Assembly (NCBI GenBank): GCA_025350305.1
Contig: JANXYC010000046.1
Location: 1-64,000, forward strand
Source: Cyclobacteriaceae bacterium
GTDB taxonomy: Bacteria > Bacteroidota > Bacteroidia > Cytophagales > Cyclobacteriaceae
Direction of reading: 5' to 3'
DNA: 64,000 nt
Shown here: one piece after another, positions 1 to 64,000 of the stretch
How positions within the stretch are numbered: position 1 is the stretch's first letter
How the letters are laid out: every line of letters begins with the position of its first letter
Position numbers and translations under genes: made by a program
Notes under the pieces: model-generated
Database searches by the model: none
The model's input: the letters and a program-made list of their open reading frames with translations, nothing else
What the model was told of the DNA's origin: nothing

Positions 1-18
1 TGTTAAAGTATCCCTGAA

Positions 19-579
19 TCAGCTTCCCGTTACTACTTTTGCGAAACGGATTACTTTATCATTAAGCAGGTAGCCCTTCTCCACTACATCAATAATTTTC
101 CCTTTCAAGTCTTCTTCAGCAGGTACTTGTGTAATAGCTTCATGGAGGTCAGCGTTGAATACTGCACCTTTTGATATCTCCATGATTTTCACGCCATAAT
201 GTTCCAGTATCTTTTTGAATTTGTTTTGAATGAGGAAAAAACCTTCCGAGGCGCGCTCGTTGATTTCTTTGAATGATTTTTCTGCCCGTTCAAAATCATC
301 CAGGACGGGAAGGAGCGTCTTGAGTAACTGTTCGTTAGCCCCTTGAATCATGTCCAGTTTTTCTTTGGCCGTGCGTCGTCGGTGGTTTTCAAACTCCGCA
401 TACAAACGCACGTACTTGTCTTTGGCTTCTGCCAATTCGTCCTGTAGCTTTTTCAAGGGGTCCTTTTCAACCGAAGGGCTTTCTAACACTTCCTGTTCAT
501 CCTGCTGCATGGGTGGCGTTTCTGTTGTAGAATCCTCGTGTTTCTCCAATTCCGGATCAGATTCTGTCTTATTTTTCAT
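19..579 (-). CDS. grpE: Nucleotide exchange factor GrpE
   Basis: GrpE releases ADP from DnaK in the cytoplasmic Hsp70 cycle. The 186-residue product has an acidic, low-complexity N-terminus, a charged helix predicted to form the long coiled coil (about residues 40-75), and the C-terminal beta-wing with the family signature FNADLHEAI near residue 145. An upstream in-frame ATG at 622-624 would add 15 residues with no family similarity, so the ATG at 577-579 is preferred. dnaJ, the usual next gene, would lie beyond the left edge. Family assignment is secure. Confidence 0.95.
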   Translation of the reverse strand: MKNKTESDPELEKHEDSTTETPPMQQDEQEVLESPSVEKDPLKKLQDELAEAKDKYVRLYAEFENHRRRTAKEKLDMIQGANEQLLKTLLPVLDDFERAEKSFKEINERASEGFFLIQNKFKKILEHYGVKIMEISKGAVFNADLHEAITQVPAEEDLKGKIIDVVEKGYLLNDKVIRFAKVVTGS

Positions 580-717
580 CCTAGTTATGATATGCAAAGT
601 CGAAAATGACAAGAATTTTGCCAATTGGGAAACTGTGCCAAGATGACCTTATATTCCGGAGCTTGAGATCCAGATGTTTAGAATAGATAACGGTATTTTT
701 GTGTTGGTTCTCATTTT

Positions 718-737
718 GTAAACTTTGTTTACCTTTG
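718..737 (+). promoter_or_regulatory. Promoter -7 element overlapped by a perfect inverted repeat
   Basis: TACCTTTG at 730-737 fits the Bacteroidota -7 consensus TAnnTTTG and lies 9 bases before the ATG of the higB remnant. A perfect inverted repeat, GTAAAC-TTT-GTTTAC at 718-732, overlaps its left end. That placement is what an autorepressing TA operator would have. No well-spaced -33 TTG is present (nearest at 704-706). Function is inference. Confidence 0.4.
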
Positions 738-745
738 CTACGCAC

Positions 746-907
746 ATGAGAGTAATCGCCAAAAGTACGCTCCGGGCATTTTGGGAAAAACATGGAGATG
801 CAGAAGTGCCACTAAAAACTTGGTACAAGATTGTAGAGAGGGCTGATTGGAAAGACACTCATGATGTCCTAATGCAAACTCTTCCAAATCAAATCCTTCA
901 ACTCTGA
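746..907 (+). pseudogene. Truncated HigB-type toxin remnant
   Basis: The first 41 or so codons read like the N-terminus of HigB-family mRNA interferases of the RelE superfamily: MRVIAKSTLRAFWEKH, then PLKTWYKIV and RADWK. Full-length relatives are about 95-100 residues. Here similarity stops near base 868, and the frame then runs antisense through the obg stop codon and last codons until a stop at 905-907. No higA antitoxin follows. The promoter-like sequence upstream is intact. I read this as the 5' stub left after deletion of an inserted higBA pair; the encoded peptide lacks the catalytic C-terminal half. Confidence 0.7.
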
Positions 908-1858
908 AATTCCCTTATTGGTAATAGAAGAAATGAAGGAAAAGGGCAAGTTGGGTGGAAGCTCTTTTGTGATGGCCGCTTTCAGCTCCTCATCCAGGAG
1001 GTCAGATTTTGAAATGGCCAGGAGTCGCTTCTTGTCGAGCAACTCGGGGTTGTATTGTTTGAGTTCGTTCAGTAGAATATCATATTCCTTTTTGATATCA
1101 CCCGAATCAGCGGGTACCAAAAAAAGTAACAGCGCGTTTCGTTCAACGTGACGAAGAAAACGAATCCCAAGTCCCTTACCTTCGGAAGCACCTTCAATAA
1201 TACCGGGGATATCAGCCATCACAAAGGAGAGATTATCGCGGTACTGGACTACCCCAAGATTAGGAGTGAGGGTAGTGAAAGCATAGTCCGCGATCTTGGG
1301 TTTGGCAGCAGAAACTACTGAAAGCAATGTTGATTTTCCTGCATTTGGAAAGCCCACCAAACCGACATCCGCCAGCAGCTTGAGTTCAAGAATGATCCAT
1401 TCCTCTTTTCCCGCCTCACCAGGCTGTGCATACCGCGGTGCCTGCTGTGTGGAGGTTGCGAAAAAAGTATTTCCTTTTCCTCCACGACCACCGGGTGTCA
1501 GAATTACTTCCTCACCGTCCTTATTTATTTCACAGATAAATTCATTCGTATCGGCATGTCGGGCCACCGTTCCCAACGGAACTTCAATGATCTCATCTTT
1601 GCCGTCGGCGCCCGTGCGGTCCTGACCTTCACCACCGCCTCCATTTTCTGCATTGATGTGTTTCCTGAACTTCAGGTGAAGCAACGTCCAGAGATTGGAG
1701 CTCCCTTTGAGAATTATATGACCACCATGACCACCATCGCCACCATCCGGGCCACCTTTCTCCACAAATTTTTCGCGATGAAAATGCAAACAGCCCGCGC
1801 CACCGTTACCGGAGCGTGAGCGGAATTTTACATAGTCAATGAAGTTGGGATTGGACAT
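869..1858 (-). CDS. obg: GTPase Obg/CgtA
   Basis: Essential ribosome-associated GTPase acting in 50S maturation and stress signalling. The 329-residue protein has the glycine-rich Obg fold (residues 1-158, with GGDGGHGGH near 40) and a G domain with G1 GFPNAGKST (169-177), G3 DIPGI (216-220), G4 SKSD (283-286) and a G5-like SSITNKG. The C-terminal OCT extension of some Obg proteins is absent, as in many Bacteroidota. It lies 38 bases downstream of adk on the same strand and is probably co-transcribed. Its last codons overlap the antisense higB stub. Confidence 0.96.
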
Positions 1859-1896
1859 GAGAAATTACGAATTACGAATAGGGTGGAGTTCTGAAA

Positions 1897-2469
1897 TCAA
1901 CTCACCTTATCGATGACTGCGCAAATGTTTTTGAAAATATCGTCGACTGCACCAATTCCATTCACGGTATTCAGCCTTCGCTGATTCTTGTAAAACGGGA
2001 GTACGTGAATGGTTTTGCTGAAATATTCGGTAATGCGCTTGTTGAGTTTTTCCTCTTCATCGTCTGCGCGGCTTTCGGTTGTTCTGCGTTTAGCGATGCG
2101 GCTGCGCAATTCGCCCTCGGTCACATCCAGGGCAATCACATGGTGAATTGCCGTTCCATTTTCCTTCATGAATTTATCAAGCGCTTCAGCCTGCGGCACT
2201 GTACGTGGGAAGCCATCGAACAGGAAGCCCTTCGCGTTCGGATTTTTATCGAGTTCCTCTTTCAACATGGCAATCGTAATATCATCAGGCACGAGTGCTC
2301 CGCTATTCATGATCTCTTTTACCCGCTTGCCCAACGGCGTATCGTTCTTGGTGTGCCAGCGAAAAAGATCACCAGTAGAAATATGAATAAAGCCGTATTT
2401 CTGGATGAGCTTGTCGCTTTGCGTGCCTTTGCCGGCACCGGGGGGGCCAAAGAGGACGATGTTGATCAT
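1897..2469 (-). CDS. adk: Adenylate kinase
   Basis: Interconverts ATP + AMP and 2 ADP in the cytoplasm. The 190-residue protein shows the P-loop GPPGAGKGT (8-16), the AMP-site motif FDGFPRT (84-90), and an RRTTESRADD segment in place of a full LID, so it is the short-LID form without a zinc-binding cysteine set. The start ATG is at 2467-2469. The hpt gene lies upstream on the same strand, 185 bases away, with an AT-rich hairpin in between. Confidence 0.96.
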   Translation of the reverse strand: MINIVLFGPPGAGKGTQSDKLIQKYGFIHISTGDLFRWHTKNDTPLGKRVKEIMNSGALVPDDITIAMLKEELDKNPNAKGFLFDGFPRTVPQAEALDKFMKENGTAIHHVIALDVTEGELRSRIAKRRTTESRADDEEEKLNKRITEYFSKTIHVLPFYKNQRRLNTVNGIGAVDDIFKNICAVIDKVS

Positions 2470-2475
2470 GACGGT

Positions 2476-2505
2476 AGTCTTTTAAAATAAAAAAAGTAAA
2501 AGACT
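2476..2505. repeat. AT-rich perfect inverted repeat in the adk 5' region
   Basis: AGTCTTTTA (2476-2484) and TAAAAGACT (2497-2505) form a 9-bp perfect inverted repeat with a 12-base A/T loop, six bases before the adk start. It could be a weak hairpin in the adk leader. There is no adjacent GC stem plus T-run in the direction of transcription, so I do not call it a terminator. Confidence 0.35.
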
Positions 2506-2654
2506 GCCAAGATACCTCACCCCTGCCCGTGGTCCAAATGATTATGCCTGTACGGACCAGAAGTTGACAAGTTGGCAAAAAGCAATTGACACCATCATGC
2601 CTTGTCAAGTGGCCTTTGTCAATTGTCAATTAATTATTTCAGCAGTTGGTGTGA

Positions 2655-3203
2655 TTAGGTCTTGTTTTCAGAGGTAGGTAATACCTGCTTATAAAGGTCC
2701 CGGAGGTTGCGCCCAAGCCCATCATAATCCAAGCCATAGCCAAGAACGAATTCATTATCAAGTTCAAAGCCTACATACTTCACCTCGATATTTTTTTCGC
2801 GGGCACTTTGCTTGCGCAGCAGTGCGACAGCCTCAACGGACTTGGCTCCCCGGCCTTTCAGGTCTTCCATGATTTTTTGCAAGGTAAGGCCACTGTCAAC
2901 GATGTCTTCCACGATAATAATATCCAGGCCGAAAAGACTTTCGTCATGGCCAATGAGTGTCTTAAGCTGACCGGAGCTCGTGGTGCCGGAATAGGACGAT
3001 ATTTTTACAAAGGAAACCCGGCAGAGGACGGTGATATCTTTCAGCAGGTCGGAAGCAAACATAAACGATCCATTGAGGACAGGCAGGAAGACCGGCGTTT
3101 TGTGCTCGTAGTCTTTATTGATCTGGTCGGCCAGACTGGCTACTTTCTTTTCAATCCGATCGCCCGGGATGAACTTCTTAAATTCCAGGTCCTTGAGTTT
3201 CAT
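2655..3203 (-). CDS. hpt: Hypoxanthine phosphoribosyltransferase
   Basis: Purine salvage enzyme that transfers phosphoribose from PRPP to hypoxanthine or guanine. The 182-residue form starting at ATG 3201-3203 contains the PRPP-binding motif IIVEDIVDSGLT (about 96-107) and the flexible-loop SYSGTTSSG region. The longer reading frame adds seven unsupported residues. A -7 match, CAAAGATA at 3222-3229 (TATCTTTG on the coding strand), lies about 19 bases upstream of this ATG and supports the chosen start. Confidence 0.94.
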   Translation of the reverse strand: MKLKDLEFKKFIPGDRIEKKVASLADQINKDYEHKTPVFLPVLNGSFMFASDLLKDITVLCRVSFVKISSYSGTTSSGQLKTLIGHDESLFGLDIIIVEDIVDSGLTLQKIMEDLKGRGAKSVEAVALLRKQSAREKNIEVKYVGFELDNEFVLGYGLDYDGLGRNLRDLYKQVLPTSENKT

Positions 3204-3221
3204 GCATGAATCAAACAACCG

Positions 3222-3229
3222 CAAAGATA
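3222..3229 (-). promoter_or_regulatory. Candidate -7 element for hpt
   Basis: TATCTTTG on the minus strand is a full match to TAnnTTTG, and would give transcription starting about a dozen bases before the hpt ATG. I see no clear -33 TTG at 19 bases, so it is only a candidate. Confidence 0.35.
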
Positions 3230-3310
3230 AGGTGAGTTGGGAACTAATGATTCATCCGAAGGGCAGGATTATTTTAGTTATTTCAACAACATCATTAGCA
3301 AAACCACTTT

Positions 3311-4666
3311 TTAATAACTATCACCCACTGCAAACTCATTTTTTCGATACATCCATTGACCTTTCGTAAAATCAGGGAACGGCACACTTTCGCCACCCAT
3401 TTGAATGGATGTTTCTGACAACGGTGTAATGGCACTCCAGGTCACAGCGTCGTACACGTCCTGAGGCGTGTTGGTTTTCCGTTTGGCCGCTTCAACAAAT
3501 GCGTTTAGTACAAACCAATCCATTCCTCCGTGACCCGCGCCGGATGCGTCACTTCCATATTTTTTCCATAGGGGATGATCATACTTGTCGAGCCACCCTT
3601 GAGCGTCTTCCCACCGGTGTACGTCCTTGCTTTGACCTTCGATATAGATGGACTTATTCACATCCATCCAAATACCGTTGGTTCCCTGTACCCGGAAGCC
3701 AATGGAATAGGGCCTCGGCAAATTCGTGTCATGCTGCAGTAAAATGGTTTCATCACCTGCCGTTCGGATCATGGTCGTGACAATATCACCCAGCTTGAAA
3801 TTGACCTTTGCGTTCGGATGACTTTCTCCACCTTTTTTGACTATGTAGTTATGCAGGCCCCGTGACTTGGTGGAATAAGAAACCAATTGCGTAAAGCGAT
3901 TGCCGCGATTAATGTTGAGCATCATGGCAAGGGGACCGATACCGTGCGTTGGATAAAGATCGCCATTCCGGTTCACCGAATGCTGCGTGCGCCAATGCGC
4001 TTCTGAGAAACCGTTCTCCCCAAACTCCACACCGCCTCCGTATGCGGTTTTTCCATCGTTAAATTTCACTTCACGCAAATCGTGCTGATAGCCTCCCTGG
4101 AGGTGGACCAGTTCACCGAACACATTTTGTCGCACCATATTCATCACAGCCATCACATCGCGGCGGTAACAAACATTCTCCAGCATCATAAGAGGCATTC
4201 CTGTGCGTTCACTGGTATGGACCAGTTCCCAGCACTCTTCGATGGTCATCCCTGTGATGACTTCGCAGCCGATATATTTTTTGGCGTTCATCGCATCAAG
4301 ACACATTACTGTATGCCACTCCCAGGGTGTTGCGATGATGACGGCGTCAATGTCTTTATTCTCCAACAGTTTTTTATATCCTTGCGTCCCATCGAGGATG
4401 ATCTGCGGCCTGGGTCTGCCGGATTTGCTGACCAGTTGGAGGGCCATGTCCATCATGCGTTGCTGGATATCACATAGAGCGATAACTTCGACGTCATTTC
4501 GCTGCAGCGCAAGTTCAAGATGATTTTGCCCGCGCAGGCCAACACCTATAAAACCTAATCGAAGTTTTGATTCTTTGTCTTTGGCAAAAATAGTTTGAGA
4601 CGGAAGAATGGTGAGGCCGGCACCGGCGATGGCGGCGGTTTTAATAAAGTGTCTGCGGGAGTTCAT
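3311..4666 (-). CDS. GH109-like Gfo/Idh/MocA oxidoreductase, Tat-exported
   Basis: NAD-dependent sugar enzyme of the Gfo/Idh/MocA fold. The N-terminus carries a Tat-type signal (RRHFIK followed by a hydrophobic stretch to about residue 28), so it should act in the periplasm. A Rossmann motif GFIGVGLRG (about 38-46) and segments such as ATPWEWH, MMLENVCYRRDVMAV, YQHDLREVKF and GDLYPTHGIGPLA are characteristic of the glycoside hydrolase 109 group (alpha-N-acetylgalactosaminidases acting by an NAD+-dependent mechanism). Substrate specificity cannot be read from sequence. It is a stand-alone gene flanked by simple repeats. Confidence 0.85.
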   Translation of the reverse strand: MNSRRHFIKTAAIAGAGLTILPSQTIFAKDKESKLRLGFIGVGLRGQNHLELALQRNDVEVIALCDIQQRMMDMALQLVSKSGRPRPQIILDGTQGYKKLLENKDIDAVIIATPWEWHTVMCLDAMNAKKYIGCEVITGMTIEECWELVHTSERTGMPLMMLENVCYRRDVMAVMNMVRQNVFGELVHLQGGYQHDLREVKFNDGKTAYGGGVEFGENGFSEAHWRTQHSVNRNGDLYPTHGIGPLAMMLNINRGNRFTQLVSYSTKSRGLHNYIVKKGGESHPNAKVNFKLGDIVTTMIRTAGDETILLQHDTNLPRPYSIGFRVQGTNGIWMDVNKSIYIEGQSKDVHRWEDAQGWLDKYDHPLWKKYGSDASGAGHGGMDWFVLNAFVEAAKRKTNTPQDVYDAVTWSAITPLSETSIQMGGESVPFPDFTKGQWMYRKNEFAVGDSY

Positions 4667-4671
4667 GGGTA

Positions 4672-4797
4672 TTAATTTGAAGATTTGAAAATTATATAAT
4701 TTGAAAATGGGATTCGTTAAAACAATAATAGAAAGATTCTTGATTTAAGGAGAGGCCTAATCTTCAAATCAGTCAATCTTCAAATCTTCAAATTTCA
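4672..4797. repeat. Iterated word region based on TTTGAA
   Basis: The intergenic stretch between the GH109-like gene and the M42 peptidase contains AATTTGAAGATTTGAAAATT-type words at about 4674-4707 and their reverse complement (TCTTCAAATC, AATCTTCAAATCTTCAAATT) at about 4760-4793. Together they form an inverted pair of short-period repeats. Confidence 0.5.
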
Positions 4798-5706
4798 CAG
4801 CTCCTTCATCAACCACCCGTACAATTCAATCATTGAGTCGATGTCTTTCTTATGCACTTTTTCATGGGGCGTGTGTGCATACTGCTCCGGGGCACCGACA
4901 AAACACCAATCGATGGGATAAGGAGCCCTTTGCAACTCACCGCCATCGCTGGAACCCATTCCCTCCACCTCCAGCTGATGCATTACTTTGTGTTTCCTGG
5001 CGATGGTGATGATACGATCTATGAATTCCTTCCTGGGAATGCTACGGTCGCGCAACGAGATCGCCACACCTTTACCGTGCTCTACCCCATCGGACACCCA
5101 GGTGATATCAGAAATCAGCGCTCGCTGCACCCCCCACGATTCATAAACAAATTTGGCCAGGTAGGATGCGGAGCCACCACCGTGTTCTTCCCAGCAACTG
5201 AACACGATCACGCCATCTTTTAGTTTTTCTGCTACTTTGAGGGCAGCATAAATTCCGAGCCGGTCATCCAGGTAGGCCGATTCGATGTAAAGTTTTGATT
5301 CTTTGAAGTTGATCTTATACGAAAGCGGCGTTCCGCGTTCGATCGGCCTTCCAAATTTGTAGAATGCATGGTGGTCTTTATCAAATTCCAACTCGCAATC
5401 GATCGGACCATGCTGGTCGTGACCTACCAGCCGTGTGCCTGATTCAGCATCCGGGCTGCCCACGGAAAGCAATTGATTGAAATAGCGAACGGTGAAACCC
5501 ACGGTATCCATGTGAGCAAAAATGGCGGTTCGTGGTTTCCCAAATTTCAGGACAATGCAATCTTGGAAGTCGTTGCCCTGAAAAATTTCAGGCTTTACTT
5601 TCCAGTTCTTTTTTTCTTTTTGAATATAGCGAAGTAAAAAATCACGGACTGCCGCCTCATGACCGGACGTTCCTGGAATCGAACATAGCTCTTGAAGAAG
5701 TCCCAT
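4795..5706 (-). CDS. M42/M20-type metallopeptidase (aminopeptidase-like)
   Basis: Predicted cytoplasmic di-metal aminopeptidase of the MH clan. The 303-residue protein begins with the typical LLQELCSIPGTSGHE. Candidate metal and catalytic residues are H65 and D67 (AHMD), D147 or D148 (YLDDRLG), the catalytic pair E173-E174 (WEEHGGGSA), D200 (ISD) and a C-terminal His in the EQYAHTPHE segment. All expected positions are present, so it should be active. No signal peptide is visible. Confidence 0.85.
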   Translation of the reverse strand: MGLLQELCSIPGTSGHEAAVRDFLLRYIQKEKKNWKVKPEIFQGNDFQDCIVLKFGKPRTAIFAHMDTVGFTVRYFNQLLSVGSPDAESGTRLVGHDQHGPIDCELEFDKDHHAFYKFGRPIERGTPLSYKINFKESKLYIESAYLDDRLGIYAALKVAEKLKDGVIVFSCWEEHGGGSASYLAKFVYESWGVQRALISDITWVSDGVEHGKGVAISLRDRSIPRKEFIDRIITIARKHKVMHQLEVEGMGSSDGGELQRAPYPIDWCFVGAPEQYAHTPHEKVHKKDIDSMIELYGWLMKEL

Positions 5707-5846
5707 GGGATTTTTGATGGACGAAATTACTAAAATAAAGTTTGTGAAAGGCGCTAAACAATATGAAGAGGGTCAGACAAAAAAATGATAAATTGTAGGG
5801 CCATGACTTTTGAAAAGTTACCTTTAAAATAAATAACTCCCGACTT

Positions 5847-7559
5847 ATGAATCTGAATATTGATGCTGAAAAGCAAAATAAGTATGATGCGATCGTGGTA
5901 GGCACAGGCATCAGTGGCGGATGGGCGGCAAAAGAGCTGACTGAAAAGGGATTGAAGACATTAGTTCTTGAACGAGGAAGGGACGTGAAGCACATCGTGG
6001 ATTACCCCACCATGACAAAAGACCCCTGGCAACTTCCTCATGCGGGTAAGCTTTCTCATGAAGAATTGAAACTATACCCCGTGCAGTCAAGAACATTCTG
6101 GGTAAATCAAGCCAATAAACATTTCTATGTCAATGACCTTGAGAATCCGTACACAGAAATTAAGCCGTTCGATTGGATCCGGGGTTATCACGTCGGAGGG
6201 CGCTCTATCATCTGGGGTAAGCAAACCTATCGATTATCCGATCTGGATTTTGAAGCAAATAGCAAGGATGGAATGGGTATTGATTGGCCTATCCGGTACA
6301 AAGACATTTCACCCTGGTACGATTATGTTGAATCCTACATTGGGGTCAGCGGTCGGGCCGAAGGGCTGGTGCATCTTCCGGATGGAAAATTTCTGCCCCC
6401 CATGGAAATGAACTGCGTGGAGGAAGTATTTCGCGATCAGGTGTCGAAGAAATTTGATGGAAGAAAAGTAACCATTGGTCGGGTGGCGCATGTTACTTCC
6501 CCGCTCGCCCATGATCCCAGCCGCGGGGTTTGCCAATCAAGGAACTTGTGCGACCGTGGCTGCCCGTATGGTGCGTATTTCAGCAGCAATGCTTCCACAT
6601 TACCGGCAGCGATGAAGACCGGCAATATGACGCTGCGACCATATTCCATTGTTCATTCCATTATCTATGATGAGAAAATGGGAAAAGCCGTTGGTGTGAA
6701 AGTTTTAGATGCTGAAACGAAAGAAGAAATTGATTTTTTTGCACCGGTACTATTCCTTAATGCTTCAACGTTGGGCAGCACATTTATTTTGTTGAACTCT
6801 GTCTCCAGTCGTTTTCCAAATGGATTAGGTAATGCCAGCGATCAATTGGGACGCAATTTGATGGACCACCAATATCGGGCCGGAGCGGAAGGTGATGTAG
6901 ATGGGTTTGAAGATAGATATTATGTCGGGCGCAGACCCAACGGCATTTATATTCCGCGATTTAGAAATGTCGGCAAGGACAAACGAACAGACTATCTAAG
7001 GGGATTTGGGTATCAAGGAGGCGGTAGCCGCGAAGGATGGATGCGGGGTGTTGCTGAATTGGCCTTTGGAGCTGACCTGAAAGAAGCGCTCACCACTCCC
7101 GGTAACTGGAGATTCGGCATTACCGGTTTTGGCGAATGTTTGCCGTACTCCGACAACAGGGTAACCCTAAACAAAGACAAAAGAGATATTCATGGATTGC
7201 CTACTTTAAGCGTTGATGCAGAGTGGAAGGAAAATGAAAAGGCCATGCGTAAAGACATGAAAGTGGCCGCTGCAGAAATGTTAGAGGCAGCGGGATTCAA
7301 GAATGTAAAGATGTATGACGGCGCTGATAACATTGGGTTGGGCATTCACGAAATGGGAACGGCCCGAATGGGTCTTGATCCGAAGACGTCCGTGTTGAAT
7401 AAGTGGAACCAGGTTCATGAAGTGCCCAATGTCTTTGTAACGGACGGCGCGGCGATGACCTCTTCAGCGTGTCAAAACCCGTCTCTTACTTACATGGCAA
7501 TGACAGCCCGTGCAGCGGACCATGCGGTGAGTGAATTAAAGAAAGGAAATTTAAAATAG
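5847..7559 (+). CDS. GMC-family FAD-dependent oxidoreductase
   Basis: Large flavoprotein subunit of a gluconate/choline-dehydrogenase-like enzyme. The 570-residue product has an FAD-binding GTGISGG near residue 20, a GRDVKH segment after the second strand, the central GGRSIIWGK motif, four conserved cysteines in CQSRNLCDRGCPYG-type sequence (about 230-243), and the C-terminal IHEMGTARMG and SSACQNPSLTYMAM blocks. No signal peptide is seen; export by hitch-hiking on the Tat signal of its small subunit, encoded 15 bases downstream, is the usual arrangement (inference). Confidence 0.9.
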   Translation: MNLNIDAEKQNKYDAIVVGTGISGGWAAKELTEKGLKTLVLERGRDVKHIVDYPTMTKDPWQLPHAGKLSHEELKLYPVQSRTFWVNQANKHFYVNDLENPYTEIKPFDWIRGYHVGGRSIIWGKQTYRLSDLDFEANSKDGMGIDWPIRYKDISPWYDYVESYIGVSGRAEGLVHLPDGKFLPPMEMNCVEEVFRDQVSKKFDGRKVTIGRVAHVTSPLAHDPSRGVCQSRNLCDRGCPYGAYFSSNASTLPAAMKTGNMTLRPYSIVHSIIYDEKMGKAVGVKVLDAETKEEIDFFAPVLFLNASTLGSTFILLNSVSSRFPNGLGNASDQLGRNLMDHQYRAGAEGDVDGFEDRYYVGRRPNGIYIPRFRNVGKDKRTDYLRGFGYQGGGSREGWMRGVAELAFGADLKEALTTPGNWRFGITGFGECLPYSDNRVTLNKDKRDIHGLPTLSVDAEWKENEKAMRKDMKVAAAEMLEAAGFKNVKMYDGADNIGLGIHEMGTARMGLDPKTSVLNKWNQVHEVPNVFVTDGAAMTSSACQNPSLTYMAMTARAADHAVSELKKGNLK

Positions 7560-7574
7560 TCCAAAAAAAATTAT

Positions 7575-8177
7575 ATGAACAGAAGAGAAGTACTTCAACG
7601 AACGGCCATGGTGTTGGGCTATGCAGTTTCCGGTCCTGCATTGGCTGGAATTTTGAACGGATGCAAAGCGACACCTGAGCTCGCGTATAAGCCTGAATTC
7701 TTCAATGAAAATCAGGCCCGGCTTATAAGCGAGCTGGCGGAAATTATTATTCCAAAGACCACCACGCCTGGAGCAAAAGAGGCGGGCGTTCCTGGATTCA
7801 TGGATGGTATGCTGAAAGAAGTTTTTCCTAAAGAAGACCAGGATATGTTTCTTCAAGGCTTGACGGCATTTGACAAAGACGCGAAGGAAACTTTCGGCGA
7901 TTCTTTTGTTGAATGCGAGCCTGCTGATAGAGTGGCTCATGTAAAAAAACATCATGATGCTGCTCTCGCCAATTCGGATGATCGCGGATCGGCCGGTTGG
8001 TGGAACTCAGGCAATGCGGCGGACAAACCTTTTATAGTAAAATTCAAAGAGCTTACCATTCTTGGATTTTTCTCGAGTGAAGCAGGCGCAACCCAGGTAT
8101 TGCAATACAATCCTGTGCCCGGACCTTATAAAGGCTGTGTACCCCTGTCTGAGGTTGGAAAAGCCTGGGCTACCTAA
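7575..8177 (+). CDS. Gluconate 2-dehydrogenase subunit 3 family protein, Tat/lipoprotein
   Basis: Small partner subunit of the GMC oxidoreductase upstream (15-base gap, same strand). The N-terminus NRREVLQRT followed by a hydrophobic core is a Tat signal, and LNGC near residue 29 is a lipobox-like site, so the complex is probably periplasmic and membrane-anchored. Length (200 residues) and the NENQARLISELAEIIIPKT segment are typical of the family. Its stop codon overlaps the convergent Ada-like gene by four bases. Confidence 0.85.
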   Translation: MNRREVLQRTAMVLGYAVSGPALAGILNGCKATPELAYKPEFFNENQARLISELAEIIIPKTTTPGAKEAGVPGFMDGMLKEVFPKEDQDMFLQGLTAFDKDAKETFGDSFVECEPADRVAHVKKHHDAALANSDDRGSAGWWNSGNAADKPFIVKFKELTILGFFSSEAGATQVLQYNPVPGPYKGCVPLSEVGKAWAT

Positions 8178-9040
8178 GAAGCCTTCGCCATCTCCCAACC
8201 AATGATGCTTTTTTTCCGTGTGGCGGTCCACCGATACTCACCTAGAATACCATCTTTGCGAATCACGCGATGGCACGGAATGAGGTAGGCGATATGATTG
8301 GAGCCAACGGCTGAGCCTACTGCTTGCATCGCTTTAGGATTCTTAATTTTTTCCGCAATGTTCTGGTAGGTTGTCACACTACCGATGGGCACTCGCAGCA
8401 GCGCTTCCCAAACTTTTATCTGAAAGTTGGTGCCCTTCACAAACGCATGAATCTTACTTTGCGGCCCGATCGCTATCGGGGCGGCTTCGCGGTTAAAAAT
8501 CTCTTCGACAATGTCTAAAGTCAATACCTGATCTTGATGGTAAACGGATTGATGCCAATGTTCTTTCATTTTCTCCATTTCCACTTTTGGATCATCTCCT
8601 ATGCTAACAAACGATAACCAGCAAATACCTCGCTTTGTTACGCCGATCAGGCACGTACCGAAAGGAGTTTCATGAAAGCCATATTCTATCCGGATGCCTG
8701 CGCCGTGTAGTTTGTATTCCTGTGGCGTCACAGCTTCCAGTGTTGTGAAGAGATCGTACACCCTCGATTGACTTGACAACCCGGCCGATTCTGCTGCCTC
8801 AACGATATTTTTTGACTCTTGAAGCTTTGCTTTCAGAAAATCCACAGTCAGATGTTGTAGGAACCGCTTGGGACTGATACCTGCCCAGTCAGTGAAAATT
8901 CGTTGAAAATGGAACGGGCTCAGATGCACTTTTTCAGCGACTTCGTCAAGTTCGGGCTGGTGCTGAAAGTTTTCTTCGAGGAACTTAATGGCCTGTTCGA
9001 TCCGCTGATAATTAATGTTAGTTTCGGTTGACACAATCAT
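8174..9040 (-). CDS. AraC-HTH / methylated-DNA-cysteine S-methyltransferase (Ada-like)
   Basis: DNA alkylation repair and probable regulator. The 288-residue protein (ATG at 9038-9040) has an AraC-type helix-turn-helix domain (about 10-110) followed by an MGMT domain whose acceptor cysteine lies in IPCHRVI (C256). It lacks the N-terminal zinc/Cys methyl-phosphotriester domain of true Ada, so it would not be switched on by the classical Ada mechanism. A 37-residue upstream extension of the frame has no similarity and is not used. Two more alkylation-repair genes lie within 3 kb. Confidence 0.88.
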   Translation of the reverse strand: MIVSTETNINYQRIEQAIKFLEENFQHQPELDEVAEKVHLSPFHFQRIFTDWAGISPKRFLQHLTVDFLKAKLQESKNIVEAAESAGLSSQSRVYDLFTTLEAVTPQEYKLHGAGIRIEYGFHETPFGTCLIGVTKRGICWLSFVSIGDDPKVEMEKMKEHWHQSVYHQDQVLTLDIVEEIFNREAAPIAIGPQSKIHAFVKGTNFQIKVWEALLRVPIGSVTTYQNIAEKIKNPKAMQAVGSAVGSNHIAYLIPCHRVIRKDGILGEYRWTATRKKSIIGWEMAKAS

Positions 9041-9155
9041 AAAGCTATTGTTTTTTGATGGACCAAAGGTGCCGCGTTTTAGAAAATTGCTCAACCTGTT
9101 TCTTGCTGATAATGTGGGGCCAAAATCCAGATTATAAGTTTTCTCCATCATGATC

Positions 9156-9163
9156 TATATTTG
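9156..9163 (+). promoter_or_regulatory. Candidate -7 element for the MBL-fold gene
   Basis: TATATTTG matches TAnnTTTG exactly and ends 17 bases before the ATG at 9181, implying a very short leader. No TTG is seen 19 bases upstream. Confidence 0.35.
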
Positions 9164-9180
9164 TCGAAACACCTTTCTCT

Positions 9181-10083
9181 ATGAAAAAAATCACTTTGGT
9201 CAACCTTATCGTTCTATTTTCAGCTCACTTGCTGGCTCAACAAAATCCGGATACAGTAAAAATCCGCCCGGTAAAAGTAGCCGAGAATATCTATATGCTG
9301 AAAGGTTCCGGCGGCAACATTGGCGTCTTCATCGGCAAAGAAGGAACGCTGATGATCGATAACCAGTTCTCACCCCTTTCCAATAAAATCAACGGTGCCA
9401 TTAAAACCCTTGATCCGGGAGAAATTCGTTTCCTCATCAACACGCACATCCATGGAGACCACTCCGGTGGAAATGAAAATTTCAAACGCATGGGCGTGAC
9501 TATTGTGGCGCATGATATTGTGAGAGAAAGAATGAGCAGGGAACAGGTGAATAAGACTCTTAATCGGGTGACTCCAGCGCGGGAAAAGGATGCCCTTCCG
9601 GTGATCACGTTCGCGAACAAATTAAACTTCCACCTGAATGATGAAGATATTGAATTGATTCACTTTGATCCGGCGCACACGGATGGTGACGTATTGGTTC
9701 ATTTCAGGAATGGCAACGTGTATCACACCGGCGACATGTTCGTGCGGTATGGCTATCCATTTATTGACGTTTCAAGCGGCGGTATGGTTAACGGCTTTAT
9801 CTCTTCGTTGGACAAAATGCTGGGCATGATGGATGACAATTCTAAAATAATACCCGGGCATGGGGAGGTTTGCACAAAAGCCGACGTAAAGATTTTCCGC
9901 GACAAGATCGCCGACATCCGCGACCAGGTGGCTGCTGCATTGAAGAAGGGAAAGAAGATTGAAGACATTCCCGCTATGGGCATTACAGACAAGTATGATA
10001 CGGAGTGGGGGAAGGGATTCGTAAAGGGAAAAGATTTTGTTTTGTTGATCGCGACTGACCTGAAGCCCCCAACAGGAAAGTAA
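9181..10083 (+). CDS. Secreted metallo-beta-lactamase-fold hydrolase
   Basis: The 300-residue protein has a Sec signal (cleavage near residue 19, after LLA) and the zinc motif HIHGDH (H89, H91, D93, H94), with further ligands in DPAHTDGD and GHGEVC. This is an intact di-zinc MBL fold of the subclass-B-lactamase-like/periplasmic type. Substrate cannot be assigned; calling it a beta-lactamase would go beyond the sequence. It is monocistronic and followed by a long hairpin. Confidence 0.85.
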   Translation: MKKITLVNLIVLFSAHLLAQQNPDTVKIRPVKVAENIYMLKGSGGNIGVFIGKEGTLMIDNQFSPLSNKINGAIKTLDPGEIRFLINTHIHGDHSGGNENFKRMGVTIVAHDIVRERMSREQVNKTLNRVTPAREKDALPVITFANKLNFHLNDEDIELIHFDPAHTDGDVLVHFRNGNVYHTGDMFVRYGYPFIDVSSGGMVNGFISSLDKMLGMMDDNSKIIPGHGEVCTKADVKIFRDKIADIRDQVAAALKKGKKIEDIPAMGITDKYDTEWGKGFVKGKDFVLLIATDLKPPTGK

Positions 10084-10096
10084 ATCAGGGTTGTTT

Positions 10097-10168
10097 GCCA
10101 CAGATGACACGGATTACCGCGGACCTGCCTGCAGATTTTTTTCTGCGGTAATCCGTGCAATCAGTGGC
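10097..10168. repeat. 24-bp imperfect inverted repeat (REP-like hairpin)
   Basis: Arms 10097-10120 and 10145-10168 pair at 21 of 24 positions around a 24-base loop that contains a T-run. The outer words (GCCACAGAT / ATCAGTGGC) and inner word (CACGGATTACCGC) recur in Bacteroidota intergenic DNA as a dispersed repeat, to my recollection. It could also cap the mRNA of the MBL-fold gene. Confidence 0.6.
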
Positions 10169-10441
10169 TAATTAACTAACCTACTAATTTTCCACCGAAC
10201 GTATTCACTGCGCAAACAATGACCACAAGGGCGGAACCCGTTCTGAATAGCTTCTGATTCATTTTTGAAAAAAAACACGATTTGCTTTCTTCATTGTTTT
10301 CCCCGACAGGCACGAGAGTGTTCCATAAATTTTTAACGACAAGTTACCCGCCATGGTGACCTTCTTATCGTGAATCAATTCGCGAAGATAAAAATGATTC
10401 AAGTCACGGTGCCGTATCATTGCTAAATCCCTGATTAATTC
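10169..10441. other. Intergenic region without recognised gene
   Basis: About 270 bases between the hairpin and the end of the convergent 2OG oxygenase gene. I see no open frame with family similarity and no clear terminator. It is AT-rich with several short A and T runs. Confidence 0.4.
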
Positions 10442-11140
10442 TTAAGCCGCATCGTGAAAAATAATTCCCAATGCGTACCGCACGCCAGATTTGATTTCGC
10501 TTACGCCGTGTTTTACCCGTGCACGATAATATCCCCCGCTGCCTTTTACAGGACGAAAATTGGTGGTAAAAATGACTGCATCTCCCTGATCAGGTTGAAT
10601 GACCTCAGCTTTAGATTGTGCCCTTGGTACTTGCTCAATCAATACAAATTCTCCTCCCTGATGGTCGCGGCCTTGTTGCGTGAGGGCAATCATTAACTGG
10701 AATGGAAAATAGACTTCACCGTATAAATCCTGATGAAGGGTATTGAAGCCTCCGGCCTCATAGCGGAGGAGTAACGGTGTCGGCCGGACCTGGTTCTTTA
10801 ATCTGCACAAGGTTACCATCCCCTGGTGGGTTTCTGGAAAATTAGTATCTAATGAAAGTTGATTCATCCATTGGTTGGCAACACGAGTAAGGGGAGGATA
10901 AAATTCTTCCCGCATCACCTGAATAAGTGGAGGAAGGGGATAGGAAAAGTATTTATACTCTCCTTTCCCAAACCGGTACCGTTGCATGTTGATTGTGCTT
11001 CGAAACAAGTGAGGGTCATCGTAAAGTGTTACTAAATGTTCACATTCCGGTCTCGCCAAAACGCCGGGGACGAGTGCATACCCTTTTGCGTTTAATGATT
11101 CGTAAATGGCCTCCCAATTCAGCTCGCGTAAATCTTTCAT
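10442..11140 (-). CDS. 2OG-Fe(II) oxygenase of the PF09859 (Oxygenase-NA) type
   Basis: Predicted 2-oxoglutarate/iron dioxygenase. The 232-residue form starts at ATG 11138-11140 (the longer frame adds 56 unlikely residues that run into the divergent promoter region). The iron triad is visible as HQD (FNTLHQDLYG) and the distal His in ARVKHGVSE, followed by the 2OG-binding Arg in SGVRYALGIIFH. Members of this family are commonly found beside ada/alkA, and a role in repairing alkylated DNA has been proposed. Here it is divergently paired with alkA, which supports that. Confidence 0.8.
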   Translation of the reverse strand: MKDLRELNWEAIYESLNAKGYALVPGVLARPECEHLVTLYDDPHLFRSTINMQRYRFGKGEYKYFSYPLPPLIQVMREEFYPPLTRVANQWMNQLSLDTNFPETHQGMVTLCRLKNQVRPTPLLLRYEAGGFNTLHQDLYGEVYFPFQLMIALTQQGRDHQGGEFVLIEQVPRAQSKAEVIQPDQGDAVIFTTNFRPVKGSGGYYRARVKHGVSEIKSGVRYALGIIFHDAA

Positions 11141-11251
11141 AGGGTTGAAAGATGTAAAAATGGCAGACCTATCAGGAATTTTCAACCTGAAACTTGCTGA
11201 GTTCACATTTCTCACTTGGAAGGGGAGGTACCGACATGCAAATTTGCGGTC

Positions 11252-12133
11252 ATGTCGTCCATACACCTTCCGGTACCAGAAGAATTTAGTTTTGATCTCT
11301 GCCTTCAATTTCTAAAACGATCACCGCGGGAACTTTTGCACCAGGCGACGGACGATCGCGTCATAAAATTACTACGGATAGAAAATGAACTTTTACTTTT
11401 TTCTGTGCGGAGTGGTAAGGAAAAGATAATAATTGATCTCCTCGACGGCAAAATTTCTGCTTTGACGAAGGTAATCCTCCGAAAATATGTGCACGAATGG
11501 TTTGACCTTGGATCAGATTTGAAGCCGTTCTATACAATGGCCCGGAAAGATGATCTGCTAAAGGGTCTTGTTAAAAGGTTTTTCGGTTACCGCATCATCG
11601 GACAGCCGGATTTGTTCGAGTCGCTCATCTGGGCGGTGCTTGGTCAGCAAATCAATCTTCAGTTCGCCTACACACTCAAGCAACGTTTTGTAGAGCAATT
11701 TGGTGAATGTCTGGAGTTCCAGGGCCAGCATTACTACCTATTCCCATCTGCTGAAAAAGTCTCCCAACTTCGGCCGGATCAACTGCTAGCCCTGCAGTTC
11801 TCCCGGCAGAAGGCGAGTTATACGATCGGCATTGGACAGGCGTTTGCGGAAGGGAAAATCTCCAAGGCAACGCTTTCCGGGTTGACGTTGACTAAAGCAA
11901 AAGAGGAACTTATGAAAATAAACGGCATCGGGAACTGGACGGCCAACTATGGATTAATGAAAACCTTTCGTTACCCGGACGCTTTCCCGCTGGAAGACGC
12001 CGGGCTTCATAATGCCATCAAGAATCAATTAGGATTGAAATCGAAACCTGATCTTCATCTGGTAAAAAGGATATTTAAAAAGTATAAGGGTTGGGAAGCT
12101 TATGCTACCCTGTATTTGTGGAAGAGTTTATAA
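11252..12133 (+). CDS. alkA: DNA-3-methyladenine glycosylase II (AlkA-like)
   Basis: Base-excision repair glycosylase. The 293-residue protein (ATG 11252, supported by the divergent gene's start 112 bases away) has the AlkA N-terminal domain, the LFESLIWAVLGQQINLQFA helix, the helix-hairpin-helix KINGIGNWTA, and the catalytic Asp in FPLEDAGLHN. It shares a 111-base divergent intergenic region with the 2OG oxygenase gene, so the two may be co-regulated. Confidence 0.88.
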   Translation: MSSIHLPVPEEFSFDLCLQFLKRSPRELLHQATDDRVIKLLRIENELLLFSVRSGKEKIIIDLLDGKISALTKVILRKYVHEWFDLGSDLKPFYTMARKDDLLKGLVKRFFGYRIIGQPDLFESLIWAVLGQQINLQFAYTLKQRFVEQFGECLEFQGQHYYLFPSAEKVSQLRPDQLLALQFSRQKASYTIGIGQAFAEGKISKATLSGLTLTKAKEELMKINGIGNWTANYGLMKTFRYPDAFPLEDAGLHNAIKNQLGLKSKPDLHLVKRIFKKYKGWEAYATLYLWKSL

Positions 12134-12170
12134 TGACAAAAAAATCAGTTCAGTGACCCAAAGGATTAGT

Positions 12171-12318
12171 TTCTCCGTGAAACTTTGTGATACAGCCCAG
12201 CTATTTCACAGAGCTTCACAAAGGGATGCAACCATTTCTTCGTGCTCCTCTGTGTGCATTTCTCCGTGAAACTCTGTGATACAGCTCGAAAGCTTTTTCA
12301 CAGAGCTTCACAAAGGAA
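12171..12318. repeat. Two copies of a TTCTCCGTGAAAC / TTCACAGAGCTTCACAAAGG palindromic repeat
   Basis: Copy 1 (12171-12226) and copy 2 (12260-12318) share nearly identical left and right halves, and the halves are themselves inverted (CTCCGTGAAACTYTGTGA against TCACAGAGCTTCACAAAGG). Between and after them are further CTCTGTG / CACAGAG words. It occupies most of the 282-base convergent gap between alkA and the DUF4097 gene. Confidence 0.75.
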
Positions 12319-12415
12319 TGCATACAAAGTTACACAGAGAGATGCCAGACCTTGGCAGATGAAATCATTTCATCATGCTTTCCCGGATTCATTAAGCAGG
12401 GCGCTCGGGAGCAGC

Positions 12416-13174
12416 TTAATTGGGCTTTCTCAAATACACTTTTCCATATTTGGATTCGATAAAATATGGCGGACCACTGCCGAGCTTTGCTGAAATTTCT
12501 GTCCACTTATCCTGAAATCTGGCTGATTTATCTGCAAACTTGGCCTGATCAAATTTGATGTCAAGATTGCTCAGGATTTCTCCGTAACGGCTGCGGGCTG
12601 TCAGCAGGCCCGTTGAAGAGGTGCTGATCGTGGCGTCAACCCCGCCGTATTTCGCATCAATGGTTAGTGGTGCGATAAAGCTTTTAACCTCCACGATGCC
12701 GTACTTTGCAAGCACACTGGTTTCCATGTTTTTAGGGACGAAAACTTCCAATTTGATTTCCCTGATGATTCCATTGGACATATACGTGTACTCGTGACCA
12801 TTTTCTTCCAGGAATTTTTGTATTTCCGGATCGTTAAAGTCTTTGGCTTTAAAGAAATATTCGATGTCACCCTTTTTGATAACAATCCGTTGAGGGATAT
12901 TCTCTTTGTCTTTGATCACCGAGGTGACTGTAATTTCCTTGTCGGTGTTGACTTGTAATTCAAAGGCTGCATCATTCTCACCGCGGTTAATACTCACCGT
13001 TCCCTTGATCAGCACTTCATTTTTATCCCAGGTTTGTAATGTGAGTTCAGGATAATCGAAGTTTAAAACCAGTTTTTGTCCCGCCTTCACAGGAATCGTT
13101 TTTTCTATCTTGGTCTGGGCATGGGAGATTACGCCGCAGAAAAAGAGACTTATTAATAATAATCTTGTCTTCAT
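12416..13174 (-). CDS. Exported DUF4097-like beta-helix protein (third of three)
   Basis: 252 residues with a Sec signal (cleaved after SHA, about residue 19). The mature part is made of repeating beta strands with recurring KYG / RYG turns (LAKYGIVEV, DAKYGGVD, RSRYGEI, ESKYGKVYLRK), the pattern of DUF4097/putative auto-transporter-adhesin-head repeats. It shares the terminal KVYLRK/NIYLRK signature with the two upstream paralogues but is the most diverged. It is the last gene of the sigma-factor cluster. Biochemical role unknown. Confidence 0.7.
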   Translation of the reverse strand: MKTRLLLISLFFCGVISHAQTKIEKTIPVKAGQKLVLNFDYPELTLQTWDKNEVLIKGTVSINRGENDAAFELQVNTDKEITVTSVIKDKENIPQRIVIKKGDIEYFFKAKDFNDPEIQKFLEENGHEYTYMSNGIIREIKLEVFVPKNMETSVLAKYGIVEVKSFIAPLTIDAKYGGVDATISTSSTGLLTARSRYGEILSNLDIKFDQAKFADKSARFQDKWTEISAKLGSGPPYFIESKYGKVYLRKPN

Positions 13175-13267
13175 GGCTATGGTTGGTAATTCGTTGTTCG
13201 TTGTTCGTTCGTGTTATTCGTTATGTGGTTAGAGTTTTAACGATGGTTTCACCGACAGGGATTTGAT

Positions 13268-14035
13268 TTACTTTTTGCGTAAGTAAATGTTGTTGTGGGT
13301 TGAGGACAATGTAAAGTCCAATCCGCCCCCGTTGATTTTACCATTCACTTTATTGGAGCCATATTTCACCCAGTCACTCTTCGGTTCGATTTCAAGTTTG
13401 AAGGCAGGGTCAACAAAAATTTCTCCATGGCTGGTACTCATGCTCATGGTTGCTTTGGTAGCTGCCGGAATCGTGATATCAACCAAGCCATGGGCGGAGG
13501 TAATTGAAATGGGGCTCTTCATATTGGTGCTGAAGTCAGCCTCTATTTCTCCGTGAACCGTTTTCACATTCATCGGCCCGGAAACATTTTCGAGGTGCAC
13601 GCCATTGTGAACGGTAGATATTTCTATTTCACTTTCTACATTTTTGAATTTCACATCGCTTCCATACGGTGAGCTGTGACTATAATAAATAGAAACACCC
13701 TTCGGTACCATGATCTTGACGCGTGGGCCGTCCATTTTTTTCAGCTGGTACACCTGATACGTAGTACCCTTGTCAATCACCGCGAGTCCAATGCCGGTGT
13801 TGTCTTCCAGGCCCATGTTACTAACGGCCCGCAGCCCGTCAGCGCGCCGGTCCTTTTCACGGGAACCATCGAGGGAGGAGAATACAATCTCATTTCCATT
13901 ATATCCCTCAATGGTAACGTTGTTTACTTCCTTGATCTCAAGCTTTCCCGAACTTTTCGCGAGCTTATATTCCTGTGCGTAGCCGGCACCAATTGTTATG
14001 AGCGTGAACGCTATTATTAAAATATTCCTTTTCAT
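13268..14035 (-). CDS. Exported DUF4097-like beta-helix protein (second of three)
   Basis: 255 residues, Sec signal (cleavage near GYAQ, residue 20). Contains LAKSSGKLEI, GYNGNEIVFSS, SMGLEDNTGIGLAV and the terminal NIYLRKK. It is a clear tandem paralogue of the next gene upstream, 32 bases away, with matching blocks along the whole length. The repeated HG turns (SAHGLVDI, TSHGEIFVD) replace the YG turns of its neighbour. Probably periplasmic or surface-exposed. Confidence 0.72.
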   Translation of the reverse strand: MKRNILIIAFTLITIGAGYAQEYKLAKSSGKLEIKEVNNVTIEGYNGNEIVFSSLDGSREKDRRADGLRAVSNMGLEDNTGIGLAVIDKGTTYQVYQLKKMDGPRVKIMVPKGVSIYYSHSSPYGSDVKFKNVESEIEISTVHNGVHLENVSGPMNVKTVHGEIEADFSTNMKSPISITSAHGLVDITIPAATKATMSMSTSHGEIFVDPAFKLEIEPKSDWVKYGSNKVNGKINGGGLDFTLSSTHNNIYLRKK

Positions 14036-14067
14036 TTTGTTTTTATTTAAACATTGAACTTTAAACT

Positions 14068-14832
14068 TTATTTTTTCCTGAGATAAACTTTACCATAGTT
14101 GCAACTGAGATCGATGTTCATTCCGCCACCGTTGATTTCTCCACTCACCCGGTCGCTTTCCCTGACGATGTCACCAGGCTTGTCAATTTCAATTTTGAAT
14201 TCTGAGGCGGCGTAGATTTCACCATAGGAAGTATTCATTTTAATATTCGCTTTTGTTGTTTGAGGAAGTGTAACGTCCACATACCCGTAGATCGAAACGA
14301 TGGAAATCGGGCCTTTGCTATTTGAATTAAAGATGGCCTCCACGTGACCGTAAATGGTTTTGACAGTTACAGGGCCGGAACAATTATCCAGATCGACACT
14401 ATTATACTGTGCTGAAACTTCAATTTCGTTATCAATATTCCTGAAAGAAACCCCGCCTCCGTACTGTGACTCATGGGAGTATGAGACGATCACTCCTTTC
14501 GGTACGAGGATTTTTATTTTTGGTGAATTCGTCTTCTTAAGCTGATGGACCGTGATCAGATCTCCTTTTTCCGATACATTAATACCAAGCCCTGTGTTAT
14601 CGTCCAATCCCATGCTGTTGATCTCCTTTAAACCCTGGGCACGTTCATCCTTTTCTTTCTCATGGTCGCCTGACGAGAAAATAATTTCATTTCCGGTATG
14701 TCCCTCCACTTCCACTTTGCCAATGTTAATTTCCAATCGTCCGGAACTTTTGGCAAGCTTGAAATCCTGGGCTTGCAATCCACCACCAGCAAAAAGCGCC
14801 AGAAATACTATCGTATGTATCTTGTTTTTCAT
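14068..14832 (-). CDS. Exported DUF4097-like beta-helix protein (first of three)
   Basis: 254 residues, Sec signal (cleavage near LQAQ, residue 22). Same architecture as the following gene: LAKSSGRLEI, GHTGNEIIFSS, SMGLDDNTGLGINV, a series of YG turns (SQYGGGVSF, TIYGHVEA, SIYGYVDV, TSYGEIYA) and terminal KVYLRKK. It lies 33 bases downstream of the anti-sigma gene, in the same transcription unit. A beta-solenoid adhesin-like head domain is the best structural guess. Confidence 0.72.
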   Translation of the reverse strand: MKNKIHTIVFLALFAGGGLQAQDFKLAKSSGRLEINIGKVEVEGHTGNEIIFSSGDHEKEKDERAQGLKEINSMGLDDNTGLGINVSEKGDLITVHQLKKTNSPKIKILVPKGVIVSYSHESQYGGGVSFRNIDNEIEVSAQYNSVDLDNCSGPVTVKTIYGHVEAIFNSNSKGPISIVSIYGYVDVTLPQTTKANIKMNTSYGEIYAASEFKIEIDKPGDIVRESDRVSGEINGGGMNIDLSCNYGKVYLRKK

Positions 14833-14865
14833 TTTTAATTCATTTTATGTTACACATTACAGGCT

Positions 14866-15639
14866 TCAGGAAAGCTTCAATAAACCCGAGTAGGCTTCGT
14901 CTTTTACTGCTTTCATCGTCTCCGCATCATCGATGATATTTTCTAAATCTTTCACTGCTTCTTTCTCTTTCATTCTGACCATCAGTTGTATCAATGCTAT
15001 CTGAACGACGGGGTCTTTTTGCTGAGCAAGTGACTGGATCAGTATTTTCCGGACCGTGCGGTCCTGGTGGAACTTGCTCAAGGCTTCAAGCGCAGCCAGG
15101 CGGACATTGGTGTTGGGATCATCATTCATCGCCTTCGCCAGCGCCCGCACAACCTCATCATCTGCTTTCTCAATTCTCATGGCCACGTTTACTCCTTGAA
15201 TCCGCTGACTGGCCGACTGCTGGTTGTCCATCATCATTAGCATCCCTTGTTTGGTCTCTTCAACCTGTTTTCTCAGCTCCGCTATTTCAGCTTTCCGTTG
15301 GTTATTGGAGTTGATCCAATTGCCGATCGCAATGCCAGCCATTACCAATACTATACCGGCAGCTATGCGAAGCATAAGGGGTTGAAAAAGCACTGTCTTT
15401 GCCGCCTTATTCTTGATAATTTCCTCTCGTAACAGATTGTCAAAGGAGGCCTTTAGCCTGGCGCCTGGTTCAAACTTTTCCGATTTTTCCATAGCGTTCA
15501 TGACTTCGCGCAATTGTTCGTGTACGCGGTATGCCTTTTCATTTTGCGACAGCTCCCGCTCGATGAGTATACGATCCGCCTCGTTCAGCTTGCCATCGAT
15601 GTAGTCAATCAGCATTTCTTCTAGTTTTTCTTTGTCCAT
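14866..15639 (-). CDS. Anti-sigma-factor-like membrane protein with HEAT repeats
   Basis: 257 residues. Residues 1-75 look like the cytoplasmic helical anti-sigma domain (LEEMLIDYIDGKL...), but lack the HxxxCxxC zinc motif. One membrane segment follows (about 90-108), then a Gln-rich coiled coil (about 110-140) and HEAT-like repeats to the end (DEVVRALAKAM, NVRLAALEALSKF, PVVQIALIQLM). The position directly after an ECF sigma gene makes it the likely antagonist. The extracytoplasmic HEAT portion could sense a partner. Confidence 0.78.
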   Translation of the reverse strand: MDKEKLEEMLIDYIDGKLNEADRILIERELSQNEKAYRVHEQLREVMNAMEKSEKFEPGARLKASFDNLLREEIIKNKAAKTVLFQPLMLRIAAGIVLVMAGIAIGNWINSNNQRKAEIAELRKQVEETKQGMLMMMDNQQSASQRIQGVNVAMRIEKADDEVVRALAKAMNDDPNTNVRLAALEALSKFHQDRTVRKILIQSLAQQKDPVVQIALIQLMVRMKEKEAVKDLENIIDDAETMKAVKDEAYSGLLKLS

Positions 15640-15644
15640 AGTCT

Positions 15645-15682
15645 CACCCTTTGTCCCTCTCCGGGGGAGAGGGAAGTTTGGG
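15645..15682. repeat. Short GC hairpin between sigma and anti-sigma genes
   Basis: CCCTCTCC / GGAGAGGG hairpin around 15655-15673 with a T-run on the plus-strand side only. Transcription of the operon runs on the minus strand, so this is unlikely to terminate it; it resembles the CTCCGGAG-type intergenic repeat also seen near 37835. Confidence 0.45.
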
Positions 15683-15687
15683 TTTTT

Positions 15688-16248
15688 TTAAATCTTTTCT
15701 AATTCAAAATAATGTTCCCTCAATTTTGCAATGGCGCGGTGTACTTTTACTTTAATGTTTGCTACGGTTGTTTCCATAATGACGGCAACTTCTTCGTACT
15801 TCATTTGCTGAAAACGCGTCAGCACCAATAATTCACGTTGTTCTTCGCTGAGCAGGGCCATTGAGCGATGCAGAATTTTTTCGCGTTCTTCTTGTTGAGT
15901 TCCTTCTTCGTGGTCGATCATGTGGTCACTCATTTTCTCTACTGCTATGAAATCCGACTTTTTATTCTTGTTAGCCTGATAATGATCCGAAAAAACATTC
16001 CGGGCAACTTGATAGATCCATGACTGAAACCGGTTGCCTTCCCGGTAGCTGTTCCGGTACTTGATCATGCGGAGAAAGACATTCTGCGTCAGGTCTTCGG
16101 CCAGATCCCGATCCATGGTCATACGGGCCAGGAAATTGAAGATCCGTTTATGAAATCGCTCAAACAGCACAGCGGCTTGTTGAAGATCACCGCTTTTCAC
16201 GGCCTCCATAATCTGCTCGTCCGTTGTCAAGTCGCTGATTTTTGTCAA
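15688..16248 (-). CDS. ECF-type RNA polymerase sigma factor
   Basis: 186 residues with sigma region 2 (FNFLARMTMDRDLAEDLTQNVFLRM, rather typical DLTQ-VF core; SWIYQVARNVFSDHY) and region 4 (LSEEQRELLVLTRFQQMKYEEVA, then TVANIKVKVHRAIAKLRE). It heads the cluster sigma - anti-sigma - three DUF4097 proteins, and so probably drives expression of these exported proteins in response to an envelope signal. This layout recurs in Bacteroidota. Confidence 0.9.
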   Translation of the reverse strand: MTKISDLTTDEQIMEAVKSGDLQQAAVLFERFHKRIFNFLARMTMDRDLAEDLTQNVFLRMIKYRNSYREGNRFQSWIYQVARNVFSDHYQANKNKKSDFIAVEKMSDHMIDHEEGTQQEEREKILHRSMALLSEEQRELLVLTRFQQMKYEEVAVIMETTVANIKVKVHRAIAKLREHYFELEKI

Positions 16249-16493
16249 AATTCGTGTTAGTTACCGGGTGGGTGGGTAAAGGTTACAAAAGGAATATTAA
16301 ATCGCTTGCTGCCCCACTTGAAAGACAGCTGGAATCTCTTAGTAGTTGGAATTCATGGAAATTGAAAACGAAAATGAAAAGCGCTTTTTTAAAAATTAAA
16401 AGGTCACCATTCAGAGGATGGGCAAAAGATTCGACACTATTTAAATTTTACGAAGACGGGTATGCCAGGAGATGTTTTAATGGGTGGGGAATG
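16249..16493. other. Intergenic region upstream of the ECF sigma gene
   Basis: 245 bases between the sigma start and the end of the chimeric ORF. It must hold the minus-strand promoter of the sigma operon, but I could not identify a convincing element. A plus-strand frame across it (16242-16607) has no protein-like features. Confidence 0.3.
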
Positions 16494-19196
16494 CTACCTG
16501 GCCTTCCGCCTTTGCTCCGCCTCCAACTCTTTCAAAGTCCAATATGTATTTCTGTCTTTGGTTTTCTCACGAATGCCTCTGACCCGTCCATCCCAAATGC
16601 TTTCTGAATTGTTCAGGTGTGTTCGTATATAACTAAGTACGTCAGCGATGTATTGATCATTCTCATTAGCCACTGCGGCCATGGGTCCGTTGTATTCCAC
16701 GCCATCAACAGGACCTGAGAGTCCATTGAGTAAAATCTTCACAGGTACTTCATAGTCACCTGTCACTCTGGGAGATCCTACAAGGGTGGGTGCCAACTGG
16801 CGAATACCTTTCCCATCCGCCCCGTGACACGTGGAGCAATAATCGTTAAAAATTTTATAGCCATTGATCATCTGAGTGGCTCCTCCTCTTAGCCTATATT
16901 TTTCTCTTAATTCCTGAATGACAGAAAAGGAGGGGTAGAGATTCTCTGCGGCGGTTATTTTTATGACTTCATTATTTGGATGCGAATCCAGTATTGATTT
17001 TACGGTGGATTTGGACGCATCGTTATTTATGCGCAAGGAAAGAATGAGTTGCTGCAATACTTCAATTTCCGGATCATGGGCCAGGCTTTTCAACTCTTCA
17101 AAAATCTCCCGATCATTTTTCTTTAAGTAATGCTCGCAAATACGAATGGCTCCAACCCTTACGCGAGGGTCTTTATCTTTCAATGCAGTTTTCAATAAAG
17201 GCTTTTCAATCGCGTCAAGGCCTTCTAAGGTCCACAGCGCGTGCAATCGTTCGAGGCCAAAATCTTTACTTGAAGGAAGCATTCTGCTAAACCAATTCTC
17301 ATTTCCTTCTACTATTTCCACAAGGTCACGAACAACGGATTTGTCCTTCTTCAAGATGATCAGTTTTTGAGCGGTATTCCGCCACCATCCGTTGGGATGC
17401 CCCAGATACTGCAGAAGTTCAGCAGAATTTTTATTCAATAATTCAGGTTTTGGACCTGGCACCATGTCTTCATGAATAATCTTGTAAATTCTACCCCTTC
17501 CTACGAACTTATCATACCCTTTTTCTTTAACAACGCCACGCAAATAACTTCCTTCACGCACCCAATTCCCTTCCTGGATTATACCCCGATACATATCTAC
17601 GATATACAAACATCCATCAGGTCCGGTGGCAGCATAAACCGGTCTGAATAGGGGATCCTTCATTATGTCTCTATCAATTCCCTCAGTTGGTTTTGACAGA
17701 AGGGAACATATATTATCAATGGACTTTTCAACAAAAGAAATTACTTTATCTCCGTCTTCATACTTTCCTCTGAAATGAGACGAGTCCTTTTGCCATTCCG
17801 TGTGCGCAGGATTCTCAGCATCGCCTAATAGCGTGACTAAAGCCTCATCCTCGATTACAACTAATGCTCTGACAAATTTATTCTTTGGTTTTTTGACACC
17901 TGTGATGGTTATTCCGTTTCGAACGAAATGTGAATCAGCTTCATTTAATTGTTCGTCTTTTTCCAGAAAAAGCTTGAACCAGCAAATTTGTGGTTCAGAA
18001 TTGATTTTTTGAAGTTTTACCGGTATTAGAAATGAAACTTTTTTTCCTTCATCAAAGTCATTGGATTTCATTTTAAGGATTTCGTCCACTTCTTTAGTTA
18101 CAAACCAATCGCGTCTCCACATTATTGAGTTGGTTAGGGGTGGTGGATTCAGTCGAATCATCTCGCTTTCACTTTGGTTGATTGACCAAGCACACAAATC
18201 AAAAAGTTTGGAAAGCTGCTCCGGGCTTACCTCATACTCAGAAGGAAATTCAATTTCTTTGAGTAACGTAAAAATTGTCTTGTCTGTAATTTGAATGTCA
18301 ATGGCATTGTCCTGATCTACAACTTCTACTGTAAGTTTTTTATTAATTATTGGATGAAAGTATTGCCTAAGCACGCTCCTAATTATGCTTTTCGAACTTA
18401 TCTCCTCCTGGGGAAATGGAATTACAACTGATAATCCTGAACTCGCGTCCTCTACTCTTTTTAAGTTAAAAAGTCTCTCGAAATCATCAATGATTGCTTT
18501 ATCATTGGTCGGTGTCACAAAAAACTTATCGGTATTTTCATAATTTCCAAAATATCCATAAGGATATCTTTTTGTGTTAGGCTCATCTGCAAGATGGTGG
18601 GTCTTCAATACGGATAACCCCATCAGATATTTCTCCTGGTCATCGTAGCGCTTTGTCAATGCGAAGAATGTATTGATGCTGGAGGATGCGGGGAAAACTG
18701 TCTTACCAAGCCCCCACTTTCCTCTTTCAGAACCTCGTTTCCCCGACCTCCCAACATTTCGCCAAAACCAATAGAAATTGTGTCCCAGGGGTGAATCTTT
18801 TTGAGGATCATCGTTTTCAGTGACACTACCATCCAATCCAGTTGTATTGAAATCTTCAATTACCAAGTATTCAGTTTTGTCATCGGCCTTGGGAAGCTCT
18901 TCATTGCGTAATCCGTTATCAGCCGAGAGCATGTGCGGAAAAATACCTTTGAATAATGAATGGTTATCAAGGTTGACGTTGTTTGAATTAGACTTTCCTG
19001 AAAAATAATATCGGACTCTCAGGATAAAATTCTCATCATCCGTGTTTGCTAGCGTCGCGTCTAAAGAGTTCTGGATACTCTCTCGAACCAATGAATCCCC
19101 TCCAACATCATTCGTCGTAAAGAACTCACCTTCGATGGGGTTTTGATTGACTTCACTTTCCTGCGGAATCCTGAATTTCCATTGGGGCTGAACCAT
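16494..19196 (-). CDS. Chimeric ORF: GHKL ATPase N-terminus fused to HEAT-cytochrome c tail
   Basis: Two unrelated protein parts in one 900-residue frame. Residues 1 to about 513 are an HSP90-like GHKL ATPase: N-box DSLVRESIQNSLDA (about 34-47), G1-like LVIEDFNTTGL, and G2 RGKWGLGKTVF; this is the ATPase type seen with Z1-domain, PD-(D/E)XK and AIPR proteins in restriction-like defence islands (from memory). From KDPLFRPVYAATGPDG onward (515-900) the sequence is the C-terminus of a PQQ-like beta-propeller dehydrogenase: YIVDMYRGIIQEG, HEAT repeats, and cytochrome c with CSTCH (about 787-791). The ATPase lacks its own C-terminus; the cytochrome lacks its propeller and signal peptide, so heme attachment in the periplasm is impossible as encoded. 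Start ATG 19194-19196 sits 4 bases after the upstream small gene. Possibly a deletion fusion, possibly a library chimera. Confidence 0.75.
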   Translation of the reverse strand: MVQPQWKFRIPQESEVNQNPIEGEFFTTNDVGGDSLVRESIQNSLDATLANTDDENFILRVRYYFSGKSNSNNVNLDNHSLFKGIFPHMLSADNGLRNEELPKADDKTEYLVIEDFNTTGLDGSVTENDDPQKDSPLGHNFYWFWRNVGRSGKRGSERGKWGLGKTVFPASSSINTFFALTKRYDDQEKYLMGLSVLKTHHLADEPNTKRYPYGYFGNYENTDKFFVTPTNDKAIIDDFERLFNLKRVEDASSGLSVVIPFPQEEISSKSIIRSVLRQYFHPIINKKLTVEVVDQDNAIDIQITDKTIFTLLKEIEFPSEYEVSPEQLSKLFDLCAWSINQSESEMIRLNPPPLTNSIMWRRDWFVTKEVDEILKMKSNDFDEGKKVSFLIPVKLQKINSEPQICWFKLFLEKDEQLNEADSHFVRNGITITGVKKPKNKFVRALVVIEDEALVTLLGDAENPAHTEWQKDSSHFRGKYEDGDKVISFVEKSIDNICSLLSKPTEGIDRDIMKDPLFRPVYAATGPDGCLYIVDMYRGIIQEGNWVREGSYLRGVVKEKGYDKFVGRGRIYKIIHEDMVPGPKPELLNKNSAELLQYLGHPNGWWRNTAQKLIILKKDKSVVRDLVEIVEGNENWFSRMLPSSKDFGLERLHALWTLEGLDAIEKPLLKTALKDKDPRVRVGAIRICEHYLKKNDREIFEELKSLAHDPEIEVLQQLILSLRINNDASKSTVKSILDSHPNNEVIKITAAENLYPSFSVIQELREKYRLRGGATQMINGYKIFNDYCSTCHGADGKGIRQLAPTLVGSPRVTGDYEVPVKILLNGLSGPVDGVEYNGPMAAVANENDQYIADVLSYIRTHLNNSESIWDGRVRGIREKTKDRNTYWTLKELEAEQRRKAR

Positions 19197-19200
19197 ACAT

Positions 19201-19434
19201 TTAGAATTTGAATTTGTTTCTCTCCGACCGGTTAATTGCACTTCCGAATGCCGATTCAGTGCTTTTCATTTTATCCTTTATTGCCGAGAACATTTTCCGG
19301 ACATCTTCATCAGTGTATTCGTAGTTAGTCCTGTTAGAACAATTCCCCAGGATATCGAGTGCATCAAGGATCTTCTGCGTTCTTCTTGCCGCTACGTTCT
19401 CGAACCGCTCCCTCCGTGTTGATTTCTTATTCAT
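19201..19434 (-). CDS. Small helical partner protein of the GHKL ATPase
   Basis: 77 residues, charged and helical (RRERFENVAARRTQKILDAL, then LGNCSNRTNYEY and a DEDVRKMFSAI helix). I recall similar 70-90-residue proteins directly upstream of Z1-system GHKL ATPases; the 4-base spacing to the ATPase start suggests translational coupling. Function is unknown. The following system components (Z1, nuclease, AIPR) are absent here because the ATPase is interrupted. Confidence 0.65.
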   Translation of the reverse strand: MNKKSTRRERFENVAARRTQKILDALDILGNCSNRTNYEYTDEDVRKMFSAIKDKMKSTESAFGSAINRSERNKFKF

Positions 19435-19888
19435 TTATTATAACATTATATACCGCATCAAAATTGAACAATAAATACCCATATAACAAGCTTATTGCTA
19501 CAATGCGAATTATATTATATAATATGTAATGTAATTTGGCTTTTCTAGAAGGTTTTCGGGAATCTACTATCAAGATCATGCAAAGTGGGCCCTATTGGAA
19601 GTGTGGGAATCGGGAGCAAGTGGTTCCCAGAGCAAAATGAACATACCTCCTCATTCTTCACCGATAAGCCGCCCATTAGCCTGTTGCGGAAGGTTTGTCA
19701 AGGGTGGCGATTCCGCTAAAAGTCAAAAATAAGATCGACACGTGCAGTGTCCGCCGAAGCCTTAGCGTAGGCGGGCCTCGCCCTTGACCAGCCTGGAGCA
19801 ACGGCTAACTTATGCGTGCGGTGATGAATGGCCGCTTCTAGTTACCTCTTCCATTCCATTTTCAGTGTCTGCCTAACTTGGCCCCTTA
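19435..19888. other. Intergenic gap with one short palindrome
   Basis: 454 bases without a recognisable gene. It contains one member of the CCGCC...AGC...GGCGG palindrome family (about 19749-19775) and an imperfect inverted pair around it (GTCAAGGGTGGCGA near 19697 and TCGCCCTTGAC near 19786). The first 100 bases are strongly AT-rich and could carry the promoter of the small gene/ATPase pair. Confidence 0.4.
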
Positions 19889-20671
19889 TCACAAATCCAC
19901 CTGCTTCAAATACTTTTCAAACAACTCTACCTTCTTTGCGTCGGCAGCATTGAACAGGAAAGGCGCAACATCGTCGGCCATTGCCTTCATATCCAGTTTT
20001 GAACAAACACTCAGTATTTTGGCCTTCAGGCCTTTTGAGTGTCCAATGCCTAGTTTCATCCGGAGGTAATCGTAATTGGGTTTAATGTCTTTGGATAACA
20101 AAAAGATTACGTCGAAGAAGTCTCTCCCCTTCGATCTTTTCCTGTTGACAATCGTGTAGAACTTCTGAGCAAGGAGCAGGTTAAGAGGCGTTACCGGTAT
20201 CTCTGTGAATACATCAAACTTGTTGAGAATGTGCTTTTCGGGTTGAAAGTCAAAATGCTGAGGCTCGGTATCAAGCTGGATCAGAATCTTTTGTTCCTGG
20301 TGCCCGGCAAGCCCCTCCTTAAACAACAGCCCGGGGAAACGAACGTAACAATGAAACGCTCCCTTAAAGACTGTTTTCATTTCAATTTCATACCCTTCCC
20401 GTTCCAGCTCTTTTTTGATCTGTTCTGAGATAGACTGAAAGTTTTTTTCGGTGAGTCCGAAATTATCGAAATCAATATCTTCTGAGAACCGGTTATTGCC
20501 ATGTACTATTCGCAGGCAAGTACCCCCAAGAAAGCATAATTGACTGGCGTATTCTGGCTGAGCAAATACTATCTGAAGGATCTTGTATTGCAAATATTCG
20601 CGCAAGATGAATGCGCGGAAGGTCCGTTGATTTTCTAGATAAAGCGGAAGGAGTTCGTCAACGCTCAGCAT
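19889..20671 (-). CDS. AbiEii-family nucleotidyltransferase toxin
   Basis: Toxin half of a type IV (AbiE-like) toxin-antitoxin/abortive-infection pair. The 260-residue protein (ATG 20669-20671) has the MNT-like signature GGTCLRIVHG followed by SEDIDFD, and the distal KGRDFFDV motif of AbiEii proteins. The start lies inside the end of the upstream antitoxin frame (14-base overlap), the usual AbiE coupling. The longer frame start at 20743 would overlap the partner by 86 bases and is not favoured. Confidence 0.85.
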   Translation of the reverse strand: MLSVDELLPLYLENQRTFRAFILREYLQYKILQIVFAQPEYASQLCFLGGTCLRIVHGNNRFSEDIDFDNFGLTEKNFQSISEQIKKELEREGYEIEMKTVFKGAFHCYVRFPGLLFKEGLAGHQEQKILIQLDTEPQHFDFQPEKHILNKFDVFTEIPVTPLNLLLAQKFYTIVNRKRSKGRDFFDVIFLLSKDIKPNYDYLRMKLGIGHSKGLKAKILSVCSKLDMKAMADDVAPFLFNAADAKKVELFEKYLKQVDL

Positions 20672-21281
20672 ATCGAAAAGTGTTTCTGAAAGTATTGACC
20701 CTTTTTTCGAGGGCCTTATTTTCGAACAAGGCGAGATATTCAATTAGCCTGGACTCATTAAGCAACGACCGGAGTTCTGCTTGATTTATCCGGAGCGATT
20801 CAAAATCATTAGCGGATTGAAGTTCCGTATTGAGATACATGTAATCCAGAAGCAGCTTCTCCGGTTCTGCCATCTTAAAACGCTGCCCTGCTGCTTCAAC
20901 CAATCGGTAGCCAAACATCAGATCAGGCCTTAGATGTCGGTAAGTGAAGGCTCCCAGGGAGGTCGTGAACTGATGGGTCTTCAGGGTTGTTGCCGACGTG
21001 ACAGTATAAACCCCTTCGGGGATGAGGCGGTAATAAGCCAGGGCAGATTCAAAGGAAACATAAGAGGGTGAGTAAATCCGGTTAGCTGCGAGATAAAGAA
21101 AGTTTTCATCCAACAGGGTATCAGCAAACAGGTACCATCGGTTGACGATTCTCTTTATGTAATTCTTCTTTTGCCACTCCACAAGTCGTCGGGTGTCAAA
21201 GGCAGGATCCCACTTCAGGATGTCCTGAACGGAAAAGACCCTGAATGCTGCGAAATGGCCCTTAAAATCGAGTATCCTCAC
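20658..21281 (-). CDS. AbiEi-type antitoxin (winged-helix regulator)
   Basis: 207 residues. N-terminal winged-helix region with FSVQDILKW, RRLVEWQKKNYIKRI and WYLFADTLLDENFLYLAANRIY, then the AbiEi-like SPSYVSFESALAYYRLIPEGVYTVTSAT block. AbiEi proteins repress their own promoter and neutralise AbiEii, whose gene overlaps the 3' end. The family normally counters phage by abortive infection or stabilises a locus. Confidence 0.82.
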   Translation of the reverse strand: MRILDFKGHFAAFRVFSVQDILKWDPAFDTRRLVEWQKKNYIKRIVNRWYLFADTLLDENFLYLAANRIYSPSYVSFESALAYYRLIPEGVYTVTSATTLKTHQFTTSLGAFTYRHLRPDLMFGYRLVEAAGQRFKMAEPEKLLLDYMYLNTELQSANDFESLRINQAELRSLLNESRLIEYLALFENKALEKRVNTFRNTFRYAER

Positions 21282-21377
21282 TAGTGTTTCTATTTACTGT
21301 TAAAAATAACAAATTATGGAAACAAAAATAATAGTCAAGGGGTTTATTTTCTTTAAAAAAGGTTGACCTAACTAAAA

Positions 21378-21545
21378 ATGGAAATAAGGAGTTATCGGTA
21401 CCTGCTGATGCTTGTGAAGGGTAAGGCTGATAGCGCGCTTGCCAGGATCATTTGTAAACTCGGAATTAGTAAAACAGGGTTATGCAATGGTCATGACTGT
21501 TTAAGTTCTAATTCAATCGAATCATTATTTTTGTTGGTAGAATAA
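21378..21545 (+). CDS. Possible 55-residue small ORF before tRNA-Pro
   Basis: An ATG-initiated frame ([18 protein letters not shown]...) ends three bases before the tRNA. The C-terminal half contains two cysteines. There is no evident ribosome-binding site and I recognise no family, so it may be fortuitous. It is reported only because it fills the otherwise empty 266 bases between the AbiE promoter region and the tRNA. Confidence 0.15.
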
Positions 21546-21547
21546 TT

Positions 21548-21621
21548 CGGGGCGTAGCGCAGCCCGGTAGCGCGCCACGTTCGGGACGTGGAAGTCGTAG
21601 GTTCGAATCCTGCCGCCCCGA
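21548..21621 (+). tRNA. tRNA-Pro (CGG)
   Basis: Cloverleaf folds fully: acceptor CGGGGCG (21548-21554) with CGCCCCG (21614-21620), D-stem GCGC/GCGC, anticodon stem CCACG/CGTGG around the loop TTCGGGA (anticodon CGG), T-arm GTAGG-TTCGAAT-CCTGC with one G-U, and discriminator A at 21621. CCA is not encoded. A structured repeat begins directly at the 3' end. Confidence 0.93.
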
Positions 21622-21745
21622 CTTCGCTCGCCATAGCTCCGCTTCGGAGCGAAGGCGAGCTTCGCTTTTGAAGGTTCTGCTTCGAAGCTAATTTTGTATG
21701 GCGAGCTACGTCGGGCAACGCCCGACACTGCTCCGAAAGAAATCT
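21622..21745. repeat. Composite palindromic element, copy A (tRNA-Pro 3' side)
   Basis: Nested stems: outer CTCGCCATA (21627-21635) with TATGGCGAG (21697-21705); inner CTCCG/CGGAG within AGCTCCGCTTCGGAGCG; and a second hairpin GTCGGG-CAA-CGCCCGAC (21710-21726), followed by ACTGCTCCGAAAGA. Copy B at 22123 has the same layout with compensatory changes. It begins immediately after the tRNA discriminator base. Confidence 0.8.
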
Positions 21746-21815
21746 TCCAAAATAGTCAGGAAAACCGAATGCCTTAACCCGCAACTCTATTGATCTAGAC
21801 TTCGTCTCCATCTTC

Positions 21816-22052
21816 ATGTGGTTTGTGTATCTTCTAAAATGCGCTAATTGTTCCATTTATGTGGGATGTACTTCAGATCTTGATGAAAGGATAAAAAGGC
21901 ACAATGCTGGAGATGTGCTCTCTACAAGCGCCAGACTACCCGTGTTACTTATTACATACATCGCTTTTACTGACAAATACAAAGCTTTTGAATTTGAGAA
22001 ATACCTAAAAGGAGGTTCCGGAAGAGCATTTCTAAACAGACACCTTGTTTGA
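21816..22052 (+). CDS. Small GIY-YIG (URI-type) nuclease-family protein
   Basis: 78-residue single-domain GIY-YIG protein: MWFVYLLKC, SIYVGCTSDLDERIKRHN (the GIY/YIG pair here FVY...YVG with the conserved Arg), and the C-terminal YKAFEFEKYLKGGSGRAFL. The family is related to the UvrC N-terminal nuclease and Slx1, and many stand-alone copies are found in Bacteroidota. The gene lies between two copies of a palindromic element next to a tRNA, which suggests it belongs to a mobile unit rather than to housekeeping repair. Activity unproven. Confidence 0.8.
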   Translation: MWFVYLLKCANCSIYVGCTSDLDERIKRHNAGDVLSTSARLPVLLITYIAFTDKYKAFEFEKYLKGGSGRAFLNRHLV

Positions 22053-22084
22053 CTTTAAGCCGCTATGCTTGCCAGCCGTTTCAA

Positions 22085-22275
22085 ATCGTCTAAAAAAAAG
22101 TTCGAGAATTGTACAGGGAGGGGGGACTTCGCTCGCCGTAGTCCCGCCTCGGGACGAAGGCGAGCTTCGCTCGTACTGACTCAGTTTCAAACACGAGTCT
22201 CTACGGCGAGCTTCGTCGGGCAATGCCCGACACTGCTTCGAAAGATGATTTTTCAATAAGTTCGAGAATGGTACA
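22085..22275. repeat. Composite palindromic element, copy B (GIY-YIG 3' side)
   Basis: Outer stem CTCGCCGTA (22132-22140) with TACGGCGAG (22202-22210), inner stem TCCCG/CGGGA, and hairpin GTCGGG-CAA-TGCCCGAC (22215-22231). Flanked on both sides by AAGTTCGAGAAT words (about 22087-22099 and 22258-22269). Relative to copy A the outer A-T pair becomes G-C, and the inner stem changes on both sides. Confidence 0.8.
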
Positions 22276-22362
22276 GACAAAACGACTTTGCTCGCCATAG
22301 CAGCCAAATTTATGACCTCACTTACAGCATCATCCTGGTAACCTCTTAATTTTGCCTGTCTA

Positions 22363-22398
22363 GAAACGTTGTTTCGTTTATTTCGTTTAGTATATTTG
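22363..22398 (+). promoter_or_regulatory. Promoter with overlapping palindrome for the HTH antitoxin gene
   Basis: A -33 TTG at 22369-22371 and a -7 TATATTTG at 22391-22398 are separated by 19 bases, matching the Bacteroidota consensus in both sequence and spacing; the ATG follows 16 bases later. A perfect palindrome GAAAC-GTT-GTTTC (22363-22375) covers the -33 element, a likely site for autorepression by the encoded HTH protein (inference). Confidence 0.65.
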
Positions 22399-22414
22399 AG
22401 GAAATTACGAATAT

Positions 22415-22873
22415 ATGGAAACGGTAATTAAAAGGACATCCCGAAAAGACCAAAAAATTGCGACAAAGTCCGTCTTTGACCTTACAAGGACGGCCGCTTC
22501 AATTTCAAGGAAAAAGCCGGATGTAGTGAAAATCAAAATCCAGGAAAGCGGAGAGTTTGTGAGTGTTCCTCGAAAAGCGCTGGACTTATTGTTCAACATC
22601 CTCTCGAATATGGCCGAGGGAAAGTCGATTTCGCTCGTCCCATCAGATTCAGAAGTAAGCACTCAGCAAGCTGCTGATATGCTCAATGTCTCCAGACCTC
22701 ATATTGTAAAGCTGCTGGAGCAAGGAGTAATTCCACATAAAAAAGCAGGCAGTCATAGGAGAATATTGCTGGAGGATTTATTGAAATATGATGAAAAATT
22801 AAACGAGCAAAGGAATAGTAGTTTGAAATTCATAGCTAAACAAGCACAGGAATTGGGATTAGGATATAAATGA
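22415..22873 (+). CDS. Excisionase-type HTH antitoxin, orphan
   Basis: 152 residues. C-terminal half contains an excisionase/MerR-like helix-turn-helix: STQQAADMLNVSRPHIVKLLEQ, then IPHKKAGSHRRILLEDLL. N-terminal half (VPRKALDLLFNILSNMAEG) is typical of antitoxins paired with PIN-domain toxins. A toxin would be expected to start in the overlapping ATG at 22870, but that frame stops after 14 codons, so the partner is missing. Confidence 0.75.
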   Translation: METVIKRTSRKDQKIATKSVFDLTRTAASISRKKPDVVKIKIQESGEFVSVPRKALDLLFNILSNMAEGKSISLVPSDSEVSTQQAADMLNVSRPHIVKLLEQGVIPHKKAGSHRRILLEDLLKYDEKLNEQRNSSLKFIAKQAQELGLGYK

Positions 22874-22924
22874 TCCTTGGCGGTGGGCACATTCCTTGCA
22901 ACATAGCTTTGTAGCGGATTCCAA

Positions 22925-23629
22925 CTAATTGCTAATGACAGAACTCCCAGGTTTCTTTGAATTGCTCTTCTTCCACAATTCGACATTTAGCCGGTGGAGT
23001 ATTTCAAACGCCATGCATCCTTCTTCAAGCACTTTGTGCATAGAAAATTGATTCAGTGGCCATCTGATTTGCAAAACTCCCAGATCGAAATCACCCTTAA
23101 ATTCAGCTAGTGCGATAAAATAATTGCGTAAGAAATCCGGAAGCTCTCCTTTGATTTTTCTCTTAAGCAACGGATGGTAGGCTTTGGTTACTGATTCATC
23201 GAATAGCTCAGTTTCCGAGTAACCAAAAATCCCAAGCTTGGAATAGGCCGCAATTTCCTGAATAAAAAGATCAAACATTTTATGAACGCACTCAGGATGG
23301 GAAATGGATGACTCCAGGAAAATGCTGTCCTTATCAACTCCCAAATAATAGTGATGATCTATCCGTTCGCAAGAAATGCCTGTTCGAAGTCCCATTCCAT
23401 AGTCAAGGGTTTGTTGAAGTTTCCACGTTCCCCTAAACCCACCAAAGCCGCTGAAAATCACCAACAACCGATAAAGCAAAGTTTCAATATCCATCGGCTT
23501 TATTCTTGCATCTTCCCAGTAGGGATTGTAAGGGATAATAAATCTTTCCTGGTGGAATCTGATGTTCTCGGCCCAACCATCCAGTTCCTTACCGTGTCTG
23601 TAGAAAATGATTTGCAGCCGATCCTCCAT
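22925..23629 (-). CDS. Hypothetical protein
   Basis: 234 residues from ATG 23627-23629; I do not recognise a family. It is rich in aromatics, mixed alpha/beta, without signal peptide or membrane segment. Notable pieces are IIFYRHGKELDGWAENIRF near the N-terminus and a C-terminal helix LEEGCMAFEILHRLNVELW. The start is preferred because the longer frame would overlap the upstream PIN gene. It lies directly downstream of a VapBC-like pair on the same strand (26-base gap) and may be cargo of that locus. Confidence 0.55.
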   Translation of the reverse strand: MEDRLQIIFYRHGKELDGWAENIRFHQERFIIPYNPYWEDARIKPMDIETLLYRLLVIFSGFGGFRGTWKLQQTLDYGMGLRTGISCERIDHHYYLGVDKDSIFLESSISHPECVHKMFDLFIQEIAAYSKLGIFGYSETELFDESVTKAYHPLLKRKIKGELPDFLRNYFIALAEFKGDFDLGVLQIRWPLNQFSMHKVLEEGCMAFEILHRLNVELWKKSNSKKPGSSVISN

Positions 23630-23655
23630 TGAACAATTGTATTGGCAAACCCAAT

Positions 23656-24042
23656 CTACCAAAGTAATTTCAAATTGTTATACTTATCGAAAATGCTGTC
23701 TTTCGTTATTAATACAAGTTTTTCGATGAGTGCCTGAGCGATGATGATTCTATCGAACGGATCCCGATGGTGAAAATCAAGCGTTGTTAATTCAATGGTA
23801 TGCTCAAAGGTTATAGGGAGGATCTCAAATCCGTTTACTGAAACGTGTTGCTGCAAGTCCTGGTAAGCCATATCCAGTTTGATTTTGCCCAAGCTTAATT
23901 TTATCGCTATTTCCCAAAAGGAAACGATGCTAACATATTTTGTGGCATCAGGATCTTGTATAGCAATTTTAGCTTTCTCTGAAAGTTGCTCATCCCCATT
24001 AATAAACCAAAGAAAAGAATGAGTATCGAGCAAGTGCTCCAT
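23656..24042 (-). CDS. PIN-domain toxin (VapC-like)
   Basis: 128-residue ribonuclease-type toxin. Acidic active-site candidates are D6 (LLDTHSFLW), E in SIVSFWEIAIK, and D in FHHRDPFDRIIIAQA. This is the LLDTHxxLW class common in Bacteroidota. Its start overlaps the antitoxin stop by one base (TAATG-type junction at 24042), giving translational coupling. Confidence 0.88.
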   Translation of the reverse strand: MEHLLDTHSFLWFINGDEQLSEKAKIAIQDPDATKYVSIVSFWEIAIKLSLGKIKLDMAYQDLQQHVSVNGFEILPITFEHTIELTTLDFHHRDPFDRIIIAQALIEKLVLITKDSIFDKYNNLKLLW

Positions 24043-24239
24043 TACATATAATCTTTAAGATCATCAAGAGGCTTATCGAAATCCGCTGATATTTTGATCT
24101 TTCCCTTGGCACTGCCAAATTGAGGGATGGCTTTCTTTTTCCTTTTGCCAGACTTTTCCAATAGGAAATCGATAAAATCCAAGACCTCCTGTTTTAAATT
24201 CTTTGGTAAGGTTTCAAGTTTCGTATTTAAACTGCTCAT
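24042..24239 (-). CDS. DUF2281-type antitoxin (VapB-like)
   Basis: 65 residues from ATG 24237-24239. The N-terminal LETLPKNLKQEVLDFIDFLLEK is the DUF2281 helix; the middle is basic and the tail ISADFDKPLDDLKDYM is acidic, as expected for a segment that binds the cognate PIN toxin. First gene of the pair. Confidence 0.82.
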   Translation of the reverse strand: MSSLNTKLETLPKNLKQEVLDFIDFLLEKSGKRKKKAIPQFGSAKGKIKISADFDKPLDDLKDYM

Positions 24240-24324
24240 GGCTAAACGCATTTAATGGCTCTAAGGTACGATTAAAACATTTTTTGTCAAAACAAGATGG
24301 CTGTCTCAGCAATTTTCCTTCACC

Positions 24325-24465
24325 TTACTTTTCGCGGTCCGCGTCCAGGTATTTTGCATAATCGATCAATCGTTGTAGTCCATCGCTCTGAATTTCCGGG
24401 CGATCTCTTTCTTGTTCATAATCTATCCTGTCTTTGATGGCCGTCCATTTAAAATCGTTTCCACT
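24325..24465 (-). pseudogene. Antitoxin-like remnant
   Basis: Open for 46 codons with no start, ending at a TAA (24325-24327). The end of the frame reads DGLQRLIDYAKYLDADREK, closely matching YGLQRLIDYVKYLETTSK in the antitoxin gene at 30455-30661. The rest of the antitoxin is missing. A second remnant on the opposite strand starts where this one ends. Confidence 0.55.
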
Positions 24466-24466
24466 T

Positions 24467-24607
24467 CAGCACAGGGATTTAAAGCGTAATGGAACAGAAT
24501 TCGGGGAAACTGATGAAACTTTTGCCTTCCTTGCCGGATATACATCCAGCGGCGCTCCGTATGGCTTGACTCACAAAGAATGGGAAGTCAATCCGGACGG
24601 TAGTTAG
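24467..24607 (+). pseudogene. C-terminal fragment of an unidentified gene
   Basis: A frame without start, reading RDLKRNGTEFGETDETFAF, then AGYTSSGAPYGLTHKEWE and a stop at 24605-24607. The composition is clearly protein-like and resembles C-termini of small hypothetical proteins that I have seen in Bacteroidota beside TA genes. No 5' part exists here. Confidence 0.4.
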
Positions 24608-24663
24608 TTAGAGATTGATACCGGCACCCAGTGAGAGCCAGGGCTTAGTCGCTTAGAGTCATA

Positions 24664-26313
24664 CTATATATCCGAAATCATTGACATCAGCTTACTTCTG
24701 CGCTTATATTGCAGTCGAATGTCTGTCTTCAGTTTGTCGGCCAGATTCACATCGATTTTCTTTAATTGCTGCAATGCATCTGTGATGGCGTGATAGTAAT
24801 GATCTCCTGTATGCTGCAGGTTTTCATCGATCGTTTTTGAAAAATATTTCACCGCTTCCGCCGGAAAGTGTTTTTTGTTTTTCTTATAAAACCCAAAGAC
24901 CCGGTCTCCCCAGATATTTTTGTTTCGTTTTATAAGATCAAGGGCGTCCTGGAGCCTTCCGGAATCTTCTAAATAATCAAGCAATCCCTCAGCATTCTTT
25001 TTCTCCAGCTGCGTCTCATAAACTGCAATTTCTAACGGCAGCAGGCTGGCTATTTTTTCCAGCATGGCCCGCGTGGGAGACCGCATTATGGACTCCCTGG
25101 CTGTTTCGCGCAGGTCCAAATCTTCTGCTTTCAGGAGATCAAGGTAAAGGAAATATACTTTCTCATCCTCGATCAATTTATCCTTATTTTTAGCCAGCCA
25201 TTTCTCAAGCACGGCTATACTTTCTTTTCGCCTCCCTTCGTGGATCAGCAGTTCCGCCAGTTCGCACAACCATAAACTGTTACCATCTTTTAAAACCGAT
25301 AAAATTTTCTTCCTTTCATCAGGCGATAATAGCCCCGCGACAAGCTGGTAATATGTTTCAGTCAGCCCGTAAGAAAGAACTTCATAATCGCTTGTCAGCA
25401 AGGCTTTAAGGTGAGGAAGGTCTTCGTTATCAAAAACATTTCCTATCGTTTTATAGACACCAGAAAAAGTAGAATAAGAGGACTGGCCAACCGCTTCATC
25501 CAGTTCTTCCAGGAATTCTGTTTTTTGCCTGAAACTTAACGCTCGCGCATAATTTGTGACAAATGAATAAAATGTTTCCGGCGGTTCAAAGTTATAATCA
25601 TTGTAATCGTCATATAGATAGCCCTCATCAAAAGCATGGTCCACCTTTTCAATGATGTGAATGATCAATTCACCTAGCTCGTTGGGCAGTGATTTCTCCA
25701 ATCCAGATAGTTTTTTTACCTGTTGCATCAGCACATCTTCAAATACGCGGGGATCGTATAGGGACTCCCTATCTTCAAATGCTTTCTTTATGTTGTGTTG
25801 AGCTTTCCTTAGTAGGGTCAGCGCTTCAGAATTGCTTGAATAGCGATTGCTGATCAAAGTAAAAAATTCTTCCGGTGCATAGTTGATCACCAGGTCTATT
25901 AATTTTTCCCTGGATAAAGAGTCCAGGTAACTTTTGATATTTGTATCGGAATTGCCGGGCACCGCAGTATCAATCTTAATTTCTTCATTGACGGCATATA
26001 ATAAAACAGCCACAACATGCTTGCATACTTCCCCATCATAAGGACAGGTGCAGGAAGCATATACCTTCCTCTCTTTTAGTCGTATTTGTACCGCATAGGT
26101 TTTGTTTCCACGCACTTTCCCATTGAGCAAAGTTTTAGCCTCTGTGAGCACAACGCTGGTTGCCAGGTTATTTTCATAATATTCCTTTCCTCGGTAGTAT
26201 ATTGTTGAAGTACAGGAATCCTGGATTTCGTCTTCGGTCAGTAATCCAATAAATTTTTCCAGGTTTTTTTCAGTAGTGGTAAAGAGCGTTTCGGCGTTCA
26301 TCAATTTACTCAT
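24664..26313 (-). CDS. SWIM zinc-finger protein
   Basis: 549 residues. The N-terminal third contains a SWIM zinc finger, CTC-PYDGEVC-KH (about 101-112, pattern CxCxnCxH), followed by VVAVLLYAV. The remainder is helical with TPR/HEAT-like segments and no enzyme motif. Stand-alone SWIM proteins of this type often accompany SNF2 helicases, which is not the case here. Cytoplasmic. Role unknown; DNA or protein binding is inferred from the finger only. Confidence 0.75.
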   Translation of the reverse strand: MSKLMNAETLFTTTEKNLEKFIGLLTEDEIQDSCTSTIYYRGKEYYENNLATSVVLTEAKTLLNGKVRGNKTYAVQIRLKERKVYASCTCPYDGEVCKHVVAVLLYAVNEEIKIDTAVPGNSDTNIKSYLDSLSREKLIDLVINYAPEEFFTLISNRYSSNSEALTLLRKAQHNIKKAFEDRESLYDPRVFEDVLMQQVKKLSGLEKSLPNELGELIIHIIEKVDHAFDEGYLYDDYNDYNFEPPETFYSFVTNYARALSFRQKTEFLEELDEAVGQSSYSTFSGVYKTIGNVFDNEDLPHLKALLTSDYEVLSYGLTETYYQLVAGLLSPDERKKILSVLKDGNSLWLCELAELLIHEGRRKESIAVLEKWLAKNKDKLIEDEKVYFLYLDLLKAEDLDLRETARESIMRSPTRAMLEKIASLLPLEIAVYETQLEKKNAEGLLDYLEDSGRLQDALDLIKRNKNIWGDRVFGFYKKNKKHFPAEAVKYFSKTIDENLQHTGDHYYHAITDALQQLKKIDVNLADKLKTDIRLQYKRRSKLMSMISDI

Positions 26314-26330
26314 ATTTAACTCTCAAATAG

Positions 26331-26338
26331 CAAAGCTA
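26331..26338 (-). promoter_or_regulatory. Candidate -7 element for the SWIM gene
   Basis: TAGCTTTG on the minus strand matches TAnnTTTG, 18 bases before the ATG at 26311-26313. No TTG at the right spacing was found. Confidence 0.3.
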
Positions 26339-26471
26339 TGACCGTGCTAAACTAAACAGTTTTGCTAAATCCTGCCAGGTAATTGAGTACAATCTGATTT
26401 CGTGGAAGGTATAAAGCACAAAAAAACCAGTAACGTTAACACTCAAAATTGAATTTAAGGATAATCTATGG

Positions 26472-26580
26472 CTGCTTCGAAAGATGATTTTTCAATAAGT
26501 TCGAGAATTGTTAAGGGAGGGGGACTTCGCTCGCCATAGCTCCGCTTCGGAGGGAGGCCGAGTTTTGCTCGCCGTAGGAA
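26472..26580. repeat. Truncated copy C of the palindromic element with 37-bp exact repeat
   Basis: Bases 26472-26508 are identical to 22233-22269. They are followed by GGACTTCGCTCGCCATAGCTCCGCTTCGGAG (split here into known blocks of copy A), after which the element diverges. The gap 26339-26654 holds nothing else that I recognise. Confidence 0.75.
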
Positions 26581-26654
26581 ATCTTTTCTCTTCCAGGTCT
26601 TTTATTTGAGCTAGGCTTCCATTACGACAGTTTCCCATGTAGAAACATTGATTT

Positions 26655-27110
26655 GTGATTGACAAAATGCTTCCTTATTTCTCCCTGGACCGATTTAAAA
26701 AGGCCTATGAGTATTACGGCCGGGATCTCTGCGATCTGACAGAACCCGGAGTTAGCGATTATCTGTTTACATTCTTTCAGGACAAAGGAATGCCAGCTCT
26801 GGCTACCACTATTAAGGAAGGAGGCAAATTCCGGATTTTGTCTGACGTTGTAAGAGATTTGAAAAGAGCGCTCAATCAACCTCTCTACGATGAACTGATT
26901 GAAAATTCTTTTTATTATGCGCCTCCCTATTTGCCACTATTTGGATTCATGATGCAATCCCGGAAATGGCCTATTCTAAGCTTTTCCGTAATGGAATGGA
27001 CGCACGATCAAACAAAAGAGAAATTTGTTGATTATGTGCGAAAGAATTATACAGACTATGATTCCGGTGAAGCAGTGAAGCAGGTGGATAAATGGTCTAA
27101 CTATTTCTAA
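26655..27110 (+). CDS. Hypothetical protein
   Basis: 151 residues, unknown family. Acidic, mostly helical, with many aromatic residues (LPYFSLDRFKKAYEYYGRD; SFYYAPPYLPLFGFMM; PILSFSVMEWTHDQ). No signal peptide or membrane segment. It could start four codons later at a second Met. It is convergent with the TPR gene and not in an obvious operon. Confidence 0.5.
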   Translation: MIDKMLPYFSLDRFKKAYEYYGRDLCDLTEPGVSDYLFTFFQDKGMPALATTIKEGGKFRILSDVVRDLKRALNQPLYDELIENSFYYAPPYLPLFGFMMQSRKWPILSFSVMEWTHDQTKEKFVDYVRKNYTDYDSGEAVKQVDKWSNYF

Positions 27111-27137
27111 CAAAGGCAAAGTACTAGCATTCCTTAT

Positions 27138-28706
27138 CTATTTGTCAATATTCTGATATTTACCGTACAGACCCATTGCCTCTGTTTTGAGTTGTTGCAG
27201 TTCCATTGAGTCTGATGTTTTAAGCTTTTCAACCAGACTAGCGTATTGCATGATTTTCTCTTTGCAATTGTTGGACACCAACTCTCGAAAGTAGGTCAAG
27301 ATCGCCAGTTTTTCCATGTAATCGTTTTTGGATTCCTGAGCGGCTGTTATTGCCTGTTCATAGTACCTTTGTCCAGTCTCCACTTCGCCTGATCTGAAAG
27401 CAGCAAGGCCAAAAGTAGCTTGGATTGGTATAGCGTCGTCAGTTGCAAGGGTACTGAACTTTATTTTAAACATTGCATTCAAGTATGGCTCCGCTTTATC
27501 TAATTCATTCATCATTAACAAAGAGTAAGCAATGTTGTTTAGCAGAATTGGATCATTAGGTTTTGCTTTTAGTCCGGCCTCACAAAGCATAGTAGCAGCC
27601 TTATAGTCCTTCAAAAACATGCTGGCGACATACGAACCCAATAAGACTGGTCTTTTCGAGTAGGGTATGTCCAAAAACCAAAAAACGCAGTTATTTATCA
27701 CCTCAATCCAATTACCCGCTTTGTAGGCATCAAAAGCAAAAGCTTCGAAAGGGTTTGAGACGTTTTTAAATGAAGGTGCATCTATCGCAAATGCCTTTTC
27801 CTTATACCCAAGCCACTCCATTTGCGCAAGACTGTTGTCATTGGGCGAGATTATTGATTGCTGCAAAAATTTCTTAGCTTTTTTCATTGACCCTTCTTGG
27901 TACTCCAGAGTACCCAATGAACTTGTTAGCTCAGTCAATTCATAGTCGGAGTAGTTCCTCGAATTCGCCAAGATAATCCCGCTTTTTATTAACGGAGAGT
28001 ACCGGTTCATCATTGAAGACGTAGCAATATGCGCTGAAATCAACCAAGGATCGGATTTAGTTGCGTCGCTCTTTCTAAGATAGTATAGCGCCTTTTCATG
28101 TTTTTCAAAATGAATGAACAGGCGGGTCGCGGATCGTAGCACATATCTATTGTCGGGCGCAAGTTCTAGCGCGACTATCATTGCCTTTTCAGCCTTATCC
28201 TCCTGTCCGAAAAACGCGTAAAGTCTTGACAAATCAACCCAAACAATCGGATTTCTAAGTTCAATTCTTGTCAAATTTCTTGTTCGACTAAGAATTCTGT
28301 AAATCGTTTGATTTTCAAAATGGGTTTGAAATTGCTCTAATGAATCAACCTCTAATTCCTTTAGGTTGAAAGAACCCAAGTTACCACTGCCAATATTATA
28401 GTCATTAATGCTTCTTGCTATGTCCAATAGCACATTCGACGATTTATCGGAATGATTAATAATATATTGAGTGGCCTCTTTTATTTCTTTAAAATCGTAC
28501 TCTTCCGCCAGAAAAGAGCCATTAACCAATTCAGCAGCCGTGCCGATTGAATTGTTCTCGTTCCAATCATTGATAATAGTAGTTAAGTCGATTTTGACAA
28601 CGGGTACAACACCGCTAACTGATAATTCTTTTAATTTGACCGTACGCCGAAAGTCCCTCCAGTTCGGAATTACCCTTCTCTCTTCTATTTTGTAATTAAC
28701 TGCCAT
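27138..28706 (-). CDS. TPR-repeat protein linked to a protein kinase
   Basis: 522 residues. The N-terminal ~120 residues form a domain I do not recognise (RVIPNWRDFRRTVKL; SIGTAAELVNGSF). From about 150 onward come TPR-like repeats, e.g. VWVDLSRLYAFFGQEDKAEKAM, ALYYLRKS, NPFEAFAFDAYKAGNW, LLNNIAYSLLMMNELDKAEPYL, ATFGLAAFRSGEVETGQRYYEQA. It lies 65 bases downstream of a kinase gene on the same strand, and the pair looks like a two-component unit (kinase plus TPR target or scaffold). The region is noticeably AT-rich compared with the biosynthetic genes. Confidence 0.7.
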   Translation of the reverse strand: MAVNYKIEERRVIPNWRDFRRTVKLKELSVSGVVPVVKIDLTTIINDWNENNSIGTAAELVNGSFLAEEYDFKEIKEATQYIINHSDKSSNVLLDIARSINDYNIGSGNLGSFNLKELEVDSLEQFQTHFENQTIYRILSRTRNLTRIELRNPIVWVDLSRLYAFFGQEDKAEKAMIVALELAPDNRYVLRSATRLFIHFEKHEKALYYLRKSDATKSDPWLISAHIATSSMMNRYSPLIKSGIILANSRNYSDYELTELTSSLGTLEYQEGSMKKAKKFLQQSIISPNDNSLAQMEWLGYKEKAFAIDAPSFKNVSNPFEAFAFDAYKAGNWIEVINNCVFWFLDIPYSKRPVLLGSYVASMFLKDYKAATMLCEAGLKAKPNDPILLNNIAYSLLMMNELDKAEPYLNAMFKIKFSTLATDDAIPIQATFGLAAFRSGEVETGQRYYEQAITAAQESKNDYMEKLAILTYFRELVSNNCKEKIMQYASLVEKLKTSDSMELQQLKTEAMGLYGKYQNIDK

Positions 28707-28771
28707 GATTAATCAATTCCAGTTCAATTTTTCTTGACAGAATATCAAGCTTCGAAACCACACGTCGGAAT

Positions 28772-29838
28772 TCATATTGATTTCCTTTCTGTTGTAGGGA
28801 GGTAGGGTGTCCTCTTTTTTTCAGGATACGGAAAGCAGGTGTATTCAAGTATTATTGAAAGTTCATCAGCAAGATATTCATGGGGAATGGATTTTTTGAA
28901 TTCCTTAATCGCCTTGTAATATCCCTGAATTAAATAATCTTTGACAGCCGCGAAACTTCCATTCCAATTACTCCATCGAAATTGACGGTCAATATTTCTG
29001 AATATCATATTCGTAGTATTCACGCCGGTAAAATAAAAGCAAATAAGACTTCCGAAAAGGTACATATCAGTGGCTCTAATTCTTTTGACAAGATCTGGCT
29101 CTATATGTCTGTATAAGAATTCTATTGGAACGTAATCACTATCTCCTGTAAACCTGCCAGAGGCACTTTCATGGGGTGCTTTTATTTCAGAACAAAGCGA
29201 ACTTCCTAAGTCTCCAATTTTAGACACAAGGCCATTTTCATAAAGTAAGACATTGGATGGCTTAAGGTCCTGATGACCGATTCCAATACTATGCAATTGA
29301 TCTAGCCCTACAGCAACATCATGTAAGGATTTCAATTTCCAAGCAATGTCCAATTTATTGCTAAAATCAATTTTTGATCTTATGTCTCCTTCCGCCATTT
29401 CAAAAACTAAGAATGGAACTGAGGCGATTGCATACTCATCGAGATAGGCAGTACCCGTGTCATACAATGTTATGACTTTAGATAACTTCTTTCCTTTACA
29501 TCTCAATAAGACGGCTCGTTCATATTCGAATGCAGAGTTTTGCTCGCTGATAATGCTTACGGGATCTTTATCCTTACTCCGCGAGAAAAAGCTTTATAAT
29601 TTAAGGCTTTAAGAAATGCTTTATTGTGCGTTGTAACATCTTCTACCAGATATCTAATACTAAACTTTCCGCCTGTGCCATCCGAGGTAGGGTCAATTCT
29701 TTTCAAAACCTTCCACCTATCATTTAAAAGTTTCCCCTCCAGATTACTGGCAGCGTTGTTTTCATCTTTTGAATTTTCCATTGAATTCTGTATCGTTAAT
29801 ATTTCAGAATGTCCCCGATCTAACAAAACGCTCGACAT
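28772..29838 (-). pseudogene. Ser/Thr protein kinase, frameshifted
   Basis: Two adjacent frames (29557-29838 and 28772-29506) together give one kinase of about 350 residues. The first supplies the N-lobe with AFLKAL (candidate ATP-binding Lys). The second supplies PFLVFEMAEGD (hinge), HQDLKPSNVLL (HRD loop with Q for R) and KIGDLGSSL (DLG in place of DFG). Adding one base to the five-A run at 29586-29590 joins the frames as KAFFSRSKDKDPVSIIS, so a single-base indel separates them. It could be a sequencing error, a true null, or slippage. The start may be the internal Met at 29781. Confidence 0.7.
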
Positions 29839-29847
29839 TTACAGTTA

Positions 29848-29970
29848 TTAACCGCTTGCCGGATTTATGCCAGCAAGGAGTTCATTTAATCCCTCACTTT
29901 CCGGGTTTAATCCCTCACTTAATCCGTCACCTATGGGGATTACGACTTCAAAAGTGACCCCTTCGAAAAC
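29848..29970 (-). pseudogene. C-terminal remnant of an AlbA/AAA_4-type transcriptional regulator
   Basis: Frame without start codon: EGVTFEVVIPI, then a degenerate GLSEGLN / EGLN repeat and a stop at 29848-29850. The VTFEVVIP plus repeated GLxEGLN pattern is typical of the linker in Schlafen/AAA_4-domain regulators, where a wHTH follows; that part is missing. At the DNA level there are three TTAATCC(C/G)TCAC words. Confidence 0.5.
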
Positions 29971-29990
29971 TCAAGTACGTTATTCTCAAT

Positions 29991-30458
29991 TTACTTTCTT
30001 CGTCGCTTACGCTCATGCTTAATCACCTCCCGAAGATTATGAAGCTTGTCTGTGGTCAACATATTTGTAAAGCCCTTCTTCTCAAGCCCGGCAATTAAGG
30101 CTTTATCACCTGACCAAACCTTGCGATTAAACTGTTTTGAGAACGCTATATATTGAACGTCTTTCGGATCAATGTCCTTTACCAATTCGAAGGCTGCATT
30201 CCAATTTGCAGTGGAGACCTGTTCTTCGGAAATGAATTTTATGTCCTTGCAGATTTGAAATTCGGCTTCGATTACTTGTTCCAGACTCAGTTTGGACAAT
30301 TCAACCAGTCTTTTGTGATGTGTGCGGATTTCCGTGCGTAAGAAATCCGGAGCTATGAATTCGATTAATCCAACAGAATTTATAAGGAGGTCGCCGATCT
30401 TACCTTTTGTGTTCAGTATTCCGCTAAAGACGATGTTAGCGTCTACAATGACCTTCAC
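29991..30458 (-). CDS. PIN-domain toxin
   Basis: 155 residues. The start MKVIVDANIVFSGIL places the first catalytic Asp at D6; further acidic candidates are E in LRTEIRTHH, and D in DIDPKDVQYIAFS and WSGDKAL. The highly basic C-terminus (HERKRRRK) may contact RNA. It overlaps the antitoxin gene by four bases (ATGA), confirming a toxin-antitoxin pair. Confidence 0.85.
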   Translation of the reverse strand: MKVIVDANIVFSGILNTKGKIGDLLINSVGLIEFIAPDFLRTEIRTHHKRLVELSKLSLEQVIEAEFQICKDIKFISEEQVSTANWNAAFELVKDIDPKDVQYIAFSKQFNRKVWSGDKALIAGLEKKGFTNMLTTDKLHNLREVIKHERKRRRK

Positions 30459-30661
30459 TTAACAAAGCGTTTCTTGTTTTTAGTCCACCAGGAGGTATTT
30501 ACTTCCTCGGCAAGCTTATCAGCGTCAGATTGTTTTGCCTTGCTCTTCGAAGTGGTCTCCAAGTATTTTACATAGTCTATAAGGCGTTGCAGACCATAGC
30601 TGTCGATAGCGGAAGAAATGGTAATTACTAGCTTGTTCTTGGTAGTCCGTTCTATAACCAT
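30455..30661 (-). CDS. Antitoxin partner of the PIN toxin
   Basis: 68 residues from ATG 30659-30661. The chosen start matches the usual antitoxin N-terminus (MVIERTTKNKLVITI); the longer frame adds 40 unrelated residues. Core sequence YGLQRLIDYVKYLE, then a Lys-rich linker and NTSWWTKNKKRF at the C-terminus. It shares its central block with the remnant at 24325-24465. Confidence 0.78.
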   Translation of the reverse strand: MVIERTTKNKLVITISSAIDSYGLQRLIDYVKYLETTSKSKAKQSDADKLAEEVNTSWWTKNKKRFVK

Positions 30662-30834
30662 GGCGAAGGATATTTTTCCTAAAATTACGGAAAATCTCCC
30701 AATGTCTGTGCCAAAGAAAGGAGTTATAACCCTCTTCCCTCGCGCTTCTTCTTTCTTTTTTTCGTAACCGTAGAGGATCATCGTTAAGGTTCGGTAGGTT
30801 AGCCGGGCATAGCGTCATCAACCGGAGCTAATAA

Positions 30835-32466
30835 TCATTTTATCCAGGGAACCTTTGATGACCGATAGAAATTCACCTCCATGGCCGTTAACCGTGGGCC
30901 GTGATTTCCCAGCCGTACTTTGTATTCATCCCAGGCTCTTCCATTCTCTGGCGACCACCCAATCTCAGCATAACCGGGCAGGCGGGGGAAAGCCAGGAAT
31001 TCAATGTCGTCCATCGTGGTGATGGTCTCGGACCAAAGCGGCGCTTCTATTCCCAGAATATTCTCTCTGCCAATGCCTTTCACGTGCGTCGCCAAATTCC
31101 ATCGATACGCGCTGTCCACTTCAATATAAGCAGCCCAGTGTAGACCTAGCTTGGTGGTTGAATCATAACTCATGTCGATGTAGGCTTTCGTGGATGGAGG
31201 CATGATGATCTTACTTTCTTTTTCAACCGCCGTTTGGGCATACTTTTGAGAATGCCAGTATTGGGTAACAACTTCCGAATTGATATCCGCCTGCGCGATT
31301 TCTTCCCAGCCCACCATGATCTTGCCATTCGCTTTGACGATATCCTTAAACCGGTTGATAAAGGTTATATAGTCTTTCTTTTTTGTAGCAGCAGCTTCGT
31401 CACCACCAATATGAAGATAGGGTCCGGGAGTCAGGGCTGCCAGTTCGCGAAGCACATCCTCCACGAATTTGAACGTCACTTCTTTCTCGACCCGAAGGGT
31501 GCTCCACCCAACTGCAATACCCGTATACAATTCTGTTGGCTTTGTTTTGGCGCCGAGTATATCCCGTGAAGGTTTTGACAGGGCCACCCGTCCTTCCTCC
31601 GGAACAATCGTACCACCATTCAGTTCTCCATACGAAGCCAATGCTGAATTAATATGACCGGGCAAATCGATTTCAGGAACGATCGTAATGTACCGGGCTT
31701 GCGAATAGGCCACCAGGTCCGCATATTGTTCCTGTGTATAAAAACCTCCTTTTCCACCACCCACTTGTGTACTGCCTCCATGCTTCGTCAGGTTGGGCCA
31801 TGATTTAATTTCAATACGCCATCCCTGATCATCACTCAGGTGCAAATGCAGTATATTTATTTTGTAGTAACTAATCAAATCGATGTACCTTTTTACATCC
31901 TCCACGCCAAAGAAATGTCGCGCCACATCCAACATCGATCCCCGCCAGGCGTACGAGGGATAATCACGAATCACGCCCGTTGGAATTTTCCACGGCCCTT
32001 GTTGTGCAGTTGAAAGTTCAATCTTAGCTGGAAACACCTGGCGTAAGGTTTGAATTCCGCGAAACAGTCCTGCTGGTTTGTTGGCGGCCAATTTCAGAAG
32101 GTTGTTTGTAATGTTTAGTTCGTAACCTTCTTCTCCAAGCTGGGGGTCGGCGCTTAACGTAAGATAGATGTTGCCGGATTTTGGAGCACCGGTTGTTGAT
32201 GCGACTTTCATGTCAAAACGGGTGGAAGGATTCAATTTATCTGCAAGGTATTGACCAATTTGTTTTAATTCTTCAGGACCTTCTACGAAAATATCAGAAT
32301 CATCCGTTAGCACAAAAGCATTTCCTGTGGCAGTTATGGAAATGGGTTGCGGGATGATGTTTTCCTTTGAAAGATCAGTAGGAGGGACGGGAGGTTTACA
32401 GGAGGTCAAACCCAGAAGAAGAACTCCCAGGATCCATCCGATGGAGTAAATTTTAATGTGCAGCAT
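30835..32466 (-). CDS. Beta-N-acetylhexosaminidase, GH20 lipoprotein
   Basis: Hydrolyses terminal GlcNAc/GalNAc residues from glycans. The 543-residue protein (ATG 32464-32466) has a lipoprotein signal ending in LTSC (about residue 23), the GH20b N-terminal domain, the barrel motifs RGSMLDVARHFFGVEDVKRY and HLHLSDDQGWRIEIK, and the catalytic Asp-Glu pair in HIGGDEA. Probably periplasmic or surface-anchored. It fits with a cell that degrades amino-sugar polymers, like the GH109-type gene earlier in the window. Confidence 0.92.
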   Translation of the reverse strand: MLHIKIYSIGWILGVLLLGLTSCKPPVPPTDLSKENIIPQPISITATGNAFVLTDDSDIFVEGPEELKQIGQYLADKLNPSTRFDMKVASTTGAPKSGNIYLTLSADPQLGEEGYELNITNNLLKLAANKPAGLFRGIQTLRQVFPAKIELSTAQQGPWKIPTGVIRDYPSYAWRGSMLDVARHFFGVEDVKRYIDLISYYKINILHLHLSDDQGWRIEIKSWPNLTKHGGSTQVGGGKGGFYTQEQYADLVAYSQARYITIVPEIDLPGHINSALASYGELNGGTIVPEEGRVALSKPSRDILGAKTKPTELYTGIAVGWSTLRVEKEVTFKFVEDVLRELAALTPGPYLHIGGDEAAATKKKDYITFINRFKDIVKANGKIMVGWEEIAQADINSEVVTQYWHSQKYAQTAVEKESKIIMPPSTKAYIDMSYDSTTKLGLHWAAYIEVDSAYRWNLATHVKGIGRENILGIEAPLWSETITTMDDIEFLAFPRLPGYAEIGWSPENGRAWDEYKVRLGNHGPRLTAMEVNFYRSSKVPWIK

Positions 32467-32552
32467 GGTTAATAGGAGTTGTTGGAACATTCAATATAAA
32501 AACTTTATACCGAACATTATTTTCAGGGGGAAGATTTGTGGGCAATTATACC

Positions 32553-33137
32553 TTACCCGCCAAAATTCCTGTAATCATTAGGTGTATCCAGATCAATTGA
32601 TCCTGCCGGAAAGTCAATGGCCTTGGTATCATTTGGATGTTGCTGAATAATTTTTTTTGCGCCGTGATCGTCGGGCAGAGCCAGGATTTCTGAAAAAAGG
32701 GTTTTGTCGAACAAGGCCGGGATGCCTATAGTGCCGGAATACTGTGAAGCCACGATACGTTTATCTGATCCGGTATATATCGCCTTCATGCTTTTTAGGT
32801 GATCTTCTGTCACCATCGGCTGGTCACAGGCCATCACGACGGCTGCTTCTATTTTTGGAGCGTGTTTTAACAAATACTTCAGCCCGGCTTTGAGCGAGCT
32901 GCCCATGCCGTTTTCCCAACGATGATTGATGGCAATGTGTACAGTCAGTTCCTCAAGTGCCTTGCGGTGCGATTGTTCATTCGCGCCCAGTACCACGACC
33001 ACCGGGTGCATTCCGGATTCGACAGCGACCGATATTGAATGAACAAGCAGGGACACCCCCTTAACTTTCATCAGTTGTTTGGATTGACCCATGCGGGAAG
33101 AGGAGCCTGCTGCAAGAAGAATTATTCCAACTTCCAT
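32553..33137 (-). CDS. mocA: MocA-like molybdenum cofactor cytidylyltransferase
   Basis: 194 residues from ATG 33135-33137. NTP-transferase signature ILLAAGSSSRMGQSKQLM (about 6-23), then INHRWENGMGSSLKAGL and MACDQPMV. Members attach CMP to molybdopterin for the xanthine-oxidase family. The molybdenum hydroxylase encoded 1.8 kb upstream on the same strand would be the client. Upstream codons of the longer frame encode the iterated GAATGATGAAT repeat, not protein, so the later ATG is chosen. Confidence 0.82.
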   Translation of the reverse strand: MEVGIILLAAGSSSRMGQSKQLMKVKGVSLLVHSISVAVESGMHPVVVVLGANEQSHRKALEELTVHIAINHRWENGMGSSLKAGLKYLLKHAPKIEAAVVMACDQPMVTEDHLKSMKAIYTGSDKRIVASQYSGTIGIPALFDKTLFSEILALPDDHGAKKIIQQHPNDTKAIDFPAGSIDLDTPNDYRNFGG

Positions 33138-33240
33138 TAAGAGGAGGACAGAATATTGAATGATGAATGATGAATGTTGAATGATGAATTTACTCTCGTT
33201 ACTTCCGCATTCGATATTCGACATTCAATATTCATGATTC
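33138..33240. repeat. Iterated GAATGATGAAT / ATTCAATATTCAT word region
   Basis: Directly before the mocA-like start: GAATGATGAATGATGAATG and related words (about 33157-33190), followed by the inverse ATTCGATATTCGACATTCA (about 33210-33228). A related stretch occurs at 34803-34835. Typical short-period intergenic repeats. Confidence 0.5.
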
Positions 33241-33414
33241 CGCATTTACAGTCTCATCAATTAGCTCCCTCACTCTTCCCGTATTCGCCTTATCCCTGAT
33301 TAATGGGAAGTGTGTATCACCTTCAGGGGAATGTAGGCTTACGCTTGCCTTGAAGGTTTGATCCCAAGAGCGAACATCGCCATAATTTATCCTTTTAAAA
33401 TTCCTTTCATCCAT
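33232..33414 (-). CDS. Uncertain small ORF overlapping the esterase 3' end
   Basis: A 60-residue frame from ATG 33412-33414 that begins inside the last codons of the upstream hydrolase. Sequence such as YGDVRSWDQTFK, HSPEGDTHFPLIRDK and RVRELIDETV looks protein-like, and the overlap would give coupling. I recognise no family; it may be the tail of a decayed gene. Confidence 0.3.
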   Translation of the reverse strand: MDERNFKRINYGDVRSWDQTFKASVSLHSPEGDTHFPLIRDKANTGRVRELIDETVNAES

Positions 33415-34319
33415 TGAATAAGTTCTACTTCGTCTACAATGGACCACGAATGTGTGTGACGCATTCCATTGCTTCTAAAGCCCGGAGTCTTTGCGATCAT
33501 AAATTCCGCCCGGTCGTTCCCCATAAGCATCAGCCGGGCAATAAGTTCAGAAGCACATTCTGCATTATTGTCAAATAGACTTCTCATGCGGTTTTTCAAT
33601 TGCCAAACAACGTCCAAATCGTGATACACTCTTACAGGAATATCTTTTAAAAATCTTTCATTGCCAGGACCTTGGAGTTCCGCATGGAAGGGGGAGTTTG
33701 CTTCGTATGCCGCCGGGTTACTTTCAGGTGTTCCTTTTAAATCTGCTGTCAGGAATTTTTTGACAGCGATTGCCTCCGTCATGCCAACTTGAGAAAAATT
33801 TCTGGCAATTTCCCGATCGAAGTAGTGCCACAAATCAAATAAATCAACCGGAGAATCAATTGTAAAAACTGCTTTTGGTACAATTGGAAAGGATGCGGGC
33901 TTTTCTTTACAAAGTTCGGTATAGCGTAAGGCGATCGTGCCACCGGCCGAGAATCCACCCATTGCGAATTTATCCCTGGCCACTCGGAACCGTTTGATGG
34001 AATCTTCCAACGCGCGGTTGATATTAGAAATAGTTGGTCCGTCAGTATAAATCTTATCACCGAAAGGAATAACAAGGGTCAAAATATTGTTGGCATAAGC
34101 CGTGTTATGAAGTTTGGTCTCAGGGAAAACATTTTCAGCAGCTTCACCAAACCCGGGAAGTAAAACAAGAACCCCTTCGACAGGTCCGGCAGGTTTTATA
34201 GCGAGGTAATAACCAGTCCGCAGCTCGTTTTCGTCGAGTACAATTTTCTCGTAATTCTGGCAATAAGCCTGAGCAACCAAAAGAAGTAGTGCAAAGGCGA
34301 AAACTGTTTTAAGTTTCAT
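33387..34319 (-). CDS. Secreted alpha/beta-hydrolase (esterase-like)
   Basis: 310 residues with a Sec signal (cleavage after AYC/Q, about residue 21). Oxyanion region VLVLLPGFGEAAEN, nucleophile elbow GGFSAGGTIA (Ser about 128), acid candidate in YHDLDVVWQ, and a C-terminal His in MRHTHSW. Substrate unknown. It is downstream of the cytochrome c gene on the same strand and within the molybdoenzyme cluster, perhaps coincidentally. Confidence 0.75.
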   Translation of the reverse strand: MKLKTVFAFALLLLVAQAYCQNYEKIVLDENELRTGYYLAIKPAGPVEGVLVLLPGFGEAAENVFPETKLHNTAYANNILTLVIPFGDKIYTDGPTISNINRALEDSIKRFRVARDKFAMGGFSAGGTIALRYTELCKEKPASFPIVPKAVFTIDSPVDLFDLWHYFDREIARNFSQVGMTEAIAVKKFLTADLKGTPESNPAAYEANSPFHAELQGPGNERFLKDIPVRVYHDLDVVWQLKNRMRSLFDNNAECASELIARLMLMGNDRAEFMIAKTPGFRSNGMRHTHSWSIVDEVELIQWMKGILKG

Positions 34320-34374
34320 ATTGGAACGATTTTATTTTCTATGTCATAAGGGCTCATCGCTACAGATGAGATTA

Positions 34375-34785
34375 TTACTTTCTCAGTGCCTTCACCTGTT
34401 CAGGCGTCACCACCTCACCCTTATTACCAAAGGAGTTGCGCAGATAGTTCAGTACGTCACTCACTTCCTGGTCCGAGAGGTCAAAGCCGCTCATCTCAGT
34501 ATTATATACTTTTCCCTTTACCTTGATCTCTCCAGTTACGCCACGGAGTACTTGCTGTATGGATCTTTTTTTATCCGCCATCATATAATCTGACTTTGCG
34601 AGCGGTGGGTACACGTCTTCAATGCCTTCACCTTTCTCCATGTGGCAGGAAATACAATAGGCTATGTATGTTTCTTTTCCGCGGGCTGCACTTGCTTTCA
34701 TATCAAACGCAGGTTTTCTCTGGAAGGACGACAGCGTGCAGATGCTGACAAATAAAAAAGAACAGGCAAAAAATTTCACACTCAT
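34375..34785 (-). CDS. Exported monoheme cytochrome c
   Basis: 136 residues: Sec signal (about 1-20), heme motif CISCH (about 44-48), distal Met in the TEMSGFDLSDQEVSDVLNYL helix. It lies 117 bases after the molybdenum hydroxylase large subunit and is the likely periplasmic electron acceptor for it, as in other isoquinoline-oxidoreductase-like clusters. Confidence 0.85.
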   Translation of the reverse strand: MSVKFFACSFLFVSICTLSSFQRKPAFDMKASAARGKETYIAYCISCHMEKGEGIEDVYPPLAKSDYMMADKKRSIQQVLRGVTGEIKVKGKVYNTEMSGFDLSDQEVSDVLNYLRNSFGNKGEVVTPEQVKALRK

Positions 34786-34902
34786 AGAATTGGTCTTAAT
34801 GGTGAATATTGAATGAAGAATAATGAATATCGAAGTAGGGAAGCAACTGCGATACTCAACATTTATTACTGAAACTCTAATCTTAAAATTTTTTAATCCT
34901 GG

Positions 34903-37074
34903 TCAAACTTCTTCCAAATTAAATGGCAGAACACGAATCCTCTTTCCGGTCAAATCAAAGATCGCATTGGTCAAGGCAGGGGTGAAGGGAGGCAATCCGG
35001 GCTCACCTACTCCGCCTGCTTTTTCTTCATTGTCCATCACATGTACTTCAATCTCTCCAATGTCGGTAATGCGTGGCATTAAATACGTATTGAAGTTTTT
35101 TTCCACGGCTTTTCCATCTGCAAAATGTGTTGCATGTTTGGTGGCTGCCCCCAGCGCCATGACAATGCTGCCTTCAACCTGGGCACTGATTATGTTTGGA
35201 TTTACATACCATCCGCAATCCATCACAGCCCACACTTTATCGATAATTAGTTTGCCATCCGGCTTTTTTGAAACTTTTACGACTTCCCCGACAATGCTGG
35301 TAAAACACTCTGTGATGGCAACACCATAGCCTTCATTTTTTCCGCGCTTTTTCCATCCGCTTACCTCTTCAAGTTTGTTAATCAATTCTTGATAGCGGGG
35401 ATTTCCCAAATGCTTTCTTCGGAAATCCAATGGATCTTTGCCGGCTTCCAGCGCCATTTCATCCATAAAACTCTCCAGCGCAAAACCGTTGGTAGACGCA
35501 TACACAGAGCGCCACCACATGACCGGTACAGGGGACTCCAGTGGCGAATCGCCAAAACTATAATGCGGTATCGATTCAAAATACGGTTCCAACAAACCCT
35601 CCGTAACACTGTCGTTGTAACCTGATTTATCGGCACCGGGGTTTTGCGTTCCCATATTTTGCCCGGCCATTTTTGTTTCAAAAGCAGCAATTGCTCCGTT
35701 TTTGTCCAAGCCACCTTTGCATTGATACACCATGCCTGGCCGGAAGGGCCCCATACTCATATCATCTTCACGTGTCCATATCACTTGAACAGGAGCCTTG
35801 ATTTCTTTCGATATCATGGCAGCTTCATACGGGTAATCGGTAAAAGCCTTTCGCCCAAAACCACCGCCAAGGAAGGTCATGTTCACAGTCACTTTTTCCA
35901 TTGGCAGTTTTAAATGCGCGGCGAGGCTTCCCTGTATCCAGTCAGGGCCTTGTATGGGCCCCCATATTTCACAAGCGTCTGCTGTTACATTTGCCACACA
36001 GTTCAACGGCTCCATACAACTGTGTGACTCATACGGAGTTTCGTACAACGCCTCTAACTTCTTGTCCGATTTCGCGAAGGCTGCATTGAAGTTTCCTTTT
36101 GTTTTGTAGGAGATGACATCGCCTTTCAACTGCTCTTTCATTTTTGCATAGAGCTGATCCGTATTGTGATGTTCGAATCCGGTATCGTCCCATTCTACTT
36201 TTAACACCTTGCGGCCCTGCATGGCAGCCCATGTATTGGTTGCGACTACCGCAACACCTTCCTGCATATTTCCAAACACATCACGATTAACTTTCAGTAC
36301 ATGCTTTACTCCCGGGATTTTTTTTGTTTCTGAATCGTCAAAACTTTTTACTTTTCCGGCGAAGCGCGGATTTCGCTCCACTACGGCATACAACATGCCA
36401 GGCAATTTTTTGTCGAGACCGAAGATTGCAGTACCGTTGGTCTTGAGAGGTGTGTCTTGCCGTGCCAGGGACTTCCGAATTACTTTGTAGTCCTTTGGAT
36501 TTTTCAGCACCACTTCTATGGGCGGTTCCAACTTTGATGCCTCCTGAACCAATTCGCCATAACCTAATTTCTTTCCGCTGGCCTTGTGGATGACAAATCC
36601 ATTTTCAGCGTAACATTCAGATTTAGTTACGCTCCATTTTTTTGCAGCGGCCTCTATCAGCATCTCACGTGCAGTGGCACTCAACTTCAGCAATTTCTTG
36701 TAGTTGCCGCGGATGGTGGAACTTCCACCGGTGATCTGGCTTCCATATTTTTTATTATTACCCTGGGCAAATACTATGTTAATCTGGTCAAGGTTTACCT
36801 CCAATTCTTCCGCGATGATCTGAGGCACCGACTGGAAAGAGCCCTGTCCCATCTCTGCGCGGTGGTTGGTAATCGTAACCTTGCCGGAGGTGTCAATGCT
36901 GATCCAGGCATTTAGATCGATGCCAAGATTCTCAGCGGTGTCGCCCTTGATTATTTCAGTCAATGACTCCTTTCCAAAAGCGGGTGTGGAAAAGCCCAAG
37001 GTCAACGCCGCGCCGGAAAGTCCGCCAAGCTTGATGAAATTTCTGCGCGATATATTTTTATTGATTATTTCCAT
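34903..37074 (-). CDS. Molybdenum hydroxylase large subunit (IorB-like)
   Basis: Xanthine-oxidase-family molybdopterin subunit. 723 residues from ATG 37072-37074. The Tat signal RRNFIKLGG is at the N-terminus, which is normal for the IorB/periplasmic aldehyde dehydrogenase group. Visible blocks are NHRAEMGQGSFQSVPQIIAEEL, GSQITGGSSTIRGNYKKL (split here from longer sequence), VTVNMTFLGGGFGRKAF, and the C-terminal active-site region with VGEPGLPPFTPALTNAIF, where the Glu is the expected catalytic base. Works with the 2Fe-2S subunit encoded 11 bases upstream. Confidence 0.9.
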   Translation of the reverse strand: MEIINKNISRRNFIKLGGLSGAALTLGFSTPAFGKESLTEIIKGDTAENLGIDLNAWISIDTSGKVTITNHRAEMGQGSFQSVPQIIAEELEVNLDQINIVFAQGNNKKYGSQITGGSSTIRGNYKKLLKLSATAREMLIEAAAKKWSVTKSECYAENGFVIHKASGKKLGYGELVQEASKLEPPIEVVLKNPKDYKVIRKSLARQDTPLKTNGTAIFGLDKKLPGMLYAVVERNPRFAGKVKSFDDSETKKIPGVKHVLKVNRDVFGNMQEGVAVVATNTWAAMQGRKVLKVEWDDTGFEHHNTDQLYAKMKEQLKGDVISYKTKGNFNAAFAKSDKKLEALYETPYESHSCMEPLNCVANVTADACEIWGPIQGPDWIQGSLAAHLKLPMEKVTVNMTFLGGGFGRKAFTDYPYEAAMISKEIKAPVQVIWTREDDMSMGPFRPGMVYQCKGGLDKNGAIAAFETKMAGQNMGTQNPGADKSGYNDSVTEGLLEPYFESIPHYSFGDSPLESPVPVMWWRSVYASTNGFALESFMDEMALEAGKDPLDFRRKHLGNPRYQELINKLEEVSGWKKRGKNEGYGVAITECFTSIVGEVVKVSKKPDGKLIIDKVWAVMDCGWYVNPNIISAQVEGSIVMALGAATKHATHFADGKAVEKNFNTYLMPRITDIGEIEVHVMDNEEKAGGVGEPGLPPFTPALTNAIFDLTGKRIRVLPFNLEEV

Positions 37075-37085
37075 GGTGTGCCGGA

Positions 37086-37556
37086 TTATTTGGTGGAGGC
37101 CATTAGCTGCGAAGCTGTCTTGATCGCTTTGCGAATACGCGGATATGTACCGCACCGGCAAATGTGACCTTGCATGGCAGCGTCAATGTCTTTGTCTGTT
37201 GGATTTGCATTTCTCTTCAGCAAGGCGGTGGCAGCCATGATCTGACCGCTTTGACAGTAACCACATTGTGGGACCTGCTCCTGGATCCAGGCAAGTTGAA
37301 CCGGATGGGAATTATCGACTGACAATCCTTCGATGGTGGTAATATTTTTGTTTGCCGCCGCGGAAACGGGCAACGAGCAAGAGCGCACAGGTGTTCCTTC
37401 CAGGTGGACGGTGCACGCTCCACATTGAGCGATGCCGCAACCGTATTTGGTGCCAGTGAGTCCCACGATATCGCGGATAGCCCAGAGCAGCGGCATTTTT
37501 GGATCAGTGTTGACCGTGTAATTTTTGCTGTTAATTTTCAGGGTTAATGAAGCCAT
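37086..37556 (-). CDS. 2Fe-2S subunit of the molybdenum hydroxylase (IorA-like)
   Basis: 156 residues. N-terminal plant-type ferredoxin cluster [15 protein letters not shown]...C (about 40-63) and C-terminal four-helix cluster CGYCQSGQ ... CRCGTYPRI (about 101-140). Passes electrons from the molybdenum centre toward the cytochrome c. First gene of the cluster; no signal peptide, so it is probably exported together with the Tat-tagged large subunit. Confidence 0.92.
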
Positions 37557-38067
37557 AGTGGTAGTTGGAAAATGACCTATAAAAATAACAAATCAGACGT
37601 CAAAAAACTTGTTAATGATCTGTTAACGAACGAATGAGGTGATGCTTTATTGAAAGACGTATCTGGACGGTAAATAAAAAGCAATGGATGGGTTAAATTT
37701 GGTATTATGAGACGTTAATGAAAACGGAAAACTCGATTTCGGACCTCAAAAATTAATTCAAGGGCTTCTCTTCCATATAACACGGTTTCAGAAAGCTTCA
37801 AAAACACCTTTTCATTGGCCTCATCCCACCTTCTCCGGAGGAGAAGAATCGAGGAGTTTTTGAAGCTTTCCTTAGACGCATTTTTCTGTTATTCTTTTAT
37901 CAAAGCCTTATCCGCGATGGTGGTGTCTAAAAACTCCTTGCACCCTTCTCTTCCGGAGAAGGGTGATGGGTTGAGGCCATAAAAGGCAAGGTTTTTTAGA
38001 GATGCCCTCAACCGATTTCGTTTGCTTTTGTTAGTTTGGCAGCCGTTTATAAATTGTCACCTATTTC
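37557..38067. repeat. Intergenic region with a long imperfect palindrome
   Basis: Contains GAAAGCTTCAAAAAC (37791-37805) and its exact reverse complement (37856-37870), plus two CTCCGGAG-centred hairpins (about 37829-37846 and 37944-37960). The flanks GGCCTCATCCC (37818) and GGGTTGAGGCC (37968) are also inverted. Thus a segment of about 200 bases is built of nested inverted repeats. The remainder is divergent promoter space for the IorA-like gene and the phosphorylase. Confidence 0.65.
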
Positions 38068-39714
38068 ATGATCAATCTAAAGGAACTATTTCCTTACACT
38101 TTCGACAAAAAATTTTCCAAACCAGTGGCCTATTTCTCGATGGAATTTGCCGTCGATCAGGCACTGAAAATATACAGTGGCGGTCTGGGCTTCCTCGCGG
38201 GCTCACACCTGCGCAGCGCTTTTGAATTGAAACAAAATTTTATAGGTATCGGCATCCTGTGGACGTACGGCTATTATGATCAGGAGCGAAACAGGGATGG
38301 CACGATGAAAGTAAGCTTTATCGAAAAGAATTGTTCATTCCTCACCGAAACCGGGATTGAGTTTCCGATCACCATCCACAACCACGAAGTGAAGGTCAGG
38401 GTATTGCTGCTAAAGCCGGAAGTATTTAATACCGCGCCACTTTTTCTATTGACCACCAATATTCCCGCCAATGATCACCTGGCTCAAACGATCTGCGACC
38501 GCCTCTATGATCCTCATGAAAGTGCACGCATCGCGCAGTCAAGCTTGTTGGGATACGGCGGCGCCAAACTGCTGGATATTCTGGGACGTGAAACGGAAAT
38601 CTATCACATGAACGAAGGTCATGCATTACCGCTGTGTTTCCATCTCTGGAATAAATTCAAAGACCTTGACGAAGTGAGGAAGCGGGTTGTGTTTACAACC
38701 CATACGCCGGAAGTGGCAGGAAATGAAGAGCACGCTGTTGCAACCCTTGAAGGCATGAGTTTTTTCGATGGTGTTGCAAAGGAGCAATACCAAAACCTGA
38801 TAGAGCCGGAGAGTAAGATGCTGAATTATACCCTGGCCGCCCTCCGCATGGCGAAAGTTGCTAACGGAGTATCTCAGTTGCATGGAGAAGTTTCGCGTGA
38901 AATGTGGAAGCGTCATGATCGGGTTTGCGAAATCAAAGCCATTACGAACGCGCAAAATCACCGCTATTGGAAGGATGAACAGCTCGAAAGCGGATTTAAA
39001 ATGGATTCAGTCAACCAGGTGATCCACCGAAAAAGGGAATTGAAGCGTACGTTGTTTGAGTTTGTGGCAGATCAAACGGGAAAAAAATTTAATGAGAACA
39101 CATTAACGATTGTGTGGGCAAGACGCTTTGCCGGTTACAAACGGGCGAATCTTTTGCTGAATGATCTGGAGCGGTTTTTAAAAATAATGGGCTCTCGCGA
39201 GCAGCCAGTTCAGATTATCTGGGCCGGGAAACCGTACCCCGGTGACACCGATTCCATAAAAATTTTTAATGAGATTTATTGGCAAACAAAATCACTGCCG
39301 AATTGTACAATTCTTACAGGATATGAACTTGGTCTCTCCGCGTTGCTGAAACGTGGTTCGGATGTGTGGCTAAATAATCCCAGACTTTACCGTGAAGCTT
39401 CGGGCACTTCAGGTATGACCGCCGCCATGAATGGGAGCATCAACTTTTCCATTCCCGATGGTTGGGTGCCAGAGTTCGCGAAGCACGGAAAGAACTGCTT
39501 TTCCATTGAGCCTGCAGAGCGCACTCTTTCGGAAGAAGAGCAAAATCGCGTTGAATCGATGCGGCTCTATGATATTTTAGAAAAAGAAATTATTCCCACC
39601 TATTACCAAAAGCCCGATGTTTGGTACTCGATCATGCGACAAAGTTGGAAGGACGTGTTGCCCTACTTTGATTCTGACCGGATGGCGGAGGAGTATTATT
39701 CGAAGATGTATTAA
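38068..39714 (+). CDS. glgP: Alpha-glucan phosphorylase, short GT35 type
   Basis: 548 residues of the short bacterial/archaeal alpha-glucan phosphorylase group, which releases glucose-1-phosphate from storage or malto-glucans. Blocks include FSMEFAVDQALKIYSGGLG (near residue 23), HMNEGHALP, FTTHTPEVAGNE, ARRFAGYKRANLLL and EASGTSGMTAAMNGS. In that last block the position of the PLP-binding lysine of characterised phosphorylases (GM-K-A) is threonine (T451, codon ACC 39418-39420). I recall the same change in other Bacteroidota proteins. Whether PLP is bound is uncertain. Confidence 0.85.
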   Translation: MINLKELFPYTFDKKFSKPVAYFSMEFAVDQALKIYSGGLGFLAGSHLRSAFELKQNFIGIGILWTYGYYDQERNRDGTMKVSFIEKNCSFLTETGIEFPITIHNHEVKVRVLLLKPEVFNTAPLFLLTTNIPANDHLAQTICDRLYDPHESARIAQSSLLGYGGAKLLDILGRETEIYHMNEGHALPLCFHLWNKFKDLDEVRKRVVFTTHTPEVAGNEEHAVATLEGMSFFDGVAKEQYQNLIEPESKMLNYTLAALRMAKVANGVSQLHGEVSREMWKRHDRVCEIKAITNAQNHRYWKDEQLESGFKMDSVNQVIHRKRELKRTLFEFVADQTGKKFNENTLTIVWARRFAGYKRANLLLNDLERFLKIMGSREQPVQIIWAGKPYPGDTDSIKIFNEIYWQTKSLPNCTILTGYELGLSALLKRGSDVWLNNPRLYREASGTSGMTAAMNGSINFSIPDGWVPEFAKHGKNCFSIEPAERTLSEEEQNRVESMRLYDILEKEIIPTYYQKPDVWYSIMRQSWKDVLPYFDSDRMAEEYYSKMY

Positions 39715-39853
39715 CTCCCTCCGCGTTTTAGATAAGAACCCCTAAACGGAAAATCAAAACTTTCGACGTCTATCTTATTAGGTTGAATCCAATCAAAAAA
39801 GATATTGCTGTGTTCTTACTCGCATTATGCGGGCCGGTATAGTTCAATATTAT

Positions 39854-40228
39854 TTAGTCCGCTTTTTTGATTTTTGTAAGTTCTATCCCAAAATAAAGTG
39901 GTTCTTCTGCATCGCGTCCGAGTTTGACAATGCCGCTATAAATAACTAACGGTCCTACCTCAGTTGCTGGTTTAAGGTCCGCAGGGAAACCGTTACATGG
40001 AACGAATCCGCTACCTTTTAGTGTGGAGTCTGCATTTCCAATATAATACAAGAATTCACTTGAAGCAGAATCAGACCTCTTATAGATTCGACCAACTTGG
40101 CTTTTAGCGGTATCGCCTGTTGCGTAATCACAATACAAACTGATTTTTTTTTGTTCTTCTTTGTGGCATCTGATATTTAAAGCCACGATCACAAATACTA
40201 GAGCAAATGAAATTCCTATGTCTTTCAT
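39854..40228 (-). CDS. Small putative lipoprotein
   Basis: 124 residues. The N-terminal hydrophobic segment ends in NIRC (about residue 21), a plausible lipobox. The remainder is a small beta-rich domain with two further cysteines (YCDY, PCNG). No family recognised. A decayed partial duplicate of its 3' end seems to lie just upstream, near 40269-40325. Confidence 0.5.
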   Translation of the reverse strand: MKDIGISFALVFVIVALNIRCHKEEQKKISLYCDYATGDTAKSQVGRIYKRSDSASSEFLYYIGNADSTLKGSGFVPCNGFPADLKPATEVGPLVIYSGIVKLGRDAEEPLYFGIELTKIKKAD

Positions 40229-40268
40229 AAAATTGATTTTTTTGATTACTAAAACATTATGGTGTCAT

Positions 40269-40325
40269 TTAATTTTTTGTAGGTCTGATTCCATAAATAA
40301 AGAGGCTCTGCTGGATTCGAACGAG
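40269..40325 (-). pseudogene. Decayed partial duplicate of the small lipoprotein gene
   Basis: About 55 bases resemble the 3' end of the neighbouring gene: TTTTTGTAGGTCTGATTCCATAAATAAAGAG (read in blocks of matching words) against TTTTTGTAAGTTCTATCCCAAAATAAAGTG, and the encoded LFIYGIRPTKN against LYFGIELTKI. No complete frame is left. Confidence 0.35.
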
Positions 40326-40595
40326 TTGACTGACTGCAAGGGGATTTTGAAGCACATGCAAAGCATATGAATAGAATAATGACTTTGGGATGGAACTGCT
40401 TCATAGGAAGTTCGATTGGGTATACTAAATTAAATAAATAATTATGAGTTTTAAGGATATAAAACTCACAAAAGGGTCCCTGAGAAGAAATGGCGTTATT
40501 CTAATATTCTAAAAATCGTCCGCAATAGCGTCCGCCGGTAGATAAAAAACAAGGCCTAAGACATTGATTTACAATATCTTAGGCCATTCTTAAAG

Positions 40596-40668
40596 TGACC
40601 CCGCTGGGATTCGAACCCAGGACCCATACATTAAAAGTGTATTGCTCTACCAGCTGAGCTACGAGATC
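40596..40668 (-). tRNA. tRNA-Lys (TTT)
   Basis: Minus-strand cloverleaf: acceptor GATCTCG with CGGGGTC (two G-U pairs), D-arm AGCTCAGCTGGTAGAGC, anticodon stem ATACA/TGTAT around CTTTTAA (anticodon TTT), T-arm CTGGG-TTCGAAT-CCCAG, discriminator A. CCA is not encoded. A promoter lies about 200 bases upstream, with structured repeats in between. Confidence 0.93.
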
Positions 40669-40669
40669 C

Positions 40670-40830
40670 TTCGTCCGCCATAGCGTCTCGCGACGGCGGA
40701 TTGACTACGCTGAGGCAGCTTCATCGGACACGTCCGATGAATGCTTCTACGTTCTTAGTTTGTCAACTACTTCCCGTCACCGTTATCTTGGCAGGCTTTG
40801 CCCGCCATAGCCTTAGCGAAGGCGGGTAAT
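40670..40830. repeat. Palindromic element copy D and a short palindrome in the tRNA-Lys leader
   Basis: GTCCGCCATAGCGTC...GACGGCGGAT (about 40673-40700), then CATCGGA-CAC-GTCCGATG hairpin (about 40725-40742) flanked by GCTTC and GCTTC, in the same order as copies A and B. A separate simple member, CCCGCCATAGCCTTAGCGAAGGCGGG, is at about 40801-40826 (given here as family word). All of it lies between the tRNA-Lys promoter and the tRNA. Confidence 0.7.
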
Positions 40831-40867
40831 TTTGCCGAATTAAAAGGCTTTTCCGTAATTGAGGACG

Positions 40868-40898
40868 CAAAGGTAACAGGATAGGAAAAAAATGCAAA
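40868..40898 (-). promoter_or_regulatory. Promoter for tRNA-Lys
   Basis: On the minus strand, TTTG/TTG at 40895-40898 and TACCTTTG at 40868-40875 are separated by 19 bases, a full match to the Bacteroidota promoter. It points to tRNA-Lys. The -33 element overlaps the ATG of the divergent SH3/TPR protein gene (40892). Confidence 0.65.
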
Positions 40899-41677
40899 GC
40901 GAGATTAGGATTCTTAGGATTTATAGGATTGGCAGGATTAGCTTGTTGATAATTTTAATACTAAGTTCGGTCGTCACAATAGCGTCCCCGCAGCCGGCCT
41001 CCTCTCAACAGACGGACGTGTCCGCCATAGCTTTAGCGAAGGCGGATTCGCTGTATTCGACCAAACAATACACACAAGCATTTGAACACTACCAAGCCCT
41101 TTACTCTGGTGGCCGCTACTCGTCTTCCATGTTGCTCAAGATGGCCTACATACAGGAAGGCCTCGGACATTTGGGTGAATCGCTCTACTATTTGAACTTG
41201 TACTTTCTAGCCTCCAACGACGCCCAGGCATTGAAGAAAATGGAGGAACTGGCGAAAAAGAACAATCTCGAAGGTTATGAAGCCAGCGAAACGATCAAAT
41301 TGCTAGCCTGGTTACAGGAACAATATTCCACCATCGCTTATGTGATCGCCACTGCCAGCGTGTTCCTCCTGGCACTCATGTTTTATCAACGAACGAAAAT
41401 GCAGACACATCCTTCCCTCGCCGGGATTGGGTTAGCGGTTACGCTGGCCATGCTTTTTTTTCATATCAATTTTAATCTGAAATCCGAACGCGGCATCGTA
41501 GCACAGTCGCAGACGTACCTGATGAGCGGTCCGTCCGCCGGATCTTCCTTGGTGGCCATCATCGGGGAAGGACACCAGTTGGAAATTAAAGGCAGACAGG
41601 ATGTCTGGTTGCGGGTCTCGTGGAAACAAAAAGAGGTATTCGTCAAAGAATTCCTCGTGCGGCCGGTGCGCCTTTAG
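40892..41677 (+). CDS. TPR-SH3 membrane protein (BatE-like)
   Basis: 261 residues: signal/membrane segment (about 17-35), a TPR-like unit (ADSLYSTKQYTQAFEHYQALY, MLLKMAYIQEGLGHLGESLYYLN), two membrane helices (about 147-163 and 177-193) and a C-terminal bacterial SH3-like domain (about 200-261). The layout resembles BatE/SH3 proteins of the BatI operon type. Two DNA repeats are read through in frame: an iterated AGGATT word encodes ILRIYRIGRI at the N-terminus, and a CCGCCATAGC...GCGAAGGCGG palindrome encodes SAIALAKAD near residue 44. The start is tentative. Confidence 0.7.
   Translation: MQSEIRILRIYRIGRISLLIILILSSVVTIASPQPASSQQTDVSAIALAKADSLYSTKQYTQAFEHYQALYSGGRYSSSMLLKMAYIQEGLGHLGESLYYLNLYFLASNDAQALKKMEELAKKNNLEGYEASETIKLLAWLQEQYSTIAYVIATASVFLLALMFYQRTKMQTHPSLAGIGLAVTLAMLFFHINFNLKSERGIVAQSQTYLMSGPSAGSSLVAIIGEGHQLEIKGRQDVWLRVSWKQKEVFVKEFLVRPVRL
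41020..41049. repeat. Palindromic repeat inside a coding sequence
   Basis: GTCCGCCATAGC-TTTA-GCGAAGGCGGAT is the short form of the palindrome family seen near both tRNAs, here in frame within the TPR-SH3 gene just after the signal peptide region. Confidence 0.75.
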
Positions 41678-41762
41678 TTGGTGAATCAGTAATCAGTTTG
41701 ATTTACCGATTACCGTCTGTCCAAAGATAGAGTTGATTGATTCCGTAATAATTCCAAACAAA

Positions 41763-42161
41763 CTAAAAATCCATTGAATCGTACACGACCACCTTCTGCC
41801 AAAGGGATGAACAGTTCTCAACAAACTTTTTATGAATGGGATGCTCCTGATAGATATTTTGGCCTCCGATGCTATCAAAGAAAATAAGTTCTGAAACGCT
41901 GTAGCTGGCATCAATTACACTTCGCTTCTCCGTGTCCGCCGGAATTCCGATGTGAATCTGCCGGACGGTTTCAATCTTTTGTAACGTCCGGAGTCCTTCG
42001 ATCAGTTTGGCGCGATCATTGGATGAAGCTGGGTTCTTCAGCCAGAAGAAAACGTGATGTGCAAGCATAGGTTTTTCGGGTTTGGACACAAAACTACTCA
42101 AGGCAGTCGCCGAGGTAAAGGCGGCCGCTGTGCCAAGGAACATTCGTCGAGTTGATTTCAT
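41763..42161 (-). CDS. Dabb-domain (stress-responsive A/B barrel) protein, Tat-exported
   Basis: 132 residues: Tat signal STRRMFLGTAAAF (about 3-26) and a Dabb ferredoxin-like domain (MLAHHVFFWLKNP; LIEGLRTLQKIETVRQIHIG; YSVSELIFFDS; YQEHPIHKKFVENCSSLW). Dabb domains dimerise to form a barrel and occur in varied enzymes. Function unknown. A -7 match TAACTTTG (42187-42194 minus) precedes it. Confidence 0.8.
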   Translation of the reverse strand: MKSTRRMFLGTAAAFTSATALSSFVSKPEKPMLAHHVFFWLKNPASSNDRAKLIEGLRTLQKIETVRQIHIGIPADTEKRSVIDASYSVSELIFFDSIGGQNIYQEHPIHKKFVENCSSLWQKVVVYDSMDF

Positions 42162-42186
42162 GATTGATCTGTTTTAGTGACATTGA

Positions 42187-42194
42187 CAAAGTTA
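42187..42194 (-). promoter_or_regulatory. Candidate -7 element for the Dabb gene
   Basis: TAACTTTG on the minus strand fits TAnnTTTG and lies about 26 bases before the ATG. No matching -33 element at 19 bases. Confidence 0.3.
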
Positions 42195-42321
42195 GTCGTT
42201 CTTTTTTCAAAAACGATTCCAGTAGGTAGAGAGGATGTATTGGTTATGCAAGGCCTCTACCGAACATTCGTTATTATGCATTTCTCAAAATTTTTCCGGC
42301 AAAAGAATAGATACTGTTAAC

Positions 42322-42358
42322 ATTTTTTTACAACCTTGTAGAACATCAACAATAAAAA
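42322..42358 (+). promoter_or_regulatory. Shared promoter-proximal block, ilv copy
   Basis: ATTTTTTTACAA, two bases, TT, three bases, GAACAT, then A and ATAAAAA at fixed spacing. The same block at 51516-51552 precedes the leu operon, with identical spacing. It lies 30 bases before the ilv leader peptide start. Likely a common promoter or regulator site for branched-chain amino acid synthesis (inference). Confidence 0.6.
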
Positions 42359-42387
42359 AAGTGAAGCGGAGGAGTATACGAGAAGAA

Positions 42388-42471
42388 ATGGGTTCATTGG
42401 TCCGCAAGGTCAATCATATCATGGTACTGATTATTGTCATCATTATTCTGCAGCCGGCGGGGTGGTGTTGA
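42388..42471 (+). CDS. ilv operon leader peptide (attenuator)
   Basis: 27-codon peptide MGSLVRKVNHI... with nine consecutive branched-chain codons, Val-Leu-Ile-Ile-Val-Ile-Ile-Ile-Leu (42424-42450), and then QPAGWC-stop. An AGGAG lies 15 bases before the first ATG; translation could also begin at the internal ATG 42421. The segment 42458-42466 at the end of the peptide can pair with 42498-42506, the left arm of the following terminator (9 bp, one G-U), providing an antiterminator. Ribosome stalling at scarce charged Ile/Val/Leu tRNA would favour read-through into ilvE. Confidence 0.85.
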   Translation: MGSLVRKVNHIMVLIIVIIILQPAGWC

Positions 42472-42496
42472 TCTGATTTATATAAACAGAATTTTC

Positions 42497-42530
42497 AACC
42501 GCCCCGACACACTCGGGGCGGTTTTGTTTT
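42497..42530 (+). terminator. Attenuator terminator upstream of ilvE
   Basis: 11-bp perfect stem AACCGCCCCGA (42497-42507) and TCGGGGCGGTT (42513-42523) with a five-base loop, followed by TTGTTTT. It begins 26 bases after the leader peptide stop and ends about 40 bases before ilvE. Confidence 0.88.
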
Positions 42531-42543
42531 CTATAGCTGGTCA

Positions 42544-42559
42544 CAAACTAACGATTGTT
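42544..42559 (+). promoter_or_regulatory. 16-mer preceding ilvE, identical before leuC
   Basis: CAAACTAACGATTGTT occurs here, 10 bases before the ilvE ATG, and again at 51633-51648, directly before the leuC GTG. In both operons it lies between a strong hairpin and the first start codon. It may be a translation-initiation or regulator-binding sequence. Confidence 0.55.
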
Positions 42560-42569
42560 TTAAAAAGGT

Positions 42570-43457
42570 ATGTATTACAACGAAAGCACGATTCTTTTCC
42601 TGGATGGAAAATTTATAAAAGCCGCCGATGCCAGGGCAGATATCTTCAGTCAGACCCTTCATTACGGTTATGGAGTGTTTGAAGGTATCCGTTCTTACCA
42701 AACGATCAATGGGACAAAGATTTTTAAACCGGGTGAACACTTTGAACGCTTGCGTCGCAGTTGCATTTTGATGGGAATTCCGATGAATTACAACGTGGAG
42801 GAACTTACCCAGCTTTCTTATCAGGTGCTGGAGCGAAATAATTTGTCCGAAGCCTACCTGCGGCCGCTGGTTTTTTGCAGTCCGAATATGTCTCTCACGG
42901 CGCCCAAAGAAGTATCCGTCATGATAGCTGCCTGGGATTGGGGAAAATATTTCAGCAACACATCGTTGCGTGTATGCATCTCATCGTTTCAGCGACCGAA
43001 CCCCAAGTCAGTAAAAGTAGAAGCCAAAGCTTGCGGCTATTATGTAAACTCCATTCTTGCTACGATGGAAGCAAAAGAGCGTGGCTTCGATGAGGCGCTC
43101 ATGTTGGATATGAATGGCTTCGTGGCCGAAGGGCCGGGCGCCAATTTCTTTTTCGAAAAGGACGGCGTGCTCCACACACCACCACTTGGAAATATTTTAC
43201 CGGGCATTACACGCCATACGGTGATTGACATTTGCCGTGAATTGGATATTCCTGTCGTTGAAAAGTATTTCAGACCGGAAGATCTCTTTGAAGCTGACAG
43301 TGCTTTCTTCTGCGGCACAGCGGCAGAGATTACCGCCATCGAGTCAATCGAAGGACAAACTTTTCACAAGCCCTGGAAAAAATCGCTGGGAAGGGTGATG
43401 CAGGAGGCGTATCAGAGTATTGTGTTGGATAAGAGTTACAGTTATGTTATAGTCTAG
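42570..43457 (+). CDS. ilvE: Branched-chain amino acid aminotransferase
   Basis: Last step of Ile, Val and Leu synthesis (PLP-dependent fold IV). 295 residues. N-terminal [35 protein letters not shown]-Lys in [14 protein letters not shown], and the [12 protein letters not shown] and [11 protein letters not shown] phosphate/cofactor loops. First structural gene of the ilvE-D-B-N-C-A operon; expression should depend on the attenuator just upstream. Confidence 0.95.
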
Positions 43458-43530
43458 GTGCTGGGTACTAGGCACTGGGGGCTGGCTACCAGAACCCAGC
43501 ATCAAGAATAGAGAAGGAGAAGAGAACGAA
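43458..43530. repeat. GGTGCTGGGTAC-type iterated/inverted repeat between ilvE and ilvD
   Basis: GGTGCTGGGTACTAGG (about 43457-43472) and CTACCAGAACCCAGCATC (about 43486-43503) form an imperfect hairpin built from GCTGGGT/ACTAGG words, inside the operon. Could influence processing or differential expression. Confidence 0.45.
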
Positions 43531-43536
43531 TTGAAA

Positions 43537-45216
43537 ATGGAATTAAATAGGTATAGCAAAACCATCACTCAGGATCCGACTCTTCCGGCGTCGCAGGCAA
43601 TGCTGTATGGTGTTGGCCTTACAGAACATGATTTGACGAAGGCACAGGTTGGTATAGTAAGTACAGGCTTTGATGGCAACACGTGCAATATGCATCTCAA
43701 CGCATTGGCAGGTGAAGTGAAGCAAGCGGTTTGGGATCAGGAGTTAGTGGGATTGATTTTTCATACGATCGGCGTGAGTGATGGCATTTCAAATGGAACG
43801 GAAGGGATGCGGTATTCGCTGGTAAGCCGTGAGGTAATTGCCGATTCGATCGAAACAGTGTGCGGTGCTCATTACTATGATGGTTTGATTGCTGTGGTAG
43901 GCTGTGATAAAAATATGCCAGGTTCGCTTATCGCGATGGGGAGATTGAATCGCCCGGCCATCATGGTGTACGGTGGCTCCATCGCCGGTGGTCATTGGAA
44001 AGGTAAGTCGCTGAATATTGTTTCGGCGTTTGAAGCCTTGGGCGAAAAGCTTGCTGGCAAACTTTCAGACGAAGATTACAAAGGCATTATTCAAAATTCC
44101 TGTCCGGGTGCCGGTGCGTGCGGGGGCATGTACACGGCCAATACGATGGCTTCGGCGATTGAAGCGCTGGGGATGTCATTGCCGTACTCATCTTCCAATC
44201 CCGCGCTGGGAAAAGAGAAATCAAAGGAGTGTCATGATGCGGGAAAAGCGATTCGTCACCTTCTTGAAAAAGACGTGAAGCCGCGTGATATTATGACGTT
44301 CAAGGCATTTGAAAATGCCATTGCAATCGTGATGGTGCTGGGTGGATCGACCAATGCTGTCCTGCACTTGATCGCGATGGCAAAATCCGTGGGCGTGAAA
44401 ATTACCCAGGAGGACTTTCAGCGTATCTCTGACAAAACCCCGCTACTCGCCGACCTGAAACCGAGTGGTAAATACCTGATGGAAGACCTCCATAAAATCG
44501 GCGGCACTCCGGTAGTGATGAAATACTTGCTTGACAAAGGATACCTCCATGGAAATTGTCTCACCGTGACCGGAAAAACCATTTCGGAAAATCTAAAGAG
44601 TGTATCACCCCTCGACTTTGAAAAGCAGCATGTTATTTATCCTGTAGAAAGGGCGATCAAGAAAACCGGCCACCTGCAAATTCTTTACGGAAACCTTGCT
44701 GAGAAGGGATCGGTAGCCAAGATCACCGGCAAAGAAGGCGAACGATTCAAGGGGACCGCGCGCGTTTTTAACGGCGAGTTTGAATTGGTCGATGGAATCA
44801 CGTCCGGGAAAATCAAGGAAGGTGATGTGGTGGTGATACGGTATGTGGGCCCGAAAGGAGCACCCGGTATGCCTGAAATGCTGAAGCCAACCAGCTTAAT
44901 CATGGGGTCCGGACTTGGGAAATCGGTGGCGCTCATTACCGATGGAAGATTTTCCGGAGGGTCTCACGGTTTTGTGATCGGACACATCACGCCGGAAGCA
45001 TTTGACGGAGGCTTGCTTGCCCTCGTGGAAGATGGTGACTGGATTGAAATTGACGTGAAGAAACGCCAACTCAATCTGCTCATTGACGAAAAAACATTGG
45101 CGATCAGAAGATCGCACCACAAAGCTCCCTCACTGCGCGTGACGAGTGGCGTACTATACAAATATGCAAAACAAGTAAAAACAGCTGCCGATGGATGCGT
45201 TACTGACGAAGCCTAA
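43537..45216 (+). CDS. ilvD: Dihydroxy-acid dehydratase
   Basis: Fe-S dehydratase for Ile/Val synthesis. About 559 residues. Cluster-binding cysteines are in [16 protein letters not shown] and [17 protein letters not shown]. The C-terminal half carries [21 protein letters not shown] and [18 protein letters not shown]. An in-frame TTG at 43531 would add two residues and has better spacing from GAAGGAGA; I chose the ATG. Its end overlaps ilvB by 26 bases. Confidence 0.95.
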
Positions 45217-46951
45217 GCCGGCCCTGGCTCCGGATAGTTATCCGGAGTCGAAACAAAAGATCTCAGGATCGCAGGCATTGTTGAGAAGCCTGGTGGCTGA
45301 GGATGTAAATATTTTGTTTGGTTATCCGGGTGGCGCGATTATGCCGGTGTACGATGCGTTGTATGATTTTGCGGATCAGCTCACACATATTTTAGTTCGT
45401 CACGAACAAGGAGCAGTGCATGCAGCCCAGGGCTATGCCCGTGTTTCCGGGAGAGTGGGAGTGGCCCTTGCCACTTCAGGACCAGGCGCTACCAATTTGG
45501 TCACCGGCCTTGCCGATGCATTGATTGACTCAACACCCATCGTTTGTATTACGGGTCAGGTGTTCGCCCACTTGCTTGGTACGGACGCTTTTCAGGAGAT
45601 TGACGTAGTGAATACGACCATCCCGGTGACGAAATGGAACATCCAGGTGACGGAAGCCAAAGACATCGCTCCTGCAGTGGCCAAAGCTTTTTATATCGCA
45701 AAAAGCGGAAGACCCGGACCTGTGCTGATCGACATTACCAAGAATGCCCAAAACGAATTGATTGATGAATCTGAATATGAACGATGCATCCACATACGTA
45801 CCTACAAACCTAAACCGGTCTTGCAGTTAGGGCAGGTGAATGCCGCCGCCACATTAATTAACAATGCAAAGCGGCCGTATCTGCTGGCCGGACAAGGGGT
45901 ATTATTATCAGGTGCTAACAGCGAGTTACTTGCATTCTCAGAAAAAACCGGAATACCTGTGGCCTGTACGCTACTGGGCCTTGGAACCTTTCCCACCGAT
46001 CATCCGAATTATGTAGGGTTCCTGGGCATGCACGGCAATTACGGCCCGAATATGAATACCAACGAGTGCGATGTACTGATTGCAGTGGGTATGCGCTTTG
46101 ACGACAGGGTCACGGGTAACGTGAACAAGTATGCGAGACAGGCAAAGATCATTCATATTGAGATTGATAACGCCGAGATTAACAAGATTATCAAAACGGA
46201 TGTGTCCGTCTATGCCGACGCGCGCGAAGCACTGGCAACATTGACAGAAAAGTGTACACAGAAACGTTATGATGACTGGCTGGAGAGCTTTCATAGATTT
46301 GACAAGATTGAATATGAGAAAGTTATACGGCACGAGTTCAATCCTACCGGCGAATTGATGATGGCGGAAGTTATTAATCATCTTTCCCTGTTAACAAATG
46401 GCGAATCAATTATTGTTACCGATGTTGGCCAGCACCAAATGGTGACATCGCGGTACTATAAATTCAAAAGCCCGCGGACGAATGTTACGTCGGGCGGAGC
46501 CGGGACCATGGGCTTTGCACTTCCTGCTGCAATCGGCGCCAAGCTGGCCATGCCACGCCAGCAGGTGGTGGCTGTGATCGGTGATGGTGGTTACCAAATG
46601 ACCATCCAGGAGTTGGGCACTATCATGCAGTATAAGATCCCCGTGAAAATATTGGTACTCAACAACAACTTCCTGGGGATGGTGCGGCAGTGGCAGCAAC
46701 TGTTTCATGAAAAACGCTATTCATTTACAGAAATGCAGAATCCAGACTTTGTAAAAATTGCACAGGCATATGGCATTACAGCCAGAAAAGTAGAGCGCCG
46801 CGAAGATTTGCAAAATGCCTTGCGGGAAATGTTAGCGGCAACGACCTCCTATTTTCTTGAAGTAGTGGTCGGTAAAGAAGATAATGTGTTTCCCATGGTG
46901 CCGGCGGGTGCAGGGGTTGGCGAAATATTGTTGGAAGAATCAAAAAAATAA
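45191..46951 (+). CDS. ilvB: Acetolactate synthase large subunit
   Basis: ThDP-dependent AHAS catalytic subunit, 586 residues. Catalytic Glu in [16 protein letters not shown] (about 66), [25 protein letters not shown] region [11 protein letters not shown], and the ThDP-Mg motif GDGGYQM...[13 protein letters not shown]. The extended N-terminus ([15 protein letters not shown]) overlaps the end of ilvD, indicating translational coupling. Confidence 0.95.
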
Positions 46952-46965
46952 AGCATCGGCAGCGC

Positions 46966-47262
46966 ATGAAGCAAGATTTCACAATGGAACTATCGTCGGA
47001 CAATAATTTTTCTGTTCTTAACAGGATCATTAATATTCTTAACCGCCGAAGGGTCCGGATTAAAAAACTAATGGCGCATGAAAACGAAGACGATTTCCGC
47101 CGGGGCGGAGTCATCATGCTCCTGTACACCACACACGACATGGCCGAGAAAGTAAAAGTACAACTGGAAAAATTGATCGAGGTTGATAAAGTGAGCTACC
47201 AGGAAGGCAACATCTATCAGGAACTCAGCGAACAAACAGTTGACCTAAATCAGACCACCTAA
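46966..47262 (+). CDS. ilvN: Acetolactate synthase small subunit, minimal ACT form
   Basis: 98 residues: one ACT domain only (NNFSVLNRIINILNRRRVRIKKLMAHE; MLLYTTHDMAEKVKVQLEKLIEV). Typical IlvH/IlvN are about 160-180 residues with a second domain, so this is a minimal regulatory subunit. It would stimulate IlvB and may transmit valine inhibition. Located 14 bases after ilvB. Confidence 0.82.
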   Translation: MKQDFTMELSSDNNFSVLNRIINILNRRRVRIKKLMAHENEDDFRRGGVIMLLYTTHDMAEKVKVQLEKLIEVDKVSYQEGNIYQELSEQTVDLNQTT

Positions 47263-47327
47263 CATAAACACCTCAACACATAAACACATTAAAACATTAA
47301 CACGTAAACACATTAACACGTAAAACT
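47263..47327. repeat. Iterated ACACATTAACACGTAAAC words before ilvC
   Basis: Overlapping copies of CATAAACAC, ACATTAAAACATTAACACG and TAAACACATTAACACGTAAA fill the whole ilvN-ilvC gap up to the ATG. The same word type recurs at 50875-50948. Confidence 0.6.
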
Positions 47328-48398
47328 ATGGCCAAAATTAATTTCGGAGGAACAGTAGAAGAAGTAGTAACGCGCGAAGAATTTCCCATGGAAAAAGCGT
47401 TAGAAGTGTTGCAAAAGGAAACCATCGCGATCATCGGCTATGGTGTGCAAGGTCCTGCACAAGCACTGAACCTGCGCGATAATGGGTTTAAGGTAATTGT
47501 AGGCCAACGCAAAGGGTCCACGACCTGGAAGAAAGCAGTTGAACATGGCTGGGTGCCAGGTGAGACGTTATTTGAAATTGAAGAGGCTGTCCGGCAGGGC
47601 ACGATTATCGAGTTCCTTCTTTCCGATGCGGGACAGATAGCCTTGTGGCCAGTCATTAAACCTCACTTGACAAAAGGAAAGACTTTATATTTCTCGCATG
47701 GCTTTGGCATCACCTTTAAAGAACAAACGGGCATCGTCCCGCCGGCTGATATTGATGTCGTATTGGCAGCTCCGAAAGGATCGGGTACATCTGTTCGCCG
47801 GTTGTTCTTGCAGGGCAAAGGTATCAACTCGAGCTACGCTGTATTCCAGGATGCCACCGGAAATGCCAAGTCGAAAGCGATTGCGCTGGGAATTGGCGTT
47901 GGATCGGGCTATTTGTTTGCGACCGATTTTAAAAAAGAGGTTTACTCCGATTTGACTGGCGAGCGCGGCACCTTAATGGGCGCCATTGCCGGAATTTTTG
48001 AAGCACAATATGAAGTTCTGCGATCCAAAGGCCACTCACCTTCTGAAGCATTTAATGAAACAGTGGAAGAGCTCACCCAAAGTCTTATGCCGCTGGTAGC
48101 CGAAAACGGTATGGACTGGATGTACGCCAATTGTTCGACCACGGCACAGCGTGGTGCGTTGGATTGGAAGAAAAAATTTAAAGCAGCCACACTGCCCGTG
48201 TTCAAAGAATTGTATGATAGCGTTGCCAGTGGAGCCGAAGCTAAACGGACAATCGAAACCTGCAGCAAACCGGACTACCGGGAAAAGCTGGCAGAAGAAT
48301 TGAAAGAAGTTCGTGAGAGCGAACTGTGGCAGGCAGGCGCTGCAGTTCGAGCGCTGCGACCCGAGAAAGCAACTGTTGAAGCAAGTATGATAAACTAA
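47328..48398 (+). CDS. ilvC: Ketol-acid reductoisomerase
   Basis: Converts acetolactate and acetohydroxybutyrate with NADPH and Mg2+. 356 residues. Rossmann motif AIIGYGVQGPAQALNLRDNG and the cofactor loop GQRKGSTTWKKA; metal/catalytic region DLTGERGTLMGAIAG and EAFNETVEELTQSL. Length fits class I. The gap before it is filled by iterated repeats. Confidence 0.95.
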   Translation: MAKINFGGTVEEVVTREEFPMEKALEVLQKETIAIIGYGVQGPAQALNLRDNGFKVIVGQRKGSTTWKKAVEHGWVPGETLFEIEEAVRQGTIIEFLLSDAGQIALWPVIKPHLTKGKTLYFSHGFGITFKEQTGIVPPADIDVVLAAPKGSGTSVRRLFLQGKGINSSYAVFQDATGNAKSKAIALGIGVGSGYLFATDFKKEVYSDLTGERGTLMGAIAGIFEAQYEVLRSKGHSPSEAFNETVEELTQSLMPLVAENGMDWMYANCSTTAQRGALDWKKKFKAATLPVFKELYDSVASGAEAKRTIETCSKPDYREKLAEELKEVRESELWQAGAAVRALRPEKATVEASMIN

Positions 48399-48480
48399 CG
48401 AACTCCAGTACACGCTTCGTTTGACTTCATTTAAGGGCATAAACAGAGATGATGAGCGTAGCCGGAGTGGATCCATCAAA

Positions 48481-49734
48481 ATGCAACCAGCCACAAAAAT
48501 TCATTCCCTCAATATCAACGCAGCTTACGAAGTGCTAAAGTCGGTTGTGTTAAAAACCCCCTTGCAGTTTCACCGCAAGCTTTCGGAGAAGTTTGGTTGT
48601 GAACTTTATTTGAAGCGTGAAGACCTGCAGGTTGTGCGCTCGTATAAAATCCGGGGAGCGTATAACTTAATGCAGAGCCTGGACGAAGGGCAGCGCAAGC
48701 ATGGAGTCGTTTGTGCAAGTGCAGGAAACCATGCACAAGGTGTTGCTTTTTCTTGTAAACTGCTGAACATTCAGGGCGTTATCTACATGCCGGCCATTAC
48801 ACCGAAGCAGAAGATCAACCAGATAAGAATGTTTGGTGGAACCCACATCGAGACTGTATTGATAGGTGATACCTTTGACGAATGCCAGACCCACGCCATA
48901 GAATTCGCGGAGAGAAACGACCGTGTTTTTATTCCGCCGTTTGATCATCCCAAAATAATGGAAGGTCAGGGTACCGTGGGCAAGGAAATTTTGGAAGACC
49001 AATCCCATCTTGATTTTCTTTTTGTGCCGGTGGGAGGAGGAGGCTTGTGTGCGGGGGTAGGCAGTTATTTTCAAACCTATTCACCCCAGACAAAGATTAT
49101 CGGGGCAGAGCCACAGGGCGCACCGTCCATGAAGGAAGCATTGAAAGCAGGCCGGCCGGTTGTGCTTGAAGCTATTCAGCGATTTGTGGATGGCGCTTCC
49201 GTGAAGAAGGTAGGCGATCAAACGTTCCCGATTTGCAAAGAGGTGCTGACCGATCTACTGTTGGTGCCGGAAGGAAAAGTGAGTTCAACCATTCTGCAAT
49301 TATATAATGAGGATGCGATCGTGGCTGAGCCTGCCGGCGCCCTATCCATTGCTGCTTTGGATCAGTATGGGGATAAGTTGAAGGGTAAAAAAGTAGTGTG
49401 TATCCTGAGTGGTGGCAATAATGACATCGACCGGATGCAGGAGATAAAGGAGCGGTCCTTGCTCTACGAAGGGTTAAAGCATTATTTTATTGTTCGCTTT
49501 GCCCAACGCCCCGGGGCATTAAAAGAATTTGTTAACCATATCCTGGGCCCGACGGATGATATTGTTCGTTTTGAATTTATACAAAAGCATAACAAGGAAA
49601 CCGGGCCTGCCTTGATTGGTATTGAAGTGAAATCAAAGGATGATTTTTCTTCCCTGATTGAACGCATGGATCATTATAAACTCAATTACACGCTGATTAA
49701 CCAGCATGAAAACTTGTTTGAGTATTTAGTCTAG
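48481..49734 (+). CDS. ilvA: Threonine dehydratase, biosynthetic
   Basis: Produces 2-oxobutanoate for isoleucine. About 417 residues from ATG 48481 (a further 20 upstream codons in frame have no family match). PLP-lysine in LKREDLQVVRSYKIRGAYN, then SAGNHAQGVAFS and VPVGGGGLCAGVGSYF. A C-terminal ACT-like domain (about 330-417, HYFIVRFAQRPGALKEFV) suggests isoleucine feedback. Last gene of the ilv operon. Confidence 0.93.
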   Translation: MQPATKIHSLNINAAYEVLKSVVLKTPLQFHRKLSEKFGCELYLKREDLQVVRSYKIRGAYNLMQSLDEGQRKHGVVCASAGNHAQGVAFSCKLLNIQGVIYMPAITPKQKINQIRMFGGTHIETVLIGDTFDECQTHAIEFAERNDRVFIPPFDHPKIMEGQGTVGKEILEDQSHLDFLFVPVGGGGLCAGVGSYFQTYSPQTKIIGAEPQGAPSMKEALKAGRPVVLEAIQRFVDGASVKKVGDQTFPICKEVLTDLLLVPEGKVSSTILQLYNEDAIVAEPAGALSIAALDQYGDKLKGKKVVCILSGGNNDIDRMQEIKERSLLYEGLKHYFIVRFAQRPGALKEFVNHILGPTDDIVRFEFIQKHNKETGPALIGIEVKSKDDFSSLIERMDHYKLNYTLINQHENLFEYLV

Positions 49735-49923
49735 TGCCTGCAACTATTTATTTATAAAAAAGGGGAGCATTCCAGCAACAAGTTTCGACACCTATTAATA
49801 TTAATAGAATCAAATTCGTTGGAACGGCACCAGTAAATCGTTTGCGGTCAATTAATAATTCTTTAATAACACTTTTTTGAACTCACCATCGTAACTTCGC
49901 ATCGGGAAGGGTGCTTTTCAAAG

Positions 49924-50035
49924 TGTCGCGTTGGACTAAAGTCCATGTTGGTTGGACTTGAATAACCCCAGCCTTAAGGCTGGGTTTTATTATCGCGATA
50001 CTGTTAAAGGGCTTTAGCCCAAATGAACCGCGACA
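49924..50035. repeat. REP-like composite palindromic element
   Basis: Bounded by TGTCGCG (49924-49930) and CGCGACA (50029-50035). Internal palindromes: GGACTAAAGTCC (49933-49944), CCCAGCCTTAAGGCTGGG (about 49967-49984, followed by TTTTATT) and GGGCTTTAGCCC (about 50009-50020). The middle stem may terminate ilvA transcription. Otherwise 49735-50089 is empty, with an AT-rich first half. Confidence 0.7.
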
Positions 50036-50089
50036 AATTGAAATGCACCCGGGGAATAGCTATAAATTCGAAGCTGAATTACATTTACG

Positions 50090-50863
50090 ATGGCACAAGG
50101 TCTTTTAATCGACATGGATGGAGTAGTGTATGGAGGTGATGTGATGATCCCCGGTGCGGATGCGTTTATTAAAAATCTGTTGGATCAGAATATTCCGTTT
50201 AGTTTCATGACCAACAACAGTCAGCGTACACGTCTTGAGGCTGTACGCAAGCTTCATCGGCTTGGTATTGATGTGTCCGAGAGTCATATTTATACCAGCG
50301 CGATGGCGACCGGCAAATTTTTATCCACTCAAATTCCAATGGGCAGTGCTTATGTATTGGGGGAGGGAGGATTGTTAACCAGCCTCCATGAAAATGGCAT
50401 CACGCTGATTGATAATGATCCGGATTTTGTTGTGCTCGGCGAAGGAAGAAACTTTACCCTTGAAATGGTGCAACGCGCAGTGGATATGATATTAGCAGGC
50501 GCAAAATTCATCACCACCAACCGTGATCCATCTCCCAAGAAGAAGGGCTGGAATAATCTCGGTATTGCTGCAACAACCGCCATGATCGAAGAAGCAACCG
50601 GCATCAAGGCGTTTGTGATCGGGAAGCCAAGCCCGGTGATGATGCGGTACGCCAGGAAAGCGCTTGGACTAGAAGCAGCTGAAACGAGTATTATTGGCGA
50701 TACCATGGACACCGACATCAGGGGCGGCGTGCAGATGGGTTACAAAACAATTCTTGTGTTGAGCGGGATTACGCAAAGAGAACAACTCAGCCGTTATGCT
50801 TTCAAGCCCGACATGGTGGTGGAATCTGTGAATGAAATTAAATTCCCGCTGCCTTGGTGGTAG
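50090..50863 (+). CDS. HAD-IIA (NagD-like) phosphatase
   Basis: 257 residues. Catalytic DMDGVVY (about 8-14), the TNNSQRTR loop, and the C-terminal IGKPSPVMMRYA and IIGDTMDTDIRGGVQMGYKT motifs of HAD-IIA enzymes such as NagD. Probably a cytoplasmic nucleotide or sugar phosphatase. It stands alone between the ilv and leu operons. Confidence 0.87.
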   Translation: MAQGLLIDMDGVVYGGDVMIPGADAFIKNLLDQNIPFSFMTNNSQRTRLEAVRKLHRLGIDVSESHIYTSAMATGKFLSTQIPMGSAYVLGEGGLLTSLHENGITLIDNDPDFVVLGEGRNFTLEMVQRAVDMILAGAKFITTNRDPSPKKKGWNNLGIAATTAMIEEATGIKAFVIGKPSPVMMRYARKALGLEAAETSIIGDTMDTDIRGGVQMGYKTILVLSGITQREQLSRYAFKPDMVVESVNEIKFPLPWW

Positions 50864-50869
50864 GGAATG

Positions 50870-50948
50870 TTTGAACGTGTTGATGTGTTTACGTAAATGC
50901 ATGGTCGAGTTAACATTAGCACGTAAACACTTTAACACCTAAACACAT
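50870..50948. repeat. Second region of ACACGTAAACAC-type words
   Basis: GTGTTGATGTGTTTACGTAAATGC, then TTAGCACGTAAACACTTTAACACCTAAACACATT (shown as words) lie between the HAD and OsmC genes and match the ilvN-ilvC gap repeats in unit sequence. Confidence 0.5.
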
Positions 50949-51006
50949 TTTCTTGTTAATCATACATAAAACTATTTTTAATATCCAACCAATTAAACCA
51001 ACAATT

Positions 51007-51420
51007 ATGAAACGTACAGCATCCGCACACTGGGAAGGTGACTTAAAAGCTGGCAAGGGCAGCCTCTCCACACAAAGTACCACTTTAAATAAAACGCAGT
51101 ATTCTTACAACATTCGTTTCGCGGATGGCGTCGGCACAAACCCGGAAGAATTACTGGCCGCCGCGCATGCAGGCTGCTTTACCATGCAGGTGAGCGCGAT
51201 GCTCGGCCAGGCGGGATTTACTCCTGCTTCCCTGGACACTATTGCGTCAGTCAACCTGGAGGGCGGTGCCATCACCGGAGTTCACTTGTCCATCAAAGGC
51301 AAAGTGCCCAACATTTCAGAACAGCAATTTGCGGAGGTAACAAAAAATGCAGAGAAGAATTGTATTGTATCAAAGTCACTAAGCATACCCATCTCGTCTG
51401 ATACGAGCCTTATTAAATAA
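51007..51420 (+). CDS. OsmC-family peroxiredoxin
   Basis: 137 residues from ATG 51007. The peroxidatic and resolving cysteines appear in HAGCFTMQVSAM and KNCIVSKSL, and the N-terminal SAHWEGDLKAGKGSL is typical of OsmC/Ohr proteins that reduce organic hydroperoxides. The 18 upstream codons of the longer frame are not conserved. Its stop lies within an 18-bp tandem duplication. Confidence 0.87.
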   Translation: MKRTASAHWEGDLKAGKGSLSTQSTTLNKTQYSYNIRFADGVGTNPEELLAAAHAGCFTMQVSAMLGQAGFTPASLDTIASVNLEGGAITGVHLSIKGKVPNISEQQFAEVTKNAEKNCIVSKSLSIPISSDTSLIK

Positions 51421-51448
51421 AGTAGACTCGTTAAATAAAGTAGACTCG
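51413..51448 (+). repeat. 18-bp perfect tandem duplication over the osmC stop codon
   Basis: TTAAATAAAGTAGACTCG occurs twice in direct succession (51413-51430 and 51431-51448). The first copy contains the TAA stop of the OsmC gene. Confidence 0.85.
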
Positions 51449-51515
51449 GAGTCAGACTGAGCGGAGTCGAAGTCAAGCTGGGCTTGTCGAAGCTAACGTT
51501 TGTAAGTGATTTGAA

Positions 51516-51555
51516 ATTTTTTTACAAGATTACTGAACATGTAGTATAAAAATTA
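51516..51555 (+). promoter_or_regulatory. Shared promoter-proximal block, leu copy
   Basis: Same ATTTTTTTACAA ... TT ... GAACAT ... A ... ATAAAAA arrangement as at 42322-42358, with no gaps. It lies about 100 bases upstream of leuC, just before the hairpin. Confidence 0.6.
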
Positions 51556-51578
51556 TCATATTCGTAACAACAAGAAAT

Positions 51579-51620
51579 GCCCTGTCAAGACGAAAGTTTT
51601 GACAGGGCGATTTCGTTTTA
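51579..51620 (+). terminator. Hairpin in the leu operon leader
   Basis: 13-bp stem GCCCTGTCAAGAC / GTTTTGACAGGGC (one G-U) with a GAAA tetraloop at 51579-51608, followed by GATTTCGTTTT. Placed like the ilv attenuator terminator between the shared block and the shared 16-mer. No leader peptide with Leu codons precedes it, so the regulatory trigger is unknown; it could also be a stabilising or read-through hairpin. Confidence 0.7.
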
Positions 51621-51648
51621 AAGTACCACGGGCAAACTAACGATTGTT

Positions 51649-53061
51649 GTGAACGACGTAAAACCAAAAACAATTTTTGAAAAGATATGGGATAATCACG
51701 TCGTGAAGCGCGCGGATGGTTACCCGGATGCATTGTTCATCGACCGGCATTTCATCCATGAAGTCACCAGCCCTCAGGCATTTGATGGTTTGAAGAAACG
51801 TGGTATTAACGTTTTTAATACACAGCGTACAACCGCTACCGCCGACCACAACGTTCCCACAAAAGATCAACACCTTCCCATCAAAGAAGCACTATCGCGT
51901 CACCAGGTTGAAACCCTGCGAAAAAATTGTAAGGATTTCGGAATCGAACTGTTCGACCTTGGTCATCCCTTCCAGGGAATCGTGCACATCATTGGTCCGG
52001 AACTTGGATTAACCTTGCCAGGCATGACAATCGTGTGTGGTGACAGTCACACATCAACGCATGGTGCCTTTGGTAACATCGCATTTGGCATCGGCACCAG
52101 TGAGGTGGAGCAAGTGCTGGCCACTCAGTGCATTCTTCAATACAAGCCCAGGACCATGAAGATCGAGATCAATGGAAAACTTGGCAAGGGCGTGGTGAGC
52201 AAGGACATCATTCTTTACATCATTTCACAGCTGACGTCCAGCGGTGCGACGGGCTATTTCGTGGAGTATACAGGAGACACCATCCGCAATCTTTCCATGG
52301 AAGCGCGAATGACGATTTGCAACATGAGTATTGAAATGGGTGCCCGTGGAGGATTAATCGCTCCGGATGAAACAACATTTGATTATATCAAGGGAAGAAG
52401 ATTTTCCCCGCAGGATAAGTCTTTTGATGACAAGGTGGAGGAATGGAAAAAATTAAGAACGGATGACGGTGCCGAGTACGATGCGGTTTTAAAATTTAAT
52501 GCCACCGACATTGCGCCAATGATCACCTACGGCACGAATCCCGGCATGGGCATGCGTATCACGGATCGGATTCCAAAGATGGAAGAACTAAAAGAGATAA
52601 GCGAGCAAGTGTCTTTCAAAAAATCACTTGACTACATGGGCCTGGAACCTGGCTCGCAACTGATTGGCAAAGCCGTTGATTATGTTTTTATCGGCAGTTG
52701 TACCAATGCACGGATTGAGGATCTCCGGCTGGTAGCCTCGATGGTAAAGGGAAAAAAGAAAGCGGCGAACGTGGTGGTATGGGTAATTCCCGGATCCAAA
52801 CAGGTAGAAGAGCAGGCACGGCGCGAAGGTCTCGACAAAATATTTGAAGCCGCTGGTTTTGAATTGAGAAGCCCGGGCTGCTCGGCATGCCTGGGTATGA
52901 ATGAGGATAAAGTTCCTGTTGGAAAATATTGCATCGCCACGTCCAACAGGAATTTTGAGGGAAGACAAGGACCGAAGTCAAGAACTTTTTTGGCCAGCCC
53001 ATTGAGCGCAGCGGCTGCGGCGATAACGGGTAAGGTTACAGATGTAAGAGAGTTTGTATGA
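51649..53061 (+). CDS. leuC: 3-isopropylmalate dehydratase large subunit
   Basis: Aconitase-family isomerase for leucine. 470 residues with a GTG start at 51649, needed to keep the conserved N-terminus [12 protein letters not shown]. Fe-S ligands are in [12 protein letters not shown] and [22 protein letters not shown] is the substrate block. It follows directly on the 16-mer shared with ilvE and overlaps leuD by four bases. Confidence 0.95.
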
Positions 53062-53645
53062 GCATGAAAGAAAAATTTGGCCTGTTGCGATCTTCTGCTG
53101 TTCCGCTGCCAGACGAGAACATTGATACCGATCAAATCATTCCGGCGCGATTTCTGAAATCCACCACACGTGATGGTTTTGGTGATAACCTTTTCCGTGA
53201 CTGGCGATATGATGATCAAGGAAAAATGGTGAAAGATTTTGTGTTGAATTCACCCCATTACTCAGGAAAAATTCTGGTGGCGGGAAAAAACTTTGGGTGC
53301 GGCAGCAGCCGTGAGCATGCAGCCTGGGCCATTTATGACTATGGGTTTCGTGTGGTGATCTCCAGCTTCTTTGCTGATATTTTTAAAAATAACGCCCTGA
53401 ACAACGGGCTGCTACCCATCGTTGTGTCTGACGCGTATTTGAAAAGACTTTTTAAAACCGTTCATAAGAATCCTGCAACAGAGATTGGGGTTGACTTGCA
53501 AAAACAAACAGTAGAAGTGAATGAACTGGAGGAGCGTTTTGACATCAATCACTATAAAAAAACCTGTATGATCAACGGGTACGATGATATTGACTACTTA
53601 CTGAGTCTGAATAAGGAGATACGGGCGTTCGATCTGACACATTAA
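53058..53645 (+). CDS. leuD: 3-isopropylmalate dehydratase small subunit
   Basis: 195 residues. [18 protein letters not shown] near the N-terminus and [17 protein letters not shown] around residue 75 are the family blocks. ATG overlaps the leuC stop (ATGA), ensuring equal synthesis of the two subunits. Confidence 0.95.
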
Positions 53646-53648
53646 CTG

Positions 53649-54746
53649 ATGAAGAAAAAAATAATAATTCTCCCCGGTGACGGTATCGGAAAAGAAGTGA
53701 CAGCTGAAGGGAAAAAGGTTTTGGAAAAGATTGCGGAAATCTTTGACCATACATTTGAATTTGATGAGGCGGTCATTGGTCATGATGCTATTGAGTCAAC
53801 AGGGCAGCCATTGCCTGACGAAACACTTTCTAAACTCAGGAACTGTGATGCAATTTTATTCGGTGCCGTGGGCCATCCTAAGTACGACAATGATCCTACC
53901 CTGAAAGTACGACCCGAGCAAGGGCTGCTTAAAATGCGCAAAGAACTTGGCTTGTATGCCAATCTTCGTCCCATCCGTTTGTTTGAGGAGCTTCTGGATT
54001 CCTCCAGTATCAAAGCGGAGATTTTAAGGGGCGCTGATATTCTTTTCTTCCGGGAGTTGACGGGAGATGTGTATTTCGGAGAGAAAGGAAGAAAGGACAA
54101 TGGTCATACAGCGTATGATGTGATGATTTATCAACGGTATGAAATTGAACGGATCGCCCACAAAGCGTTTCAGGCAGCGCGTACCCGTAAAAAGAAAGTT
54201 ACTTCCGTTGACAAGGCCAACGTGCTGGAAAGTTCCCGGCTGTGGAGAGAAACTGTACAAGAGATCAGTAAGCAGTATGCGGATGTGGCACTTGAACATT
54301 TGTTTGTGGATTCGGCTGCCATGAAGTTGATTCAAAACCCACGCAGCTTTGATGTGATCCTCACGGGAAATCTTTTTGGCGACATCCTTAGCGACGAAGC
54401 ATCTCAGATCGCTGGCTCTATGGGCATGTTGGCATCGGCATCCATAGGTGATACGGTGGGTTTGTATGAACCTATTCACGGCAGTGCACATGATATCACC
54501 GGAAGAGGAATTGCGAATCCGCTGGCCTCAATATTATCCGTTGCGCTACTGTTGGACATTTCTTTTGGATTAAAAGAGGAAGCTGACACGGTCATAACGG
54601 CCATAGAACAAACATTGAAAGCCGGTTTTCGCACAGTTGACATTGCCAATGCGAAAACAGCGAAAGAAAAAATAATAAATACACAGGCGATGGGGAATTG
54701 CGTTTTGAAACAATTGTCCCTGATCAATGTGTCGATTAGTCAATAA
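53649..54746 (+). CDS. leuB: 3-isopropylmalate dehydrogenase
   Basis: NAD-dependent decarboxylating dehydrogenase, 365 residues. Conserved ILPGDGIGKEVTAEGKKVL start, RELTGDVYFGE, VTSVDKANVLESSRLWRE, GNLFGDILSDEASQIAGSMG and YEPIHGSAHDITGRGIANP. Starts three bases after leuD. Confidence 0.96.
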   Translation: MKKKIIILPGDGIGKEVTAEGKKVLEKIAEIFDHTFEFDEAVIGHDAIESTGQPLPDETLSKLRNCDAILFGAVGHPKYDNDPTLKVRPEQGLLKMRKELGLYANLRPIRLFEELLDSSSIKAEILRGADILFFRELTGDVYFGEKGRKDNGHTAYDVMIYQRYEIERIAHKAFQAARTRKKKVTSVDKANVLESSRLWRETVQEISKQYADVALEHLFVDSAAMKLIQNPRSFDVILTGNLFGDILSDEASQIAGSMGMLASASIGDTVGLYEPIHGSAHDITGRGIANPLASILSVALLLDISFGLKEEADTVITAIEQTLKAGFRTVDIANAKTAKEKIINTQAMGNCVLKQLSLINVSISQ

Positions 54747-54767
54747 CACCTGATAATCAAACGAACG

Positions 54768-55931
54768 ATGAGCCACAAAATTCAAATCTTCGACACCACA
54801 CTGCGCGACGGCGAGCAAGTACCAGGTTGCCAGCTCTCTACCGAAGAGAAAGTGATCATTGCCCGTGAGCTTGAGGCGCTGGGTGTTGATGTGATTGAGG
54901 CGGGATTTCCAATTTCCAGCCCCGGCGATTTTCTTTCGGTGGTGGAGATTTCAAAAGCTGTTAAAAATACGATCGTGTGCGGGCTTACACGTGCCAGGAA
55001 AGAAGATATTGACGTGGCCGCGGAGGCTTTGCATCATGCCAAACGTGGACGAATTCATACCGGAATTGGTTCATCGGATATTCACATTAAGCATAAGTTC
55101 AAATCCAATCGTGAGCAAGTGTTGGAGCAAGCCGTTTGGGCTGTGCACTATGCGAAGGGTAAAGGCTATGAAGTTGAGTTTTACGCCGAGGATGCCGGAC
55201 GTGCTGACTTGGCGTTCCTGGCCCGGATGGTAGAAGCGGTGATCGCATCAGGTGCAGACGTAGTGAACATACCTGACACGACGGGATATTGCCTGCCCCA
55301 TTTATATGGGAAGAGAATCCAATACCTGGTCGAAAACGTAAAAAATATTGAGAAAGCTGTTATCTCCGTTCATTGCCATAATGATTTGGGACTCGCTACC
55401 GCCAACACGTTATCAGGCTTGATTAACGGCGCACGTCAGGCGGAAGTGACGATCAATGGAATTGGGGAGCGCGCCGGCAATACCTCTCTGGAGGAAGTAG
55501 CGATGACCATTCAAACACACAAAGACCTTGAGTTGTATACGAATATTAAGTCGGAACGAATTTATGAAATCAGCCAATTGGTTTCAGAGCTAATGCGGAT
55601 GCCCGTACAGGCGAATAAAGCGATCGTGGGAAAAAATGCATTCGCCCATTCTTCCGGTATACATCAGGATGGATTTTTGAAACACGCTGAAAATTATGAA
55701 ATTATCAACCCGGCGGATGTAGGCGTGCCGTCTTCTTCGATCGTTCTTACGGCCCGCAGTGGCCGTGCCGCACTCAAGCACCGCGCGGAATTGTTAGGAC
55801 ATCACGTTGAAGGAGAAGAACTGAACATGTTATATGAGAATTTCCTGCTGGTGGCAGATGAAAAGAAGATGGTCAACGATGCTGATTTGATGGTGTTGAT
55901 GACGAGTCTCCCTGTTCTGATCAACAAGTAA
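54768..55931 (+). CDS. leuA: 2-isopropylmalate synthase, catalytic core only
   Basis: First committed leucine enzyme, 387 residues. Catalytic barrel intact: [57 protein letters not shown], and [12 protein letters not shown] with an accessory helical subdomain. The C-terminal LeuA allosteric domain (about 110-130 residues) found in standard enzymes of about 510 residues is missing, so leucine feedback is doubtful. Homocitrate synthase or another DRE-TIM enzyme is possible, but the operon makes leuA by far the best call. Confidence 0.9.
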
Positions 55932-55936
55932 AGATT

Positions 55937-56659
55937 CTATTTCCTAAACTTACCCTTAGCCAGGAACCGGAAATAGTGAAGGGTGGTTTTCAGAACTTTC
56001 ATGTTCGAAGGACCGATCCGTTTGGATGAATGGAGTTTCATAGGCACTTCAATGATTTTTGCGTCGCAATGAATTGAACGCACCAGTATTTCCAGCATGC
56101 ATACAAAACCGGATTCCGTTACGATGCTACCGAATTTATCCTGGATACGCTCCAGCAACGCCACACTATAAATGCGATAAAACGAACTAAGCGTTAGTAC
56201 TTTCACATCAAAGAGAAAACGGAACATGAAATTGGCCACCGCTGAAATAAACTTTCGTAAAAAGGAAGTCTTTTCGAATCCGCCACCGTGGGCATAGACG
56301 GATGAAAGCACGAGGTCATATCCCAATCCATTAAGGGTGCGCATAACGTTGAGAATGCTCAAGTCTGATGTGCTATCAGCCTCTAATGTTACCACCTTGT
56401 CGTCGGGTGAGGCATTTTTTAAGATCCATTCAAAGCCAGTATTGAAGGCAGCCCCAGGGCCACGATGGAGACCATCGCTCAGGATGGTGAAATTTTTACC
56501 GATAAAAAGCTCAGCAATTAATTTCGTGGAATGATCGCTTGACCCATCATCAGAAAAAATATAGTGCACGTCTTCCTGGCTTTGCCATAAAGTCAATTCA
56601 CTATATAGATTGTTAAGATTGGATGCTTCGTTATAAACAGGTATCAGGAAAAAGATCAT
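55937..56659 (-). CDS. Family 2 glycosyltransferase
   Basis: 240 residues. GT-A fold with FLIPVYNEASNLNNLY, FSDDGSSDHST (metal-binding aspartates) and the EADSTSD motif. Dolichyl-phosphate-mannose-synthase-like; one or two hydrophobic stretches around 130-165 may associate with the membrane. It is one base from the epimerase gene upstream, so co-expressed. Confidence 0.85.
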   Translation of the reverse strand: MIFFLIPVYNEASNLNNLYSELTLWQSQEDVHYIFSDDGSSDHSTKLIAELFIGKNFTILSDGLHRGPGAAFNTGFEWILKNASPDDKVVTLEADSTSDLSILNVMRTLNGLGYDLVLSSVYAHGGGFEKTSFLRKFISAVANFMFRFLFDVKVLTLSSFYRIYSVALLERIQDKFGSIVTESGFVCMLEILVRSIHCDAKIIEVPMKLHSSKRIGPSNMKVLKTTLHYFRFLAKGKFRK

Positions 56660-56660
56660 C

Positions 56661-57641
56661 TCAGGCAGGCTGATTTTTTTGGACTTCCAGGATCGTTAGA
56701 CGTACTGCATCCTCCAGTTTTACTTTTGGCTCATAACCGAGAATACGCTTCGCTTTCGTGAGGTCCGGAATCCTCCGTTGAATATCTTTATATTTTCCAA
56801 ACACCTCACTCAGCGGAACAAATTTTAATTTGAGATCGTGTTTCGTATTGGCAATCCGGTGAATAAGTTTGGCAGTATCCAAAACCGAAAGCTCTTCATC
56901 GTTGCCGATATTAATAATTTCTCCAATTGCCTTATCATTTTCCAGCGCCAGCACGGTGCCATTCACGAGGTTAGACACGAATCCCATCGAACGGGTTTGA
57001 TGTCCGTCACCGTGAATAACAACTTCTTTGTCTTGCAGTATAGCCCGTATGAAAATGGGTACATGACCACCACTCCAGGCGAAACTGGAACGCGGGCTGA
57101 ATCCACCGAAATAGCGAATAACAACGACGGGTACTTTGTGGTCGTGCAGGTAGGCGAACGAAAGCTGCTCACCATAGAGTTTGGAAACAGCATAGCTCCA
57201 TCGCCGGATGAGGCTAGGGCCCAACAACAAATCCCCGTCTTCGTTTAGCGGCAATTCGGGCGACATTCCATAAACATCCGAGGTAGACGCAAACACCACT
57301 TTGCACCCCCACATTTTGGCGGTCTCCAGAACATTTTCGGTGCCTTTTGTATTCACCAGCAACGTTGGAAGACTGATGTCTTTTTCTGAAATTTTTTTTA
57401 CAGCCGCGAGATGGATGATCGTGTCGGTATCTTTTCCAAGAATTTTAAGTGTATCTGTATCCAGGATAGTCACCCGGTAGAACTTGAAGTTTATATGGCC
57501 AAGGCACGAAATTAGGTTATCAAGACTTCCGAAGGAAAGATCATCAATGCCCGTCACCGTATAGTCCTTTTTTAGCAGTTCTTCGGCCAGGTGAGATCCA
57601 ATCATGCCGGCAACCCCTGTGATTAATACTCTTTTTTTCAT
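56661..57641 (-). CDS. NAD-dependent nucleotide-sugar epimerase/dehydratase
   Basis: 326 residues from ATG 57639-57641. Extended SDR: GVAGMIGSHLAEELLKK NAD motif (near residue 10), active-site Ser and YxxxK as YAVSKLYGEQ (about 150-155). UDP-glucose 4-epimerase-like; exact sugar unknown. The longer frame to 57794 would cross the divergent promoter and is rejected. Forms a small sugar-modification unit with the GT2 gene. Confidence 0.85.
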   Translation of the reverse strand: MKKRVLITGVAGMIGSHLAEELLKKDYTVTGIDDLSFGSLDNLISCLGHINFKFYRVTILDTDTLKILGKDTDTIIHLAAVKKISEKDISLPTLLVNTKGTENVLETAKMWGCKVVFASTSDVYGMSPELPLNEDGDLLLGPSLIRRWSYAVSKLYGEQLSFAYLHDHKVPVVVIRYFGGFSPRSSFAWSGGHVPIFIRAILQDKEVVIHGDGHQTRSMGFVSNLVNGTVLALENDKAIGEIINIGNDEELSVLDTAKLIHRIANTKHDLKLKFVPLSEVFGKYKDIQRRIPDLTKAKRILGYEPKVKLEDAVRLTILEVQKNQPA

Positions 57642-57679
57642 TCTAAATTTTACCTTGTGAAAATTTGATTTTAACAATA

Positions 57680-59179
57680 ATGACGTGGTCGAACAAAAGT
57701 ATGCTGGAAGTTGTGAAAAGCCAGCGTTTGTGGATATTAAAACTCCTCCTGGCGGCGCAGCTCCTGCTCCTAAGCTATTTGTTTTTTTCTGCAATCGGTG
57801 AAGACCGGTATTTTGTAGCGCATGAAGATGAGGTCATTAATTTTTGTTCAGCCAAACTTTTTTCTGACACCGGTTCAGTCCAGGCCGAGGGCTGTATTAC
57901 AGAGGATGTGTCACGTATCGGAAGGATGAACTGGTACGGGCCGGGTTACCATCTTTTGTATGGTTCGATGCGAAGTCTTTTTGGTGATTCACCGACATTG
58001 TTTATTCAACTACATTTTGCTTTTGCACTGGTGACTGTACTGATGGTTTTTTTTCTACCTGTGCCAGTTGAAATCAAACTTCTGATTGCCAATACACTTG
58101 TTTTTACACAACAGTTTACCTCCTATATTTTCACATACTTTCCGGAGGCCCTCCATCTGTTTCTTGCCCTGGTTCTTATATTTCTGTTGATTTTAATTCA
58201 CCGATCAAAGCACGTCGGCGAAAAGAACCGGTATGTGATACTCTTTATAATATTGGTCCTGATCCTGACCATCGTGCGGGTCACTACGATTTTCTGGCTC
58301 GCAGCCCTTGTCGGTTTGAGCGAGTCAAGATCGAGAGCCCTCAAAATGACATTCGTTTTTATGACAGGTCTTGTTATGACCCTTTTGTATATGAAATTTT
58401 TTACCGCCCCGCCGTATGCGGGTGAAATGCAAAAGATTGATCGACTCTATGAATTCAATGTGGTGGGCTTTGTACTGAAAACACTGAGTGCCATGGTACG
58501 AAATACATACACGCTTATCACGAGCGGGTCCGTCAGCGTATATTTTTTATTGACGTTGATATTATTGACAGCCGGAAGATGGTGGAAATCAAAAGAGCAA
58601 TTCCTTCTGGCCTCTCTGTTGGTAAGCCTTGTTTTAATGGCAGCGCTGATGGCTTTCTATTCTTCGCATCCATGGTATTTCCTCAAGCAATCAGCCGTGC
58701 TCATCCCTTTGCTAATCGTGGCTCTAATGCTTTCTGCGGGACCCTCGAAGTTAAAATATGGAATCCTGGTGATGTCCCTGGTTACTTTCTTGTTCACTTT
58801 TCAAAGCATCCGGGATATTATTCGCGAACGGAGGGATGCGTTTACGCGTGTTCAGGATAGCCAGCCTTTTGTTGTTGCTCTTCAGCAGTTGCCTCAATTT
58901 ATCACCGAACAGCGGAGTGTAATAATTCTATGGTGTTACAATGAATATGACTTTGGAGGGGCCACCGAGGCGTTATTACCATTTTCAACGAAGGACCATC
59001 AGCCTATTTTGTACACTACCAACATTGTAAGCACAGATGAAACATCAGAAGTAAAATTTCAACTCCATAATAAACTCAAAGTCGACTATCTTTTGAGCCG
59101 TATGCCGGTTGAGTCTCCATCACTCCGGCAAGTACACGCCACGGGGTACTATCATTTTTATAAAATCATCGGTCAATAA
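57680..59179 (+). CDS. Polytopic membrane protein, glycosyltransferase-39/ArnT-like
   Basis: About 499 residues with roughly ten membrane helices (first near 19-40) and a C-terminal soluble part. The first periplasmic loop has HEDEVINFCSAKLF with the acidic pair typical of GT-C enzymes, followed by GPGYHLLYG. This suggests a lipid-linked-sugar transferase. The start is uncertain between TTG 57665, ATG 57680 and ATG 57701. Divergent from the epimerase/GT2 pair. Confidence 0.65.
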   Translation: MTWSNKSMLEVVKSQRLWILKLLLAAQLLLLSYLFFSAIGEDRYFVAHEDEVINFCSAKLFSDTGSVQAEGCITEDVSRIGRMNWYGPGYHLLYGSMRSLFGDSPTLFIQLHFAFALVTVLMVFFLPVPVEIKLLIANTLVFTQQFTSYIFTYFPEALHLFLALVLIFLLILIHRSKHVGEKNRYVILFIILVLILTIVRVTTIFWLAALVGLSESRSRALKMTFVFMTGLVMTLLYMKFFTAPPYAGEMQKIDRLYEFNVVGFVLKTLSAMVRNTYTLITSGSVSVYFLLTLILLTAGRWWKSKEQFLLASLLVSLVLMAALMAFYSSHPWYFLKQSAVLIPLLIVALMLSAGPSKLKYGILVMSLVTFLFTFQSIRDIIRERRDAFTRVQDSQPFVVALQQLPQFITEQRSVIILWCYNEYDFGGATEALLPFSTKDHQPILYTTNIVSTDETSEVKFQLHNKLKVDYLLSRMPVESPSLRQVHATGYYHFYKIIGQ

Positions 59180-59243
59180 AGAAAAACCATTTTCTTACCC
59201 GGTTCATTCGTTCTAACTTGCAGCCCAATTTTTTACGAATCCC

Positions 59244-59699
59244 ATGGCTCTGTTGGAAAAGCACCTGTATATCAAACGATCTTCATTAGCAGGGGCAGGC
59301 AAAGGGTTGTTCACCAAAGTATTCATTCCAAAAGGAACTCGGATTGTAGAGTACAAGGGAGAGGTGCTTACCTGGAAAGAGGTTGAGAAAATGCCCGACC
59401 ACCGCAACGGCTATGTGTTTTATTTCACCGGCAAATATGTAATCGATGCCTGGAAGCACAAAGGCTTTGCCCACTTCGCAAACGACGCCAGGGGAATCAT
59501 TCGGGCAGACGGCATAAAAAACAATTCGGAATACGTGACTGAAGGAAAGCGCTGTTACATTGAAGCCGCACAAAATATCCCTGCCCGCTCAGAAATTTTT
59601 GTCGGTTATGGAAGTGAGTATTGGCAGGTCATCCGCTACAACATCCGGTTTGAACAGCGTAAAAAGGAAAAAGCAGGCAAAAAAGGATCCGTTGTGTAA
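59244..59699 (+). CDS. SET-domain protein (putative lysine methyltransferase)
   Basis: 151 residues: SAM-binding GAGKGLFTK, FIPKGTRIVEYKGEV, then FANDARG in place of the usual NHSCxPN, and the Tyr motif EIFVGYGSEYW. Bacterial SET proteins of this size occur in Bacteroidota and chlamydiae; substrate unknown. The basic tail (RKKEKAGKKG) might bind nucleic acid. Confidence 0.82.
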   Translation: MALLEKHLYIKRSSLAGAGKGLFTKVFIPKGTRIVEYKGEVLTWKEVEKMPDHRNGYVFYFTGKYVIDAWKHKGFAHFANDARGIIRADGIKNNSEYVTEGKRCYIEAAQNIPARSEIFVGYGSEYWQVIRYNIRFEQRKKEKAGKKGSVV

Positions 59700-59762
59700 C
59701 GGTCACATCACAACGTTGCAAGGGAAAAAAAGGAGAAACTTCGCTTAAGCGAACTGCCAGAC

Positions 59763-60215
59763 TTATTTCTTGGAGGCGATTGATTTTGCTTTCTCGAGGG
59801 TCTCGTTGGTCAGATCGCGTACTTTCTTAATGCCCTCCATTTCTGTCTCTAGATATTCGCGGGCTTTCTCCTGATCCGTCGAGTCGGGCAGCGGATTGAA
59901 ATGATGCATCCAGTCCATCATCGCGTTGCTGGCGGAATCAAGATGAAAGATCATGTCTTCAAGTTCTTTTTTCCGATCCGCCACCATTCCGGGCGTTTTG
60001 GCGATCTTCTCCTGTAACTCTTTCTTTAGGTTATAGAGGTCCTCCATTCTTGGCATCACCTCATCATGTATGTCTTGCACCTGATCGTACAAAGCCCGGT
60101 TGGCATTCTGGGTGAGACTGTCAATAAGGTCATCGTGCAGGTGTCCGGACTTGTCACCGGTTTTGCCACACGCGGCCAGCATCAGAAAAAAGGAGGCAAA
60201 AAGGAAAGGTTTCAT
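59763..60215 (-). CDS. Coiled-coil lipoprotein
   Basis: 150 residues from ATG 60213-60215. Lipoprotein signal ending LAACGK (Cys about 16), then long amphipathic helices (ALYDQVQDIHDEVMPRMEDL; KKELQEKIAKTP; ETEMEGIKKVRDLTNETLEKA). Homologues in the phylum have no assigned role. Perfect -7 match TAACTTTG at 60234-60241 on its strand. Confidence 0.7.
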   Translation of the reverse strand: MKPFLFASFFLMLAACGKTGDKSGHLHDDLIDSLTQNANRALYDQVQDIHDEVMPRMEDLYNLKKELQEKIAKTPGMVADRKKELEDMIFHLDSASNAMMDWMHHFNPLPDSTDQEKAREYLETEMEGIKKVRDLTNETLEKAKSIASKK

Positions 60216-60233
60216 GGCGCTAATAATTTTGGA

Positions 60234-60241
60234 CAAAGTTA
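60234..60241 (-). promoter_or_regulatory. Candidate -7 element for the coiled-coil lipoprotein gene
   Basis: TAACTTTG on the minus strand, 18 bases before the ATG; matches TAnnTTTG. Confidence 0.35.
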
Positions 60242-60345
60242 CTTTTTTTCAGGCTTAATCTTCAGCTTCCCGATTCCACTTCGAATGACAATGATTCGCG
60301 TTTTTTCCGACGAGGGTTACGGAAGCGGTCGTTTTCAAAATTTAA

Positions 60346-60374
60346 TTGACAGGACAGTTGATGTTGTATATTCG
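60346..60374 (+). promoter_or_regulatory. Candidate promoter for the TolC-RND genes
   Basis: TTG at 60346-60348, 18 bases, then TATATTCG at 60367-60374 (one mismatch to TAnnTTTG), about 11 bases before the ATG at 60386. Confidence 0.45.
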
Positions 60375-60385
60375 TACTATCCTAA

Positions 60386-61738
60386 ATGAAAGGATTGATG
60401 AAAACACTTTGGTTAGCAATCGGGTTGATTATTGTTTCCAATGCTAATAGCCAGACCTTGCGTGATTTGCTGAAGCAGGCGGAATCTAACTTTCCGGTAC
60501 TAAAGGCCAAAGCCTTTGAAGTACAGGCCGGGCAAAGCAATGTGATATCTGCAAAAAATGAGTCGCTCCCTACCCTTGATGCATCTTATCAGGTTAACTA
60601 TGCCACGTACAACAACATCACGGGCATGGCATTGACTCAATTCTTTATGCCGATCAGTGGGCCGCCATCAGCAGATAATACCTACGGAGGAGCATTTGGG
60701 AGCGCTGCAAGCTTATTACTGAATTGGGAACCTTTTACATTCGGTCAGCGCAGAGCCCATATCGATATAGCCAAAGCCAATCTGAAATACAACGAGGCGG
60801 ATGCGCTGCAGGAGATTTTTAAGCACCAGGTTAATGTAATCCGTACTTACCTTGATGTACTAATGGCTCATGAACTGCTGAAGGTCTATGTCAAGAACTT
60901 TGAACGTTCAAAAGAGAATGTCAGAGTAGTTCACACCCTGACAATAAGTGGCTTGCGACCGGGAGTTGATACCGCACTATTCAGCGCTGAATTATCACGT
61001 GCAAAGATCGAACTGCTGAACTACAGGAAGTATCTTGAAACTCAGAGAGCCGGGTTGACAGAACTGCTAGCCAGCGAAACACTGGCCTATACTTCTGACA
61101 GCAGTTATTTCCACACTCTTCCATTATTTCCCGCAGACACTACATCTTCAATTCATCCGTTGATAAATCTTTCGAAAAGCAAACTTGAGATCAACTTGTA
61201 TCAACGAACATCTGTACAGCGATCCATGTATCCCAAGCTGGCAGCATGGGGTACAGGCTATGCACGAGGTTCAGGAATCCATTACGATGGTTCTGTCAAT
61301 TCAAAAGATGGATTGTCGTTCAATCGATACAACTATGGGGTTGGGCTTCAACTTAGTGTTCCCCTCTTGCGCTTTGTGGATGTACGCAATCAGCTTCACC
61401 AACAAAATGCAATTATCAACGCTCAAAATGAGAGATTAAATCAAGTAAAACTCGAGTTGAATAAGCAGCGAACAGTTGCTGATCTCACACTAGGGAATTC
61501 ACTTGAAATCGCTAAAGAAAGCCCAGTATTTTATCATTCAGCAGAATTTGCATTCCGCTCTTTATTAACGCGGTATAATTCAGGCCTTACCAATTACGCT
61601 GACCTGATCCAGGCTCAATATGGTCTTGTAAAAGCAGAAACTGATTTAAAGAAATCGTACCTCGAATGCTGGAAGGCCTTGTTGTACGAGGCAGCGGTTC
61701 AAGGTGATCTCAATGTATTTTTAAACCAGGTTAAGTAA
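60386..61738 (+). CDS. TolC-family outer membrane efflux protein
   Basis: 450 residues with a Sec signal (cleaved near NANSQ, about 22). Two OEP halves with long helices (LRDLLKQAESNFPVLKAKAFEV; RAHIDIAKANLKYNEADAL; LLTRYNSGLTNYADLIQAQYGLV). Forms the outer-membrane channel of a tripartite pump; the RND gene follows after 6 bases. The periplasmic adaptor is not within the window and probably lies past the right edge. Confidence 0.88.
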   Translation: MKGLMKTLWLAIGLIIVSNANSQTLRDLLKQAESNFPVLKAKAFEVQAGQSNVISAKNESLPTLDASYQVNYATYNNITGMALTQFFMPISGPPSADNTYGGAFGSAASLLLNWEPFTFGQRRAHIDIAKANLKYNEADALQEIFKHQVNVIRTYLDVLMAHELLKVYVKNFERSKENVRVVHTLTISGLRPGVDTALFSAELSRAKIELLNYRKYLETQRAGLTELLASETLAYTSDSSYFHTLPLFPADTTSSIHPLINLSKSKLEINLYQRTSVQRSMYPKLAAWGTGYARGSGIHYDGSVNSKDGLSFNRYNYGVGLQLSVPLLRFVDVRNQLHQQNAIINAQNERLNQVKLELNKQRTVADLTLGNSLEIAKESPVFYHSAEFAFRSLLTRYNSGLTNYADLIQAQYGLVKAETDLKKSYLECWKALLYEAAVQGDLNVFLNQVK

Positions 61739-61744
61739 GAAAGG

Positions 61745-64000
61745 ATGAACCTTATTCAAAGCGCCTTACGTAAACCCACCACTGTTGTGGTCGTCATCAT
61801 TGCGATCCTCTTCTTTTCCACATTGGCAATTCGTAATTCGAAGATTGACATTTTTCCACAATTGGGGTTGCCCACGATTTTCGTAGCTCAAACATATGGT
61901 GGACTTTCTCCGCAACAAATGGAAGGGTTCATTACTTCGTACTATGAATACCATTTCTTGTACATCACCGGGATCAAGTATGTTGAAAGTAAATCCATAC
62001 AAGGTGTTTCACTCATTAAATTACAATTCCATGAAGGCACCGACATGGCGAATGCGATGGCTGAAACAGTTTCGTATGCAAACCGGGCCCGTTCCTTTAT
62101 GCCACCGGGCACGTTGCCTCCATTTATCATGCGCTATGACGCGGGCTCCGTCCCTGTAGGTCAATTGGTGTTTAGCAGTGAAACCAAATCATTAGATGAA
62201 ATACAGGATCTGGCGCTGTTTAAGGTACGTCCAATGTTTGCCTCTTTACCGGGTGTCTCAGCGCCGCCTCCTTTTGGAGGAAATCAAAGAACAATTCTAA
62301 TAAAAGCTGATCCCGAACGGATGAGAAGCTATGGCCTTACACCAGATGAATTGGTCACAGCCATTGCGAAGAACAATACAATCTCACCGGCAGGGAATAT
62401 CCGCGTTGGAGACTTTACATTGATCACACCCTCCAATAGCGTAGTCGATAATTTTAAAGAACTTGAAACGATACCATTAAAATTGGGAACAGGTGCTTCA
62501 ATTTATGTTCGCGATGTGGCTGGTATAGAGAATGGAGCGGACGTGACTACGGGCTATGCGTTGATAAACGGAAAACGCTCTGTTTATATTCCGGTAACGA
62601 AGCGGACAGATGCTTCTACGTGGGATGTGGTGAAGGAGATCAAAAAAGCCTTGCCGGATATGCAAGCCGCTGTTCCTGATGACATAAAGGTGTCGTATGA
62701 ATTTGATCAGTCAGGCTACGTGAGTAATTCTTTGCTCAGTCTCTTATTTGAGGGAGGGTTGGGAGCAATACTTACGGGTCTGATGGTGCTGTTTTTTTTG
62801 GGTGACAGACGGAGTGCATTGATTGTTGTACTTACAATACCGTTGGCCCTGCTTTCCGCTGTGGTATTCCTCTATTTGGCTAATCAAACCATTAACATAA
62901 TGACATTGGGAGGATTGGCCCTTGCTGTGGGTATTTTAGTGGACGAAGCCACAGTTACAATTGAAAACATTCACCATCACCAGGAGAACGGTAAGCCCAA
63001 AGCAAAAGCAATTATTGATGCCTGCAATGAAATTGCTTTACCAAAACTTCTGATCCTTCTAAGTGTTCTTGCCGTTTTTGTGCCCTCCCTTTTTATGACC
63101 GGGGTACCAAGAGCTATGTTCCTTCCGCTGTCACTTGCTGTTGGTTTTGCAATGATATCGTCATTTCTTCTATCACAAACTTTTGTTCCTGTGATTTCTA
63201 ACTGGATATTGAAAAAAGAATTTAGAAGCAATAATTCAAGATTTGAGCGTTTCAAAGGACGGTTTGCCCGTTTATCAGTCAAGCTCTCAGGTAAGGCAAA
63301 GTTTTTTATTCCGGTCTATTTGATCGCGTCTTTAGCAATCGCTCTTCTGTCGTACCAATTCATGGGAACAGAAATATTTCCGAAAGTAGATGCCGGCCAG
63401 TTTCAAATGCGGCTGCGAATGCAAACCGGCACTCGCATTGAAAGGACCGAAGATGCTACGAAAGATATTTTAAAGATCGTGGATAGCTTGGCAGGGAAAG
63501 GGAATGTAGCTATTACATCCTCATTTGCAGGCTTACAACCTCCAACCTATGCTATCAATTCTATCTTTTTGTGGACAAGCGGCCCACATGAAGCGGTTAT
63601 AAAAGCAAATCTGAAAAAAAATTCGGGTGTCCGGTTAGATCATTTTAAGGAGCAGTTGCGCAGCACAATCAAAAGAAAACACCCGTCTGTTATTGTTTCC
63701 TTCGAACCTGCTGATCTTGTTGACCAGGTAATGAGTTTGGGTACGAATACACCAATAGAGGTTGCTGTACAGGGTAGAGATCTGGCACAAGGCCGGGCGT
63801 ACGCAGAGAAAGTGAAAAAACAATTGGAAAGGATTCCCTACATGCGGGATGTTCAGTTTGGCCTTCCGTTAGACTATCCAAGTTTGCAAATCGATTATGA
63901 CCGGCTCCGCACCGGCCAAATGGGACTGACTGTCGACCAGGCAGCTAAATCCGTGCTGGCGGGGACTTCTTCAAGCCGGCTAACTCAGCCGGTGTACTGG
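61745..64000 (+). CDS. RND efflux transporter, permease subunit (partial)
   Basis: The frame is open from ATG 61745 to the window edge (752 codons; full-length members are about 1000-1050). Starts MNLIQSALRKPTTVVVVIIAIL with the first membrane helix, FPQLGLPTIFV near residue 38, periplasmic porter domains, and the TM4 proton-relay motif GILVDEATVTIENI (Asp and Glu near 400). AcrB/HAE-like rather than the heavy-metal type is suggested by single Asp in TM4 but is not certain. Co-transcribed with the TolC gene. Confidence 0.9.
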   Translation, partial: MNLIQSALRKPTTVVVVIIAILFFSTLAIRNSKIDIFPQLGLPTIFVAQTYGGLSPQQMEGFITSYYEYHFLYITGIKYVESKSIQGVSLIKLQFHEGTDMANAMAETVSYANRARSFMPPGTLPPFIMRYDAGSVPVGQLVFSSETKSLDEIQDLALFKVRPMFASLPGVSAPPPFGGNQRTILIKADPERMRSYGLTPDELVTAIAKNNTISPAGNIRVGDFTLITPSNSVVDNFKELETIPLKLGTGASIYVRDVAGIENGADVTTGYALINGKRSVYIPVTKRTDASTWDVVKEIKKALPDMQAAVPDDIKVSYEFDQSGYVSNSLLSLLFEGGLGAILTGLMVLFFLGDRRSALIVVLTIPLALLSAVVFLYLANQTINIMTLGGLALAVGILVDEATVTIENIHHHQENGKPKAKAIIDACNEIALPKLLILLSVLAVFVPSLFMTGVPRAMFLPLSLAVGFAMISSFLLSQTFVPVISNWILKKEFRSNNSRFERFKGRFARLSVKLSGKAKFFIPVYLIASLAIALLSYQFMGTEIFPKVDAGQFQMRLRMQTGTRIERTEDATKDILKIVDSLAGKGNVAITSSFAGLQPPTYAINSIFLWTSGPHEAVIKANLKKNSGVRLDHFKEQLRSTIKRKHPSVIVSFEPADLVDQVMSLGTNTPIEVAVQGRDLAQGRAYAEKVKKQLERIPYMRDVQFGLPLDYPSLQIDYDRLRTGQMGLTVDQAAKSVLAGTSSSRLTQPVYW

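Follow-up and report, generated by a model that had tools for sequence, protein, structure and literature searches.

The window analysed here, 64,000 nucleotides of contig JANXYC010000046.1 from a Cyclobacteriaceae bacterium (GCA_025350305.1), contains an open reading frame of 900 codons on the minus strand (19196-16494, ATG at 19196, no internal stops) that starts out as a defence-type GHKL ATPase and finishes as a cytochrome c dehydrogenase. Such a frame might encode a working chimera, it might be an error of assembly, or it might be what recombination has left of two separate genes. On the evidence given below, the frame is very probably a recombination scar, made by insertion or deletion at the border of a defence island that is in decay.

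A change of family within one frame

The features at and around the joint are as follows.

16494..17657, minus strand: 3' half of a DUF7133-HEAT-cytochrome c dehydrogenase gene, about residues 360-744 of the intact orthologue (Pfam, orthologues)
17655..17658, minus strand: joint (GGAT), presumed 4-bp microhomology of both parents (start of DNA homology)
17659..19196, minus strand: truncated GHKL-type ATPase, PDC-M33A-like, residues 1-513/514 (PADLOC, relatives, fold)
19201..19434, minus strand: 77-aa ORF whose end lies 4 bp short of the ATPase start codon (ORF coordinates)

The family switches at K513/D514, and the significance of the change is far above chance, with E values of 1e-25 and 3e-16 for the two halves. 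The joint itself, K513-D514-P515, occupies window positions 17660-17652. DNA homology to the closest relative, the sister species G021, starts at GGATCC, position 17658, which is exactly at the joint, and for the three dehydrogenase relatives the DNA alignment starts at 17658 or 17657 and nowhere to the right of there. On the ATPase side of the joint, 5 of 30 bases agree with the closest relative, which is chance level. The microhomology at the joint is presumed to be about 4 bp; the lost ATPase parent would have read AAG-GAT here, judging from the aspartate aligned at this place in some of its relatives. An in-frame join on the same strand is expected by chance about 1 time in 3 once the strand is given (1 in 6 overall), thus in-frame joining is not in itself surprising.

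A sequence-only reading of this locus had put the change of family at about residue 513, with GHKL motifs before it and the end of a propeller, HEAT repeats and a CSTCH heme site without an export signal after it. Those coordinates were right, with PDC-M33A before the switch and Pfam's DUF7133 from residue 513, and both descriptions agree with the profile matches and alignments reported below. The same reading saw the halves as if joined at a shared Lys-Asp; the joint is at K513-D514, with D514 leading directly into the dehydrogenase. The motif that it gave for the intact ATPases, EGxDRDxxxDIF, was close: in the relatives the conserved helix is followed by DVF, DIF or DYF.

The dehydrogenase half

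Pfam finds DUF7133 at residues 513-577 of the frame, covering only profile positions 325-385 of 385 (the last propeller segment), followed by HEAT_2 at 666-753 and Cytochrom_C at 778-859 (E 9.5e-8), with the CSTCH (CXXCH) heme site kept. An intact orthologue of 744 aa is present in G004, of the same genus, where DUF7133 covers positions 2-385 of 385 and is followed by HEAT repeats and cytochrome c; the dehydrogenase half shares 78% protein identity with it. Another member of the genus, G075, has another intact gene. In G021 the same gene is split across two contigs, with 94% and 89% DNA identity to the half in the window; after its downstream part come sigma-factor and DUF4097-type genes, the same as those in the window (89% DNA identity over 4.7 kb). 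Compared with the DUF7133, or PVC-type heme-binding, dehydrogenases (Piru_Ver_Nterm, TIGR02604) that carry HEAT repeats and a C-terminal cytochrome c, the window gene has a C half orthologous to the intact genes of its genus but lacks the first ~359 residues and has no export route.

The dehydrogenases of G004, G075 and G021 start with what looks, by eye, like a lipoprotein signal. No signal peptide is possible in the 900-codon frame, because its N-terminus is the start of the ATPase, directly downstream of the 77-aa ORF. The first ~359 residues of the dehydrogenase, which comprise the signal and most of the propeller, are absent from the window. No copy of this N half turned up when the whole assembly was searched, while the tail used as query did match the same assembly. 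As a control for this search, the N halves of G021 and G004 match each other at 84%. A DUF7133 match at the end of contig C235 was a candidate for the missing N half but was rejected, since it belongs to a different protein. When the region upstream of the gene in G021 was searched for in the assembly, the sole match was an outer-membrane gene located elsewhere.

In the remaining tail, 386 codons run without a stop. We counted 15 synonymous and 9 nonsynonymous substitutions on this branch vs 16 and 10 on the G021 branch, numbers of changes so small that the comparison has little power.

The ATPase half and its intact relatives

Residues 24-295 match PADLOC's PDC-M33A (E 9.6e-26), with a weaker match in a second stretch. 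The GHKL core motifs RESIQNSLDA, EDFNTTGLDG and GKWGLGKT are present and are conserved in the alignment with relatives. A structure model of residues 1-515 is of low confidence (mean pLDDT 58, pTM 0.67); it matches structures of the Topo VI-B, GyrB, Hsp90 and MutL type, with GHKL folds on top in the PDB, and these matches of a low-confidence model support the GHKL class. A sequence search of the PDB with the ATPase gave nothing convincing. The 77-aa ORF upstream is probably the first gene of the ATPase's transcript; it has no PADLOC match. Our literature search did not find a paper on PDC-M33. Two published names were tried for the ATPase operon and rejected: WonAB, in which WonA is an ABC ATPase, and the Vibrio GHKL system VcSduA, which is a Shedu protein with a nuclease.

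A search of GTDB contigs identified intact relatives of the ATPase in a Calditrichota MAG, a Flavobacteriales MAG and a Methanoregula MAG (L035-L037), and G186 and G161 supply further relatives from the same phylum. The intact proteins are 630-655 aa long, are found in unrelated genomes, and share 37-41% identity with the ATPase half. They extend ~115-140 aa beyond the point at which the window ATPase is truncated: past the last conserved helix, they have a charged linker and then a conserved C-terminal domain ending in GFDENRDL, which was found in all of the relatives examined for it. A gene of ~255 aa, which we call B, directly follows the ATPase in all three loci checked (L032 of G186, L036 and L037), and in L036 and L037, the two loci that extend far enough, a gene of ~240 aa, C, is present too. 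We call B and C partners from their presence in these relatives. The C-terminal domain, B and C were all missing from the window in a search that does find the ATPase itself, and after residue 514 the place of the domain is taken by the dehydrogenase. The window copy thus resembles PDC-M33A, a phage-defence candidate of PADLOC, in its N half, but it is cut before the C-terminal domain, has no partner genes and is joined to unrelated sequence.

In L036 (6304-11345) and L037 (6530-11468), the intact PDC-M33A-like ATPase and the two conserved genes are accompanied by a DNA cytosine methylase upstream of the ATPase. B and C of these loci have no confident Pfam or PADLOC match. The combination of ATPase, methylase and B/C is possibly an uncharacterised defence system.

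A defence island in a hotspot

The joint is also the left edge of a 13-kb island, with the following features.

17659..30834, strand not assigned: genome-specific defence island, left edge at the joint and right edge at the 3' end of a GH20 gene (PADLOC, relatives)
19889-21281: AbiEii and AbiEi
28772..29781, minus strand: PDC-M71A kinase gene with a frameshift near 29580 (N piece, profile positions 4-63; C piece, positions 90-319 in another frame)

The island holds AbiEi/AbiEii, PIN toxins, a SWIM protein, PDC-M71A/B and a tRNA-Pro, the defence genes being PADLOC hits. Compared with 11 relatives, it has no long DNA match, only short scattered ones. G066, a near-complete genome, has the left flank (window 14067-16288) and the right flank (from 30899) in unchanged order and orientation at a distance of 7.7 kb, and the genes between them are other than those of the window's island. 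G021 differs too, immediately past the GH20 gene (L047). The region 16288-30899, from the sigma-factor operon to the GH20 gene, is a hotspot whose gene content is different in each relative examined (see also L046). The frameshift in the PDC-M71A kinase gene, if it is no sequencing error, adds a second site of decay in the island. Its neighbour PDC-M71B is apparently full-length.

The tRNA-Pro(CGG) inside the island, at 21548-21622 on the plus strand, is followed by repeats of 47-121 nt (21620, 22125, 26523), and short pieces related to these repeats occur on other contigs of the genome. A 56-bp element of a relative (L021:942-997) matches many places across the window's genome.

Alternative explanations

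Conceivably, the assembler fused sequence from two unrelated molecules, or from strain variants, at position 17658. The assembly is fragmented (305 contigs, ~92% complete), the contigs of G021 break inside the same gene as well, ~290 bp from the joint, and the dehydrogenase N half could sit in the missing portion of the genome. We nevertheless consider an artefact unlikely, with an overlap at the joint of only ~4 bp, far under any assembler k-mer, and an N half absent from the rest of the assembly. Moreover, the contig does not stop at the island but goes on into the right flank on the chromosome, and the two flanks are neighbours in G066, so that two false joins would be required to put the island in a wrong place. 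No other frame fused to the ATPase half was found in 97 relatives, 396 genomes of the phylum and 391 of the order (overlapping samples), nor in GTDB contigs, plasmids, phages or viral contigs. Among 63 genomes of the genus, the joint DNA is whole only in the window's own, and the fusion is known from one assembled genome.

A working chimera, in which the HEAT/cytochrome segment would serve the GHKL ATPase for interaction or redox sensing, as a new C-terminal part that replaces its lost domain, is very improbable in our judgement. The 900 intact codons, the kept GHKL motifs and CXXCH site, and the lack of detected acceleration on this branch would suit it, but it has to be set against an occurrence in one genome only, a missing export signal for heme attachment, the loss of most of the propeller, an ATPase deprived of its own C-terminal domain and partner genes, and a neighbouring kinase gene (PDC-M71A) that is broken as well. 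If it were expressed and working, it would be a defence protein that has only just arisen, redox- or membrane-linked, with HEAT repeats and cytochrome c in place of the C-terminal domain, a prospect that we regard as more doubtful still. Among known systems, Shedu VcSduA of V. cholerae also has a defence GHKL ATPase and a C-terminal partner domain in one chain; it is a GHKL ATPase fused to a nuclease, with homologues in about 1.2% of the genomes examined (PMC12137116). In VcSduA, however, the partner is a defence nuclease, whereas in the window it is a cut metabolic enzyme, seen once. Finally, the truncated GHKL protein might still defend by itself, with the dehydrogenase tail as passive ballast, and alignment and fold do show the GHKL and middle region to be complete within residues 1-513. 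The structure model behind that fold is of low confidence, however, and the relatives keep the C-terminal domain in every case examined and gene B in all three loci, which makes activity of the truncated operon unlikely; we give this possibility hardly any weight.

A probable recombination scar

The sequence-only reading had left the choice between a rare working chimera and a deletion scar following insertion of a defence island into a dehydrogenase gene. The second option is favoured here: both halves have intact parents, the dehydrogenase within the genus and the ATPase in unrelated genomes, the joint coincides with the boundary of the island, and the full-length architecture, which that reading had said would speak for a true domain fusion if many genomes shared it, was found in none of the other genomes searched.

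The order of events that we infer would begin with an ancestor whose DUF7133-HEAT-cytochrome c dehydrogenase was still whole and secreted and lay, as in G021, beside the sigma-factor/DUF4097 operon. An island with a PDC-M33A-type GHKL ATPase operon may then have settled upstream of the dehydrogenase, in the gene-content hotspot. A single illegitimate recombination at the ~4 bp of microhomology would have deleted the dehydrogenase's first ~359 codons together with the C-terminal domain of the ATPase and its partner genes; or else an island that came already cut may have replaced the lost parts. The remaining pieces would have been joined in frame by chance. Heme is attached to c-type cytochromes outside the cytoplasm. 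The product of the frame, if made, would be cytoplasmic, and its cytochrome part would have no way into the periplasm to receive heme.

Both functions have most likely been lost: we take the halves to be inactive because the frame lacks an export signal and most of the propeller, and its ATPase is without its last domain and its partners. The lack of stops and of excess amino-acid change in the tail, a point against reading the frame as a scar, means that the scar is recent or that the fragment is still constrained.

As a scar the frame is ordinary in kind. It does call for caution in annotation, as an automatic procedure would call this in-frame chimera a 900-aa fusion protein. It is a clean case of turnover in a defence-island hotspot breaking a neighbouring housekeeping gene. 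For the ATPase family, the comparison hints that two conserved, unnamed genes go along with intact PDC-M33A-type ATPases as partners, joined at two loci by a DNA cytosine methylase.
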